Shown piece after piece: positions 1 through 64,000 of a stretch of DNA of 64,000 nt. The notes under the pieces were generated by a model. The model saw only the letters and a list, made by a program, of their open reading frames with translations, had not been told where the DNA came from and did not search any database. The translations under genes and the position numbers were made by a program. The stretch is taken from positions 1,897,548-1,961,547 of the forward strand of contig JADCRB010000066.1 of the NCBI GenBank assembly GCA_021464245.1, read 5' to 3'. The DNA is from Carallia brachiata (taxonomy: Eukaryota; Streptophyta; Magnoliopsida; Malpighiales; Rhizophoraceae). The first letter of the stretch is position 1; every line of letters starts with the position of its first letter.

Positions 1-808
1 TGGAATCTTCCAAAGATGAAATTTTTGTTTCATACTTTTCTGGCAAGCAAACAAGAACCTTCTCTACAATTCTCTGGTCAGAAAGTTCTTCTCCTAGCAG
101 CCTGATCTCATTGACAGTCTTCATCAACCTGTCTGCAAATTCTTTCACAGACTCAGTGTCCTTCATTTTGATAGACTCAAATGCCCTTCTCAAGTTCAAA
201 ACTTGAATGTTCCTGGTTTGATCACTGCCATGAAACTCCTCCTTCAACTTATCCCAAGCCTCTTTTGCTTCTTCCAAAGATGAAATTTTTGTTTCATACT
301 TTTCTGGCAAGCAAACAAGAACCTTCTCTACAATTCTCTGGTCAGAAAGTTCTTCTCCTAGCAGCCTGATCTCATTGACAGTCTTCATCAACCTGTCTGC
401 AAATTCTTTCACAGACTCAGTGTCCTTCATTTTGATAGACTCAAATGCCCTTCTCAAGTTCAAAACTTGAATGTTCCTGGTTTGATCACTGCCATGAAAC
501 TCCTCCTTCAACTTATCCCAAGCCTCTTTTGCTTCCTCACAAGCCATTATTCTGGAGAAAATAGCATCAGTGACCCCAGAATGAATGCATGTAAGAGCCT
601 TATAAACTTTGGCTGTTTCTTCACTGTGATACTTTATTTGGGCAACAGTTGGGTTATTGGGCAAAGCAGGTATCTGATCTCCATTCTCAACAAACTTCCA
701 GAGATCTAGAGACCTCAAGTATGTCTTCATTTTAACTGCCCATACTGGATAATTTTCTCCAGCAAACACTGGAGGTGCTGAAGTAGGAAAAGAGCTGCTG
801 GTAGCCAT
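1..808 (-). CDS. Ty1/copia gag (UBN2-type), partial, with internal duplication
   Basis: Capsid-like gag protein of a copia retrotransposon, read from the ATG at 808 off the left edge, so the C-terminus and all of pol are missing. It begins MATSSSFPTSAPPVFAGENY, followed by a W-x-K-M-x-x-Y-L block and an ACEEAKEAWDKLKEEF helix typical of UBN2/DUF4219 gag. No stop is seen in the visible frame. A 264-bp (88-codon) segment is tandemly repeated in frame: the block from about 7 recurs from 271, and the junction falls inside the EEAKEAWD helix. Start, PBS and LTR are correctly ordered, so this is the 5' end of a minus-strand element. It resembles the copia element at 19,411-24,555 but is not identical to it. 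Confidence 0.85.
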   Translation of the reverse strand, partial: MATSSSFPTSAPPVFAGENYPVWAVKMKTYLRSLDLWKFVENGDQIPALPNNPTVAQIKYHSEETAKVYKALTCIHSGVTDAIFSRIMACEEAKEAWDKLKEEFHGSDQTRNIQVLNLRRAFESIKMKDTESVKEFADRLMKTVNEIRLLGEELSDQRIVEKVLVCLPEKYETKISSLEEAKEAWDKLKEEFHGSDQTRNIQVLNLRRAFESIKMKDTESVKEFADRLMKTVNEIRLLGEELSDQRIVEKVLVCLPEKYETKISSLEDS

Positions 809-891
809 TTTTCTGGTTTTTTTTGGTAAGGTTCTCTCTTGGTTTTATCCCTCACAAATTCCTAAGGTACAGGTCTCGTAAGATCACACCA

Positions 892-904
892 GGCTCTGAT
901 ACCA
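892..904 (-). promoter_or_regulatory. Primer-binding site (initiator tRNA-Met) of the left copia element
   Basis: On the minus strand this reads TGGTATCAGAGCC, the usual plant copia PBS complementary to the 3' end of initiator tRNA-Met. It lies 1 nt inside the LTR boundary at 906 and upstream of the gag ATG at 808. Confidence 0.9.
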
Positions 905-905
905 G

Positions 906-1387
906 TGAAAGTGCAAACTGAACTTCAAAGGTTCAAAGAACATAACAAGAAGAACAGAAAATGCAGAAAAAAGAAAACACAGCAGAGAACCTTTTTTTTG
1001 GAGCTAGAAAAAACCACCACACCTTCATCTGTATAAGAAAACCCATTTAAAGGGTCATAGTACAAAAGTAGATACAGCAATGATACAAAAGAGCATGCAC
1101 ACCATGCTTAAAAAGCTACCTAACAAGGCATTGTCTTTCACAAATTCAGAAAAGTGGACTGACAAGAATCCACTAACAAAAGTATGCTTCTAGTAGCAGC
1201 TAAAACTTTTCAAAGTACAAAAAAAGATCATTAGTTGGTAGCTTGAAAAACACATTCCAAGCTTAACCAAAACAACAAAAAAATACATTGCTTGCTGCTG
1301 AAGTTGCTGGTCTGCTGTCACTGCACTTCAGCTCTGACTTTTCAGCATAAAAGGAAGCTTGAACATGCAAGAAGCTAGGCTTCAACA
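906..1387 (-). repeat. 5' LTR of the left copia element
   Basis: On the plus strand the repeat runs from tgaaag to ttcaaca, giving TG...CA ends in element orientation (TGTTGAAGCC...TTTCA). The inner boundary is fixed by the PBS. The outer boundary is inferred by analogy with the copia LTR at 24,045-24,555, which starts TGATGAAGC. The partner LTR is outside the window, so neither the length (about 482 bp) nor a TSD can be confirmed. Confidence 0.7.
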
Positions 1388-2865
1388 GTATATACATAGA
1401 TGTTTTCCGATTGTATTTTTGTGAGTCAGTTATACAACAAAGAGTAACTCTCAGCTTACTCCACTTTGATTCAATAGCGGAAGTGGGAACTTTGAGTGAA
1501 ATTGCAACTTGATGTGTCCTGGTACACTTCCATTAGAATATTGGAATCAGTTGATAGACAAGTTCTTCGGATGTTGACTTCTGGAAGGAACTAAGAGAAA
1601 GCCATAGAATTATGGAACATAATGCGAACGCAACATCTACTACAGAATTGTTTTCCCTCTTCGAACTTTGTTCTTCGAACTTTAGTATTTTCATTTTAGT
1701 AATCGAAAGTTGATGACAGCATTTAAATGAAAGGAAAAAGTTTGTTATCCGGAGGCAAAATTGCCGAAGAATTTCTTGATTATAAGTCGCTGGATTTTTT
1801 GTACAACCACATAAATTACAAGTGTAATAAAAAAATACTAATTTTCTTTTTCATTTTTTTCGTTGTGTTTCTAATCCACACAATTACACAGCAAATTCAA
1901 TGAGTTACAATCTAAAAATTTTTTTAATAACTTTTCTCTGGCTATGTAACTCATAAAATGAAAGAAAAAGGGGAATAAACAAAATCCGGTTGTCTAGTGT
2001 TAGGAAGTGGGTAAGTTATCAACTACCGTGTGTTTTGTCCATGAGTGGGAGTTGACCCCATTTTGATTCCTTGGATTACAAATTTAAATTGCAAAGGCTT
2101 CTACTTATGTCACTGCTTACAAGTCGCTACCAAATTGTCACATCATTTTTTTTTTCCATCTCCCACATTTGCTAATTGTCGGCGGTTATTGGATTAAACA
2201 AAAATCTTATTGTTTTCTTATGGGAGCTGACTTAGGGGGGGCATGTACAAAGGACATCTATTAGAAGTTTGTTTCTGTTCCATCTCGGCCAGTTATTGCA
2301 TAGATATTAGACGTAAATCTTAATTTTCAGGCCATCATGATGAAGAGATGTGATAGATAAATTTAGGCAATTGAACAGTCATAAATGAGTAATTAAACAA
2401 ATTTAGAATTGAAAAGAAGGGCGAGCTTTGGTATAATGTTAAAGTGATTCTGCTGTGACCTTGATTGAAATCACAATCACATTTCGCTGAAAGGCCTTTT
2501 TTAGAACCAAGTGAATACAAGCTGGAAATCACCTTTTTTGTTTCTAGGGGAATATCAAAATTGCTTCTCATGTTTGCTACATTCAGTTAAATTGATCAAA
2601 AAGATAGCATCAGGAGACTTGCTGGGATCTTCAGATCATCTACGATAACATTTCTTCATATGATAGCTCTCTGCTACCCTTTGATTGCGCTATTTCTTGA
2701 TTTTTAAATCATCTAAGGTGCATTGTATGCTTACATGAAGTGAGAAGCAATCAGCAACGAGGAAATTTTTATGTAACAGCTACTTTAATTAGCTGTAAAA
2801 TATTTTATGTTTATTTTTTAAATTAAGAATCTCCTCCAATGTACACCACACCTGAATTGTTTTGA
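1388..2865. other. Intergenic AT-rich DNA, no gene recognised
   Basis: I see no conserved protein motif on either strand. The minus-strand ORF at 2335-2571 has no recognisable domain and probably occurs by chance. Polypurine and polypyrimidine runs occur near 2,145 and 1,850. Confidence 0.6.
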
Positions 2866-3206
2866 TCTGCTAATGCTTTCGTTGCTCTTCAATTCGTCAG
2901 CACCTTTGACGAATGCAATTGATTGGGCGTCCAGGCCACCAAACTGTTGGGCTGATAAGTCTGCTGCCATAGTAAGTGCTGGAGGAGGTTGAGGAGGCGG
3001 GCGATCCCAGTACCATCTTCGACAAATTGGAGTTTTATCTTGACCTCCATTTCATCAACAAACCTTAGTTTTTCTTGAATGCATTTGCGCTTCCTGCTAA
3101 ATTTGATGAGGATGGCCACTTGATTGATCCGGAGAGTAGGGAAAAACTGAAGCAAGTTCTATTAAGCTTGCATGTATTTACGTCACGACTCAAAGATAAC
3201 TGCTAA
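2866..3206 (+). pseudogene. NADPH:quinone oxidoreductase (NQR, FMN-reductase family) remnant
   Basis: This is the C-terminal half of a soluble flavin NAD(P)H:quinone reductase of the Arabidopsis NQR type, a flavodoxin-fold enzyme reducing quinones by two electrons. Recognisable blocks in order are NAIDWASRPPNCWADKSAAI, then SAGGG-stop-GGG, RSQYHLRQIGVL, DLHFINKP, FFLNAFALPAKFDEDGHLID and EKLKQVLLSLHVFTSRLKD, ending at TAA 3204-3206. It is clearly dead. A TGA replaces the residue between two glycine triplets, one extra base in the GVL-LDL segment shifts the frame, and a TAG follows INKP. The N-terminal half is not found upstream. The region before about 2,900 is only weakly alignable. Confidence 0.85.
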
Positions 3207-4029
3207 TGTATTTGTCAGCGCGACTCAACCGTATTGGTGTTTCTTCAAATGTCTACAATAAAATGAAGGGTACAACCATCAAGATCGGGTGAGGAGACGG
3301 GGAAAGCAGATAGGCTAACGTGGTTGGAGTGGATCTCCTGCGAGATCCTCATATTTTTTTTCATTCGCGTATATAGAACAAGAAGATTGTGCATCCAGGC
3401 ATACAAACTTTTATTTAATGACTGTATCAGTTAAAAAATTTTTAATGACCGTATACACATTTTTAAAGTTGATATATTTTTTTATCCGCAACTATATGAT
3501 TTTTATCAAAGCTAGTTTGACTTTGCAAAAATAATAATTTAATAATCTTAGAATTTTTTTTAACAAATCTATCCGATTGTTAAGTCAACTGAATAGAACC
3601 ACTCCAAATATTTTTGTCGACAATACATATCAGTCTCGATTGAATCTTTGGCCCTCATTTTATAATAAAGTTGGAGAGATACGGAGAAAGAAGATAGGGT
3701 CACATGTAAATCTTATGCGGATTCTACATTTTTTTCTTTTATGAAAAAATATATATATATCAGTCCCCCATAATCGTAATAACTATGGAACGGATGAGAT
3801 GGGTGAATTTTTGTTCATATCTTTGAAATTAGTAAGTGTTGGAATTTAAAGGTATAATTTTCAAAGGAATTTTATTATAAAAATATAAATACATCAATTG
3901 TAGTTACCTTCACAATTCTCTCTCTTTATATCCACGATTAAACACACAATTAGGATAATATCAAATTAAAAATCATCCGTTATTCACAATTCAAATACTC
4001 TAGGAAGTGAGAATACTCGTATAGTGCAG
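3207..4029. other. Intergenic DNA, nothing recognised
   Basis: AT-rich sequence with short (AT)n tracts, for example near 3,750. No coding motif, RNA gene or terminal-repeat structure was recognised. Confidence 0.5.
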
Positions 4030-4316
4030 CTGTACAGGGGTCCGTGCCTTTTGGGGGTTTCTGCTGCAGCTGTATGAGGTCCGTTTCTCACCGGATTTTG
4101 TCCGGTGCTGGGCTTCAGTGTCTGTTTAGGGATTGTTTTGGGCTTGGTTGAGATGGGTCTCGCCTTGGACTTCTAGTACGCTCAATTGTGTACTTGGACT
4201 TGGTCTTTGTATTGGGCTAGAGTTTAGTGTCATGCATAGCTGGTTCCTTGAATGTAATGTAATTTTCCTTGCTGCTTTAAAAAATAATAATAATAATAAT
4301 AATAAAATAAAATAAA
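4030..4316 (+). repeat. Possible non-LTR retroposon 3' tail ending in (AAT)n
   Basis: A GC-richer stretch with a doubled block (tgcagctgta near 4,025 and 4,073) and several ttgggctt runs ends in a ttt-aaaaaataataataat... tract from about 4,280, and the Helitron begins right after it. GC-richer sequence ending in a trinucleotide A-rich tail resembles plant LINE 3' ends, but no reverse transcriptase is present. Confidence 0.3.
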
Positions 4317-4329
4317 ATCTATTTAATTA

Positions 4330-5130
4330 GTATAAAAGAGAAGATTTGAGAAAGTCTCTCCTTAAATCATGCTGTCACGTGGCAAATTTAGAAAAAATTA
4401 TTATTTAATTAGTATAAAAGAGAAGATTTGAGAAAGTCTCTCTTTAAATCATGGTGCCACGTGACAAATTTAGAAAAAATTATAATTTTTATTTTAAATT
4501 TTTAATCTGTTACTTTCTCAATTATTTTTGATAAAATTATAATTGAATTAATAATAATTAGTATAAAAGAGAAGATCTGAGAAAATCTCTCCTTAAATCA
4601 TGCTGCCACGTGACAAATTTAGAAAAAATTACAATTTTTATTTTAAGTTTTTAATTTGTTACTTTCTCAATTATTTTTGATAAAATTATAATTGAATTAA
4701 TAAGTTGCTGGCAAAATTCAATAAAGAAGTTAATACTAAAAATTTAATTGCCATAAGTAACGTTTTTCATTATGATTCAGTTAATATAGTATTTATGGTA
4801 CAATTATGGAATTAATATTGAATATGGTAACCGAAATAAGCTTTTAATTAGTATAAAAGAGAAGATTTGAGAAAGCTTCTCCTTAAATCATACTGCCACG
4901 TGGTAAATTTAGAAAAAATTATAATTTTTATTTTAAGTTTTTAATTTGTTACTTTCTCAATTATTTTTTATAAAATTATAATTGAATTAATAAGTTTCTG
5001 GCAAAATTCAATAAAGAAGTTAATACTAAAAATTTAATTGTCATAAGTAACGTTTTTCATTATGATTCAGTTAATATAGTATTTATGGTACAATTATGGA
5101 ATTAATGTTGAATATGGTAACCGAAATAAG
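4330..5130 (+). repeat. Serial copies of the Helitron 5' terminus
   Basis: The block gtataaaagagaagat...ccttaaatca...ccacgtg...aaatttagaaaaaatt starts four times, at about 4330, 4412, 4561 and 4851. Spacings are 82, 149 and 290 bp. The first copies are truncated. The last two carry the full 290-bp unit ending in ccgaaataag. A weaker trace of the CCACGTGACAAG core recurs near 6,300. Confidence 0.85.
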
Positions 5131-6717
5131 CCTGTAATTTCCTGTCATTTTAGCCAATTATTAGTTTTATTAAGTATAAAGGGGAACGAAATAACGGAAA
5201 GGGGAAATAAGGAAAGGAAAGAATGCAATTTGATTAAACATTGGTCACAGTTTTGAAACGCAGATTGTATTGATGCTAACGGAAAGGGGAAATAACGAAA
5301 AGAACCAATACAATTTCAGTTCTCATTGATTTACTTTTACTTAAGACTAATAATTGGCTGTAATAATGGAAAATTATGCACTAATGCTTATAACTGAAAT
5401 TGACATTACTATCAATAATAACTTAATTGGGAGACTTACCTGCTATATAAGTGAGTGAATTATCATTTGGGTATCACAGGAGCAATTGGATTACACGACT
5501 AAACTGCACACAAGTTGTAATTTTCTAAAATTTCAGGTAAAATTTCATGCGTAATTGTTTTCCATTCCAATTTCATGTTTAATTATTTCACTCTTCATTT
5601 GAATTGCAACAATGAGAAAAATTTATTTCTGGGTGATAATGTTTGCTATATTTGTAACCCAATCCAAGATGTTTATTTTTTTATTCAATATCGTGTAAGT
5701 ATTTGACCTAAATTTTTAAATATATTTCAGATTTTGGTTGGATGATTCCAATGTTAAACTCATCACTAAGCCACAACAATCCATATTGCAAAACACAAAG
5801 ATTAGTGCTATCAAGAAAAAATATTCACAACCTAAATCTATCAATATGTTGCTGTCTGCCAATAGATTTAGTCTTTAAATTATTATTGCCCGGCTAAAAT
5901 CCAATGCATATTTCACAAGTTAATTTATTGGTTATTTCACATCATTATTATTAGTTTAAAATAAATATTTCAGATAAAAATGAAAGTGAAAATCTACTAA
6001 AATTCATAACTATTGTAATTATATTTACTAAATTTATTAGATAAAAAAAATACTCGATGCTACGCTTTAACTAAATCAACAAAACTATATTTAAACACAC
6101 GTCTACATACATCCGTATACACACAACTGAGCGTATACAAAAATTTCAACATATCTTTTACAACTCTTTATGAGGTTAATGACAAAATGAATATTATAAT
6201 CCTCTTGATTAAATTTCAATACAGAAATTTTTTAAAAAAATTCAAAATTAAAAAAATTCACCTCCCGAGCGTAGAATAGAATAACCGACTGATCCTTACT
6301 GCCACGTGACAAGATATCTGATTTTAGTCTTTTATTGCAAGTTTCCTCTTTAATTTTTTTTAAAAAACCCATAAAACAAATGAAATTCTTTCCTCTTTAT
6401 TACTATATTTAAACCATTAAATTCATAATAAGTAACTGATTTTTGTCTTTCATTCTTCCTTCATATACTAAATGTTTATTGGCAAAGAATTCCAATTTTT
6501 CTCTTCAATTCTTTACTAATTTTTAAAATTAATTTGAATAATTAAATTAATTTGAATTACATCCAAATTTATATAATTTTCAAGTTGTTTTGTATAAAAG
6601 TTTATTTTAAAATAGCAACAAAATTAAAATTCAAAATGAACCAATATTCCAACTAAAATTAAATAAATAAAAAATATTATAATTTTAAATAAAAGTAAAC
6701 AAAAGAATATATACAAC

Positions 6718-6744
6718 CCACGCGAAGCGTGGACAGATCCCTAG
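6718..6744 (+). terminator. Helitron 3' terminal hairpin and CTAG end
   Basis: A perfect 6-bp GC-rich stem with a 3-nt loop lies nine bases before the CTAG terminus. This is the sub-terminal palindrome that acts as the rolling-circle replication stop signal in Helitrons. It marks transposition termination, not transcription termination. Confidence 0.8.
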
Positions 6745-6878
6745 TAAGAGAATAATCGTATGCAGTATGCTTATTTTCTCTGTTTTCAGAGGCCTGTATC
6801 TCTTCTTTTTAACGTTTGTTCGTGTCTTTTAACGCGTCTCAGAGACTAAAAGTAAGGACCATTTTATAGGTGTGCGAG

Positions 6879-7464
6879 TAGAGGTGTGAAAATTTGACCC
6901 GATCCGATGGGGTTGACATGAACCCGCCTGAAAAAACACGACCTGAACTCGACCCGAAAGATGGTCTAACTCGAAATGACCAGAAAATCTTTGGGTCAAA
7001 CCTGACCTAACCCTAACCCGACCCGTTTAACCTGAAATTTTTTTTTCTTAAAAAAATAAAAAAAATAAAAAGAAAAAATTTAGTATATTTAATATTATAA
7101 AAAGTATAGATTATAATATTTTCAATATAAATCTTAATTATAAATTTTTTTAGAATATTTTGAGATTTTTTATACAATTTTAAATTTTATTTTAAGTTTT
7201 TAGAATGTTTTAAAAGAATTTCTTCAATTATTTTTCAATTATATAATTTTCTTTAATTTTTAAGAATTTTTAGTAAAATTTTTGAAATTTTTTAATTTTT
7301 AAGATTTTTAATAAAAAATGTCACGTCATCATTTTTTATGACGTGACCAACCCGTGGGTTGACCCGAATTCGACCCAAACTCGAAGTGACTCAACTTAAA
7401 ATGAGCTGAAGATAACTTGACCCGTAAGTAATCCGATCTGAAGTGACCCGTTTTGACACCTATA
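6879..7464. mobile_element. hAT-type MITE with perfect 8-bp TSD
   Basis: A 586-bp element flanked by the identical 8-mer tgtgcgag at 6871-6878 and 7465-7472. Its ends are inverted: TAGAGGTGTGAAAA on the left and TATAGGTGTCAAAA on the reverse of the right. Sub-terminal tgacccg repeats lie in both arms around an AT-rich centre. The 8-bp TSD and the TAgrGGTGT start fit the hAT superfamily. There is no transposase ORF. Confidence 0.88.
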
Positions 7465-7472
7465 TGTGCGAG

Positions 7473-8010
7473 GATCATTTTATAAGAGAGTTTATTAGTA
7501 GCTCCCTTTAACTGCTGCTCATACATGTATCCACTTAATTTATTGGGTGCATCGGATAAATTAATTTATTATGTAGACCCATAAATTAAAAGAGCCTTGT
7601 TAGATTATTTTGATTTAAATGATATCTAATTGTTATGTGATTTGTGTGACAATAACCATATTTTATATAATGATAATTAAAAAATATAAATAATAATAAT
7701 AATAATAATATTTATTCGCATTACTTTTTATTATTGAGATGATATAAAATATACTCAATATTTCATAAAATATAAATTTAAATATTGTTTAATCATAGAC
7801 CATGCACTTTTTCTCAAATTAAAATTAAGAGAAACCTTTGGCCTGGTTTAATAAAAAAATGGTGGTATGAGGGGCCAAAAAAAAACACGCTAAATAGAAA
7901 TTAAACTCGCAAATCAAAAGGTGCACACAATAACGTCTTATTCATTGCAGCACAGAAAAGTTAACTTTATTGGTTTTCAGGTGACTAGTTAGCCATTCTG
8001 CGGTTTCCAC
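7473..8010. other. Intergenic AT-rich DNA
   Basis: It contains a short (TAA)n microsatellite near 7,690-7,710. No gene motif was recognised. Confidence 0.5.
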
Positions 8011-8421
8011 TTAGAACGACCAGTTTGAGCGGAAATCGCAGCGGCTGGGCCTCATCTGGCGCATAGGAGGAATGTTCTGAGCCACTTGCATAACCTCCTG
8101 CATTTCCTCGCGCTCCATCTGCTGCTGTTGCTGCTCAAGGGCCATCTTCAGAACATCACAGCGGCAGCGTCTGTCAACATCCTCCAGCTGCTGGCAGCAC
8201 ATGCGAAGTTGCTCCTGCTGGTTGAAAGGCTGGCGGCGGCGGCTTAGTGACTCCTGTCTCATGTACTCCTGGCAGTGCTTCATATTCTGCTGTCTCTGGA
8301 GCTGCTCGCGGCGGCTCTGGGGATTTTAATCGTCGATGACCACGGTGGTCCGGTGGATGGAGGCGTCCACGAGGAGGAGGAGGACGACGGAGGCAGCAAG
8401 AACTATTGTAAGCTTTGCCAT
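8011..8421 (-). pseudogene. 2S albumin seed storage protein with nonsense codon
   Basis: 2S albumins are small disulfide-bonded storage proteins of seed protein bodies (prolamin superfamily). The ATG at 8421 opens a signal peptide, MAKLTIVLAASVVLLLLVDA. An in-frame TAA (8326-8328, codon 32) follows, and the frame then continues open to TAA at 8011-8013. The body shows the family cysteine order C...CC...CxC...C, with QEQLRMCCQQLEDVDRRC and CDVLKMALEQQQQQ. Two of the eight conserved cysteines are absent. The first (small subunit) is an Arg in SRREQLQRQQ. The seventh is missing from NIPPMRQMRPSRC. Length apart from the stop (136 codons) is normal. The single exon is typical. The stop plus the lost cysteines argue against function. 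The part after the stop could only be expressed from an internal Met. Confidence 0.85.
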
Positions 8422-8477
8422 TGTTGATTTTATGGATTTGATATATGGATGTGTTTTGGAGTTGGGGTTTGGGGGCT

Positions 8478-8483
8478 ATATAT
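8478..8483 (-). promoter_or_regulatory. TATA box of the 2S albumin gene
   Basis: TATATA, in the context CTATATATTT on the plus strand, lies about 57 bp upstream of the ATG at 8421. This is a normal position for a plant TATA box with a short leader. Confidence 0.6.
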
Positions 8484-8679
8484 TTTTGAGGACGTGTATA
8501 CAAGCCGATTTTTCTCTGTTCGAATTGTTGCCTATTGAACGAGAGGACATTTTTTTTGAAACCACAGTTATATCTTTTTGCAATAAAAACTAAAACAACG
8601 AGAATTGGACAAAAATTAGGACACCAAAAAATCGAAATTTATAACTTTTTCCTATATATTTATAGGAGAGTTGGGGCTT

Positions 8680-8698
8680 TGCATGGCCAATACGTGTC
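8680..8698 (-). promoter_or_regulatory. RY element and ABRE-like motif upstream of the 2S albumin gene
   Basis: TGCATG (8680-8685, an RY/Sph core bound by B3 factors such as ABI3/FUS3) is followed by tacgtgtc (8691-8698, an ABRE-like ACGT core bound by bZIP factors). The pair lies about 260-275 bp upstream of the ATG. This pairing is characteristic of seed-maturation promoters, so the promoter remnant matches the gene's class. Confidence 0.5.
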
Positions 8699-8721
8699 AG
8701 ATGCAATGGTCAGAACTTAGA

Positions 8722-9504
8722 AATGAGTTTTTGGATGGGTGGAAGTTTTAAGTTTACACGTATGTGTATTGTGTCAAGCTGGAGAGTTCATGGTTTACAC
8801 ATGGTTGTGTATGGATTTACACGTTGATTTTCTCTGCCAATGTTGTCCTGAACTGATTTTGTTTGCTTATGAAATTTCCTTGAAATCACTGAACTTTATA
8901 TAACATATTCTAACATGATTTGGCTCTGCACATAAAGTTTGTAATATAGGTTATTTCGTTAAAAAAAAAAAAAAAGTAAGAATGATCAATCATAATCGTT
9001 GAACACTATTATTTTGAAGAATGCAACTGTACCCTCCAAATGATTAGGCTAATAGAACTGCATTGATCTTCATTTCATCAGCAAACCTGTGTTTTCTTCC
9101 ATGCATCTGAGTATCCCTATATATATATATATATATATAAGGAGAGGTAAAAAAGATGTTCTTGCAGCCTTATACTAATGAAGTCTGCACCCAAAAGCAG
9201 GGGATGGGGAAAGAAAAAAAGATTCGCTTTAATTGAATTAATAAAGATATTGATTACACAATCTTCTGTCTGGTATTTCAATCTTTCAGTGCAAAGAATC
9301 TATAAACATGGATGGGGAACAAAAAAAGAAAAAAAAAATGAAATGGGGGAAAACAGGAAAAATAAAACTTCCAATCTTATTATCGCTTTTTTAGGCCAAT
9401 GGACTTAAAAGAGTTCTTCGGCTATTTCACAAATTTCTGAGGCAGTCTTTCTGAAGAGGATCTCGCTGAGAGAAAGAACCCAATTTCTTTTTTTAACAAT
9501 TGAA
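8722..9504. other. Intergenic DNA with microsatellites
   Basis: It contains a poly-A run (about 8,960-8,975) and an (AT)n tract (about 9,118-9,139). One short stretch near 9,060-9,100 encodes a DLHFISKP-like peptide echoing the NQR remnant at 2.9 kb. Otherwise nothing was recognised. Confidence 0.5.
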
Positions 9505-10695
9505 TTACATGTTTAGTACTGTGTTAACAGAAACTAGGCTGCCCACATGAGCAAATGCAATGAATTCCAGGGGAAGTCCTTGAAAATTTAGGTCTCTGTG
9601 TTGATCACAATCTGGGTTGTAAGAAACCAGACATCTAGCATTGTATAAGTAGACAATGTCCCCATTCTCCAAATTACATAAAACTCTAAAACCTCGTCCA
9701 AGGTATCCATTTTTCTTGCGCCTGAAAGGCGGAGCCATGTCCATCCTGAAACATCTAGGCACGTAGTTGCCAATAACACATTGTTTGGTCCAAGATTCCT
9801 GAACATTGTAGTCCTTCATCACCCATATCTCATTGGAACCATCACCAAGTGAGACAACAATGGAAAGGCAGCCTTGTAACTCCACAAGATGGTAATTTAA
9901 CTGGTTTGCATAGTCACAACTTGGTCGCGGGACAACCTGAAACTCTTCGGTCTTCAGGTCGAATGAGACTATATCTTTGTGTCAAGCCTCTCCTGTTGGA
10001 TGGCATGTTGTCAGCCAATGTAGTTTCCCTTTCACCATTGCTTCTGATGCTGGACCAACAAGCATGTAAGGGATTTTACCAATCATATTCCATATGGGGT
10101 TGCTAAAAGTAAGCACAAAAGCCTCCGGATTATCTCCGAGGAAGTCGAGCTTATGTTGCTTGTAATAGACTATCTTGAGCACCTTATAATCCTTGGTTCC
10201 TGGATGGAACCCAAAACCAAAGACCATTCTACAAATGTTTGACTCTGTACTTAGAACAAGCTTTGGTAGCTCCCTATACTCTGTCGTAAATGGATTGTAT
10301 ATAAAAAGTGGATCATCAAAATTGAAGTTGTATAAACATACCAATCCATTGCAGGAGCCTACCACATCAAAATCCGGCAACTCACGCTCGTAAGTATGTT
10401 TAAGCGTAGTTACAGCCTGAGTGTTTTCATTCGCATCGCCGATGTGTACAAGCTGAAGCTTGCATTTAGGCCAGTCTGAGAAGAGAATGATGCAAAGATT
10501 GTTCTTAGATGCTCGCGCGGTGTGCATAGTAGCAAGGACTGGATCCTTTATTGATGCATGCCAAAAGCGCGAAACAAGTTTGCATTCCAGCAGATCTGTA
10601 ACTTGCAATCTTGAGAGTTTATCAAAGAAAACCCCGCCCGGTAGTCTCTCTATCAAGGCAGTTGGGTGGCCTGCAGGTGAAATGCAATTCTTCAT
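9505..10695 (-). pseudogene. F-box protein with F-box-associated (FBA) domain, one in-frame stop
   Basis: F-box/FBA proteins are substrate adaptors of SCF ubiquitin ligases. The ATG at 10695 opens an F-box at about residues 14-55 (LIERLPGGVFFDKLSRLQVT, then ECKLVSRFWHASIKDP). The FBA part follows, with VGSCNGLVCLYNF, FIYNPFTTEYRELPK and FGFGFHPGTKDYKVLKIVYY. A TGA at 9982-9984 interrupts codon 238. The same frame then continues as HKDIVSFDLKTEEFQVVPR, on to KDYNVQESWTKQCVIG and GDIVYLYNARCLVSYN, ending at 9505. The total frame of about 396 codons is the family's usual size. With no other damage seen, this is either a very recent pseudogene or an allele with a truncated product lacking half of the FBA domain. 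A sequencing error is also possible. Confidence 0.85.
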
Positions 10696-11292
10696 TTTGC
10701 CTTCCTCAGTTTAATTTGATATTGGGGAGCTGGAATAAGAGCAGGGGAAATATCAAAGTGGTTCGGAATTCTTCGTAAATTACAAGGCGCAGATCAATGG
10801 TCAGCAGATTGCCATGCATTCTACTTTGTTTATATCCATCTTATTTTCATTTAGTTATTTAGGAAATAACCAAGGCAGGATCGTCATCATTACGGCACGC
10901 TGATGTAGATGCCCATGGAAGAGATAAAGAATTCCCTGGTTTCTTTTCGTTTCTTTTAAAAGAAAGATTGATAACAACAAGGATATTTGGATCTCTAGCC
11001 TGAGCAATCCTCAACAGTACAATCAAGCCATCAAGCTCACACGTATCGAATAAATCCAAAAGACCATGAATATGGATCCTGAACATCAATTATTTGTGTT
11101 TAAAGACTCTGAAATCAGAATTCCAAACTTACCTTTAAACACTACTGATTTTAAGAGCATTGAATTTACCGGCTAAGACAGCACATAAAATGTCCCGGAT
11201 CGCAGTCGGACACTTTCTCACTAAGGTAGTATATTACCCGTTCCTTCCATTTGTCTTCATCCTACTGATGATTTTTGAAAAATCATTACATC
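10696..11292. other. Intergenic DNA, nothing recognised
   Basis: The minus-strand ORF at 10,859-11,089 shows no domain I recognise. The last bases before the copia element (acatc, 11288-11292) are its left target-site copy. Confidence 0.5.
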
Positions 11293-11475
11293 TGTTAGCA
11301 TATATTCATATATGGTTACAATCACGCTTGATATGATTATGATTTATTGTTATTATTTGTAATTATTCTCCTTCCTATTTTATGCACAGTCCTCCTGTAT
11401 ATATTGAAGTCATCCCTCATTCTAATAATATAACACAAATATTATTCTCTTAAATTGTCTATTATATTGTTCTCA
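11293..11475 (+). repeat. 5' LTR of the copia element
   Basis: It starts tgttagcatatattc, ends attgttctca, and is immediately followed by the PBS. It matches the 3' LTR at 16465-16647 along its whole 183 bp with seven substitutions and no indel. Confidence 0.93.
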
Positions 11476-11487
11476 TGGTATCAGAGC
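11476..11487 (+). promoter_or_regulatory. Primer-binding site (initiator tRNA-Met)
   Basis: TGGTATCAGAGC, complementary to the 3' end of plant initiator tRNA-Met, begins at the first base after the LTR. Confidence 0.92.
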
Positions 11488-11892
11488 CCTTCTCAATTCG
11501 GTGAGATAGGGATTATTCTGTTCTACTTAGCTTCATTGAATTTTTTTTTTCCGAATGTTATTATTGTCACCAGCCATCCGCAATCTGTTTATCGTCTGCA
11601 GGCCTTGTTAATCCTTTATCAGAATCCACCTTCGCAAGTCCCTGCTCTAAGATCTGTTCTGTCAGACAGTGCGATTTCAAAGCCTTGTTCTTAATCTGGT
11701 GAGCTTCTTGTCCCATTTTCTTACGAGATTTTTGTATAAAAGTTCCAGAAATACGTCCTACAGGACACACGAAGCTCAAATCCACAAAGAATGTCTCAAT
11801 CGGAGCTCCCACGCGCCCTCACGCGCCTTGATGGAATCTGGCCGGTAGTTCACTCTCACTCACGCGTCGACAGCTATTGGAGGTTGAAGAAG

Positions 11893-12106
11893 ACCACGTC
11901 ATCTGCCACGTGTACAACACGTCATCCCATTTTGACACGTGTCAACATTTTACTGGTCACCTTACAGCCACATCCTTAACACGTGTCGTGACATGTCATC
12001 GTACACGTGTTTGCCACGTCATATACAGTTGGCAGCCACATCAGCATAGACCAGTGCCACGTCATCAGTTGACTGCCACGTCAGACGTTGACTGCCACGT
12101 CAGCAT
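11893..12106 (+). promoter_or_regulatory. Cluster of ACGT-core (CACGTG/CACGTC) motifs in the copia leader
   Basis: About ten CACGT[C/G] cores occur in about 215 bp of the untranslated leader, with variants such as gccacgtcat, gacacgtgtc and acacgtgttt. The 3' half interleaves them with ttgac/gttgact W-box-like words. CACGTG and CACGTC are bZIP/bHLH (G-box, C-box, ABRE) cores. Function in this element is inferred only. Confidence 0.6.
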
Positions 12107-12313
12107 CATTGTTGACCGAACCGGTTCAAACATTTGACCGTCCGGTTCAACCATTTCTGGGCCGATTTCTGGCCGGTTCAGACCGGTTCCTAAGGTTTTC
12201 CGACGTTCTCTTCTCATTTTTGAGGTCTGTTTCTTCAAATTCTCACTTTACAGATCGATTTTGGTACATTTTATACCTGATTCTGCATCGTTTATCTCTA
12301 TTTTACTGTTGAT

Positions 12314-15300
12314 ATGGAGAAATTTGAGGCTTTTATGCCAATAAGCACTGTTCTAGACGGGAACAATTATGTTCTGTGGTCTCAAGAGATGTACAGCTTC
12401 CTAAAGGGGCGCAAACTCTGGCGTTATGTTAGTGGAGACATTCCTAAACCTACTTCAAGAAAGGGTAAGGAGAAGGAGTCTTCTAAGAAACTGGATGAGC
12501 AGCTTGAGGAATGGGAGAGCAACAATCACAAAATCCTCACATGGTTCCGGAATACTTGTGTTCCCATGATCAAACTTCAATTCGGTCGTTTGGTATTGCA
12601 AAGGAAGTATGGGATCTGTTAGCTTCCAGATATTCTACTTGTGACGTTGCCCATCAATATCAGCTCCTTGGTGATCTCTATCGGTTGAAGCAACAGTCGG
12701 GTCAGTCTATCAATGCTTTTCTGTCTCAAATGCATGTTATATGGGACCAACTACTACTTTCTGAACCTGCGTGGGATTATCCATCTGATGCTATTAAGTT
12801 CTCACAATATAGAGATAGAATGAGGATCATGCAATTACTTATGGCTCTCAATGATGATTATGAACCTGTTCGAGCTTCTCTGCTTCATCGCGATCCATTC
12901 CCTTCTTTGTAAAGTGTAGTTGCTGAACTACTCTCTGAGGAAACTCGTTTCACCACCATGCGAGCTCATCGTCTTACTGCATCCACTGCTCTTGAGACTG
13001 TTATACTCACATCTTCTTCCTCTACTCAGCGCCATTCTGCACCTGCTCCTGCTGACAATGTCTCTTCTCCTTTTAATCAGCGCAAAGTGAGTTGTCGCTA
13101 TTGCCACAAACCAGGCCATCACATATCAGAATGTCGTAAGTTGCAGGCTAAGAACCAGTCAGGTTTTATTCAGCCAAACAATTCCAAAGGTAAGTTTAGT
13201 AAGATTGCTGCTGCTACTGAGGGTATGTCTACTGATCTCGAGACTCTCTTAAGCCAAGTTGACTTTGATACCCTCAAGCTAACCTTAGCTAACTCTTCTT
13301 CTGCCCTATCAGTTGTTCCAGGTACATCCAAATCTTGGTTTTTTGACTCTGGATGTTGTAATCATATGACCTCTAATGTCACACTTTTTTAATCAAAACA
13401 AGTGTCTCCAAATGCACCTGTTATTCATACTGCTAATAATTCCCAAATGCATGTTAGTCACACTGGCAGCATCTCTACTTCCAACTTAGCTTTATCTGAT
13501 ACTTTCTTAGTTCCCAATCTTACCTTAAATCTTATCTCCGTTGGTCAATTGTGTGACTTGGGTTTTGACTTACACTTCTCTTCTAATGGTTGCCATGTGC
13601 AGGATCCAAAGACGGGTCAGATTCTTGGGACTGGCCGTAAAGTTGGACGCTTGTTTGAACTTGTCTCCTTGAACCTCCCTAGTTCATCTAATAATCATTG
13701 TGCTGTGTCTGTTTCCTCTGCACTTTGGCATTCTCGCCTTTGGTCATGTTTCTTCTTCTAAACTGAGTTCTTTAATTTCAAGTGGTGTTTTAGGTTCTGT
13801 TAAACATATTGAGACTGATTGTGTTCCATGTCAACTTGCCAAACATCATGCTTTACCTTTCAATAATAGTAACTATATTTCTTTTGCACCATTTGACTTA
13901 ATTCATTATGATATTTGGGGACCTTCTCCTACTGATACTATGGGTGGCTCTCGTTACTTTGTGATTTTCATTGATGATTACTCACGCTATACATGGCTTT
14001 ATCTTATGAAAAATCGTTCTGAACTCTTTGATATTTATTCTCAATTTACCACCATGATTAAAACTCAGTTTTCTCAAAATATCAAATTGTTTCGCACGGA
14101 TAATGCCATGGAATATAAAGACTCCAAATTTCTGCAGCTTCTTTCTCAATCCCGGCACCATATTACAGCGTTCTTGTCCGAGTACCTCACAGCAAAATGG
14201 ACGGGCCGAACGCAAACATCGTCACATCTTAGACACAATTCGAGCCCTTCTCATATCTGCATCTTGTCCTGAACGTTTTTTGGGAGAAGCTGCTCTTACA
14301 GCTGTTTACACCATCAACCGAGTTCCATCCAAAGTTATCAATGATATGACTCCTTATGAGCGCCTTTATGGCACGTCACCTTCTTATCAATCTCTTCGAG
14401 TCTTTGGTTGTGCTTGTTTTGTACTTTTATAGCCTCATGAAAGAACCAAGTTAGATCCTCGAGCCCGCTTGTGTTGTTTTTTGGGTTATGGCATTGAACA
14501 CAAAGGATATCGATGTTGGGATCCAGTTTCCAAACATCTTCGTGTTTCCCGTCATGTCATTTTTTGGGAACATAAGATGTTTTCTTCTCTTTCCACATTC
14601 CAGTTAACTGTTTCCTCACAATCATTCTTTATTGATCCCTCTGTTGACTTGGTGACAACTGAAAATTCACCACAATCTCCCCCTTCCATAGATCCTTTTC
14701 CTTCTGATTTTGATACAGGTTCAACAGGTAGTCCACCACCGGCTGACCCTGAAGTCTCATCCATGTCTGTGGATCCTGCACCCTCCTCTGAGCCTCAACC
14801 TGAATGTCGTTCCTCTCGAGTGAGTACACTACCCTCTTATCTTAAAGACTTTGTCGTTTACTCTACCATTGCCTCTTTATATGAACCTCAAACTTATCGA
14901 GAAGCCACTACTAACCCTCTTTGGCAGCAAGCAATGGCAGACGAATTGCAGGCCTTATCTAAAACTCACACTTGGGATTTGGTTGAGTTACCTTCAAATA
15001 AATTAATTATTGGGTTGGGATTTGGTTGAGTTACCTTCGAATAAATCAATTATTGGGTGCAAGTGGGTCTATAAGATCAAGACCAAATCCAATGGATCTA
15101 TTGAGCGATACAAAGCTCAGTTGGTGGCCAATGGTTTTACTCAGGAGTATGGGATTGACTATGAAGAAACTTTTGCTCTAGTAGCACGAATCACTTCTGT
15201 CAGGAGTTTATTGGCAGTAGCTGCAGTTAAACATTGGAAACTCTTTCAAATGGATGTTGAGAATGCTTTCCTTAATGGTGAACTTACAGAGGAGGTCTAC

Positions 15301-16451
15301 ATGCAACCTCCACCTGGATATGACCATCCACCCAACATGGTCTATCGTCTTCGTTGAGCTCTTTATGGCCTCAAATAGGCACCCCGAGCATGATTTGCCA
15401 AGTTTAGTACAACTGTGCACCAGTTTGGCTTCACTTCCAGCCCTTATGATACTGCTTTATTTGTGCGCAAAAGTGCTAATGGAATCATTCTACTCTTGCT
15501 TTATGTTGATGACATGATTATCACAGGAGATGATTTGCAGGGCATTACTAATCTTAAACAGTTTCTCAATCAACAATTTGAGATGAAAGATCTTGGTCTC
15601 CTCAATTATTTTCTAGGCCTCGAAGTATCTTCTGATACTACAGGCTATTTTTTATCTCAAGCTAAATATGCCTCTGATTTGCTTGCTCGAGCAGGACTCA
15701 GTGATAGCAAAATTTCTTCTACTCCTTTGGAGTACAATGTCAAATTTTCTCCCACTGATGGCGCACTATTGAAAGATCCTACTCTTTATCGACAGCTCGT
15801 TGGGAGTCTGGTCTATCTCACTGTTACTCGACCAGATATTACTTATGCTGTCCACATGGTTAGTCAGTTTATGGCAGCACCTCGGTCCACCCACTATGCT
15901 GCTGTTCTTCGTATTCTTCTCTATCTCAAGGGAACTATGTTTTATGGACTCCATTTCTCTGCTCACTCATCCCTTGAGTTGCAGGCCTATTCTAATGCTG
16001 ATTGGGCAGGTGATCCAACAGACAGACGTTCTATAACCGGATATTGTTTCTTTTTGAGAAATTCCCTCATTTCTTGACGTAGTAAAAAGCAAACAGTCAC
16101 AGTTCGATCCAGTACTGAAGCTGAATATCGGGCTCTTGCGGATACCGCATCCGAATTATTATGGCTTCGATGGCTCCTCCAGGATATGGGTATTACACAT
16201 TCCTCAGCCACATCTATTCATTGTGACAATCGCAGTTCCATACAAATTGCTCACAATGATGTTTTCCATGAGCGGCCAAGCACATTGAGAATGACTGTCA
16301 TTTTGTTCGTCAACACATCGTGCAGAACACTATTTGTTTGGTTTCTGTCTCTTCAGCTGATCAGACTGCAGATATCTTCACTAAGGCTCACCCACCCGCA
16401 CGGCACACTGATTTGGTTTCCAAACTCAAGTTGGGCATTTTACCATCTTAA
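12314..16451 (+). pseudogene. copia gag-pol polyprotein, multiply interrupted
   Basis: The gag starts at ATG 12314 (MEKFEAFMPISTVLDGNNYV, UBN2-type). Domains follow in order: a zinc knuckle CRYCHKPGHHISEC near 13,100; protease FFDSGCCNHMTS near 13,345; integrase with HYDIWGPSP, FIDDYSRYTWLY and SQQNGRAERKHRHILD (about 13,900-14,240); reverse transcriptase [15 protein letters not shown] to LYVDDMIITGD (about 15,055-15,530); and RNase H NADWAGDPTDRRSITGYC and STEAEYRAL. The end is LGILPS at TAA 16449-16451. Lesions seen include frameshifts near 12,600, 13,735, 14,150 and 16,275, stops near 12,910, 13,390, 14,430, 15,355, 15,375 and 16,075, and a 43-bp tandem duplication. It cannot encode an active polyprotein. 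Confidence 0.92.
14973..15058 (+). repeat. 43-bp tandem duplication inside copia pol
   Basis: The stretch tgggatttggttgagttacc...attgggt occurs at 14973 and again at 15016 with two substitutions. It encodes [10 protein letters not shown] just before the RT domain. Since 43 is not a multiple of three, it shifts the frame. Confidence 0.9.
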
Positions 16452-16464
16452 GTTTGCGGGGGCG

Positions 16465-16647
16465 TGTCAGCATATATTCATATATGGTTAGAATCACGCT
16501 TGATATGACTATGATTTATTGTCATTATTTGTAATTATTCTCTTTCCTATTTTATGCACAGTCCTCCTGTATATATTGAGGTCATCCCTGATTCTAATAA
16601 TATAACACAAATATTATTCTCTTAAATTGTCTATTATATTGTTCTCA
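16465..16647 (+). repeat. 3' LTR of the copia element
   Basis: 183 bp, tgtcag...ttctca, matching the 5' LTR. It is followed by the right TSD copy atatc (16648-16652), which overlaps the left TSD of the neighbouring MITE. Confidence 0.93.
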
Positions 16648-16657
16648 ATATCAAAAC

Positions 16658-16986
16658 CATGGTTGTAAAAGGCGGATCGGATAGGCCGGTCCGACTGGTT
16701 GAACGAGTGACCAGTCGTTGGTCTAGTCCGGTTCAAGGTAAAAATTGAATAAAACTTGGATCGGTCAAAATCGGTAAAAGCTGGTCAAAACTGGACCGGT
16801 CCAAACAAAATATAAAAATTCAAAAATTTTAATTTGATCTCAAATTTTGTTTAAATTATAATTTGAGCTCTAAGTTTAATTAAAATTTTCAATTTGGTTC
16901 TAAATTTGATTAAAACTTTCAATTTAATTCTTAAAACTAAAAAAATTAATATTAATCACTATATATATGTATTATTTATTTAAATT

Positions 16987-17021
<35 letters not shown>

Positions 17022-17070
17022 TACTGGTTCAATCTCCTTAAAACTAAAAAAAATTAATATTTAATCACTA

Positions 17071-17108
<38 letters not shown>

Positions 17109-17185
17109 AAATACCTGTTCAACCGATTGAATTTTGACCCACTAACATTTTCAGTTCGATATTCAGTCTAGTTCTTACAACCCTG
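16658..17185. mobile_element. hAT-type MITE with perfect 8-bp TSD
   Basis: A 528-bp element flanked by atcaaaac at 16650-16657 and 17186-17193. Ends are inverted: CATGGTTGTAAAA on the left and CAGGGTTGTAAGA on the reverse of the right. Sub-terminal ccggtcc/ggaccgg words occur on the left, and an AT microsatellite-rich centre holds two (AT)n tracts. No ORF is seen. It belongs to the same broad family as the element at 50,823-51,461. Confidence 0.85.
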
Positions 17186-17193
17186 ATCAAAAC

Positions 17194-17559
17194 CTGTTTT
17201 GGTTAAGTAAAGGGGACGCACCCCTTACACACACGGGACAAGCGCATCGCCCTTATCAGCTCTCTGTTTTTATTTTTCTTTTTGTTTTTTTTTTTTTTTT
17301 TTTGGCTATTGGCTCCTATCCTAAAATAGAGGGCATATTATTAGGGTCGCGCATCTGCCCTGCATCAGGGAGTCTTGGCCCCCTATTTTTGTTCCGACAT
17401 AATTTTAGTGCTTTGGGCTACATTTGCACGTCCAAAAAGCTTAACTTTACAAGTCAAGCAAATTCTAAACTAGAGCTTCAAAATCAATTATACAACAAAA
17501 AATACATGCAAATGAACTGCCAATTTGCTGGATTCTCTGCATATTCCCTCGCTTCAGAC
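17194..17559. other. Spacer with poly-T tract, no gene recognised
   Basis: It contains a long T run near 17,288-17,304. The plus-strand ORF starting at 17,302 has no recognisable motif. Confidence 0.5.
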
Positions 17560-17756
17560 AACTATAACTAGCTTTTGAACCCTGGTGAGAGAATCATGAT
17601 GAATTTGAGTGAAAACAACAGCAATATAGTAAAAGCCTTCATTTTTCTCCTTGGCAGTTTTGCTAGCCATGCCAATTTCCTCTCTCAAATGCTCAAGTCT
17701 AGCCTTTGGTAATGCCTTGGTCACGAGGTCTGCAATCTGGTTTTCTAAGCTACTCT
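17560..17756 (-). pseudogene. copia pol C-terminal fragment
   Basis: The minus strand reads ENQIADLVTKALPKARLEHL followed by REEIGM, the conserved tail after RNase H in copia pol (ADxxTKALP...LGM). No other part of this element is adjacent. It abuts the small PPR-tail duplicate, so it marks an older, deleted insertion. Confidence 0.75.
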
Positions 17757-17765
17757 AAGTCAAAT

Positions 17766-17900
17766 TCAGTTCTTTCTCATCTTAAGCTTCCCCAACGAAT
17801 CTGTAGAGTACCGTTTTCTGACCATCGCATTCACAAGTTTTATTGCATGGGATGAGTCATTATTTTCAAAAAAAAAAAAAAAACCTTGGATCGTTACATT
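17766..17900 (-). pseudogene. Second copy of the RFL-type PPR C-terminus
   Basis: The minus strand encodes NNDSSHAIKLVNAMVRKRYS, almost the same as NNDSS...LVNEMVRKGFS at 18.5 kb in the main PPR pseudogene. An A-run interrupts the upstream part, and the similarity extends a few tens of bases into it. It is probably a leftover of a neighbouring duplicated RFL gene. Confidence 0.65.
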
Positions 17901-18433
17901 AGAATAGCAATTATAATTTGTCCACAAATCTACAAGGCAAAAACAACACCTTCGAATGCACCCAATATGTATAGATTTCAAAAAATAGGCAAGTCTCCTG
18001 CACAAGGTACATGAAACTTCAACAAACAGAGAACAGCTGCAGCAAAAACATGTATTTAAAAGAACAGGAGCAAAAAGATGCACTAGATATCAATTTGAGA
18101 CTTAAGAATCTGACCAAGAACCATAATACTTTACAAAGACCAGCTCCTTGCATTTCTCCAACTCCCCAAACCTCAGGAATTTTCTAACAATGCGGACCAA
18201 ACAACAATATCAGTACATCACAATTCCACGGAAAACGCAATGAATGGAATCTCCCACATATATAAATACGAAAATTTATGTTAAGTAAACGAAACAGTGG
18301 TTCCAATGACTTACAATAGTAAAATGGCCCAAGAAATGATGCAGTTTCCCATCATTTGTAGAAATCTGAACACAAGGCAGCAGCATGGACATTGACTTCA
18401 CCTCCCATTTCCACTTTATGGGCTTAACATAAA

Positions 18434-19410
18434 TCAACGCGAAGTCAAATCCAATATCATGCCTGCTGTAGATGAATCAACAGAGAAACCTTTTCTAACC
18501 ATCTCATTCACAAGTTGCATTATTCTGGATGAGTCATTATTTTGAAGGAACCTTCGATCATCACATTATAAGAGCTCCTATTAGGTGAACAACCATAATT
18601 TTTAATTTTTCTAAATAAAACATATGCTTGCCCTGACCTTCTTTGCAATGTCCCTTAATTATGAAGTTATATGTCATGACATTAGGTAACAACTCTTTAC
18701 TGAAAAGACTCGAAAAGCGGCTTCTTGCCATTCGAGCAATCCCAGCATTGCACACACAATCAAGAAGACTGTTATAAACCACAATATCAAGATCTAGCCC
18801 CCTCTCTTGCATTGCTTTATTTAGTTTTAATGTTTTATTGCCTCATCAAGATAGACATATTTACCTAAGCCATCTATCAAAACTGAGAACGTCGTCAAAT
18901 CTGGAATGTTGGCCCTGGAACACAACTCGTCAAAAAGCTGTTTTGCATGTGGAAGCCTCCCTGTTCGGCACAAACCTCTCATAAGAGTGGTGTAAGTGAC
19001 AACATCAGGAATCAATCCTATGGAACACATTTCTGCAAAAAGCCTGTTTGCCTCATCGATTCTTCTCTGCTTGCAATAGCCATTTATCAGGATATTAAAA
19101 CTGAAAACATCAGGCCTGCCTCCCCCAGCAAACATGCTGCTTAACATGCTTCTAGCCTCATAAATTTGATTTGTCAAACAATATCCCTCCATCAATGCAT
19201 TATAAGTAAACAAATTGGGCTCAACACCTTATGAATCATCCTTTCAAATGCTTGTTGGGCCTGTACAATCTTTCCTTCTTTGCAAAACGCATTAATCAAA
19301 ATGGTACAAGTCACTACATTTAGCACGATATTCCTACTAGCCATTTCTTCAAGCAACCTTGCAACTTCCTTCCATTGGCTCAAATTGCAAAGACCATAAA
19401 TCAAGGTATT
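18434..19410 (-). pseudogene. RFL-type PPR gene, 3' part (split by copia insertion)
   Basis: P-class pentatricopeptide repeats of the Restorer-of-fertility-like kind. These are normally organelle-targeted RNA-binding proteins. Successive 35-residue helical repeats are seen: NTLIYGLCNLSQWKEVARLL, TCTILINAFCKEGKIVQA, FTYNALMEGYCLTNQIYEA, FSFNILINGYCKQRRIDEA, VTYTTLMRGLCRTGRLPHA and VVYNSLLDCVCNAGI. The end is the clade-typical MILDLTSR at TGA 18434-18436. At least three frame breaks are visible besides the insertion: near 19,230 (lost base after MIHK), near 18,815 and near 18,555. The reading frame continues exactly across the copia insertion into 24,556-25,060. Confidence 0.85.
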
Positions 19411-19920
19411 TGAAGGCAGAAAGGTGCATAAACAACAGAACAGGATGATTACAGCAGAAACACAGCAAGTGCAAAACCAGGAAATGCAGAGAATAGAAAC
19501 GGAAGAAAAGAGAAGAAAGACACAAATTGTGGGCAAAAGTTGAACCCACTACAATGTACTTTCATTTATATATAATCTGAAAATACAAAGCAATTGCAGA
19601 ATTACATGTATCTGCAGCAGTGGTACAAGAAATACATAATGATCTTGTCTAACTTTGCAAGCAACCACCAACTATCCACTAACAAGGGTCTAAGATAACT
19701 TGCTTACAAAGAAAAGGTACAAGGAATGGCATCCCATGCTTGTTTAATAAAACAAGCTTACAAAGTAAAGCAAATTACATAATTAATCAAGCTAACAAAA
19801 GATTAAAAATTGAACACTTGCTTTGCTGCTCTATGTTCTGCATAATCAGCACTGCAGAACCTTGAAGTGAGCCAAAAACAAAAGCTCCAATGTTCAATGA
19901 CAACTTCCTCAGCTTCATCA
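19411..19920 (-). repeat. 3' LTR of the young copia element
   Basis: On the plus strand it runs from tgaaggcaga to agcttcatca. In element orientation it starts TGATGAAGC and ends CTGCCTTCA. Confidence 0.94.
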
Positions 19921-22900
19921 CTCCTCCTTGGCATTGAAGCATTGCATACCAAGCTTAAGCCTAAGGAATTCAAACCTGCACTTAGGAAGCGCTTTGGTAA
20001 ATATGTCTGCAATCTGATTTGCAGACTCACAGTAAAGCAACTAAACTTCACCAGCTTCTTGTGAATCTCGGATGAACTGAAGCTTGATTTTAAAATGCTT
20101 GGTTCTGCCATGGTTTATAGGATTTCTTGAAATAGCAATGGCTGACTGATTATCACAGTAAATTGGTGTAGCTTTGTCAGGAACTTGCTGCAAGTCAGTT
20201 AGAACATTCCTAAGCCAAATAGCTTGAGTCACTGCAGCTGTGGCAGCTATATATTCTGCCTCTGCAGTTGACTGAGCAACAACAGATTGCTTTTTGGAAT
20301 TCCAACAGAAACAGCCTTCTCCAAGAGTAAAACAGAAGCCAGAAGTGCTTCTCATATCCTCTACTGAACCTCCCCAATCACTATCAGTAAAACCAGTAAG
20401 CTCTAACTCCTCTGCTCTCTTAAATAGAATCCCAAGGTTCAAAGTACCTTTCAAATACCTTAACACCCTTTTTGCTGCTTTGAAATGAAGCTCACTAGGA
20501 GCATGCATGAATCTTGAGAGCAAATTAGTGGCATGAACTATGTCTGGTCTTGAAGCTGTTAAATACAGCAAGCAACCTATAATGCTTCTATATGGACCTT
20601 CACTGACTTTCTCAGCTCCATCCTCTTTTGTCAGCTTTTCATTCACAGCAAGTGGAGTTGTAACAGCTTTACAAACATCCATCTTAAACTTTTTAAGAAT
20701 TTCTTTGACATATTTGCTTTGACTAACAAAGACACCTGCTTTTGTTTGATGAATCTGCAGCCCAAGGAAAAATGACATCTCACCCAAGTCTGACATTTCA
20801 AATACAAGTTGCATCTCCTTTTTGAACTCCAGAACTGACTCTTCATTGCTTCCTGTGATCAGAATATCATCTACATAGAGAGATATTATAAGTGTTTGAC
20901 TTCTTTCTGATCTCACAAAAAGAGTGGCTTCATTCTGACTTTTAAAAAAGCCAAGTTTCAGCAGATGATCATGAATTCTGCTGAACCAAGCTCTAGGAGC
21001 TTGTTTAAGACCATACAAAGCCTTTTGTAACTTGTACACTTTACTCTCTTCACCTTTTGCAATGAACCCTTCTGGTTGATCAATGTAGATTTCTTCTTGC
21101 AGTAACCCATTTAGGAATGCAGACTTCACATCAAGATGAAACACTTTCCAGCCCTTTTGTGCTGCCAAGGCTAGAAGTAATTTGATGATGTCTAACCTTG
21201 CTACTGGTGCAAAGTTATCAGAATAATCAACTCCAAATTGCTGTGTATAGCCTTTAGCCACAAGTCTTGCCTTCAATTTGTTCACACTTCCATCAGCATT
21301 AAGTTTGGTTCTGTATATCCATTTGACACCAATAATGTTCTTATCTTTAGGCATATCAACTAAAGTCCAAGTCTGGTTCTTCTCAATAGCTGCAATCTCA
21401 TCTTGCATTGCTTGTATCCATTTTGCTGATTTTGAAGCCTCTTGATAGTCTACAGGTTCTAAAATGGCCACATTGCTCCTCTCATAAACATCTGAGAGTG
21501 CTCTTGTTCCTCTTATTGGCACATCATCAATAGCTTCATCATCATCTGAGCTGTCAGAATTTAGGTCAGTGGGAGGAATTGGTTGGTTTGGAGCATTAAT
21601 AGGTGTTTGAACCTCAGCATCTTCCCAATTCCAGCCTTGATGTTCAACAAACTTGATATCTCTACTGACCAGTACTTTCTTTGATTGCACATCAAACACC
21701 CTGTAGGCTTTGGAAGTTGTACTATAACCAACAAACACTGCTGGTACAGCCCTTTGATCCAACTTCTTTCTGCTTTGATCAAGTACAAGCACATAGCACA
21801 AACAGTCAAAAATTTTGAGATGCTGCACTGATGGTTTAGACCCATTCCAGACTTCATATGGTGTCTTGTTTTTAACAGCTTTGGTGCTCAATCTGTTTTG
21901 CAAATAAACAAATGTATTAACAGCTTCTGCCCAGAATTGCTTAGGTATTTTCATCTCATACAAGAGACACCTAGCCATCTCCATTACAGTTCTATTCTTT
22001 CTCTCACTGACTCCATTTTGCTGTGGAGTATATGGAGCAGTGAACTGATGAACAATACCAGCTGCTGTGCAAATATGTTGAAATGCTGCAGATGTGAACT
22101 CAGTTCCATTATCAAACCTCAAGGTCTTAATCTTTGCACCTGTCTGATTCTCCACTAATGTTTTAAATGACTCAAAGACACTAGCTACCTCAGACTTTTG
22201 CTTCAAGAAATAAACCCAACAGAATCTGGAATAGTCATCTATAAAGAGAATAAACAGTTTGCTTCCATTCAGGGAATCTGTTGACATAGGGCCACAAAGA
22301 TCAGTATGAATCAATTGAAGCTTTTCCATAGCTCTATGAGCTTGGTTTGAAGGGAATGGAAGTCTAGTTTGTTTGCCCAGTTGACAAGCATCACAAACAC
22401 TTCCAGCTTGTTTAATTTCAGGCAAGTTCAGAACCAATTGATCCTTTTGTAGTTTCTCTAAACCTGCATAATGAAAGTGCCCCAATCTTTTGTGCCAAAG
22501 TATTGAGTCATCAGCTATAGCTAGCAAGGCAATTTGATTCAAATGGTCAAATTCCAAGGGAAAACTTTTCCCTTTCATTGGAACAGCTACAAGTTCAGCT
22601 TCACATGCATCAAATATTTTGCAAGCATTATCCTTGAACACTAAGGAATAACCCTTTTGAAGCAATTGTCCAACACTGAGTAGATTCTGAGAAATTTCAG
22701 GAACAAATAAAACATCTCCAATAAAATTTGTACCTCTGAAAGTTTCAACAGCCACCACTCCTTTGCCATGAGTTTCAACTAGAGATCCATTGCCAATCCT
22801 GATTCTTGTTTTAAAGGATTGATCAAACTCTTTGAAGGCATTTGGATTGGGAGTCATGTGATGTGTACAACCTGAGTCAATGAGCCAGGAATGACTATTG

Positions 22901-23896
22901 TTGTTACTGGAACTGCAACCTGCAACAAAGAGCTCCTCCTCAGCTTGCTGTACAATTCCTTCTGCAACCTGAACATGCTGCTTCCTCTGCTGTTGCTGCT
23001 GCTTCCTTTTGCTTCTGCAGATTCTTTCAACATGACCCCTTTTCTTACAGAATGAGCAAAGTGCATCAGGCTTTCTCCAACAATCCTTGGCAAGATGTGT
23101 GGTTCTGCTACAGTGTTCACAGGGAGCATACACCTTCTTGGTTCCATTCTTACTGCTTTCACCTTCCCTTTTGTCAGGCTTATCAGTTTGACCCCTCTTG
23201 TAGATGTCTTCCCCTTTTGTGCTTGCTTGCAGTGCACCTTCAGTGGAAACTATAGGCTTTGGAGTCTCAGTAACACCTCCTTGCCTGATCATTCTCCTTT
23301 GCTCTTGAGCCTGAAGTGTACTCATAAGCTCAGAGAAACTAATCTGAGACATATCTTTCACTTCCTCTAAAGCTGCAATCTTTGACTCAAATTTTTCAGG
23401 TATTGTAACAAGAACCTTTTCCACAATCCTTCTGTCTGTCAAATCCTCTCCAAGCACTCTAATTTGGTTTACCATTTTCATAATTCTGTCACTGTACTCT
23501 TTGATTGTTTATGTATCCTTCATTTTAAGCATTTCAAACTCCTTTCTCAAATTGAGAATTTGCATGTTTCTAGACTTCAAAGTACCGCCATACTCCTCCT
23601 TAATCCTGTCCCATGCAGCTTTGGGAGTTTCACAAGACATAATCCTAACAAATATCACCTCAGAAACTGCAGATTGAATATGACAATGCTTTGAAATGCT
23701 TTGCCATCTGTTCACTGTGGTTCTTCATATTGGCAATAGTAGGATTTGTAGGCAAGACAGGAAGCTCACCTCCAACCTTAGTCACCTCCCATAGATCAAA
23801 TGCTTTCAGGTATGTTTTCATCATTACTGACCACTGCAGATAATTTTCTCCAGAAAATTTAGGTGGGGGAGTAGGAGAAAAATTTACTGAAGCCAT
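19918..23896 (-). pseudogene. copia gag-pol polyprotein, nearly intact
   Basis: The gag starts at ATG 23896 (MASVNFSPTPPPKFSGENYL). A one-base frameshift lies near 23,690 and a TAA near 23,510 (after EMLKMKDT). From there a 1,146-codon open frame (23,481-20,041) carries two zinc knuckles (CEHCSRTTHLAKDC and CSFCKKRGHVERIC), protease WLIDSGCTHHMT, GAG-pre-integrase LWHKRLGHFH, integrase HTDLCGPMST / FIDDYSRFCWVY / TPQQNGVSERKNRTVMEM, reverse transcriptase GVKWIYRTKLNADGS to SLYVDDILITGS, and RNase H DSDWGGSVEDMRSTSG / STAEAEYIAA. A TAG at 20,041-20,043 interrupts it. The family tail [12 protein letters not shown] then follows in frame. The natural stop TGA is formed by the first bases of the 3' LTR (19,918-19,920). 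Three point lesions make it defective despite young LTRs. Confidence 0.94.
19921..19930 (-). promoter_or_regulatory. Polypurine tract of the young copia element
   Basis: The minus strand reads AAGGAGGAG directly before the 3' LTR start TGATGAAG. This is the plus-strand primer site for reverse transcription. The same bases encode the last Lys-Glu-Glu codons of pol. Confidence 0.8.
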
Positions 23897-24028
23897 TGAA
23901 ATTTCAGAAACTTTACAAAGCTTTTCAGTGCAGATTATAGCCCAAGTGTTTACCCAAGTGTTTCCTTACTGTCTCTTGTATTTCACTCTGGTTTTCACAC
24001 ACCACAGACCTCTCTTGAGATCCTTGAT

Positions 24029-24041
24029 GGCTCTGATACCA
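24029..24041 (-). promoter_or_regulatory. Primer-binding site of the young copia element
   Basis: The minus strand reads TGGTATCAGAGCC, complementary to initiator tRNA-Met, 3 nt after the end of the 5' LTR (spacer ctc, 24042-24044). Confidence 0.92.
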
Positions 24042-24044
24042 CTC

Positions 24045-24555
24045 TGAAGGCAGAAAGGTGCATAAACAACAGAACAGGATGATTACAGCAGAAACACAGC
24101 AAGTGCAAAACCAGGAAATGCAGAGAATAGAAACGGAAGAAAAGAGAAGAAAGACACAAATTGTGGGCAAAAGTTGAACCCACTACAATGTATTTTCATT
24201 TATATATACGCTGAAAATACAAAGCAATTGCAGAATTACATGTATCTGCAGCAGTGGTACAAGAAATACATAATGATCTTGTCTAACTTTGCAAGCAACC
24301 ACCAACTATCCACTAACAAGGGTCTAAGATAACTTGCTTACAAAGAAAAGGTACAAGGAATGGCATCCCATGCTTGTTTAATAAAACAAGCTTACAAAGT
24401 AAAGCAAATTACATAATTAATCAAGCTAACAAAAGATTAAAAATTGAACACTTGCTTTGCTGCTCTATGTTCTGCATAATCAGCACTGCAAAACCTTGAA
24501 GTGAGCCAAAAACAAAAGCTCCAATGTTCAATGACAATCTTCCTCAGCTTCATCA
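24045..24555 (-). repeat. 5' LTR of the young copia element
   Basis: 511 bp, aligning end to end with 19411-19920. Differences by eye are one C/T in the acaatgta run, two in the tatata region, one G/A near the end and one extra T. Confidence 0.94.
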
Positions 24556-25060
24556 GTATTGTACGTAAAAACATCTGGTGAAATGCCTTTAGCCGACATT
24601 TCGGAGAGAAAAGAACCAAGGCCTCATTAACTAGCCTATCCTTACAAAGATGGTCAATGATTGTGGTATATGCCACCACATCTGGCTCACAACCCCTATC
24701 TTCCATTAACTTGAAGAACTGTAGAGCTCCACTACCATCACCAACCTTACACAGACCTTTCAATATAGTGCTGTAAGTAAATAGATTAGCTCGACAGCCT
24801 TTCGTCACCATATCATCAAAAAAACTCACCGCTGCGTTGGTCTTGCCCTGTATAATAAGTCCATTGATAAGCGAATTAAACGTCTCCTGCTGCGGAGAAA
24901 ATCCAAGTTTCAACAATTTCCCAAAAATGGAAAAACCTAACTCGGCCCGTTTCAAACGACAGAAACTGTTAATCAAAATATTCAGGCCTGTTATATCAAA
25001 TCTAATCCCCAAAAATTCTACTTGTCTAAACAAGGAGACCACAGTGGCATTTGCCCAGGG
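24556..25060 (-). pseudogene. RFL-type PPR gene, 5' part (truncated N-terminus)
   Basis: Begins abruptly around NATVVSLFRQVEFLGIRFDI and runs through TGLNILINSFCRLKRAELGF, FNSLINGLIIQGKTNAAVSF, FTYSTILKGLCKVGDGSGAL and VAYTTIIDHLCKDRLVNEAL. One extra T near 24,610 shifts the frame just before the ...ISPDVFTYN helix. Past that point the frame joins the sequence left of the copia element exactly at the gtatt target site. The organelle transit peptide and the first ~100 residues expected for RFL proteins are absent. Upstream is poly-A/T DNA, so the gene was already 5'-truncated. Confidence 0.85.
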
Positions 25061-26450
25061 GAAAAAAAAATTTATATTCTTTTGGAAAATCCAACAATTG
25101 TAGGTTTTTTTTTTTCATGGAACCAATTATATTTTTATTTTGTCACTCATTACTCCTCCTTTTGTGTTTCGAATAAATTATCTGGTTTGCTGTTTTCAAA
25201 AGCTCAATACCATGAGAAAAGGAACTTTCAACTTGACAATGAGCCGGGAAGCACAGCGCTCTCGGACAAAGTCTATACTCGGCTTATATCAAAGTTGCAT
25301 GGACATCGGTAAATAGATATGGTAGATATATATACAATGATATATTAACTTTAAAAAAAATTAAGATATAGATATAGTATAAACACGTATGTGTATGCAC
25401 ATGCACACACATACTTACGTTTATATGCACATATAAATTTAAGTAAATATTATTTTTAAAATTATAACTTAAATTTTAAATTAAATTAAATTTTATTGTT
25501 AAAATAAATTTTGTAATTATTTTTTGAGTATAGTTGAAATTTTATAATATGCTAAGTATTAATATAAAATAGCAATAAAACTTTTAAAAAAATTTAAATT
25601 TTTTCTTTCTAACGCCTCTTTTGAAAATAAAAAAATTAAAAAAAAAAAGAAAAGAGGATAGCCTATCAATCATATGATATAGCTTAGTGATAATGTGACG
25701 TACTTTCTTCAATATTAACCTAAATTCGACTTTTTGCGCTGACATTTCTTCTAAACAAAATAAGATTTAAATATGAGTATAATATTAAGTTTTAAATTTA
25801 TTAACACTATAGTTAAATTTGAAAGAGACTCATTCAGACAAACAATACTTTAGTAATAAATTTTTCCTATAAAAAAAGTTAAATAAAAATATTAATCATA
25901 TAAAAATCGATCTCAACTTATAAATGTTATGATAAAAATACTTGTAAGCACCTAAAAGTAAAAAAAGCACAAACGACAAAATATAGGTACGTATCATTTT
26001 GAATTTAGTGCGCGAATGATACGTATTCCAAAGAAAAATAAACGGAGAAACTAAAGAAATTAAAAAAAAGAATAAAACATAGTGACTATAGCACTATTAC
26101 AAATAAATGCATCTGCTATTTTTTTTTTAATTTTATTTTTTTATTTACAGACATATTAAATTATAAGATATATAATAAAAATAATTATTTTTTTTCTTAT
26201 AAACTATATAAACCTCCCCAACAATTAGAACCTAAAAATTTAAGATATATGTCTATTTTTAAACATTGACGCATCATGATTGCTATTATTTTTTTATAAC
26301 ACTAATTCTGTTTAAAAGTAATTACTTATCAACTATGCTTTTACATTTTCAAATTCTCTAGCATTTGGGAAATGATGCATGTGTACATATAACACAAAAA
26401 TTTTAAAACAAACGAAACAATCGTGCATTTCCTAATAATAAGAATCTTTA
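25061..26450. other. AT-rich intergenic DNA with a perfect hairpin
   Basis: No genes were recognised. An 11-bp perfect inverted repeat (tacgtatcatt/aatgatacgta) lies at 25988-25998 and 26015-26025 around a 16-nt loop. The last five bases (cttta) are the left target-site copy of the following gypsy element. Confidence 0.5.
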
Positions 26451-27097
26451 TGTAAACGTATTTAAAAAAAAAACAAGAAAAAAGAAAAAGTCAAGTCTTT
26501 TGGCAACGCCGACGCGGAAAAATATTTTCAAAAAAATATTCCTTTCCCATGTGATGTTCACATGGGAAAGGAGCTCTATAAATAGGTCATCGGCCCTCAA
26601 TTCAAAACGCATTCAGCAAATCTGTAAACAGAAAAATTCAAAAAATTTGAGAGAAAAAAAAATTTTTGAAAATCTTCAAAAAAATTTCTCCTTTTCTTAT
26701 ATATTTTACGCTGCAGTATACTCTTCTAATTCCTTTTTGAGAGATATTTCAGGGGTAAGCCCAAAATTTATGTAGCTCATTCGAGAATAAGTCCCTTCGA
26801 CCCTCGGTGAAATTAAGGCAGATCGGCTCAGATCAGGTCTTTGCGGTTCTTAACCGTAGTCTAAACGTCCAAATCAGATCCAATTTCAGTCTATTCAGTT
26901 CAAGATAAAGCTGTGGAAATTATTTCTGTCAAGATTAAGCTCGTGCAGCCCATGACGGAGTCAAAAAAGGAACACTAATCGGAAGATCTACGGAGATCGA
27001 CCCCACGTAAATTTTCTTTTATTTTTAATTTTTTATTGTAATTTATTGTTTGTATTTTCGAGCCTAACTGTTACAGGCTCGATATTTACCCGTTACA
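26451..27097 (+). repeat. 5' LTR of the Tat-type gypsy element
   Basis: It starts tgtaaacgta and ends acccgttaca. It includes a 13-bp perfect inverted repeat (26541-26571) and a TATAAATA box at 26577-26584. It pairs with the right LTR. Confidence 0.88.
26541..26584 (+). promoter_or_regulatory. LTR core promoter: palindrome plus TATA box
   Basis: CCTTTCCCATGTG and its exact complement CACATGGGAAAGG (26541-26553, 26559-26571) surround a 5-nt loop. Five bases later comes TATAAATA (26577-26584). In the right LTR the same palindrome, with one mismatch, precedes TATAAATA at 35860-35867. Confidence 0.7.
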
Positions 27098-27145
27098 AAT
27101 TTTTGACATGCTCGGTGGAACCTCTTCACCTCCCATCTCCTGTTC

Positions 27146-27310
27146 AAAAAAAAAAAAAAAGCAAAAAGAAGCAGCAGAGAAAAGAAAAAAAAAAAGAAAA
27201 AAAAAAAAAAAAAAAAAAGAAGAACGGAGAAAGAAAAAAAAAAGAAAAAAAGACAAAATAGAGAAAAAGACGAAATAGGTAAAAAAAGTAAAAAAAAAGT
27301 AAAAAAAAAA
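27146..27310 (+). repeat. A-rich low-complexity tract in the gypsy leader
   Basis: About 165 bp of almost pure purine (A with scattered G) between the 5' LTR and the gag ATG. The ORFs over it encode lysine or phenylalanine runs and are artefacts. Confidence 0.9.
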
Positions 27311-27334
27311 TTTTACAGGTGTTCAGCACATTAA

Positions 27335-29090
27335 ATGGCACCAAAAAGAAGTACAGCTACCGGTACCAACAAGAAGGCAAAGGCTCCATTGCCTGCATCG
27401 ACTACCCTACCTAGGTACACAGGCCCAGAAACTCGTGGACGGACACTTTCTCGCCGTTTAAACTCAACAAAATATTGAAACAGAAAATCCACAGCTCGCA
27501 CAGCAACAAGATCTCTCCCCTAATTCTCTTGCCGCATGGAAAAGTCAATCACTCACCCCGATCGAAGTCGGGGGCAACACGATGAAACCTGCTCAATAGA
27601 ATCCAACATATTCTGTAGAATTTTGTACAGAAGAATTAGAGGAATCCCCTACCCCAGTTTTTCGTGGAGCCTCATCTGTTGCAGTTATGATGACCAACAC
27701 AACAAGCACAGAAGAAAGGATTTCAGAATTGGAGAACAAGATTTTGCAGCTGATCAGAGTTGTGGGGGAAAAAGATCAACAGATCGCCGCTCTTAAAGGA
27801 AAAGCCCCGATCCAAATTGATCCTGATCCGTGAGGAGCAACCATATCCACCCGGTTTCACCCCAAAAGCCACACCAGCCGACGTCTTCACTGCAGAATAG
27901 TGACCAAGTAGTTCTACACAGTTGCCACCCTCAAATTCTGTAGCTTCGCTATCTGTTCAACAATTGCAAGGAAATGATAGCTAGTAGATCCGCCTGCAAC
28001 AAGTTACATCCTTCCAAGGATCACAGATGTACGTCAAATCGTATACCAGACGGATTAAAAGTCTCAACATGCCCTTGGGCTACCAACGCCCAAATTTCAA
28101 CAATTCGACGAACGAGGCGATCCCAAATAGCACATCGCCCACTTCATTGAAACCTGCAACAATGCAGGGACTTACAGAGATCTCTTGGAGAAGCAGTTTG
28201 TTCGTTAACTCAGGGAGACCGCTTTCACCTGGTTCATAAATCTTGAACCAAAATCGATTGATAGTTGGGAACAACTACAACGAGAGTTCCTCAACAGATT
28301 TTTCAGCACTCGAAGGACAGTAAGTATAATGGAGCTTACCAGCACCAAATAAAGGAAAGGAGAACCTATTGTCGAGTACATCAACAGATGGCGTGCTCTT
28401 AGCTTGGACTGTAAAAATCGACTAACAGAGACTTCTGCCGTAGAGATGTACATCCAGGGAATGCATTGGGAGCTGTTATACATCCTACAGGACATCAAAC
28501 CCTGAACCTTCGAAGAACTGGCGACCTACGCACATGATATAGAGATAAGCATCCAAACTTCCGGGGGCACGGTTCCCATCCAGTTGGACTAGCAAAGAGG
28601 CAGAAGGGAGATTAAGAAACCCAACGAATCCGGAAAAGGAAAAGAAGTGATGACTGTTGAAGCCACACCAATAAAAGTGGGAGCCAAAGTTAAGGTAAAT
28701 CCTCCGACTCAAATAACTCAACCAAAACAACAGGAAAGGCGGAATGTGACATTGCGAGAGTTGGAGCAGATGCAGTATCCATTCCCCGACTCAGACGTTC
28801 CCGACATTCTTGAACAACTCTTTGGAGGCAAAGCTGATCGAACTCCTAGAGTGCAAGCGGCCCAATGAAAACGATCGAGTCAACGATACAAGATTCTGCA
28901 AATATCACCGCATAGTAAGTCATCCAACCGAGAAGTGTTTCGTCCTGAAGGAGTTAATCATGAAGTTCAAGAGCCAGAATAAAATCATTCTGGCCCAGGA
29001 AGGCGTAACCTCTGCAAACCAGACCACCATCACTTCAAAACCATCAGAAGAGGTGACACACCGTAAGGAAGAGCCGCTTGACAACTAAAA
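27335..29090 (+). pseudogene. Tat-type gypsy gag, degenerate
   Basis: ATG 27335 opens MAPKRSTATGTNKKAKAPLP, which stops after about 48 codons. The retrotransposon gag domain is recognisable further on: LNMPLGYQRPNFQQFDERGD near 28,065, INLEPKSIDSWEQLQREFLN near 28,235, STRRTVSIMEL, KGEPIVEYINRWRALSLDC near 28,360, EMYIQGMHWELLYILQDIKP near 28,445 and TFEELATYAHDIEIS near 28,510. These match the gag of widespread plant Ty3/gypsy proteins. A final segment (FCKYHRIVSHPTEKCFVLKE) is a degenerate knuckle-like C-terminus. Several stops occur. Confidence 0.8.
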
Positions 29091-32000
29091 GTTGACAACG
29101 AAGAATGTATATGAAGCTCTCCAAACCGTTCTCGCTAACCATCAGCTGTTTACAGCTTTGCAATCAATAGAAGTGTGGCAAAATCAAGTCAGCAATACTC
29201 TCCAGACCTCAGCTGGATCTCTACTATCAAGTAATTCCAACTCGACGGAGCAACAGACGGCCCAAAATCACGTCGGATGTTACTCCGCTATCTCATTTCA
29301 AATGAGGATCTCCTGCTGGAGTCCAAACTCCACAATTGGCCGCTGTATGTGTCAGGCTATGTGAGAGAACAAAAGGTCTGACGTATTCTGATCGACGATG
29401 GCTCGGCAGTCAATATTATCCCAAAATCCGCCATAAAGGAGCTCGACATTGACATTGATGATTCATGGCTTTAATCAAGGAGGACAGAAAGCAATTGGGA
29501 TGATTCGTTTGGAGCTAACTATCTGTAATCTCACTTCTAGCACTCTATTTCATGTGATCGATGCATGTACCACATATAAGATGTTGCTAGGACGACAGTC
29601 GATTCATGGAAATAGAGTTGTGCTCTCAAATCTACATCAGTGCTTCAAGTACTACAAGGATGGCGTTCAAAAGGTCAATGCTGACTTAAAGTCGTTCGAT
29701 GATGCTGAAACACATTTGGCGGATGCAGTCTTCTACACCGACACAGACAATCCGGAGATCATTCCTTCAAAAGCTACTTGGACTGGGGGCATCCACAAAA
29801 AGAAAAAAAGCTGTTGAAGAACTTGCCAATGCTCAACCTCAGACTCCGACAAATGAAAAGCTGCCACAGCTTGCTGAACAGGAGTAAGGACATAGCCAAC
29901 CAAGACAAAAGAACTGCACAACCTGAAGGGGACTTACACTCTGCCGATACCAAAGATTGAGCCGGTTTTGTCCTCAAAACCATTAAAAGGCTTCGTCAGA
30001 CCACACACGGGGACAGTCGAAGGCGGCTCACTTCCAGAAAGAAGAACACACGAAGGATTTGATCCTAATACATACAAGCTTTTGGCCAAGGCGGGCTATG
30101 ACTTCTCAAAACCCGAGCACAATGGGTACGCTGCTATCCACACATGGCACTGCTTCTCAAATATCACAGTCCCGACCTGGCTTAGGCTATCAGGAGAAGT
30201 CACCTGTGCGAATCACACTAAGGAGCCGAAGCCGAGCAGCTGATGCGCGTGCCATCACCACCACCACCAAACAAGACAGGCCTATCCAGTCAAACAAAAA
30301 AGATGAAGTCAGGGGCTCTACATTTCATGTCACAATTAGCGAGGAGGCTGAGTCCAACTCATCAGACAGCGAAGTAAATGAGGCTCTCCCGGAACTTGAA
30401 GATGGTGGCCAAGTAACTGTTGATGAACTCAAGGAGGTCAATCTTGGCTCTCCAGAAGATCCCCGACCTACATTTGTAAGTGCTTTACTTACTGCAGAAA
30501 AAGAGCAAGAATATGTTCAGGTATTAAGTCAATACAGGGACATGTTTGCATGGAGTTAAAAAGAAATGTTTGGACTTGACCCAAAAATTGTGGTGCATCG
30601 TCTAGCAGTAAAGAAAGGTGTTCGCTCTGTCAAGCAGCCACAACAACGATTCCGCCCGGAACTCATTCAACAAATCGAGGGAGGAGGTTAACAAGCTGAT
30701 CAATGTTGGCTTCATCCGAGAAGTTACCTACCCAACATGGATTGCCAACATAGTCCCGGTAAGAAAAAAGAATGGGCAGTTGAGGGTGTGTGTTGATTTT
30801 CGATATCTTAACAGGGCCTGCCCGAAAGATGACTTTCCGTTGCCCATAACGGAAATCACAATCGATGCAATAACAGGTCAAGAAGCATTGTCCTTCATGG
30901 ATGGTTCTTCAGGCTATAACCAAATCAAAATGGCACCAGAAGACGAGGAGTTGACAGCATTTCGCACCCCAAAAGGTATATACTGTTACAAAGTTATGCC
31001 GTTTGGATTAAAAAATGCTGGCGCCACTTATCAACGTGTCATGCAAAAAATTTATGATGACATGCTGCACAAGATTTTAGAATGTTATGTTGATGACTTA
31101 GTTGTAAAGACTAAGAAGCGCAAAGACCACCTCGAGGATCTCAAGACGGTGTTTGAAAGACTTCGCAGGCATCAGCTTAAAATGAACCCTCTCAAGTGTG
31201 CATTCGGTGTCACATCAGGCAAGTTTCTTGGGTTCGTGGTGCGCTATCATGGAATCGAAGTTGATCAGTCAAAGGGTGAGGCAATTCAAAAGTTGCCTGA
31301 ACCTAAAAACCTGCACGAGCTACGAAGTTTACAATAAAAGCTGGCCTACATTCGTCGTTTTATTTCCAACTTAGTTGGGAGATGCCAACCTTTCCATCGG
31401 TTGATGAAGAAGGATGTCAACTTTGAGTGAGACGAAACTTGCAGTAAAGCCTTTGAGAGCATAAAGAAGTATATTTCCAATCCACCAGTCCTGAGTGCTC
31501 CAATTCAAGGAAAGTCGTTGATTCTCTACATTGCAGCACAGGAAAGATCTTTGGGAGCCCTGCTTGCACAGGAAAATGAGCAAGGAAAGGAAGTTGTCCT
31601 GTATTACTTGAGCAAAACACTAAACGGTCCGGAGCTGAGCTATTCGCCCATTGAAAAGACATGTCTAGCACTCTTCTTTGCCATCGATAAGCTAAGGCAT
31701 TACATACAAGCTCACATGGTACGTCTCATTGCCAGAGCTGATCTTGTCAAATATATCTTATCTAGACCGATCTTGTCAGGACGACTTGCCAAGTGGGCAG
31801 TAATCCTACAGAGCTACGACATTGTCTACGTGCCTCAAAAAGCAATAAAGGGACAAACCCTAGCAGATTTTCTAGCAGATCACCCTGTCCCGTCTAATTG
31901 GAAGTTCACTGGCGATCTTTCAGATGAAGAGGTCTTTTACATTGAGACACTGCCACCATGGACGATGTTCTTTGATGGTGCAGCAAGACGTGATGGTGCT

Positions 32001-33663
32001 GGTGCCGGCATAGTGTTTGTCACTCCTCAACGACAAATACTGTCATATGTTATCATTCTCGGTGAGTTATGTTCAAATAATGTTGCTGAATACCAGGCTT
32101 TAATCATTGGTCTTCAAATGGCTGTCGATATGAATATTCCAACTATAGAAAGTCCATGGAGATTCCCAGCTCGTCATCAACTAACTCACAGGGTTGTATG
32201 ATGTGAAGAAAGAGGACCAAGAAAGAGGACCTTGCACCTTACCATCTCGACAGCTAATGGATGAATTTGAAAGCATCACCTTGGAGCATGTGACTCGACG
32301 AGAAAACACTCAGGCAGACGCGTTGGCTAATCTGGCCACTTCTCTTGCAAAGTCAGAAATTCAGGCTACAATTGTTGCCGTATGTCAGAAATGGATAGTG
32401 CCACAGAAGGATGATGAAGAAACTACAGCAGCCAATGCTGTATCTGTATGACTCGCGGACGACGAAGATTGGCGCCAACCAATCATTGACTATCTACAGA
32501 ACGGGAAGCTGCTCGAAGATCGTCGACATAAGACAGAAATTCAACGACGAGCTCCACACTTCATATATCTCAAGGATGTTCTATTTCGAAGATCTTTTGA
32601 TGGAGTTTTGCTTCGCTGCCTAGGCAATGAAGAGGCAAAACGAGCTCTCGCTGAAGCACATTCAGGTGTTTGTGGTGGACATCAATCGGGGCCTAAGTTG
32701 TACTTCAACTCAGAAGGATGGGATACTACTGGACAACCATGGTACGTGATTCCATTGAGTTTGCTAAAACCTGTCAAGCTTGTCAATTTCATGCCAATTA
32801 CATACATCAACTACCAGAGCCACTGCATCCAACTGTCTTGTCCTGACCCTTTGAAGCTTGGGGTCTTGACTTAGTGGGGCTCTTGCCAAAGTCATCTCTG
32901 GGTCACCTGTACATCTCGCAGCAATAGACTACTTCTCAAAATGGGCCGAAACTATTCCACTTAGAGAGGTAAAGAAGGAGCATGTTGCCAATTTCATCCA
33001 GACTCAGCTGATCTATCGCTATGGAGTCCCTTGATTCATCATCACTGATAATGGTAAGCAGTTCTACAACAACTTGATTGACAAGCTCTGCGAGAAGTTC
33101 AAGTTCAAGCAGTACAAGTCATCCATGTACAATGCCCCGGCAAATGGCTTGGCCGAAGCATTCAACAAGACCTTATGCAACCTATTGCGGAAGGTAGTCT
33201 TTAAATCCAAAAGAGATTGGCATGATAGAATTTCGGAGGCGTTATGGGCGTATCGTACAACTTACCGGACTCCGACACAGGCGACGCCATACTCACTTGT
33301 CTACGGTTGAAGCAATACTGCCATTGGAAACACAGATTCCATCTCTGCGCATGGCTGTTCTGGAAGGATTTACACAGGAGGACAATGCTCGCCTACATCT
33401 GGATGAGTTAGAAGCCCTCGATGAAAGGAGGCTTGAAGCACAACAGCAACTTGAGTGCTCCCAAACCCGGCTCACCAACACGTTCAACCGCAGGGTCCGC
33501 CCTCAATCTTTTCGAGTTGAAAATCTTGTTCTTACAGTGCGACAACCCATCAACATGAAGCACCGGCTTAGTGACAAGCTTACTTCCAAATGAGATGGGT
33601 CATACTTAGTGCAGGAGGCCTATACTCACAACGCTTACATGCTGTCAGACCAAGAAGGCGTCT
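29091..33663 (+). pseudogene. Tat-type gypsy pol (PR-RT-RNH-aRNH-INT), degenerate
   Basis: Protease motif ILIDDGSAVNIIPKSAI lies near 29,385. Reverse transcriptase spans 30,700-31,340, with VCVDFRYLNRACPKDDFPLP, MPFGLKNAGATYQRVM and the catalytic YVDDLVVK (about 31,085-31,108). RNase H follows (about 31,515-31,750, LYIAAQERSLGALLAQE). A second RNase H of archaeal/host type starts at about 31,965 (MFFDGAARRDGAGAGIVF, SNNVAEYQALIIGLQMA). Integrase is visible as AEAHSGVCGGHQSGPKL (about 32,655), a degraded core, GLAEAFNKTLCNLLRKVVFK (about 33,145) and the C-terminal ...ECSQTRLTNTFNRRVRPQ. Stops and frameshifts occur at many points (for example 30,560, 31,336 and 32,450). Confidence 0.87.
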
Positions 33664-33729
33664 GAATCGGCCTGATCAATGGTAAATTTATGAAACAGTA
33701 TTATGTGTAAATATGTTTTAAAAAAATCA

Positions 33730-34020
33730 AAAAAAAAAGTTGGGAAGTCCCGATCTGAAAGTCCAAGTGAAAATCCAAATCCAAAAATCCTAACCCAAAC
33801 ACTTGAGCCCAATTCACAAAACTCAAAACCCAACTCAAAAGCCTGAAAACTAAGTCCAGATGCAAAACCCAAACACTCGACCCAAATCCAAAAAAATCCA
33901 AGTCTAGAAGCCCAAACACTCGACCCAAATCCAATTCAAAGCCCAAAACCCAAAAATTCCAAGTTCCAAACACAGTCCAAAACCCAAATTCAAAATCCAA
34001 TCCAACTCCTGGCCCGCATG
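33730..34020 (+). repeat. C/A-rich low-complexity tract (cccaaa-type) before the WUS-like ORF
   Basis: Irregular repeats of words such as cccaaatccaaa, acactcgaccc and aaaacccaa with very little T or G. It separates the end of pol from the TATA-like sequence and the WUS-like ORF. Confidence 0.8.
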
Positions 34021-34045
34021 AGTATAAACTGTGAACGGCCCAAAA

Positions 34046-34053
34046 ATATAAAA
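34046..34053 (+). promoter_or_regulatory. TATA-like sequence upstream of the WUS-like ORF
   Basis: atataaaagc lies about 90 bp before the ATG at 34142, at a suitable distance for a separate transcript. It is a single short match in AT-rich DNA, so it is only suggestive. Confidence 0.4.
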
Positions 34054-34141
34054 GCGACAGAGGGTTTGAGTCTGAAACTCAGCATCAGTCTCAACTGATC
34101 TTCACCACCTACCAGACCTTTGCTCCTCTGCCACAAGAAAG

Positions 34142-34754
34142 ATGGAACTAGTTGCAGAACCTCAAGACAAGGGAGAAGAAAGGTCACCCCACACAAGGTG
34201 GCAACCAACCATGGCACAATTGCAAATTTTGGAGGAAGTCTTCCACAACAATGGAGGTATTATTCCTAATGCATCTCAGATTTACCAACTTGTCTCACGA
34301 TTGCGCCCGCTCGGTACAATCGAAGGAAAAAAAAGTATTTTATTGGTTCCAGAATCGGAGAAGCAGGAAGAAACCAGCACTGAGAGCTGTTTTTTTCAAA
34401 GAACAGTCTGTCGTTCCGATAGTAAATCCCACCGGTACAACTTCGCCCTCAAATGAAGCAGGTCCGAGTTCTACCACTACAATGATCTCTTCAGGCTATA
34501 ACGATCAAAGGCGTAGCCTGTAGGAGCATGCGTACTGGTCCTGGTGGTCTTACGGAGTCAGCTAAGGGTTCATCCCTCTTAAGTACTTAAGTCTAGAAAG
34601 AATTTTTCTAGCAAAAAGGAGTCATTCCAGCGAAACTTTGCTTCTATTTCCAGAATATTCCTGCAGTATCAACCAGCCGGAAAGCGACGTCAACATCATC
34701 GGCCCACCAAACGAGGTCGAGCTTGACTTAGAGCTGTACCTCGGGCCCCGCTAG
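34142..34754 (+). pseudogene. WUSCHEL-like (WOX, WUS-clade) homeobox gene carried inside a gypsy element
   Basis: The ATG at 34142 opens MELVAEPQDKGEERSPHT and a WOX-type atypical homeodomain at about residues 19-80: RWQPTMAQLQILEEVF (helix 1), NNGGIIPNASQIYQLVSRLR (helix 2), then GTIEGKK and VFYWFQNRRSRKK (helix 3, the WOX signature). Downstream in the same frame as helix 3 come a WUS-box ETLLLFPEYS (canonical TLxLFP) and a terminal acidic EAR-like VELDLELYLGPR, ending at TAG 34752-34754. This order is that of WUS-clade stem-cell regulators, transcriptional repressors. It is broken by one extra A in an eight-A run (34327-34334) and by TAG 34521-34523 and TAA 34563-34565. It lies between pol and the 3' LTR in sense orientation, with no intron. 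Confidence 0.85.
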
Positions 34755-34778
34755 GACGACTGACAAGATAAGGTGCAA

Positions 34779-34890
34779 CAACTTTGGCAGCACACGGTAA
34801 CGACTTTGGCAGCACACGGTAACGACTTCTGCAGCACACGACAATGACTTTTGCAACACACGGTAACGACTTTCGTGACGCGTGTCAGTC
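34779..34890 (+). repeat. 22-bp tandem repeat, about five copies
   Basis: Units of gactttggcagcacacggtaac and variants repeat without gaps between the WUS-like ORF and the unknown ORF. The copies are progressively diverged. Confidence 0.85.
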
Positions 34891-35090
34891 GCTGCCTCTT
34901 TTGTCTCTTATGCGGGAAAGGGACGTGGATGACTTTACTCGATTCTGCGTACCTCCTTTTTGACTTTTAAAAAAAAAAATTTCTTTTTGTTATATATATA
35001 TATATCATGCATGTCCGAGTCATAATACTCACCCCTCAGCTCTTCTTCTTCTCAAAAGAAAATAGCTAGTCACTGCACTTGTCTCTAGCA

Positions 35091-35712
35091 ATTTTTTGAT
35101 CAAGAAATTGGAGGCGCACGAGTTAAAAAAAAAAGGAGTAGTCTTCCTCGAGGGATCCCTAAAAGCCCTCGAAACTCAACCTCCAACGTCATCGGTGTCA
35201 TGGAGTTCCAACTACTCTCCTTAGTTCACATGTACCATAGAGGGATGAGACGCTGCAATCATCCTAATCTTCCTTTAGATGCAACGACGTACAGGGAAGT
35301 TCCAACTACTCTCCTTACGTCGAAGCAGACTTGGAAATCATCACTACAGTCAGTCTCTCTGTGTGCCGGTTTTGAAGTTCCGAAGTCCTAGGCCTTCCTC
35401 TTGGGAGGTTCAAGTTTTTTGCCTACCGGATCATTCTCAACAGAGCTTTGGAACTTCAAAAAACTTTTGCCAGCCTTTGCGAGCTATGAAAGCTCGACCG
35501 CACCTGGAGTCAAAATGTCAATTTTTATATTGGATGGGGTGCTAACTTTCTCAAGATCGTATCGGGTTCCTATTGCGATCCAACAACAGCAAGCATGGTC
35601 AGAGATAGAAGATTTCGACATTCATTGTTCATCAGGACATCTCAAATTTCAAATTGGTCTTCAAGACTCGGTGCGGATCACGTCTGTAAAGTTCTTCTTT
35701 ACCGACCCTTGA
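35091..35712 (+). pseudogene. Unrecognised additional ORF of the gypsy element, one stop
   Basis: A frame of about 207 codons opens after a TAG near 35,088 and ends at TGA 35710-35712, interrupted once by TAG at 35389-35391. The likely start is ATG 35200, or an upstream start lost. Visible text includes RVKKKRSSLPRGIPKSPRNS (basic N-terminus), MEFQLLSLVHMYHRGMRRC, GSSFLPTGSFSTELWNFKKL and DFDIHCSSGHLKFQIGLQ. I recognise no family. It sits 12 bp before the 3' LTR and runs into the polypurine stretch. Such sense ORFs after integrase are called aORFs in Tat elements. Confidence 0.55.
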
Positions 35713-35724
35713 AGTGGAGGTATT

Positions 35725-36526
35725 TATAAACGTATTAAAAAAAAAAGTCAAGTCTTTTGTCGGCGTTGCCAATTTCAAAATTGGCAATGCCGACACGGAA
35801 AAAAATTTTTCAAAAAAAATATTCCTTTCCCATGTGATGTTCACATGGAAAAGAAGCCCTATAAATAGGCCCTCGGCCCCCAGTTCAAAATACATTCAGC
35901 AAATCTGTAAACAGAAAAATTCAGAGAATTTGAGAAAAAGAAAATTATAAAAATCTCTTAAGAAAATTTCTCCTTTTCTTACGTGTTTTACTCTGCAGTA
36001 TACTCTTCTAATTCCTTTTTGAGAGATATTTCAGGAGTAAGCCCAAAAAAAAATTTGCTGTTTCCATTTCTAAAATTATTTTTAGGTTTATATTCTCGGA
36101 TCGATCTAGATCTGAATTTATGAGAATATAGATCTAAAAATACTAAAATATTACAAATCCGGCTGGGATCAAGCCTCATACGGCCCTCAGCAAAATCCAG
36201 GCAGCTCATTCGAGAATAAGTCCCTTCGATCCTCGATGAAATTAAGTCAAATCGGCGCAGATCAAGTCTTTGCGATTCTTAACTATAGTCTAAACGTCTA
36301 AATTAGATCCAGTTTCAGTCTACCCAGTTCAAGATAAAGCTGTGGAAATTATTTCTGTCAAGATTAAGCTCGTACAGCCCTTGACGGAGTCAAAAAAGGA
36401 ACACTAATCGGAGGATCTACGGAGATCGATCCTACGTAAATTTTCTTTTATTTTTAATTTTTTATTGTTATTTGTTATTTATATTTTCGAGTCTAACTGT
36501 TACAGACTTAATATTTACCCGTTACA
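35725..36526 (+). repeat. 3' LTR of the Tat-type gypsy element
   Basis: It starts tataaacgta (the TG end mutated to TA) and ends cccgttaca. It carries a 36-bp near-perfect palindrome at 35759-35794 that is only half present in the left LTR, the TATA-proximal palindrome, and about 145 bp absent from the left LTR. A purine-rich tract (gaagtggagg) precedes it. Confidence 0.87.
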
Positions 36527-36726
36527 CTTTGGATAGAAATAATTCACATTTGTGCAGTAAATTCATCACAACCATGTCATCACTCGGTCCCACACCTTTG
36601 TCGTATTTGATGATGGTTTAAATGCCAATGTAGAAGGCACATGGGCTGCCAACAAGAAACATTTAATTAATTTGCTGCCTCGTACGTCCTTAGAGAGAGA
36701 TGTCTGTCAGTTTACCATTTAACTTT

Positions 36727-36775
36727 GGGAAAAGTTATTTGTCCGGGCCCGATAGCCAGAAAAGTTGCCGTAATG
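36727..36775 (+). repeat. Left terminal inverted repeat of the MULE
   Basis: It starts GGGAAAAGTTATTTGTCCGG and continues through agccagaaaagttgccg. Identity with the right end is about 55-60% by eye, with one or two gaps. Confidence 0.72.
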
Positions 36776-37761
36776 ACGTGGCAAGGAATATTAAATTGAG
36801 AAAAAAATGAATGGCATGAAAATGAAAAGTATTTATTGAAGAGCGGGAAATAAGAAGCAGTGTAGCGCGAAAAAAAGGGAAGGAGGGAAAAAAAATCTAA
36901 AAGAGCGGGAAAAATTGAGAAAAAAAGCAAGTATTGTAGGTTAAAAAAAAAGAATATTTGGAAAAAAGAAACCCCCAAAGCCCCTGCAACGTCGATATAC
37001 GCTCAATTTCTAAAACCACAACCATAAATTGTCTTTCTTACAACACATTGGGTTAGACAAATAAGAGCAGCAAAATGGTGATAGTCGGAGAAATTTGCTG
37101 CAAGGATGATGTCAATGAGAGATTTGTGGAGGAAGTAGCTAGGGAATAAGCAACAATCGAAGTGACGCAGGGAAATTGGTGTGTGGTCATCTAAACACGG
37201 TAAGAATTGGTTGAGCATAGTATAATGTAGTAGTGCTTTAAGTGAAATATAGAGCATAAATTTGATGCTTTATTAACTGGGTCTGTGTTTGCAATTGACG
37301 TAAATTAGAAATAGGGAATAATGAGTATTTTCAATTGATTACAAACTATCAAAGAACTAATTGACTTAGTGTGGGAAAGCAAACAGAGAAAGTGATGTAG
37401 GTTGTGCCATAAAAAGGCTTCGGAAGGTATAATTTAGATGGGTTAACAAATTGTTGTGGAATATGGATGAGAATTGTAGTAAAATTATAAATCTTATGTT
37501 GGTAGGCGTGAGCAGAATCCTGATGAGGACTTGTAGTGAGAACACTTTTAAGAATTGTGGGTTTCCGCAAATTCCTCAAGTAAGGACGTGTTGGGAGTAC
37601 AACTATATGAAAAGATAGGTTTAGTAGTATGATGTACAAAAATGTAGCATTTGTAAATGATATTAAATAGAGTTAGATATATTGTGAGGCTGGCAAGATG
37701 TATTGGAAGAGACTAGTGAATGAAACTCATCAATATTCTCTGATGCATAAAGTAATGATGA

Positions 37762-40525
37762 TTGAAATTCATTAGTGTTATATGCATTGCAGGTGTAGAA
37801 CAGTTGAGCTGTGGAATAGTTAGTGTGTTTGAAGAGGATCGAGGGAGAAAAGGTGAAGTTTACAGTGATTGTATGGAGCAGCAAAATGGAATAGAAAATG
37901 GGGATGAGGGGGAACCAACTGTTGGAATGATATTTAAGGAGCATGAAGAAGTGTATTTGTTTTACAAAGCGTATGGAAAATCAAAGGGCTTTGGGATATG
38001 TAGACGTGACAGTAAGAAGAATGAAATGACTGGGGATGTTAGGTGGATGACCTTCACGTGCACTAAAGCACGGGAACACAAGTCAAAGGGGAAGAATTTG
38101 TTAGCACCACGACCTAGTGGAAGAATTTCGTGTGGAGCTCGAGTTTGCACAGCAAAGAGAGAAGGGTTGTGGATGATAAGTAAGGTAGTGTTAGCGCACA
38201 ACCATGAGATTAATCCGACAAGTTCTCGATTTATAAGGCAACATCGAGAAGTGGATGTCCATAGTAAACGGCAGTTAGAATTGAATGATATGGCAGGATT
38301 ACGACTGTGTCAAAATGTCAAAGCAGTCATTTATGAAGTAGGCGGACATGAGGAGATGACATGTCTTAGTGTCGATCTAACCAACCATGTGAATAAAGTT
38401 CGTAGGTTGCAACTAAAAGATGGGGATGCTGAGGCTATTCATGAATTGTTTGGCAAGTTGCAGAATGAAAATAGAGATTTTGTATACGTGATAAAGCCAG
38501 ACAAAGAAGGTAGGTTGAAACATGTATTTTGGGCTGATGGGAGATGTAGGGCAGCTTACCAGGAGTTTTGTGATGTTATCACATTTGATACCACCTATCT
38601 TGTCAATAAGTATGACATGCCGTTTGCATCTTTTGTTGGTGTGAATCAGCATAGGCAGTCCATTCTCTTAGGCTGTGCTCTAATAAATAATGAGAAGTCG
38701 AAGACCTACAAATGGTTGTTTGAGACATGGTTGAACTGCATGGATGGGAAGTGGCCTGATGCAATAATCACATATCAATATGGAGCTATTAGGGAAGCTG
38801 TTAGGACTGTTTTCCCTAATACTCGACATAGGTGGTGTCTATGGCACATTTTATGTAAGATTCCATCTAAATTTACAAGAACGATGAATATGATGATGTT
38901 AAAGATGCATTTATGGAAGCAGTCTATGATACCTTAACAGTTGAAAATTTTGAGGAGAAGTGGTCGAGCATGCTATTTAATTTTCAGCTAGAGTCTAATG
39001 AATGGCTAGCCAATATGTATGAAAATAGGAAGCGGTGGGTTCCAGAGTTTTTGTTAGATCATCCTTTTGGACTGGAATGTCATCAACCCAAAGGAGTGAG
39101 AGCATGCATTCATTTTTTGATGGATTTGTGCACGCAAGGACATCATTTTGCCAGTTTGCACAACAATATGGTCTAGCAGTGCAAGATAAGGTGGAAAAGG
39201 AGAAACATGAGGATTTCTTGTCTTTGAATTCGATAATTCCTTGTGTGACTCGATTTAAGTTTGAGGTTCAACTTCGTAATGCTTACAGTAACAATATTTT
39301 TAGGCTTGTGCAACAACAGTTGACTAATATCATGTATTGTGATATGAAAATTGTGACCCAAGTAGGAACCAATGTAATCTGTGAGGTTGTTGAGATGGTT
39401 GAAAGTGGTAGTAAAAGTAATACATGGTTTAGGTTCATAGTTCAATTTGATGTGGAAAACCAGACTTTTGAATGTAATTGTAAGTTGTTTGAGTTTTATG
39501 GGTATTCTTTGTGCACATGTTTTCAAGGTCATTGCTATACAGGATATTCAAGTGATACCTGACAGATACATCCTGAGGAGATGGAGGAAGGATGTTGTGA
39601 GACGTCATAGCTCAATGACAACAGGTTTGCCTTCAGCATCGATAGCAATCCAGCGCACAAAACAATTGGAAAATGCATTTTATTATATAGTTGAGAAGAC
39701 AGTTAATGAGGAGAGTAAGTTTGAATCTTTTTTGAGAATCTTGCATGACCACAAGAGTAGCCTAGATAATGTAACTAGCGGCTGTCCAGGTTCATTTGGA
39801 CAGCAAGATGGGAATAGTGGTCATGGTAAAGGAAAAGATGATGAATCATCTAAGAATTCCTCTAAAATAACCTATAAAGATCCAGTAATTGTTCGCCGAA
39901 GGGGGCGACCAAAAAACAAGAGGCCTGTATCTTTATTTGAGAAAGCAAGTTGTAAAACATTTACTAGGAGGAGGCAAAAGAGTGTTAGGACCCCACATTC
40001 TGTGCAGAATATTAGTGGACCGTCTGCAAGTTTATTACAGCAACATGTTTGGCTAATATACTCGGTGAACATAGTATAGCTTATATGTTAATTGACAATT
40101 TACAAAGAAAATAAGAATATTATGTTTTTGTCTTTTAAATTTTAGGCAAATGGAGTACAACTTCAACCTCCTGGAGTCTATTCTATATGGCTAGTGGGTA
40201 GTTTTGGTGCACCAATCCCTTTAGACACAGGAAGCCAGGTATGACATAAATTACCTTTGTTTATTGGTGGAAAAATTTATGGATTTTATATGATAACTTG
40301 CGGTGTATCATTTATGTAGGGAGTAATCATGTGTTTACTTTGTAGTAAGGGAAATAGGTTACATTACACAGGTATTTGGAGTTGAAGGTTAAGCTTAATT
40401 AACTGCTATCTTTATTGGTCATAATGGTTGCACAGGTCATGCTACGACAATCACATTTACCTGCAGGATCACATCAGCCATTCTTTGGACTAGCTTCCCC
40501 AAATCTGTACCCACTGAACACATAG
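37762..40525 (+). pseudogene. FAR1/FRS-type MULE transposase, spliced, frame-broken
   Basis: Related to MURA transposases and their domesticated FHY3/FAR1 descendants. The likely start is the Met of MEQQNGIENGDEGEPTVGMI; sequence before it may belong to an upstream exon. The FAR1 zinc-finger domain (EEVYLFYKAYGKSKGFGICR to VVLAHNHEINP) is followed by the MULE transposase domain (VITFDTTYLVNKYDMPFASF; WLFETWLNCM; HRWCLWHILCKIPSKF; STQRSESMHSFFDGFV), a SWIM finger (FECNCKLFEFYG, CAHVFKVIAIQDIQ) and the tail RRRGRPKNKRPVS. The main exon ends at 40064 (gt donor). Two small phase-0 exons, 40146-40238 and 40436-40525, finish the frame at TAG. Frameshifts lie near 38,890, 39,060 and 39,510. The usual TDQD motif reads TYQY. 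Confidence 0.85.
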
Positions 40526-40949
40526 AGTCATGGTAGTGAAAGGTACGTCCAATATTCTAATGGGGTATGTGTAATTTGCCATTGTTTGAGAAATTGTGCA
40601 ACCCCCTCTTCACTTACTTCAATGCTGTTGACATATGCAGCTACTAAACGGAATACAACTTGCATGACCCTCCGTGCAGTTTACAAGATGAATTGAAGAT
40701 AGAACTTTCATGGACAGCGATGCCATTTGTGGAGTTAGTCAATTGTATTTTTGCCGAAGAAAAATGTTCTTTTATATCAGGATATAAATACTATATTTTG
40801 TAATGCTAAAGGTATAGATGATAAGTATTTGAGAAATGATAAAGATTTATAAGCAGTTGTCCGTTATAATTATGGGAATAATAGTCTATTCTTACAATCC
40901 AAATAGTGACTCAAGGAATGCATATATGTTGGTAACCAAAGTCCAACTT

Positions 40950-41035
40950 AGACATTGTTAGTAGTTTGGACCCGTTTGGAAGGGCAAATTAGACATTGTT
41001 GGTAGTTTGGACCCGTTTGTAAGGGCAAATTTATT
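40950..41035 (+). repeat. 41-bp tandem duplication
   Basis: agacattgttagtagtttgg followed by acccgtttggaagggcaaatt at 40950 recurs at 40991 with two or three changes, with a short third start (gtaagggcaaat) after it. Confidence 0.85.
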
Positions 41036-41096
41036 GTAAGGGCAATTTTATTTAGAGTCCTGTTACGTGGACGCAGAAGAGAAGACGCAGAGAAGA

Positions 41097-44000
41097 CGGA
41101 AATTTTTTTTGTGCAACCAACAAACTTATTTGTGCAACAAAAAATAGATGAAAAAATACTCTTAAATTTTGTTGCTATAATTGAACGTCTCGTTGCACAA
41201 ATAATCCACTGGTTGCACAAAAAAATTTTCCCATCTCCGCCACGTCTTCATTTTCCCGTCCCCCTACATTTAGCGTTTTATTGTAAGATGACAACAAACC
41301 AAGTTGTTACCGAAAGTTTACTAAACATGAACTGCATGATGCTTTGTGTCGGAGGTGACATAGGTAACAAGGTGCTCGACTCATGGATTGTTTTTGACTG
41401 TAGTGTAGCTGTTTGAAGGCCCATTTATGTAATGAAGGAATGGGCTTGTCAAAGGCCCTAGAAGATGCTCGAGTGCCTTTATATTTTCCCAGAATAGAAC
41501 TAAACAAAAAAATTCATTATTTAAATAATAATAGTGGGAACAGCGCGAGAGATTGGATGAATGAGGTAAGTTGAGGCCTACGATGTGTTGGATTGCGCAT
41601 TGACTTTTTTAATAGGAAAAGATGTATGGCCAGATGAAAAGTTTGTGTAAGATTTTCCCGACGAAAAAAGATAGGTGGCCGGCGAATAAATTGCCGGAAG
41701 ATGTTCTTGTATTGCAACCTATTTGATTAATTGTGCAACTAGTTGGATCTATTGTACAATAAAAAGATAATGATTTTTTTGTTCCCGTTTAGTTGCACTT
41801 GTAATTAAGATAGTTGCACAATAAATCTAACAAGTTGCATTATGAATTTTTTATCGGCCACTTCCTCCGGCCATGTAAGAGGACCCCCGACGAATTGTAA
41901 TTTGTTGGGAATTTTTAACAATCAGCTGGATTCATTATCCAAGAGAAGCATAGTGAGTTTTGTCCTTCTTTTGATTACACATAGAAACAAGATAGTTGCA
42001 AATGAATATAACAAATTGTACGCTAGAAATTTCTCCAACCATGTATTAGTACTGAATAAGTCACAAGAGCATATTGTGATGACAATTTCAGGTGTTTTGT
42101 TTTCGGGTCTTGTTATATGGCTGGAAAAATTTGTTGGAAAATTTTCTGTAATGCAACTTGTTGTATTAATTGCGCAACCAAATGGATCTATTGTACAGCA
42201 AAAAAATAATGATTTTTAGCCCTGTGTAGTTGCACTTGTAACCCAAATAGTTGGACAATAAATCCAAGAGTTGCATTTCGAAATTTTTTTGGCCACTACG
42301 TCCGACCATGTAAGATGATCCTTTTCTGAATTGCAGTATATTGGAAACTTTTAGCAATCAACTGGATTCTTTGTTCAAGAAAAGCATAGTGAATTTTGTA
42401 CTTCTATTGATTACGCATAGAATCAAGATAGTTGCACAATGAATATAACTAGTTGCATTTTAAAAATTTCTACAACCCTGTAATAGTCCCTGAATAAGTC
42501 ACAGGGGCATATTGTGATGGCACTAGGGACGGATCTAATATAGGAGGAGGGGGGCAATTGCCTCCCTCCAAAGTTTAAGTAAAGTACAATTATAGGAAAA
42601 AATGTCTCAAAAAGTAGCCCTTGTCGTAGTGGATCTCGCCTTCTCCCCCCCCCCACATCATTGATGTCGCAGGTTCGAGAGAAAGGGGGCATAATTTTGG
42701 GTGTTTTTTTTTTTTGGTTTTGTTACATACCTAGAAAAATTTGCTTGAAAAATTTCCGTACTGCAACTTTTTGGATTCATTGTGCAACTGTCTTCATTAC
42801 AACTACAACTAAAAAAGGGAAAAAAGTTTATGAATATAATTAGTTGCAGTTACAGAAGATATTCAGGCAACTTCTTCTCGGCCATACAACTTTTCCCTTT
42901 CCATTTTGGGAAAAGTTGTATGGCCAAAGCAACAGTTTCTCGAAGAATTTCGGGAACTGCAACCAGGTTGATTCATTGTCCAATCAATTGGATTCTTTGT
43001 CTAACGAAAGGATAGTGATTTCGTTCCTTCTATTAGTTGCACTTGTTATGAAAACTTTTGCCCAATGAATCTCACAATTATTATCTTTTTGTTGCACATT
43101 AAATCTACCAATTGGCACAATGGATCAACCTCATTGCAGTTACCAAAATTCTTCTAAAAACTTTTTCTCCGGTCATACAATTATTTCCTTTTCACTTTGG
43201 AGGGAATAGTTTCATGACCAAAGACAAATTCTTTATTAGAATTTCCAGATTTGTCTTTTTTAGATTTCATTTGTCACTAGCTGGATTCATTGTGCAACTA
43301 GGTAATAGTAATTTTTTTGTTTGTTTTTTAATTGCACTTGTAATTCATAACCTTGCACAACGGATGTAGTGAATTGCAATTCAGCAACTTATCCGACCAT
43401 TTACTTTAGCCATGTAACAGTACCCGCTTTCCCATTTTGTTTCTTTTTTTTTTTCATTTTATGGCTGGAGAAGAAGTTGCCGGAAGATCGTTTGAAACTG
43501 CAACCTTTTGGATTATTTATACAACCATTTTGATTCATTGTGCAACAAAAAATATTAATTTTTCCCCTTTAGTTGCACTTGTAATAAACATAGTTGCACT
43601 TGTAATAAACACAGTTGCACGATAAATCTAACGAGTTGGATTCTAGAAATGTTTTTGGCCACTTTCTTCAAAAAGTTGTAATCAAAACACTTGTAACAAT
43701 AGTTATGGGTATTGTTACATGCTCAGGGAAATTGGCAGGAAAAATTATTGGAATGCAACTTGTTGGAATCATTGTGTAAATGTCTGGATAACAAGTGCAA
43801 CTAAAAGAGAGTAAAAAATTTATGGTGCACTATGAATCCATCTGATTACACGATGAATCTAGCTGATTGCAGTTCTATAACATCTTCCTACAACTTCTTC
43901 TTCGGGTGTACCACATTTGCAAAGAAGGGAATATATAAGGGTGCTGTTACACGGCCAGAGAAATTTGCCCAAAAAATTGATAGAATGCAACGTTTTGGAT

Positions 44001-44140
44001 TGTTTGTGCAAATGTCTTGATTGAAAGTGCAAGTAAAAGAGGAAAAAAAAAACCATTATCTGGATTCATTGTTGCACAATCAATCTAGCTGATTGCCCAA
44101 TTTATCCATCTTGTTGCAGTACTGGAAGATCTTTTGGAAA
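41097..44140. repeat. GTTGCAC/GTGCAAC-rich repeat array in the MULE interior
   Basis: By eye there are about forty occurrences of GTTGCA or its complement in 3 kb, mostly as gttgcacttgtaat, gttgcacaataaatct or atgcaacttgttg, within degenerate larger units. One clear unit of about 437 bp is duplicated (the block at 41,792 recurs at 42,230, and the one at 41,995 recurs at 42,432). Repeated sub-ends of the form ggg-n-n-tgttacatggc, and their reverse gccatgtaacagtaccc, occur at about 42,105, 42,716, 43,410, 43,707, 43,938 and 44,175. No ORF is plausible here. Confidence 0.75.
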
Positions 44141-45194
44141 CTTTGTCTATACAACTTTTCCCTATTTGAAAATAGGGTGTTGTTACATGGCAAAAAAATT
44201 TTCCTTAATTTTTATTGAAATATTTATTTTTGTATTAAATTAACATCAATTTCATCTGTTATGAAATGCGTAGTCAAATGTTTTCTTAACAAATATTATT
44301 AAAAATCATCAGGGGCCACATAAGCGATAAATGACTAAATCATTACATGAGTACTTATGTATAAAAAATTGTATTGCTTGTATAAAGAATAAAAATAGTT
44401 AAAACATTTAAATTTACAATATGTAATATTAATATTCATAATATTTATTACTCTTTTTTGTTTTCATCATAACTATTTGTTATTATTTTTGTATTTTTAC
44501 ATATTAAATTCGCCCCTGAATAATTTTTCGACATCCTTCCGTAGATGGCTAGTGTTGTATTTGTAAGAAAGGCAAGCGTAAACATATGTTTTTTACGATG
44601 TAATTATTAATTGAATTAGTTAACTGAAAATAATTGGAATTAGTTTATATAAATCATCAGGGGTCGTCCCATAATTGGTAGCATTACTTGAGTCAATTAA
44701 TAACATTACTTTTATCCATAGTTGACTACATGAGAATTTTTTTATTAACTCATACAACTTTTTTCTACTGAGGAACAAAATTTGCAAAATAAATGCAAAG
44801 TTTATAAGATGTGAGTTAGCAAATTGATCTTCGCTCCTTCTAACATTTGAGTTAGTGCAAATTAGAGGTATTCAGTCTGGTTGAAACACAGAATGCCATA
44901 AGTTTTGCATAACAAGTTAGATATCTAAAACATCACTGTTTTTTAAGTACAAATGAAGTAAGGATTCATCATTGGAATTAGTATTAGATGAGTCCAACAT
45001 CCCTTAAGTAAAAGCAAACTTTAGAGGTCACTGAAAGATTGGCTTGCACAACAAATGATTACAAAAGGAGCATGTTACTAAGTTAAATGATTACAAAAGC
45101 AAACTACATTTTTTTGGATTATTTATACAACACTTTAGCAATTTTCCGACATCATCGTCCATTTACAATTAAGTTAAATGTTAATTTAAAAAAA

Positions 45195-45435
45195 AGGAAA
45201 AAGTAGGCGGACGGGAAGAGAGAGACGCGAAAGAGACAGGAAAATTTTTTTGTGCAACTAATCAGTTTATTTGTGCAACAAGATATTGAATTATTACAAC
45301 AAAATTTGAAAGTATTTTCACTTATTTTTTCGTTGCAGAAATTCAACGTCTCGTTGCACAAAAAAAGCACCTGGTTGCATAAAAAAAAATTTCGGTTTAT
45401 TCTACGTCTTATTTTTCCTGTTCACGTAACAGTAC
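45195..45435. repeat. Second copy of a ~230-bp block from 41.06-41.29 kb
   Basis: The same order of words (gaagag-gagac-ggaaaatttttttgtgcaac...cgtctcgttgcacaaa...ggttgca-aaaaaa...cgtctt) occurs in the same orientation at 41,060-41,290. Each block is itself roughly palindromic. The left side of the first copy and the right side of the second end in inverted tgttacgtg/cacgtaaca. Confidence 0.7.
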
Positions 45436-45627
45436 TCTTAGACAAATCATTGTGACCTCTAGCACAACCAATAATTCCGAATGCTTACCATCCCTCATAC
45501 ATTACTACATAACGATACTGACCACCAAAAGTTTCTAGTGTTGACATTTTTAATTCACACTATTTGTCTAATATCAAAGTTGAAAGCTATGGAATATAAC
45601 AAAACACTTTTTGATTATTAATTCCAA

Positions 45628-47517
45628 TTATATACCTCCACTTCAATTGTAGGGACACCCTTGTTGTTATCCCTTTTGGCACCGATGGATTTCCAAATTC
45701 GTGCTTCCCCTATACCCTACCAAACAAACACATTACTACTTATTTAAAATTCTGACAACAGAGGCTCAATTAACAACTATCTGCAATTTATATCATACCT
45801 ATATTGTATTCAGCTTTGCGTAAGCTAATTCCATTTGGACTCTACGCCACACCCTCTGAAATGTCCAAAACTCTAGAGGATGTTCATCTTCTGCTCGCTT
45901 TTCAAATGACCAAAAAGGAAACCGCTCGAAGTAAACAACTGTAGCAATAAAAAATTATAGCACTGTCATGGTTGATCATTGTTTACATGCACACACAGTT
46001 AATCATACTCGAATACGCACTTTTCTCTTCTCAAATTGCCCAAAACTACTTACCATTAAAAACACCAAGCATCCACCAACACTTCGTTTGCCACCTTGAT
46101 CCATCTGTTTACCTTTTCCCTTAATAAATGCACATGCCTCTTCACATAACCACCTCAATACAAAGTCCCCCCACCTATATTTTTTTTACATTAGCTACAT
46201 CTGCAACAGCACTATATAGCTTAGGCGATGGAATCTGTGAAGATGTCGGGCATAATATTGATCCAAGTGCTAAAAGAAAGAAAGCTTGCTTTAAAATTTT
46301 ATCATATATCTCATTACTAGACAATACTCATTTAAGTGTTTTGAAGTTTGCCTTAAGAACATTCTTTTTCTTACCCACCCCATTTGTTTCACCCTCCTCT
46401 TCAGACTGCTTTGCAGCCAAAAAAACATGCCAAATCCACAAAACTTTTCCCTACCTCTTCACCTCCCAACACACGGCTTGGCACGGGTTCAAGCCCATTA
46501 AGCACACCCATTAAATTTGCAACATCCTCCCCTTGGAATTTTTTGTCACTCACCCCTTACAATTAACTCACATGTAAAAAGATTAAAATGCTCCAGCAAT
46601 TTAATAATAAAATTTTTAGGCATATTGCCACACCTAATACGAAAAATTTCTCAAATCTCATTTCCTCTATCACCTCACGCATATGAGACCTCTTCCCTAG
46701 TTTCATAACAAACCGAGTCACCTGTTGCGGACAGTAGTGTGAATAGTACAGCACCTGCATCATTATAATACCACATTTAATTCCAAAATTTCTATGTCGA
46801 AGCCCCTTTTCAAATAAGTGATTATAGTGCTCACCATGTCTTTGCTACCATTGCTTTTGGCTCTCTGAAAGAATGCTTTAGTTTCATCTACATTTATGTT
46901 TGCTGCCTTTGATTCCTCCACAAACCTTTCTCACTCGTTATCATCTAACTCCTCCCATGCCTTCCTCATTTCAGTTGCAACTTCCAGCTGCCCATCAACT
47001 TTTTATCATTCATCTATATTCCACAATTGCTGACACTCAAATTATATGACAAAACATTATTCAAATGCATATGTGCGACTGTACACTCACATTGCAAAGC
47101 TTCTTGGGCCTTTTTCCAGCCTTTCGTGCTTCTGCCATATACCACTTCCTGGTAATTAATGCAATATACTTTATAATCAATTCTTTCACAAAAATAAAAC
47201 TAATTAACAATATGCATTTAACTCTTAATAATTCAATTTAGAGGCTTATTTGGATTTCCTTACTGAAAAAAATTGTAAGCTAAACACTTCTTCACTCGTT
47301 TTTTGGTAGCCCCATTTGCTGCCTTCCATTCTTCCCTTTCCTGTTTACAATTATTTCCCACACCCTCATCTACACTGCCAGACCCCTCCTCGCTACTTCC
47401 ACAATCTTCCTCATTCGACCTTCTCATTTGTGTTTCATCATTGCCAATAACCAGTCTACGATTATCTTTCACTCTTACCTTACCCATTACATCAAATTTG
47501 TTGTTCACCTGCATCAA
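45628..47517 (-). pseudogene. Plant-mobile-domain/DUF1985-like second gene of the MULE, degenerate
   Basis: Minus-strand coding remnants run in order from an acidic N-terminus (MMQVNNKFDVMGKVRVKDNR, EDCGSSEEGSGSVDEGVG; 47,517-47,260), through ATEMRKAWEELDDNE and VDETKAFFQRAKSNGSKDMV (about 46,960-46,850), MREVIEEMRFEKFF with FNLFTCELIVRG (about 46,690-46,550), LALGSILCPTSSQIPSPKLY (about 46,280-46,220), YRWGDFVLRWLCEEACAFIK (about 46,180-46,120), VGGCLVFLM, to VVYFERFPFWSFEKRAEDEH (about 45,945-45,880) and ending EARIWKSIGAKRDNNKG. This pattern (an SIRCG-like core, TC-I-HG, ...LCP..S..PSP..., G-CL-FL, FDRFP) is that of plant transposon proteins grouped as plant mobile domain or DUF1985-like. 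Many frame breaks and probable introns exist. Family assignment is by memory of the pattern. Confidence 0.5.
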
Positions 47518-48445
47518 ATTCTGAAATTAGATGTTGTATCTATAAATTGCATATGCATACTCAATCGCTCCAATAAACTAATTATATTCTGCCACTATTT
47601 TGTTCAAAAGTTCACCATGCTATTCAAATTCTTTTGCTGCTAAGTTTTTTACCTTTCTGTTTTGGCCTAACTAAATTAACCTCTTCAACTCTCAGTACTA
47701 TAATATTCAATACCTACAACCTCAACATCAGACATAATTTTCCCTTTCAAACTCACCTTCTAGGACAACACAAATTTTACATTTAACATAATAAAAATTG
47801 AATTGCTTATCTATTCAACCAACTTTATGAAAAGAATGCTAATAAAATCCTTTCCCATCCTCTTTTTTCATATTGTCATTGATAATAACACAACAATTTT
47901 TCATCTTCCTTTCTCGTCCTCATTTTTTAGCCTCATTTTCTACCCAAAATCCTTTCCCATCCCTCCTGACTAATTACATAATTTACAAATAATAAAGCAG
48001 CCTACCAATAATAATAAATTAACATCAAAATATCATGCTACCAGCTCTAAATTAACTAAAAAATAAAATTTAATAAATGAACCTTCAGCAAAGCCCCTAC
48101 CTTTCTGTAGAAGAGTCCTCAACCGAAGCATTTTCCCTCCAATTTCTCTGATATATGCACTCCAAACGCGGGTTTGCAAACAAATAATTAACCGAAACAC
48201 AATTTTTGCTTCAACAAATTGTTATCTACTGTCGTGAAATGTACCTTTATCAAACAACACCTGATTATACCCAAATAACCTCCATTGTTGTTTTCATTTT
48301 CCACTCTATTGCTCACAATCGTTGCTTCCCACCACTAACTCTTGCCTTGCCGTCGCATATGCCCAATTCTTTTTCCCTCTTGGCTTACAAGCTTGTGCCG
48401 CAAATGAGCTTCACATAGGTTTCTGCTTTCCTCTTCTTTCATAAA
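47518..48445 (-). pseudogene. Possible upstream exon region of the second MULE gene
   Basis: Near 48,445 the minus strand encodes MKEEESRNLCEAHLRHKLVS followed by QEGKRIGHMRRQGKS and a stop. The stretch is hydrophilic with a C-x2-H, compatible with a basic N-terminal exon, but I recognise no family. The rest of the interval is AT-rich with no clear coding. Confidence 0.25.
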
Positions 48446-48619
48446 CGAAAGACCTTTCCCATTCCATATGTTTTTTTTTTTTTTTTTTTTTGCTTTCTAT
48501 TTTCAAATTTCAAATTCAAATTATACCTAACTAAAAAAAACCCTAAACCCAAATTTTTACTATTCTCCCTTCTCTTTAAAAATAATTTTTACTTAGGTGG
48601 GACCCACGTACATGTAGGA

Positions 48620-48665
48620 TCCGGCATTTTCTACGGCCATTAACTTCGGATAGGTAATGGTACCC
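48620..48665 (-). repeat. Right terminal inverted repeat of the MULE
   Basis: Read from the outside in (minus strand) it starts GGGTACCATTACCTATCCGA and continues to ggccgtagaaaatgccgg, pairing with the left terminus. The 9-bp TSD follows directly at 48666. Confidence 0.72.
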
Positions 48666-48847
48666 TTTAACTTTCTTTCTTCTTATTCCCACAAAGACAG
48701 TGAAGCATTTGTCTTTAAATTAAGTGTATACTTCCTGTTTATTTACTTACGTAGATAAATAATAAAATATTTATCGTTAAATTAATTATATATTTTTTAT
48801 TTATCCATTTATACGCTTGCGTTGTCAACCTCTTTTCAAGATGCTAA

Positions 48848-49140
48848 GGCTCCATAGCTCAAACTTGATGCTAACAAATTTTCGACTTTTGTGCTTTCCA
48901 AGTCCCCCATTCTATTTCGTACGAGACACATGTTTAGCATGGGTGTTGTGGCTTATGAAGTGTGTTGTGGCTTCCATCAAATTAATTGGCTCCATAGCTC
49001 AAACTTGATGCTAACAAATTCCCAACTTTTGTGCTTTCCAAGTCCCCATTCTATTTCGTACGAGACACATGTTTAGCATGGGTGTCGTTGCTTATGAAGT
49101 GTGTTGTCACTACTTGGCTTCCATCAAATTAATTGGCTCA
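48848..49140 (+). repeat. Tandem duplication, about 140-150 bp units, two copies
   Basis: ggctccatagctcaaacttg starts at 48848 and at 48988. Both copies continue through gctttccaagtcccc and catgtttagcatgggtgt to cttccatcaaattaattggc. The second copy has a 9-12 bp insertion (tcactact). The ORFs over it repeat and have no known domain. Confidence 0.88.
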
Positions 49141-50814
49141 CGTTCGATGGAAGGGTGACAATATCCTAAAGCACTTAATTGAGTTTTATATTTACCCTGA
49201 TTCATCAGACCATGGACAACCTTGTTAATGAAACCGTGACATTTTTTTTATATATATTACATGAAATTAGCCTCAACTATTGTCTTGACAGTAGAACATA
49301 GAGAGAAATAGGAGTCCGTGTTTCATAAGGTTTAAATTCTATTGAATCCATGATCATGTCCATAGATATTGTTAATTTTTTTAATGAATTTGGGACCACT
49401 AGTATAACTTGCATAAATTTGGGAAAAGCTATCGTGGAGTTAAATCTCTAGGTGGAAAATAATTGTGAAAACTGAAAAGGATAGATGTAGAGAGCAGTTA
49501 TATTTGGAGAAAAAAAAAAAACGATAGATGTACATAGGAGCTCAAAAGGTTGTTTTCATTTGCTATTCCATCTCTTAGTACATTTGCCCACAATTGATTT
49601 CAAGACTAGTACACAAATGACACCGACACAGAAAAATTGGTGCCGTGTTTGTGTCAAACACGCTTCGAATATAGTATGGACATATGTCCAACACATTAAA
49701 AATGGGTCCGCTTAAAACAACTTTAAAAAAATCAAATACAATTTGTACACGTCAATGATATGTTTAGAATACGTCAATGACACTTTTTTGGAAAAAAAAT
49801 AAAAGAACGGGAAATTATTTTTATTTCTTTTTTGTATTTAAGGGCTATACTCTCGCATATTTGTGTATATTATTGAATTATTATATTCAATTTTAATAAT
49901 AAGAATAAAATCAACTTAAAATTATTGCTACGTTTGTCAATAAAAATATTATGTGATTTATTATATTTTCATATTTATTTTTGTAAATAATACATAATAA
50001 TATTATTATTAAACAATAATATATAATTTGGACAATAATATTTGTTTAGATTTATGTGTATGTATGAGTGTGTGTATGTATATAGCTATAAACATACCAT
50101 GTTCATGTCCTAGTTTTTTTTCCTTTTTTTAAAAAAATTTACGTGTTGTCATGTCCGTGTCTACTGTTTTTATGTATATTATATTTGTATCGTCATATCC
50201 ACATCTGTGCAGCCTAGCCGCTGATGCCCTCACCAAGCATAAGTTCGGATTTTATATCTTGAATTGGAGACCTTTTTGTAATTACTTTTGTTTTGGACGG
50301 CCATAATGCTACTCCTGATATAAATTCCTATATTGCAGCAACTGCCTTTCTTATCATTAAAAAAAATCCTTACTAATGAATTTTTAGAAAGAATAAAAAA
50401 AAAAAAAAGAAAGAAGCTGCCCCACGTAGCTGGCCACGAACAAGAGTGGGGAGAATTCAACATATGGTCTTACTTTAATATCCTGAAAAATTAGTTTTAA
50501 GAAATTGCTTATTAGAATCATATTTGCGTTTTTTAAATACATTCTCGGAGATGCATATTCGAACAATTGTATTTTTGTTCGTCGAATTTTTTCATTATTA
50601 TTTTTTTATATGTATATGTAAATTTTGCTCCACCAATGCAGGTTTGTGGATGCATGCCTAGTTATTTTTTCAATCATTTAAAGTTGTTAACACATCTCCG
50701 AATTTTTTTTTTTACTAAAACTAGTAGCTCATTAATTGAGAGACAGGGCTGCGTTGGAGGCAAATCCTACAACCATTCCAACTACAGGAGCATCCTCCGA
50801 TTACTTCAAACATG
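49141..50814. other. AT-rich intergenic DNA
   Basis: No gene was recognised. Words such as gtgtccgtgtc and acaccgacac around 49,610-49,680 and 50,150 suggest a decayed inverted-repeat element, but I could not define its ends. Confidence 0.45.
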
Positions 50815-50822
50815 GACAAGAC

Positions 50823-51461
50823 CAATGATTTAAGAACTAGACCGGACCGACCAGTTCAACTGAAAAAATAGGGAACCGGTCTTAGGACCGGTCCGGTTCA
50901 AATCTAAAAATGGAATTCGGATCGAGCCAGAAAAAACTGATCAAAAACCGAAAAAATAGATCAAAAACTGAGAAAACCGACAAAAAACCAGACCGGTTGA
51001 ACCAGTTCAATTTAAACCAAAAATTTTAAATTATAATTTGACCCAAAACTTTATCTAAATTATAATTAAGATTCTAATTTTAATTAAAAATTTTAATTTA
51101 GTCCTTAATTAATTAAAATTTTCAATTTCATCTTTAAAATTTAAAAATTAATATTTAATCACTATTTATAAATATTATTTTTTCAATTAATTTTTATTAT
51201 ATTTTGTTAAATATACTAATTTTTATCCTTAATGTATGTAAATATTATTAATTCTTAAATACACTTTATTTTAAATATTTATTATCATTCTTATTAATAT
51301 AAAATTTATATAATTATATAGTTATATAAAAATTTTTTTTATATTTAATATTAAATAAAACCGGTTTTACCGGTTTAACCGCGGTTTTATCGGTCGAACC
51401 GGTTGAACCTTGAACCTCTCAGCTTTCCGGTTCAATGATCAGTTCGATTCTGATAACCTTG
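50823..51461. mobile_element. hAT-type MITE with perfect 8-bp TSD
   Basis: A 639-bp element flanked by gacaagac at 50815-50822 and 51462-51469. Terminal repeats are CAATGATTTAAGAAC on the left and CAAGGTTATCAGAAT on the reverse of the right. Sub-terminal repeats of ccggttcaa/accggtcc type lie on both sides of an AT-rich core. No ORF is seen. It is related to the MITE at 16,658-17,185. Confidence 0.83.
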
Positions 51462-51469
51462 GACAAGAC

Positions 51470-52923
51470 AGCAAAACTACATTGGCGGCCCCTTGCATTA
51501 ATGGGTGACAATATATGCTTAAATTTTCAATTCTCGTGTTCTATTTTGCTTTTGCTAACTTTCAATAATGACCAACAAGGTAGCCAATTCCCAACCGAAA
51601 AGGATTGGCAATTATGTTGGTGAAGACTTGTGTATTGTGGATTGTTCCACGACATCGAAACATTCTCTGTTTTTTTATATGTTATGTGAGAAACGTTTTG
51701 CGCATTCTATCTATAGTTAAAGCTTATCCATAAAGTGGGAAAATAGGAGTTATGCCAGTGGCCCTGAGTATTAAGACTTTATATTTGAAGACGTAAAGCA
51801 ATTATCTGACATTTCTCACGTTAGCTGGTAAGACGTAGGTTTAGTCAAATTATTTGACTCTAACTGAATTCTAACTTATGATCTTTTATACAGATCTAAA
51901 TTTTTTTATTCAGTTGAACCATGTAAGCTATGATTAAGCCTAATTCTTTCTAGCTAGTTGGATTAAAAACATTATCTATATTATTTTTAAAAAAACAAAA
52001 TAAATAAAAAATGTATAAGCAGTTCGTTACCATGAAAGTACGCCGTTAAACTAAAAGTTAAATCTTTGAGCTAAGCTAGGCATAGTTTCATGCATTAGAT
52101 CAAAGAAATAAAACATGTCACTACCTTATAAGTTGAGTTGGTTAGAAATGATATAACATATTGAAACAATCTAAATCTGGCTGCAAGTGGAAACGGAACA
52201 AAGGATATAGAACGTGTTGAACACTGTCCTGATAGTGACAAATAATTTCAATTTAATACGGTGCAGTAGGTCATAACAATTATCTTCTCAAAATATAATC
52301 GACTTTCTCATTAGTCTGTAATTTAAATGGTGAGACGACAGAAATAATTCTAGTTTGACTAATACAATAATTTTTAACAAGAAATATTAGAAAGAAGAAA
52401 AGAATGGTATATTGCATCTATAGAAGAAGAAGAAAAGGTTATCGTGTACTGCTTATAGTTATATGTCTCTGAAAGAAGGGTAATGGTCATAATAGATAAA
52501 TGATGAGGTTAATGGCAGAAGTTAAAGGCTAAAATGGCTGGTTTTCTAATGATCAAGAAATGATTAGTTAAAAAACAGTTAATGTGGCCGAAAAGTTATT
52601 TAGTATGCAATTAAAATAGGTAAGCTCTTTTGAGTCAGCAAAACAACCACCTCTTATGGTAAAACTACGTATATCTCTGAATGTTTTTCAAACTCCATAA
52701 ATATGAGAATATTGTGTACATGGACACTTTTTTTATATTTACTAGTATACACAAAAAAAAATAAAAATCAAACACTTGTTTTGTTAGCTTAATTTATAAA
52801 AATATATTTTTACTAATTTAATTCCATTTATAGAATTATTTTTTTGATCTCAATTATATATGTTAATACTAATAAGTTAAACGACTGTTTATGAAAAACT
52901 AGCTACTAGACCCGATAAAAGAT
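51470..52923. other. AT-rich intergenic DNA, nothing recognised
   Basis: No conserved coding motif or RNA gene was seen on either strand. Confidence 0.5.
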
Positions 52924-53422
52924 CGGACAAAAATTCTAAATTGGTGCCTAACGTTTGGGCTATGATTTAATTATAGACACAATATTTTTTTTTGGTAAAA
53001 TTAGTCCCCAACATTTTGGTTAAGGTCTAATTAAAGACAAAACATTTTTTTGGCAAAATTAATTCTAATATTTTCACTGTAGAATAATTTAATAGTTTTC
53101 TAATTATTTGACTGTCTAATTTATTAAAAAATACAATATTTGTTAGACTATCTCTTTATAAGATACAATATTATTAAAAATATAAAAAAAAGAGGTGGTC
53201 TAATAGATTATATACTTTTTAATAAATTAGACAGTCAGATAACAAAAAAATATTAAATTATTCTATAGTAAAAACATTAGGGACCAATTTTACCAAAAAA
53301 AATGTTGTGTCCTTAAATAGGCCTTAACCAAAACATTGGGGATTGATCTCACAAAAAAAAAAACGTTGTATCTGTAATTGAACCATATTCCAAACGTTAA
53401 GCATTAATTTAAAATTTTAGCC
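52924..53422. mobile_element. Fold-back MITE, probably Mutator-like
   Basis: Nearly the whole ~500 bp is one imperfect inverted repeat. The left arm reads ggacaaaaattctaaattgg...cctaacgtttgg and the reverse of the right arm reads ggctaaaattttaaattaat...cttaacgtttgg. Arms of about 200 bp meet near 53,170. Flanks share aaaagat (52917-52923 and 53423-53429), extendable to 9 bp with two mismatches. A long TIR with a GG start and a possible 9-bp TSD suggests Mutator. Confidence 0.7.
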
Positions 53423-53479
53423 AAAAGATAAGTTCGGTTAGTTTACTAAATAAATTAAGTTTAAATATATTAAAATTCG

Positions 53480-53625
53480 AAGACTCAACTTAAATAAGTT
53501 GATTAGAAGGAGTATCCTTCCACTTGTAAGATTAAGGATTGAAACCTTGATCTCTTCCTGACCTCCCATCCCCTAATAATAGTCAAATGTCATCTCCTCT
53601 AGCACCAAAAAAAAAAAAAAAAAAA
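53480..53625 (+). mobile_element. tRNA-derived SINE
   Basis: An A-box-like taagttgattagaagg (about 53,495-53,510) and a B-box-like ggattgaaacc (53,536-53,546) stand at normal pol III spacing. About 60 bp of body follow, then a 19-nt A tail (53,607-53,625). This layout is that of plant tRNA-related SINEs. A clean TSD could not be fixed. Confidence 0.6.
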
Positions 53626-53898
53626 GTATAAATATTAAATTTTAACTTGACTAAAATTTTGGGGCGCCTCGTTGCTCGATTTTTCATGATTAAAAGAATT
53701 TTTCTAAAAATAAATTTTTGAAGAACCTTTTTTTTTTTATTTAGCCCATACAATTGAAGTCTAAACTTTTAAAAATTCAAGGTTACACTTATTTAAATTT
53801 TAATTTTAATTTAAAAACAAAAACAAAAAATAAAATATTTACAGGGGTGCGACTGTAATTACTTTTCTCGGTATCCAATATCCGTAATCACGCCTCCT

Positions 53899-53905
53899 TA
53901 TATAT
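53899..53905 (+). promoter_or_regulatory. TATA box of the CER1-like gene
   Basis: ttatatatgccc lies about 75-80 bp upstream of the ATG at 53978, leaving room for a leader of about 45 bp. Confidence 0.6.
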
Positions 53906-53977
53906 GCCCACACCCTTATGACCATTTTATATTGTTTGAGAGGCTGCAAGGAAAGAAGTACCAAAGAAAACACAAGT

Positions 53978-55528
53978 ATGGCTTCTAAGCCTGGAATTCT
54001 CACTGATTGGCCATGGAAGCCTCTTGGAAGCTACAAGGTCTCTCTCTCTCTCTCTCTCTCTCTCGACTCCAACAAATACGCACACACTCTAACACGCAGA
54101 TTGACCATGGCATCAGATCAGGGTGCAATCAAACTCACAAAATGGTTTTTATTTTTTAGTCTATTAATTAGCATGCCCATAGCCTCTAAATATATCACAT
54201 TCTTTAGAAGCGAGGGGGAAGTGGGACGACTTGGTGCTTTTATAGAAAAAGATTAGTATAAATTTTGAGGAATTATTCCAAATTAACCTCTTTCACAATC
54301 ATTGCATTATATTTGTGTCATGATAGCTAGCTTTTAGAATTCGCATGTGGCAATGAGTTTGCACAATTATTTCATCAAGTAATTAATCAGCACTAAAACG
54401 GTAGCCGGACGGGTCGGGAGGGACACGGGAGAGAGAGAAAAGTAAAGATAGCGAGACTCATGCTGGGTTCTACCAATTTTTTAATTTTTTTTATAAATAA
54501 AATATTTTATGTGTATAAAGATAAGATTAATGTACAATAAATATAAGAACGCAACATTTTTAAAATTATGTGTAATAGATTTAAATTGATGTACAATATA
54601 TATTATGTGTATAAAAATTAAAGTTAAAAGATTAAATACTCAAAATTAATGTGTAACAAATTAAGATAAAAATATAAAAGCACGAAATTACTGCTTTATC
54701 ATGGTGGCTTAATCCCCGGGCTTGTTATCAATACTCTAATTAGTATTGCCATTGACGTCACAATTGTCTCTACGATTAATTTCAAGCATGAGGAGGTTAG
54801 ATGCTGTTGTCAGACATCTTAGTTTATTAAGGAATGAATGTTATTTTTGCAGTAAGTCTTACTGGCACCTGGATTCATCCACAACATGTACAAATTTGTG
54901 GCCAAGGGAGACGATGACATCTCAACCCTGCTGGTTCTGCCCTTTCTCTTATGGAGAATGGTTCACAACCAGATATGGATCAGCCTGTCCCGTTACAGAA
55001 CAGCCCAAGGCAAGAACAGGATTGTCGACAAGGGCATTGAATTTGACCAAGTTGACCGCGAAAGCAATTGGTACACATCCACACAGATATATATATTTGT
55101 ATACTAAACAAATCAAATATATTTGTATGATTAACTAGTTGTCCAATAAAGATTAAAACTGTTTTTTGAAGATTTTCTAGACCCTTTTATCTTTTTTTAG
55201 TTATAGTATTATTTATTTATGTGTGCTATATGGGTTTTTTTTTTTTTGGAACAGTGTGTTGATTGCTAGCCGTAATTTAATATTGTGGCATGCAGGGATG
55301 ACCAGATATTGTTCAATGGAATTCTATACTACATTGCAACCGTGGTGATTCCAGGAACCACTCATTTGCCGATGTGGAGGGCAGATGGCATAGTTTTAAC
55401 GATCCTGATTCATTTGGGTCCCGTGGAATTTATTTATTACTGGCTTCACAGAGCTCTGCACCATCACTATCTCTATTCTCGCTATCATTCCCACCATCAC
55501 TCTTCCATTGCCACCGAGCCGATCACAT
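53978..55528 (+). pseudogene. CER1-like fatty aldehyde decarbonylase, exons 1-3 only
   Basis: CER1 proteins are ER membrane enzymes of the fatty-acid-hydroxylase superfamily that, with CER3 and cytochrome b5, make the alkanes of cuticular wax. Exon 1 (53978-54037) encodes MASKPGILTDWPWKPLGSYK. Exon 2 (54853-55070) encodes ...LLVLPFLLWRMVHNQIWISL and RIVDKGIEFDQVDRESNW. Exon 3 (55296-55528) encodes DDQILFNGILYYIA, HLPMWRADGIVLTILIHLGP and the first two His clusters, HRALHH and HSHHHSS. Junctions are GT/AG with phases matching the family. The first codon of exon 2, expected Tyr, is TAA (54853-54855). The third His cluster and C-terminal WAX2-type domain (about 450 residues) are missing. After exon 3's GTAAGT donor come 1.2 kb and then a gypsy array. 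It is either a truncated pseudogene or a gene whose later exons lie beyond the window. Confidence 0.85.
54038..54066 (+). repeat. (TC)n microsatellite at the start of CER1-like intron 1
   Basis: The donor GT is followed at once by about 13 CT dinucleotides (gtctctctct...), so the splice donor lacks the usual GTAAGT form. Confidence 0.85.
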
Positions 55529-56780
55529 GTAAGTCCCAGTCCAACTAAGGATATTCATAGTAATAATTAGTAAATGATTAACGATTCTAACCAATCACAA
55601 TTGATTTTTTGTTGGCACTAATTAATGAACGCAAATTAAAGAGTACAACCCCTTCTTAATTACATAATCGTCACTATCCCCACTATTGGAAATGAGCTAG
55701 TTATTAGTTAATGATGTTCTGCTGTTTCAAAAACGAACACCCACTTATTTTGCTTTAATCTTATTTTGGTAAAATTTTAAATTTATGTCAGGAGCAGTAG
55801 GCTGGTCCTTGCTTCAATTTATGGGCGGCTATGTATGACATTGCATAATTAAATCCGTCTGAAATAATGTTTGTAGACCATTTGACTAGTCCAAGTGACT
55901 AACTTGACTTGGTGTCATCAAAAAAGTCAGGAATCAAACTTTCTCACATATCTTTACTCCCTTTTGTGGTGTCTTCAATCTAGGAGCCCTTCATCACAAA
56001 CAAGAAAAAAAAAGTAATGTTTGTAAAATAAAGATCCATTGATTGATTTCGCTCAAAAAAAGAAAAAAAAAAAGATCAATTGATTGACAATGTTGATTAA
56101 GGAACGGCTAATAAATAATGTATTGCTTACTTATAGTCGGAAATAATAAATGGAGGGATTTGGGTGTTTCTAACTTCCACGCAGTAAGCAATTTAATGCA
56201 TACATCTAAAACGACCAAACCAAGATAGCAGTGCGTCATATCACAAAACACTTTTCTTTTTTTTTGGGACATTTTTTTTTTTTTTTTGGTCTTGCATATC
56301 ACAAAACTTTACTTGAGTTGGGTACAAGTCTAAAGAGCATACGAGCCGAAAGTTTGAGGTCCAGTCCATGTTACAACCCAAAATGGAAAACTTGTACGCA
56401 TTCAGCAATTTTATCAAAATAAAGGAGCAGTACTTCAACAGGATACATATATAGCAATTTTACCTTCTTTATTTTTGGTGAAAAGTTATTTTTACCGATG
56501 GAGGGAGGATAGGTTAGCTTCAGATAGAGCTAACATGCCAGTGAAAAAATTAATCCACACATGAGACAACAATGTCCCCCAAAGACACTACTGTACAGTC
56601 TGTGCTAAACAATTTATTATTGAACATATTAAGAAACAAACGTATTGCTGGGATGTAATCATTATCCCTGTGTATTTAAAATATGATCACTTCTAGACAT
56701 TTTAATTCAACATTCCTCAAAGGAGGAACCACCATACAACTCATAATTTGTAGAGTGTTAAAGGGGTCTATCTAGGTTTT
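55529..56780. other. Intron/intergenic AT-rich DNA after CER1-like exon 3
   Basis: No exon 4 (expected to begin near SVIHPFAEHIAYF) was seen in any frame. Long poly-T tracts occur at 56,258-56,288. Confidence 0.55.
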
Positions 56781-57380
56781 TGATGCGAACCCCGCGGATA
56801 GCACCGGAAGACCCAACGCCTATAGGGAGACGCGAACCCCACGGATACACCGAAAGACCCACGAACGAGATTGAAAATCACAACCCAAGGAAAGCCAAGT
56901 CAGGTTTGAAGGAACCTTGACCCAACGTCTATATGGAGACGCGAACCAAAGGTATAAGAAGATTTGTAGACGCCACACCCTAGAAAAGGAAGAAGGAGGG
57001 TGATAAGTCTAGGTTGAACGCCACAAGGAGGTATCCTTGATAAGTTCGGTAAAAGAGTTTTGAAACTCCAAAGAACGATTGTTCTAATTCTCAATTCATC
57101 AAAATTCCCCAAAATAAGAGTCTTACAAGCCTATTTATAGGCAAACCCAAGTAACTAGGGTTTTCAAAACAAAAGACAACTAAAACTAGAAAACCAAGTT
57201 CCTACACCAATAAGGAAAACCTAATTCAACTAGAAACTTGAGAATTAAAGCTAATTCCTACTTGGAAAAGGATTGGGCTTAACTAAAACATTGTCCAGCC
57301 CAAAACATTAATTAAAATCCTAAATTTAACATCCAAATCAGTTCATACATAGCCGTGTATGCACTAGGCCCAATTACTCA
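56781..57380 (-). repeat. 3' LTR of the gypsy unit
   Basis: On the plus strand it runs from tgatgcgaac to caattactca. Element-sense ends are TGAGTAATT...GCATCA. It contains two 28-bp copies of gacccaacg-ctatag-gagacgcgaac (about 56,811 and 56,919). The inner border is set at the TGA that is both pol stop and LTR start, supported by TG...CA ends. Confidence 0.82.
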
Positions 57381-60300
57381 TGTCGGCCCAAACTTGTCTT
57401 CTTGCACTCGAACCATGTTGACATAAACTTGAGGCACCACCGAGTAATCTTGACCTCCAAATGCTTTGCTTAACATCCAAGAAACTCCTTGAATGCCAAG
57501 GCAGCCTTCATGCACGTTGCTTGTGGCCCAAGCATCCTTCACCAAAGCACTTAGAGCCTCCTTGAGCTTTTTAGCTCTACTTCTCGTGATCGGTCCATCT
57601 AGAATGTGCAAAGGATCCCTTGAATTGGTCTTAATGCTACCTTGGTTGCCATCATTCCCCCTCTCCTCAAAAGGATTTGTCCTCAAATCGTCACCTACAT
57701 CAAAAGGAGAAAGGTCAGAAACATTAAATGTAGCACTCACACTATACTCACCTGGAAGGTCCAACTTGTAGGCGTTGTCATTGATGCGTTCAAGCACTTG
57801 AAATGGTCCATCGCCTCTTGGTTGCAACTTGGAACGCCTTTGAGCAGGAAACCTCTCTTTCGCATATGCACCCAAACCCAATCTCCAGGTTCGAATACAA
57901 CCTTCTTTCGCCCTTTGTTGGCTTGATTAGTATATTGTTCGGTCCTCTTCTGGATGTGTTGTCGCACCTGCTCGTGCAACTGCTTGACCATCTCAGCCTT
58001 CTTCTTTCCATCTAAACTAGCTCGCTCCTCAACTGGCAAAGGCAACAAATCCAATGGTGTAAGTGGATTGAAGCCATACACAACCTCAAATGGAGAGCAA
58101 TTGGTAGCTGAATGGACACTCCTATTATATGCAAACTCCACATGTGGCAAACACTCCTCCCAATTCTTCAAGTTCTTTTGGATGACAGAACGCAGCAATG
58201 TGGTCAACGTTCTATTCACCACTCGGTTTGTCCATCAGTCTGAGGATGACAAGTAGTCGAGAACAAGAGTTTGGTTCCCAACTTTCCCCACAATGTTTTC
58301 CAGAAGTAACTCAAGAACTTCACATCTCGATCTGAAACAATGGACCTTGGCACACCATGCAACCTCACTACTCTCGAAAGAACAAATCAGCCACATTGGT
58401 TGCATCATCACTCTTGTGACACGGAATGAAGTGCGCCATCTTCGAGAACCTGTCAACAACCACAAAAACAGAATCCCTACCCTTCCTCGACCTAGGCAAA
58501 CCCAAAACGAAGTCCATAGAATGTCTACCCAAGGTTCACTAGGTATGGGCAAAGGGGTATAAAGACCATGGGGTAAGACTCTAGACTTGGCTTGCTTGCA
58601 TGTGACACACCTATCACATACCCTCTCGACGTCTCTTCTCATATGCGGCCAAAAGAAATGCTCAATCAGTACATCTAAAGTCTTCCTAACACCAAAGTGT
58701 CCCATTAAACCACCCCCATGAGCTTCTCTCACCAGCAACTCCCTTAAAGAGCTCTTAGGCACACACAATCTATTCTCTCTAAATAAGAATCCCTCATGCC
58801 TATAGAACTTCCCAAATGCTCCTTTCTCACAAGCTTCGAACACATTAGCAAAGTCAGGATCATTAGCATATAAATCTTTGATGTACTCAAATCCCAACAA
58901 CTTAGTATTCAAAGTAGAGATTAGGGCATACCTTCGCGACAATGCATCAGCCACAACGTTCTCTTTGCCTTGCTTGTACTTGATCACATATGGGAACGTC
59001 TCTATGAACTCCACCCACTTAGCATGTCGCTTATTCAACTTACCTTGACCCTTAAGGTGCTTCAAGGACTCATGATCAGTGTGAATCACGAACTCCTTAG
59101 GCCACAGGTAGTGCTGCCAAGTCTCCAAAGCTCTCACCAATGCATACATCTCCTTGTCATATGTCGGGTAGTTAAGTGCTGCTCCACTCAACTTCTCACT
59201 GAAGAATGCAATGGGGCGCCGCTCTTGCATCAAAACAGCCCCTATTCCTATACCTGAAGCATCACACTCAACCTCAAAAGTCTTAGAAAAATTAGGTAAA
59301 GCAAGTAAAGGTGCAGAAATTAGTTTTTCTTTAATCAAATTAAAAGCACTCTCTTGCTCGCTTCCCCACTTGAATCCAACACTCTTCTTCACTATCTCCG
59401 TCAATGGTGCGGCTAGGGTGCTAAAATCCTTGACAAACCTTCGGTAGAAGCTAGCCAAGCCATGAAAACTACGCACCTCCGAAATGGTCTTAGGTGTAGG
59501 CCAATCACGAATAGCCTTTACCTTCTTCTTCATCCACTTCAATGCCTTTGGAACTGACCACATAACCTAAGAAAACAACTTGATTTGTGCAAAATGTACA
59601 TTTCTTAAGGTTAGCATACAATGTCTCCTTCCTCAACACCTCCAACACACATCTCAAATGCTCAACATGCTCATGCAAATCCTTACTATAGATCAGAATA
59701 TCATCAAAATAAACAACAACAAATCTACCAATGAAAGCACGCAACACATGATTCATCAACCTCATGAATGTACTAGGTGCATTAGTCAAACCAAATGGCA
59801 TAACCAACCACTCGTACAATCCATATTTAGTTTTGAAAGCAGTTTTCCACTCATCTCCCTCTTTCATTCTAATTTGATGATATCCACTTTTAAGATCAAT
59901 TTTGGAGAACACACAAGAACCATGCAATTCATCCAACATGTCATCTAACCTAGGAATGGGATGGCGATACTTTACAGTGATTTTGTTGACCGCTCGGCAA
60001 TCAATGCACATTCTCCACGTTCCATCCTTCTTAGGCACAAGTAACACAGGGACTGCACATGGGCTCATGCTCTCCCTCACATAACCTTTCTTCATCAACT
60101 CAGCAACTTGTCGTTGGAGCTCCTTGGTCTCCTCGGGGTTGCTCCTGTAGGCTGGTCGATTTGGAATTGAAGCCCCGGGAATGAAATCAATTTGATGTTC
60201 AATTCCTCTAATTGGTGGCAAGCCATCAGGCACCTCCTCGGGAAATACATCTTCAAACTCCTGCAAAAGAATACGAACCACACTAGGCAAAGACAAATCA

Positions 60301-62268
60301 TATTCATTAGTGTTAAGAAAGGCCTCCTTATACAAAAGAAGGACCATAGGAGTCTCGGCCAAGTAGGCAGCCTTGACATCTCTCTCTTTTGCTATCACAC
60401 TCAACGACTTTCTCTCTTTTCTACCATTTTTATCACTTGTCTCTCCTTTTGTAGTTCCCTCACTCTTTTTCTTTGCACAACTCTCAGATTGCTCCCCTTT
60501 TGCTTTGCTCTCACTCTCACTTTTTACCTCGTTCTTTTGACTAGTGTTGTCACTCTCTCTTTTCACTCTCAACTGATCTTCATATACTTGTCTTGGACTT
60601 AAAGGTACAAGAGTAATTGGTTTCCCATCCATCGTGAATGTGTACCGGTTCTTGAAGCCATCATGGGTCACCCTCCTATCATATTGCCATGGGCGACCAA
60701 GTAGCAAATGTCCAGCATGCATTGGCACCACATCACACAACACCTCATCCTTGTAACGTCCAATAGAGAAGGAAATCAATACTTGCTTGTTCACCTTCAC
60801 CTCACCACTATCATTGAGCCATTGAAGCTTGTATGGCCTTAGGTGCTTGATTGTAGGTAAACTCAGCTTCTCTACCAACAAAGTGCTAGCCACGTTAGTA
60901 CAACTACCACCATCAATAATCACACTACATACCTTATTTTGGATGTGGCATCTCGTGTGAAAGATGTTGTCCCGTGCACTTCATCGCCTTCCTTCACTTG
61001 AGCATTCAAAGCTCTCCGAGCTACTAGCATTTCACCGTCAACTGGGTACTCTCTCTCATCATCAGCATCATCCAAGGGTGGCATGGAATCATCATCCGAA
61101 TCAGCCTCGGATTCAATTTCACCATCCTCTCTCATAATCATAGCACGCTTGTTAGGGCATTGTGAGGCAATGTGCCCTCTTCCCAAGCATCGAAAACACC
61201 TAATGTCGCGGTTTCGGTCTTGAGAAGTCTCTACCTTGCCCTTCTCTTTGCTGCCTCCCACCTCCTTAGGCTTTGTAGGTTCAGCCTTAGACTTGGAAAA
61301 GGCTTTATCATCCTTCTTGCTCCAATTCGGTTTCCATGCTGAAGAGGGACCCAAATTCTGCCCTACACGGGTAGTAGTGCTCTTCCTCTTGAGTTGCCTC
61401 TCTACCTTCATGGCCATGTGCACCATGTCTTCAATCTCCACATAATGTTGCAGCTCCACTATATTGGCAATGTCTCGGTTCAATCCTTGCAGAAATCTAG
61501 CCATTGTAGCTTCTCGATCTTCCTCAACATTGGCACGGATCATAGCTATCTCCATCTCCTTATGGTACTCCTCCACACTCTTGGAGCCTTGGGTAAGGCC
61601 TTGAAGCCTTTGATAGAGGTCACGGTAGTAATGTGATGGAACAAACCGTTTCCTCATCACAGCCTTCATTTCTTCCCAATTGTCAATGGGACGCTCTCGA
61701 TTCCTTCGACGATTGATCACCAACTGATCCCACCAAACTATGGCATAATCAGTGAACTCCACTGCTGCCAACTTCACCTTCTTCTCCTCAGAGTAATCAT
61801 GGCAGTCGAACACAAGTTCTACCTTCTTTTCCCACTCCAAGTAAGCATCAGGATCGCTTTTGCCTTGAAATGGAGGAATCTTCATTTTGATGCTTCCAAG
61901 GTTGCGATCTTGTTCCCATCTCCCAATGTTCCTATCTCCTCTACCTCCACGGCCCATTTCACGTCTACCTCTCTCTTCTCTCCACGCGCCATTCTACCCA
62001 CACTATAATTGGAGGCTTGATCATCGTCAACAAAGTCATCCTCAAAGTGTGCTTCATAACGTTCTCCACCATTCCCACGTGCATTGGGAACTCTTTGGTG
62101 CTGCCCCTGCTGCAAATTGGCTATGGCAACTTCTTGTCTTTCAAATTTATCTCTCATCTCATCAAAAAGCATGAAAATACGCTCAAATTGTTGTTCCATT
62201 GCTCTGATCTTGAATGATTCATTAGCTGATCCTTCCTCCAAAACACCTTTGCCATGGTCTGTAGACAT
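57378..62268 (-). pseudogene. Ty3/gypsy gag-pol polyprotein with a few frame breaks
   Basis: ATG 62268 opens MSTDHGKGVLEEGSANESFK. Gag follows ([40 protein letters not shown]), with a CCHC knuckle [14 protein letters not shown] near 61,170. Next come protease (IIDGGSCTNVASTLLVEKL, near 60,915), reverse transcriptase (MCIDCRAVNKITVKYRHPIP, MPFGLTNAPSTFM, VVYFDDILIYSKD), RNase H ([31 protein letters not shown]), and integrase ([20 protein letters not shown], then [13 protein letters not shown], and [20 protein letters not shown]). The C-terminal tail has [20 protein letters not shown] and GPITRSRAKKLKEALSALV, ending VQEDKFGPT-TGA at 57378. Frame breaks lie near 61,930, 60,960, 59,525, about 58,400, 58,230 and 57,850. 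One long frame of this form and the tail suggest a chromovirus-type element, but I see no certain chromodomain. Confidence 0.9.
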
Positions 62269-62289
62269 GTTTAAACCTGCAAAATTATG

Positions 62290-63182
62290 TTAGAAAGGAC
62301 CTCACAAACACTCCCTCACGTGTTTGCACTCCACTACTCACGTATGACACTCAATCTCTCGTGTTTGCACACAAATCAATTTGGCTTTTCTCTCCAATGC
62401 AACTCACACTCTTGCCTTTTTCCACTCAATTGTTCCTCACTCTAAGTTCTTTGGAGCCAAGAACCAATAAAAAAAAATCAGTTTACAAACTCCTTGCAAC
62501 AACTAGAACTAAAGACTGAAGGAAAAACAACAAGGGGAAAGGGTTTGGTACAAACTGTCCACACAAGTAATTTGGCCAAATAGTTTTTTTTTTTTTTTAA
62601 TATGGCCAGAACTCTTTTTTTTTTTTTTTTGGTTAAACTTGCTGGAAAGTAACAAAAACTGATTCAAATAACCACTAGGAAACACAAAAGAACGTTTAGA
62701 TTGGGCGGACTAGGGTTTCTCACTTTTTCCCAATCAGGACAGATATTGAGCGCTGACTTCGAACTCGATTTTGGCTAAGATTACAATCGAACTGGGCTTT
62801 TCACAAAACACAAAAGTTGTAGCCCTATATCTTAGCTTTTAAACGCAACTGGAATCACTCAATTTGGAGTTTTATAGAAGAAGTTATAGCAAACTTACTG
62901 AACAGACGTCAAATTTGGCGGACAGACGCGCGGAAACACAAAGACTTAGGTTTTTTTTGTTTTTTTTTCTTTTTCAGCAAAGAACACGCGAACAAAAGAC
63001 AAAGAACACACTAGGGTTTAATTTTTTTTTTTTTCTAATTTTCTGGAATAGAAACTGAACAACAAAACAAAGAAGACAAAGATGAATAGACAAAAACCTA
63101 GGGTTAAGAACACGATGGAAAACACAAAAAAATAAAACTTTGGATACGCAAACCTGACCTAGAGCCTAAGCTTGATACCAAC
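62290..63182 (-). other. 5' leader and PBS of the gypsy unit
   Basis: Untranslated region with several T runs on the plus strand (62,585-62,630, 62,950, 63,020). Just inside the LTR the minus strand reads GTTGGTATCAAGCTTAGG, resembling the initiator tRNA-Met PBS with changes. Confidence 0.7.
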
Positions 63183-63781
63183 TGATGCAAACCCCGCGGA
63201 TAGCACCGGAAGACCCAACGCCTATAGGGAGACGCGAACCCCACGGATACACCAGAAGACCCACGAACGAGATTGAAAATCACAACCCAAGGAAAGCCAA
63301 ATCAGGTTTGAAGGAACCTTGACCCAACGTCTATATAGAGACGCGAACCAAAGGTATAAGAAGATTTGTAGACGCCACACCCTAGAAAAGGAAAAAGGAG
63401 GGTGATAAGTCTAGGTTGAACGCCACAAGGAGGTATCCTTGATAAGTTCGGTAAAAGAGTTTTGAAACTCCAAAGAACGATTGTTCTAATTCTCAATTCA
63501 TCAAAATTCCCCCAAAATAAGAGTCTTACAAGCCTATTTATAGGAAACCCAAGTAACTAGGGTTTTCAAAACAAAAGACAACTAAACTAGAAAACCAAGT
63601 TCCTACACCAATAAGGAAAACCTAATTCAACTAGAAACTTGAGAATTAAAGCTAATTCTTACTTGGGAAAGGATTGGGCTCAACTAAAACATTGTCTAGC
63701 CCAAAACATTAATTAAAATCCTAAATTTAACATCCAAATCAGTTCATACATAGCCGTGTATGCACTAGGCCCAATTACTCA
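63183..63781 (-). repeat. LTR shared by two gypsy units
   Basis: 599 bp, aligning end to end with 56781-57380. It serves as 5' LTR of the left unit and is followed directly by the pol 3' end of a second unit. Confidence 0.9.
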
Positions 63782-64000
63782 TGTCGGCCCAAACTTGTCT
63801 TCTTGCACTCGAACCATGTTGACATAAACTTGAGGCACCACCGAGTAATCTTGACTTCCAAATGCTTTGCTTAACATCCAAGAAACTCCTTGGATGCCAA
63901 GGCAGCCTTCATGCACGTTGCTTGTGGCCCAAGCATCCTTCACTAAAGCACTTAGAGCCTCCTTGAGCTTTTTAGCTCTACTTCTCGTGATCGGTCCATC
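63782..64000 (-). pseudogene. Second gypsy unit, pol 3' end (partial, runs off the window)
   Basis: Near-identical to 57,381-57,599 of the first unit, with about three substitutions. It encodes the same tail (GPITRSRAKKLKEALSALV onward to FGPT-stop). The rest of this unit lies beyond 64,000. Confidence 0.88.

Follow-up and report, generated by a model that had tools for sequence, protein, structure and literature searches.

A WUSCHEL-type homeobox gene resident in a high-copy gypsy retrotransposon family of Carallia brachiata

We found that a high-copy family of gypsy LTR retrotransposons in Carallia brachiata carries a WUSCHEL (WUS)-type homeobox gene as a resident part, which recurs at the same position in the element and whose homeodomain is under purifying selection. 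The copy in the window (the whole stretch of 64,000 nucleotides that was analyzed) is a pseudogene. We put at roughly 70% the probability that this is a selected gene of the element, one that encodes a DNA-binding repressor and descends from an old host WUS-type transcript.

The broken gene and its element in the window

The first-pass annotation had described a dead, single-exon gene with the hallmarks of WUS-clade proteins, lying in sense orientation between pol and the 3' LTR of a gypsy element, and this description was confirmed (Table 1). The reading frame is broken by one frame change in an A-run near 34330 and by two in-frame stops (TAG at 34521-34523, TAA at 34563-34565), and the two halves of the homeodomain are split over two overlapping frames. 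Tested separately against the Pfam homeodomain, one half fell short of the curated cut-off (E 0.0039) and the other passed it (E 4e-5). When the breaks were bridged with X, the profile match became clearly significant (E 2.2e-11), and the best PDB match was WUSCHEL (E 2.9e-17, gapless over 64 residues), while STENOFOLIA matched with E 1e-14 and needed one gap; a chance match to the homeodomain was rejected on the Pfam and WUSCHEL values. The WUS-box and the EAR-like end follow the homeodomain in this order, in the same frame and 3' of both stops. Since a single frame runs through the WUS-box, a fragment of a multi-exon host gene was rejected as well; the introns of the host WUS genes are absent.

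Table 1. Features of the window element and of the homeobox gene that it carries.
Feature	Position	Strand	Basis or remark
Target-site duplication, left (CTTTA)	26446-26450	.	right copy CTTTG at 36527-36531, one change
5' LTR	26451-27097	+	repeat alignment; about 142 bp short of 3' LTR; LTR family seen genome-wide
gag/protease region, broken ORFs	28810-29817	+	corresponding DNA of another copy is 90-93% identical
Reverse transcriptase	30618-31337	+	RVT_1, E 2e-33
Two RNase H-type domains	31518-32201	+	RT_RNaseH, E 4.8e-22; RVT_3, E 5e-6
Integrase region, broken	32608-33660	+	21 of 30 sampled loci match, at 86-94% DNA identity
Promoter-like/5'UTR stretch	34004-34141	+	conserved among 34 copies; TATAAAA at 34047-34053
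WUS-type homeobox gene, pseudogene	34142-34754	+	reading frames, Pfam, PDB match, genome relatives
Homeodomain	34193-34373	+	PDB match, alignment; equivalents of Arabidopsis WUS R38, Q89, N90 and R94 kept
WUS-box (TLLLFP)	34635-34652	+	read directly in the sequence
EAR-like end (LDLELYL)	34722-34742	+	read directly in the sequence
3' LTR	35725-36526	+	repeat alignment

The LTRs of the window element end in TG/TA...ACA. Perfect 5-bp target repeats flank four other copies (CTAAG, TTGAG, GTTGT, and GTATA), while the C164 element has no perfect 5-bp repeat at its ends. A segment of about 142 bp in the 3' LTR (36048-36191) is missing from the 5' LTR at 26766; the 5' LTR probably lost it, because this stretch is also covered by the alignments to the 3' LTRs of three other copies. 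Two ORFs of the gag/protease region gave no Pfam match above the cut-off, and a piece of integrase from one other copy, matching that of the window, hit H2C2 and rve. The element is probably of the Tat type, as it has two RNase H-type domains, the second one before integrase, and such a pair marks the Tat lineage. Between pol and the 3' LTR, antisense ORFs of at least 80 aa lie at 33701-34000 and at 35632-35895, the latter straddling the edge of the 3' LTR.

Several other features were observed in the window. An ORF at 37762-38937 combines FAR1 (E 1.9e-15) and a MULE transposase (E 2.3e-30), and the ORFs that follow it at 39035-40079 had no Pfam match. A piece of a PPR gene lies on the minus strand at 24437-25042 (PPR_2, E 1.2e-43). 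Direct repeats of 820 bp with 98% identity (56781-57599 and 63183-64000), separated by about 6.4 kb, may be the LTRs of another young element, and direct repeats of 511 bp (19411-19920 and 24045-24555, 99% alike) may be those of a short element. There is also a long inverted repeat with 78% self-similarity (52930-53418), and diverged repeats built on TAGTTGCAC motifs occupy 41684-44096.

Among 34 aligned copies of the gene and its surroundings, the mean pairwise identity rises from 0.735 (33942-34003) to 0.950 in the 138 bp before the start codon (34004-34141); the gene itself has a value of 0.935, and the next 420 bp have 0.886. The TATA-like site, which had been placed 90 bp upstream, is a TATAAAA 95 bp 5' of the ATG. 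Since the 138-bp stretch is conserved like the gene and contains this site, the sequence suggests a putative promoter and leader of the gene's own. The same arrangement bears on whether the homeodomain might steer integration or nuclear delivery to certain chromatin, in the way that a chromodomain fused to integrase steers integration in other gypsy elements. The gene is a separate ORF with its own start and a conserved upstream stretch, however, and is not fused to integrase, so that we regard a role in targeting as highly improbable.

Recurrence in the genome and in two classes of element

The assembly (337.5 Mb in 164 contigs) was searched with the read-through protein of the window gene, and the best 150 of 2261 first-look candidates were scored. 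All 150 had E values of 3.9e-101 or lower and nearly all matched end to end. By hand count, 94 of them had no stop inside the match, including L022 and L030, which on closer reading were nevertheless broken at the start. An identical score was shared by 23 of these 150 rows, among them L039 and L040, which are the same at the protein level. With the homeodomain of Arabidopsis WUS as the query, nine host WUS-clade genes ranked first, followed by 141 rows with 52-57% identity; the 23 of these rows that were read all belonged to the element gene family. No viral contigs were found.

For a comparison of context, 30 loci were taken together with 1.5 kb on either side. All 30 matched portions of the sequence that precedes the gene and of the spacer that follows it. 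Integrase of the window type was present upstream in 21 loci, with L035 as an additional case (90 bp at 76%), and an LTR of either of two classes was present downstream in 28; L032 and L036 had no LTR inside the 1.5-kb downstream flank. Conversely, 16 of 38 LTR hits, a set that excludes the window's own pair, had a same-strand WOX copy at LTR spacing (13 at the 5' side and 3 at the 3' side) among the best 150 copies listed. The gene was open in 21 of the 56 other copies that were read, where it encodes 203-209 aa, and in 14 of the 30 sampled loci. The sampled family members thus carry the gene between integrase and LTR, part of them with open frames. The first-pass annotation had left the choice between a captured cDNA and a long-standing element gene; the data support an established element gene, and a one-off capture was rejected on the strength of the 150 scored relatives and of the 16 LTR hits with a WOX copy.

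Most sampled copies bear pol and share the LTR family of the window element. A second class consists of short elements, whose inner sequence is common to eight of the 30 loci (L009, L011, L013, L015, L023, L028, L030, and L035), L028 matching it at 70-77% only. In one such element (L041, at the same place as L013), two LTRs that are 99.0% alike enclose about 3.0 kb of sequence that matches the leader and simple repeats of the window element but not its pol, and the sole sense ORF of more than 200 aa in this interior is an open WOX gene. The target repeat of this element is CTAAG, and its LTR is 78% like that of the window over 213 columns. Open copies made up two of the eight short loci and 11 of the 21 loci with integrase; L019, which does not fit clearly into either class, is open too. 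Because the short class carries the gene without gag-pol, the gene also moves in elements that borrow gag and pol.

Besides the window element, 12 WOX-bearing elements were examined for LTR pairs, and 11 of them yielded one; for C47 there was no 5' LTR in the piece of DNA examined. The pair of C146 shows no substitution and four gap openings over 882 columns, and the amplification of the family is therefore recent. Mismatches numbered 6 in 891 columns for the short element C145, 4 in 937 for C113b, and 6 in 948 for C164, and the other seven pairs were 94.5, 94.5, 94.4, 94.2, 93.0, 91.9, and 91.8% alike. By the time the window copy inserted, at the latest, the gene was part of the family; the LTRs of this copy are 90.8% and 88.5% alike in their aligned parts, i.e. 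about 90%.

Selection on the homeodomain and origin of the gene

Selection was measured on 21 open copies (195-215 aa, starting with ATG, ATA, or GTG) out of 57 rows that had been picked by protein or homeodomain similarity and not at random; the final set was chosen without any homeodomain filter. The homeodomain had a pairwise dN/dS (Nei-Gojobori) of 0.121 (bootstrap 0.05-0.28), compared with 0.615 (0.43-0.90) for the sequence outside it, and the wrong-frame controls for the homeodomain gave 1.22 and 2.36. When only the 14 open copies picked by protein similarity were used, the homeodomain value was 0.128 (0.06-0.30), and it was 0.120 in a filtered set without L027, L011, and L082. A maximum likelihood codon model on the tree gave an omega of 0.288 for the homeodomain and rejected omega 1 (lnL -519.30 vs. 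-527.88, a gain of 8.6, p 3.4e-5). Outside the homeodomain, omega was 0.734 (lnL -1859.13 vs. -1861.30, a gain of 2.2, p 0.037). In the filtered set, the wrong-frame controls for this outer part were 0.76 and 1.11 against 0.65 in the true frame, and since these lie so close together, the weak value there is not dependable. A dN/dS below 1 had been proposed beforehand as a mark of an element gene; the homeodomain is below 1 by either method (0.12 pairwise, 0.29 by maximum likelihood).

Homeodomain variants in the 57 rows were also compared by how widely they are shared. Those found in at least two copies comprised 20 synonymous and 19 nonsynonymous changes, against 18 and 56 for singletons (Fisher p 0.006), and the singletons are near the neutral share. 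Given this contrast, the ranking of the list alone does not account for the signal. When C>T and G>A changes were left out, the test on shared variants lost significance (5 synonymous and 8 nonsynonymous, p 0.28), and in a smaller set treated in the same way the shared variants were 4 and 2 (p 0.054). Neither the linker nor the part from WUS-box to EAR showed a significant synonymous excess among shared variants. Taken together, we read purifying selection on the homeodomain, and so constraint on the DNA-binding part, as firm, and any constraint outside it (dN/dS 0.62-0.73) would be weak. Since the DNA-binding part has been maintained by selection, the element probably benefits from the gene.

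The homeodomain of the element gene is identical to those of two host WUS genes (L044 and L047) at 31 and 32 of 63 residues. At 49-51% identity, a recent copy of a host WUS gene was rejected, and the host WOX genes are not the highly identical relatives that, according to the first-pass annotation, a one-off capture would have. Among the nine host WUS-clade genes found, the 63-residue span is shared only with these two; the other seven (62 residues), like STENOFOLIA, need a gap, and the WOX3-like L051 is identical at 35 of 64 residues but with three gaps and a lower score. In a WOX tree built without WOX8, WOX9, WOX11, and WOX12 rows, the copies from the elements group together (100/100) on a long branch (1.52) amid the WUS-clade rows, where their point of attachment is tentative. 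In the two host WUS genes the WUS-box lies more than 1 kb 3' of the homeodomain, past the end of the open frame, whereas in the element gene homeodomain, WUS-box, and EAR-like end all stand in one frame with no intron, which is why the gene looks like a retrocopied and trimmed WUS-type transcript. A WUS intron just before NVFYWF was ruled out, as the homeodomain is continuous there in the host genes that were read.

The host genes themselves come in pairs, WOX1-like (L043/L045), WUS-like (L044/L047), and WOX4-like (L046/L048), hinting at a genome duplication; these names are presumptive and were given by resemblance.

These data also weigh on the view that a host cDNA was captured once and has been carried unused since, its frames being open only through recent amplification. 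Such a passenger would fit a young family of modest divergence, in which 16 of the 30 sampled copies are not open and constraint outside the homeodomain is weak, and captured gene pieces are described as common in plant LTR elements in a review (PMC13317346). A passenger would not, however, be expected to show rejection of omega 1 for the homeodomain (dN/dS 0.12 to 0.29) and wrong-frame controls above 1, an upstream stretch of 138 bp conserved as the gene is, retention of the gene in two classes of element, and WUS motifs kept despite about 50% divergence from host WUS. For the homeodomain this explanation is already hard to hold, and we consider it quite improbable.

Predicted activity and related elements

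The reading that we prefer, a resident and selected gene for a repressor, draws on the properties of the encoded protein. In the 21 open copies the WUS-box is TLPLFP in 14, TLSLFP in two, and a one-residue variant in five, and 19 end in DLEL[RHP]L. An AF2 model made without an alignment was confident in the homeodomain only, and its 11 best PDB matches in Foldseek were all WUS or STF (STENOFOLIA) homeodomains. In WUS, contact with the co-repressor is made through WUS-box and EAR. As in WUS-clade proteins, homeodomain, WUS-box, and EAR-like end occur in the same order, and the homeodomain keeps, by alignment, the base-reading residues of WUS (R38, Q89, N90, and R94; PMC7203112), the equivalent of R94 being present in 20 of the 21 open copies and lost in L027. 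Recognition helix 3 is otherwise unlike that of WUS (NRRSRKKP vs. NHKARERQ, with NRRSR in place of NHKAR), the protein has only about 203 aa and an intronless gene, and there are at least 150 relatives of the element gene in the genome, the sampled ones lying inside LTR elements.

With homeodomain, WUS-box, and EAR together, the most likely activity is that of a DNA-binding repressor acting in trans. Alternatively, the protein might act as a decoy that occupies the co-repressor or the WUS sites and thereby weakens repression by host WUS/WOX proteins. The kept WUS-box/EAR and base readers would suit this, as would the shortness of the protein (203 aa) and the residue equivalent to the dimer contact F101 of WUS, which by an alignment made by eye is not in register. 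Constraint, in contrast, was found for the DNA-binding part and not for the co-repressor part, and we judge a decoy to be unlikely.

A further alternative is that the protein binds the LTR or the upstream stretch of its own element and tunes its transcription, like small retroviral regulators or the TRP28 ORFs, for which a regulatory role has been proposed (PMC11963269). The conserved 138-bp stretch speaks for this, as do its TGA cores, slightly above chance (9 vs. 6.3, p 0.09), and a nominal excess of TGAA in the inner sequence of the short element (23 vs. 15; p 0.013 before any correction for the 56 tests). Against it, TGAA, TGAT, TAAT, and tandem sites were not enriched in the four LTRs tested, and WUS-type sites were not enriched in the 138-bp stretch. 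We therefore rank the element's own DNA second, behind host genes, as a target, and see self-regulation as rather unlikely, if worth keeping in mind.

For the trans-acting repressor, we hypothesize the following course. The window gene is best explained as a decayed copy of the resident gene of a recently active gypsy family, probably of the Tat lineage, with a WUS-type host transcript as the probable source long ago. Transcription of the gene may start at an upstream promoter of its own or in the LTR; its homeodomain would bind TGA-core sites as WUS does, WUS-box and EAR-like end would recruit a co-repressor of the TOPLESS type, and the protein would repress transcription in trans. The most likely targets would be host genes in dividing cells where the element is expressed, and their repression could ease expression of the element, or relax silencing, in cells leading to the germ line. 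Raised levels of LTR families have been reported for vegetative shoot stem cells (PMC7560203), which makes a host target in meristem or reproductive cells reasonable, though it is not evidence for one. A tentative proposal, which we think may well prove wrong, is that with a captured WUSCHEL-type repressor the family makes or keeps cells stem-like, or eases silencing in stem cells, and thereby gains germ-line insertions.

Two known systems are closest. Retand/Tat gypsy elements likewise have an extra ORF between pol and 3' LTR, and the LTR and internal lengths of the window element are within their published ranges, but their extra ORFs are mostly antisense TRP28, whereas the window ORF is in sense and encodes a WUS-type homeodomain, and their distance from pol to 3' LTR is 2.9-6.6 kb against about 2.1 kb in the window (PMC11963269 and PMC7264820). 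According to the first of these papers, no sense ORF in those elements encodes a known domain (PMC11963269). On the side of the window, the two RNase H-type domains add to the likeness. In Phalaenopsis, gypsy elements carry an AlkB-type m6A demethylase (PMC9289625), where a host-type gene has likewise become fixed with a plausible effect on host control; that enzyme acts on RNA, while the gene described here is predicted to encode a developmental DNA-binding repressor. The domains named in the available part of the same work, a screen of 121 angiosperms, are PMD, G-patch, AIR1, B3, 2-ODD, and others, homeobox not being among them. In titles and the first parts of abstracts of the top-ranked papers, with subscription papers and supplements outside the search, there was no earlier report of a stem-cell transcription factor as a gene of an LTR element.

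Extra genes of host type are known in plant LTR elements but are rare as lasting, selected parts. The numerous element copies may mislead pipelines that count WOX genes. Given the LTR families raised in shoot stem cells (PMC7560203), whether elements act on these cells becomes a question that can now be tested with one defined protein. If the proposal of germ-line gain through a captured repressor is true, we would here have a plant retroelement with a master regulator of its own, by which it manipulates the identity of host cells.
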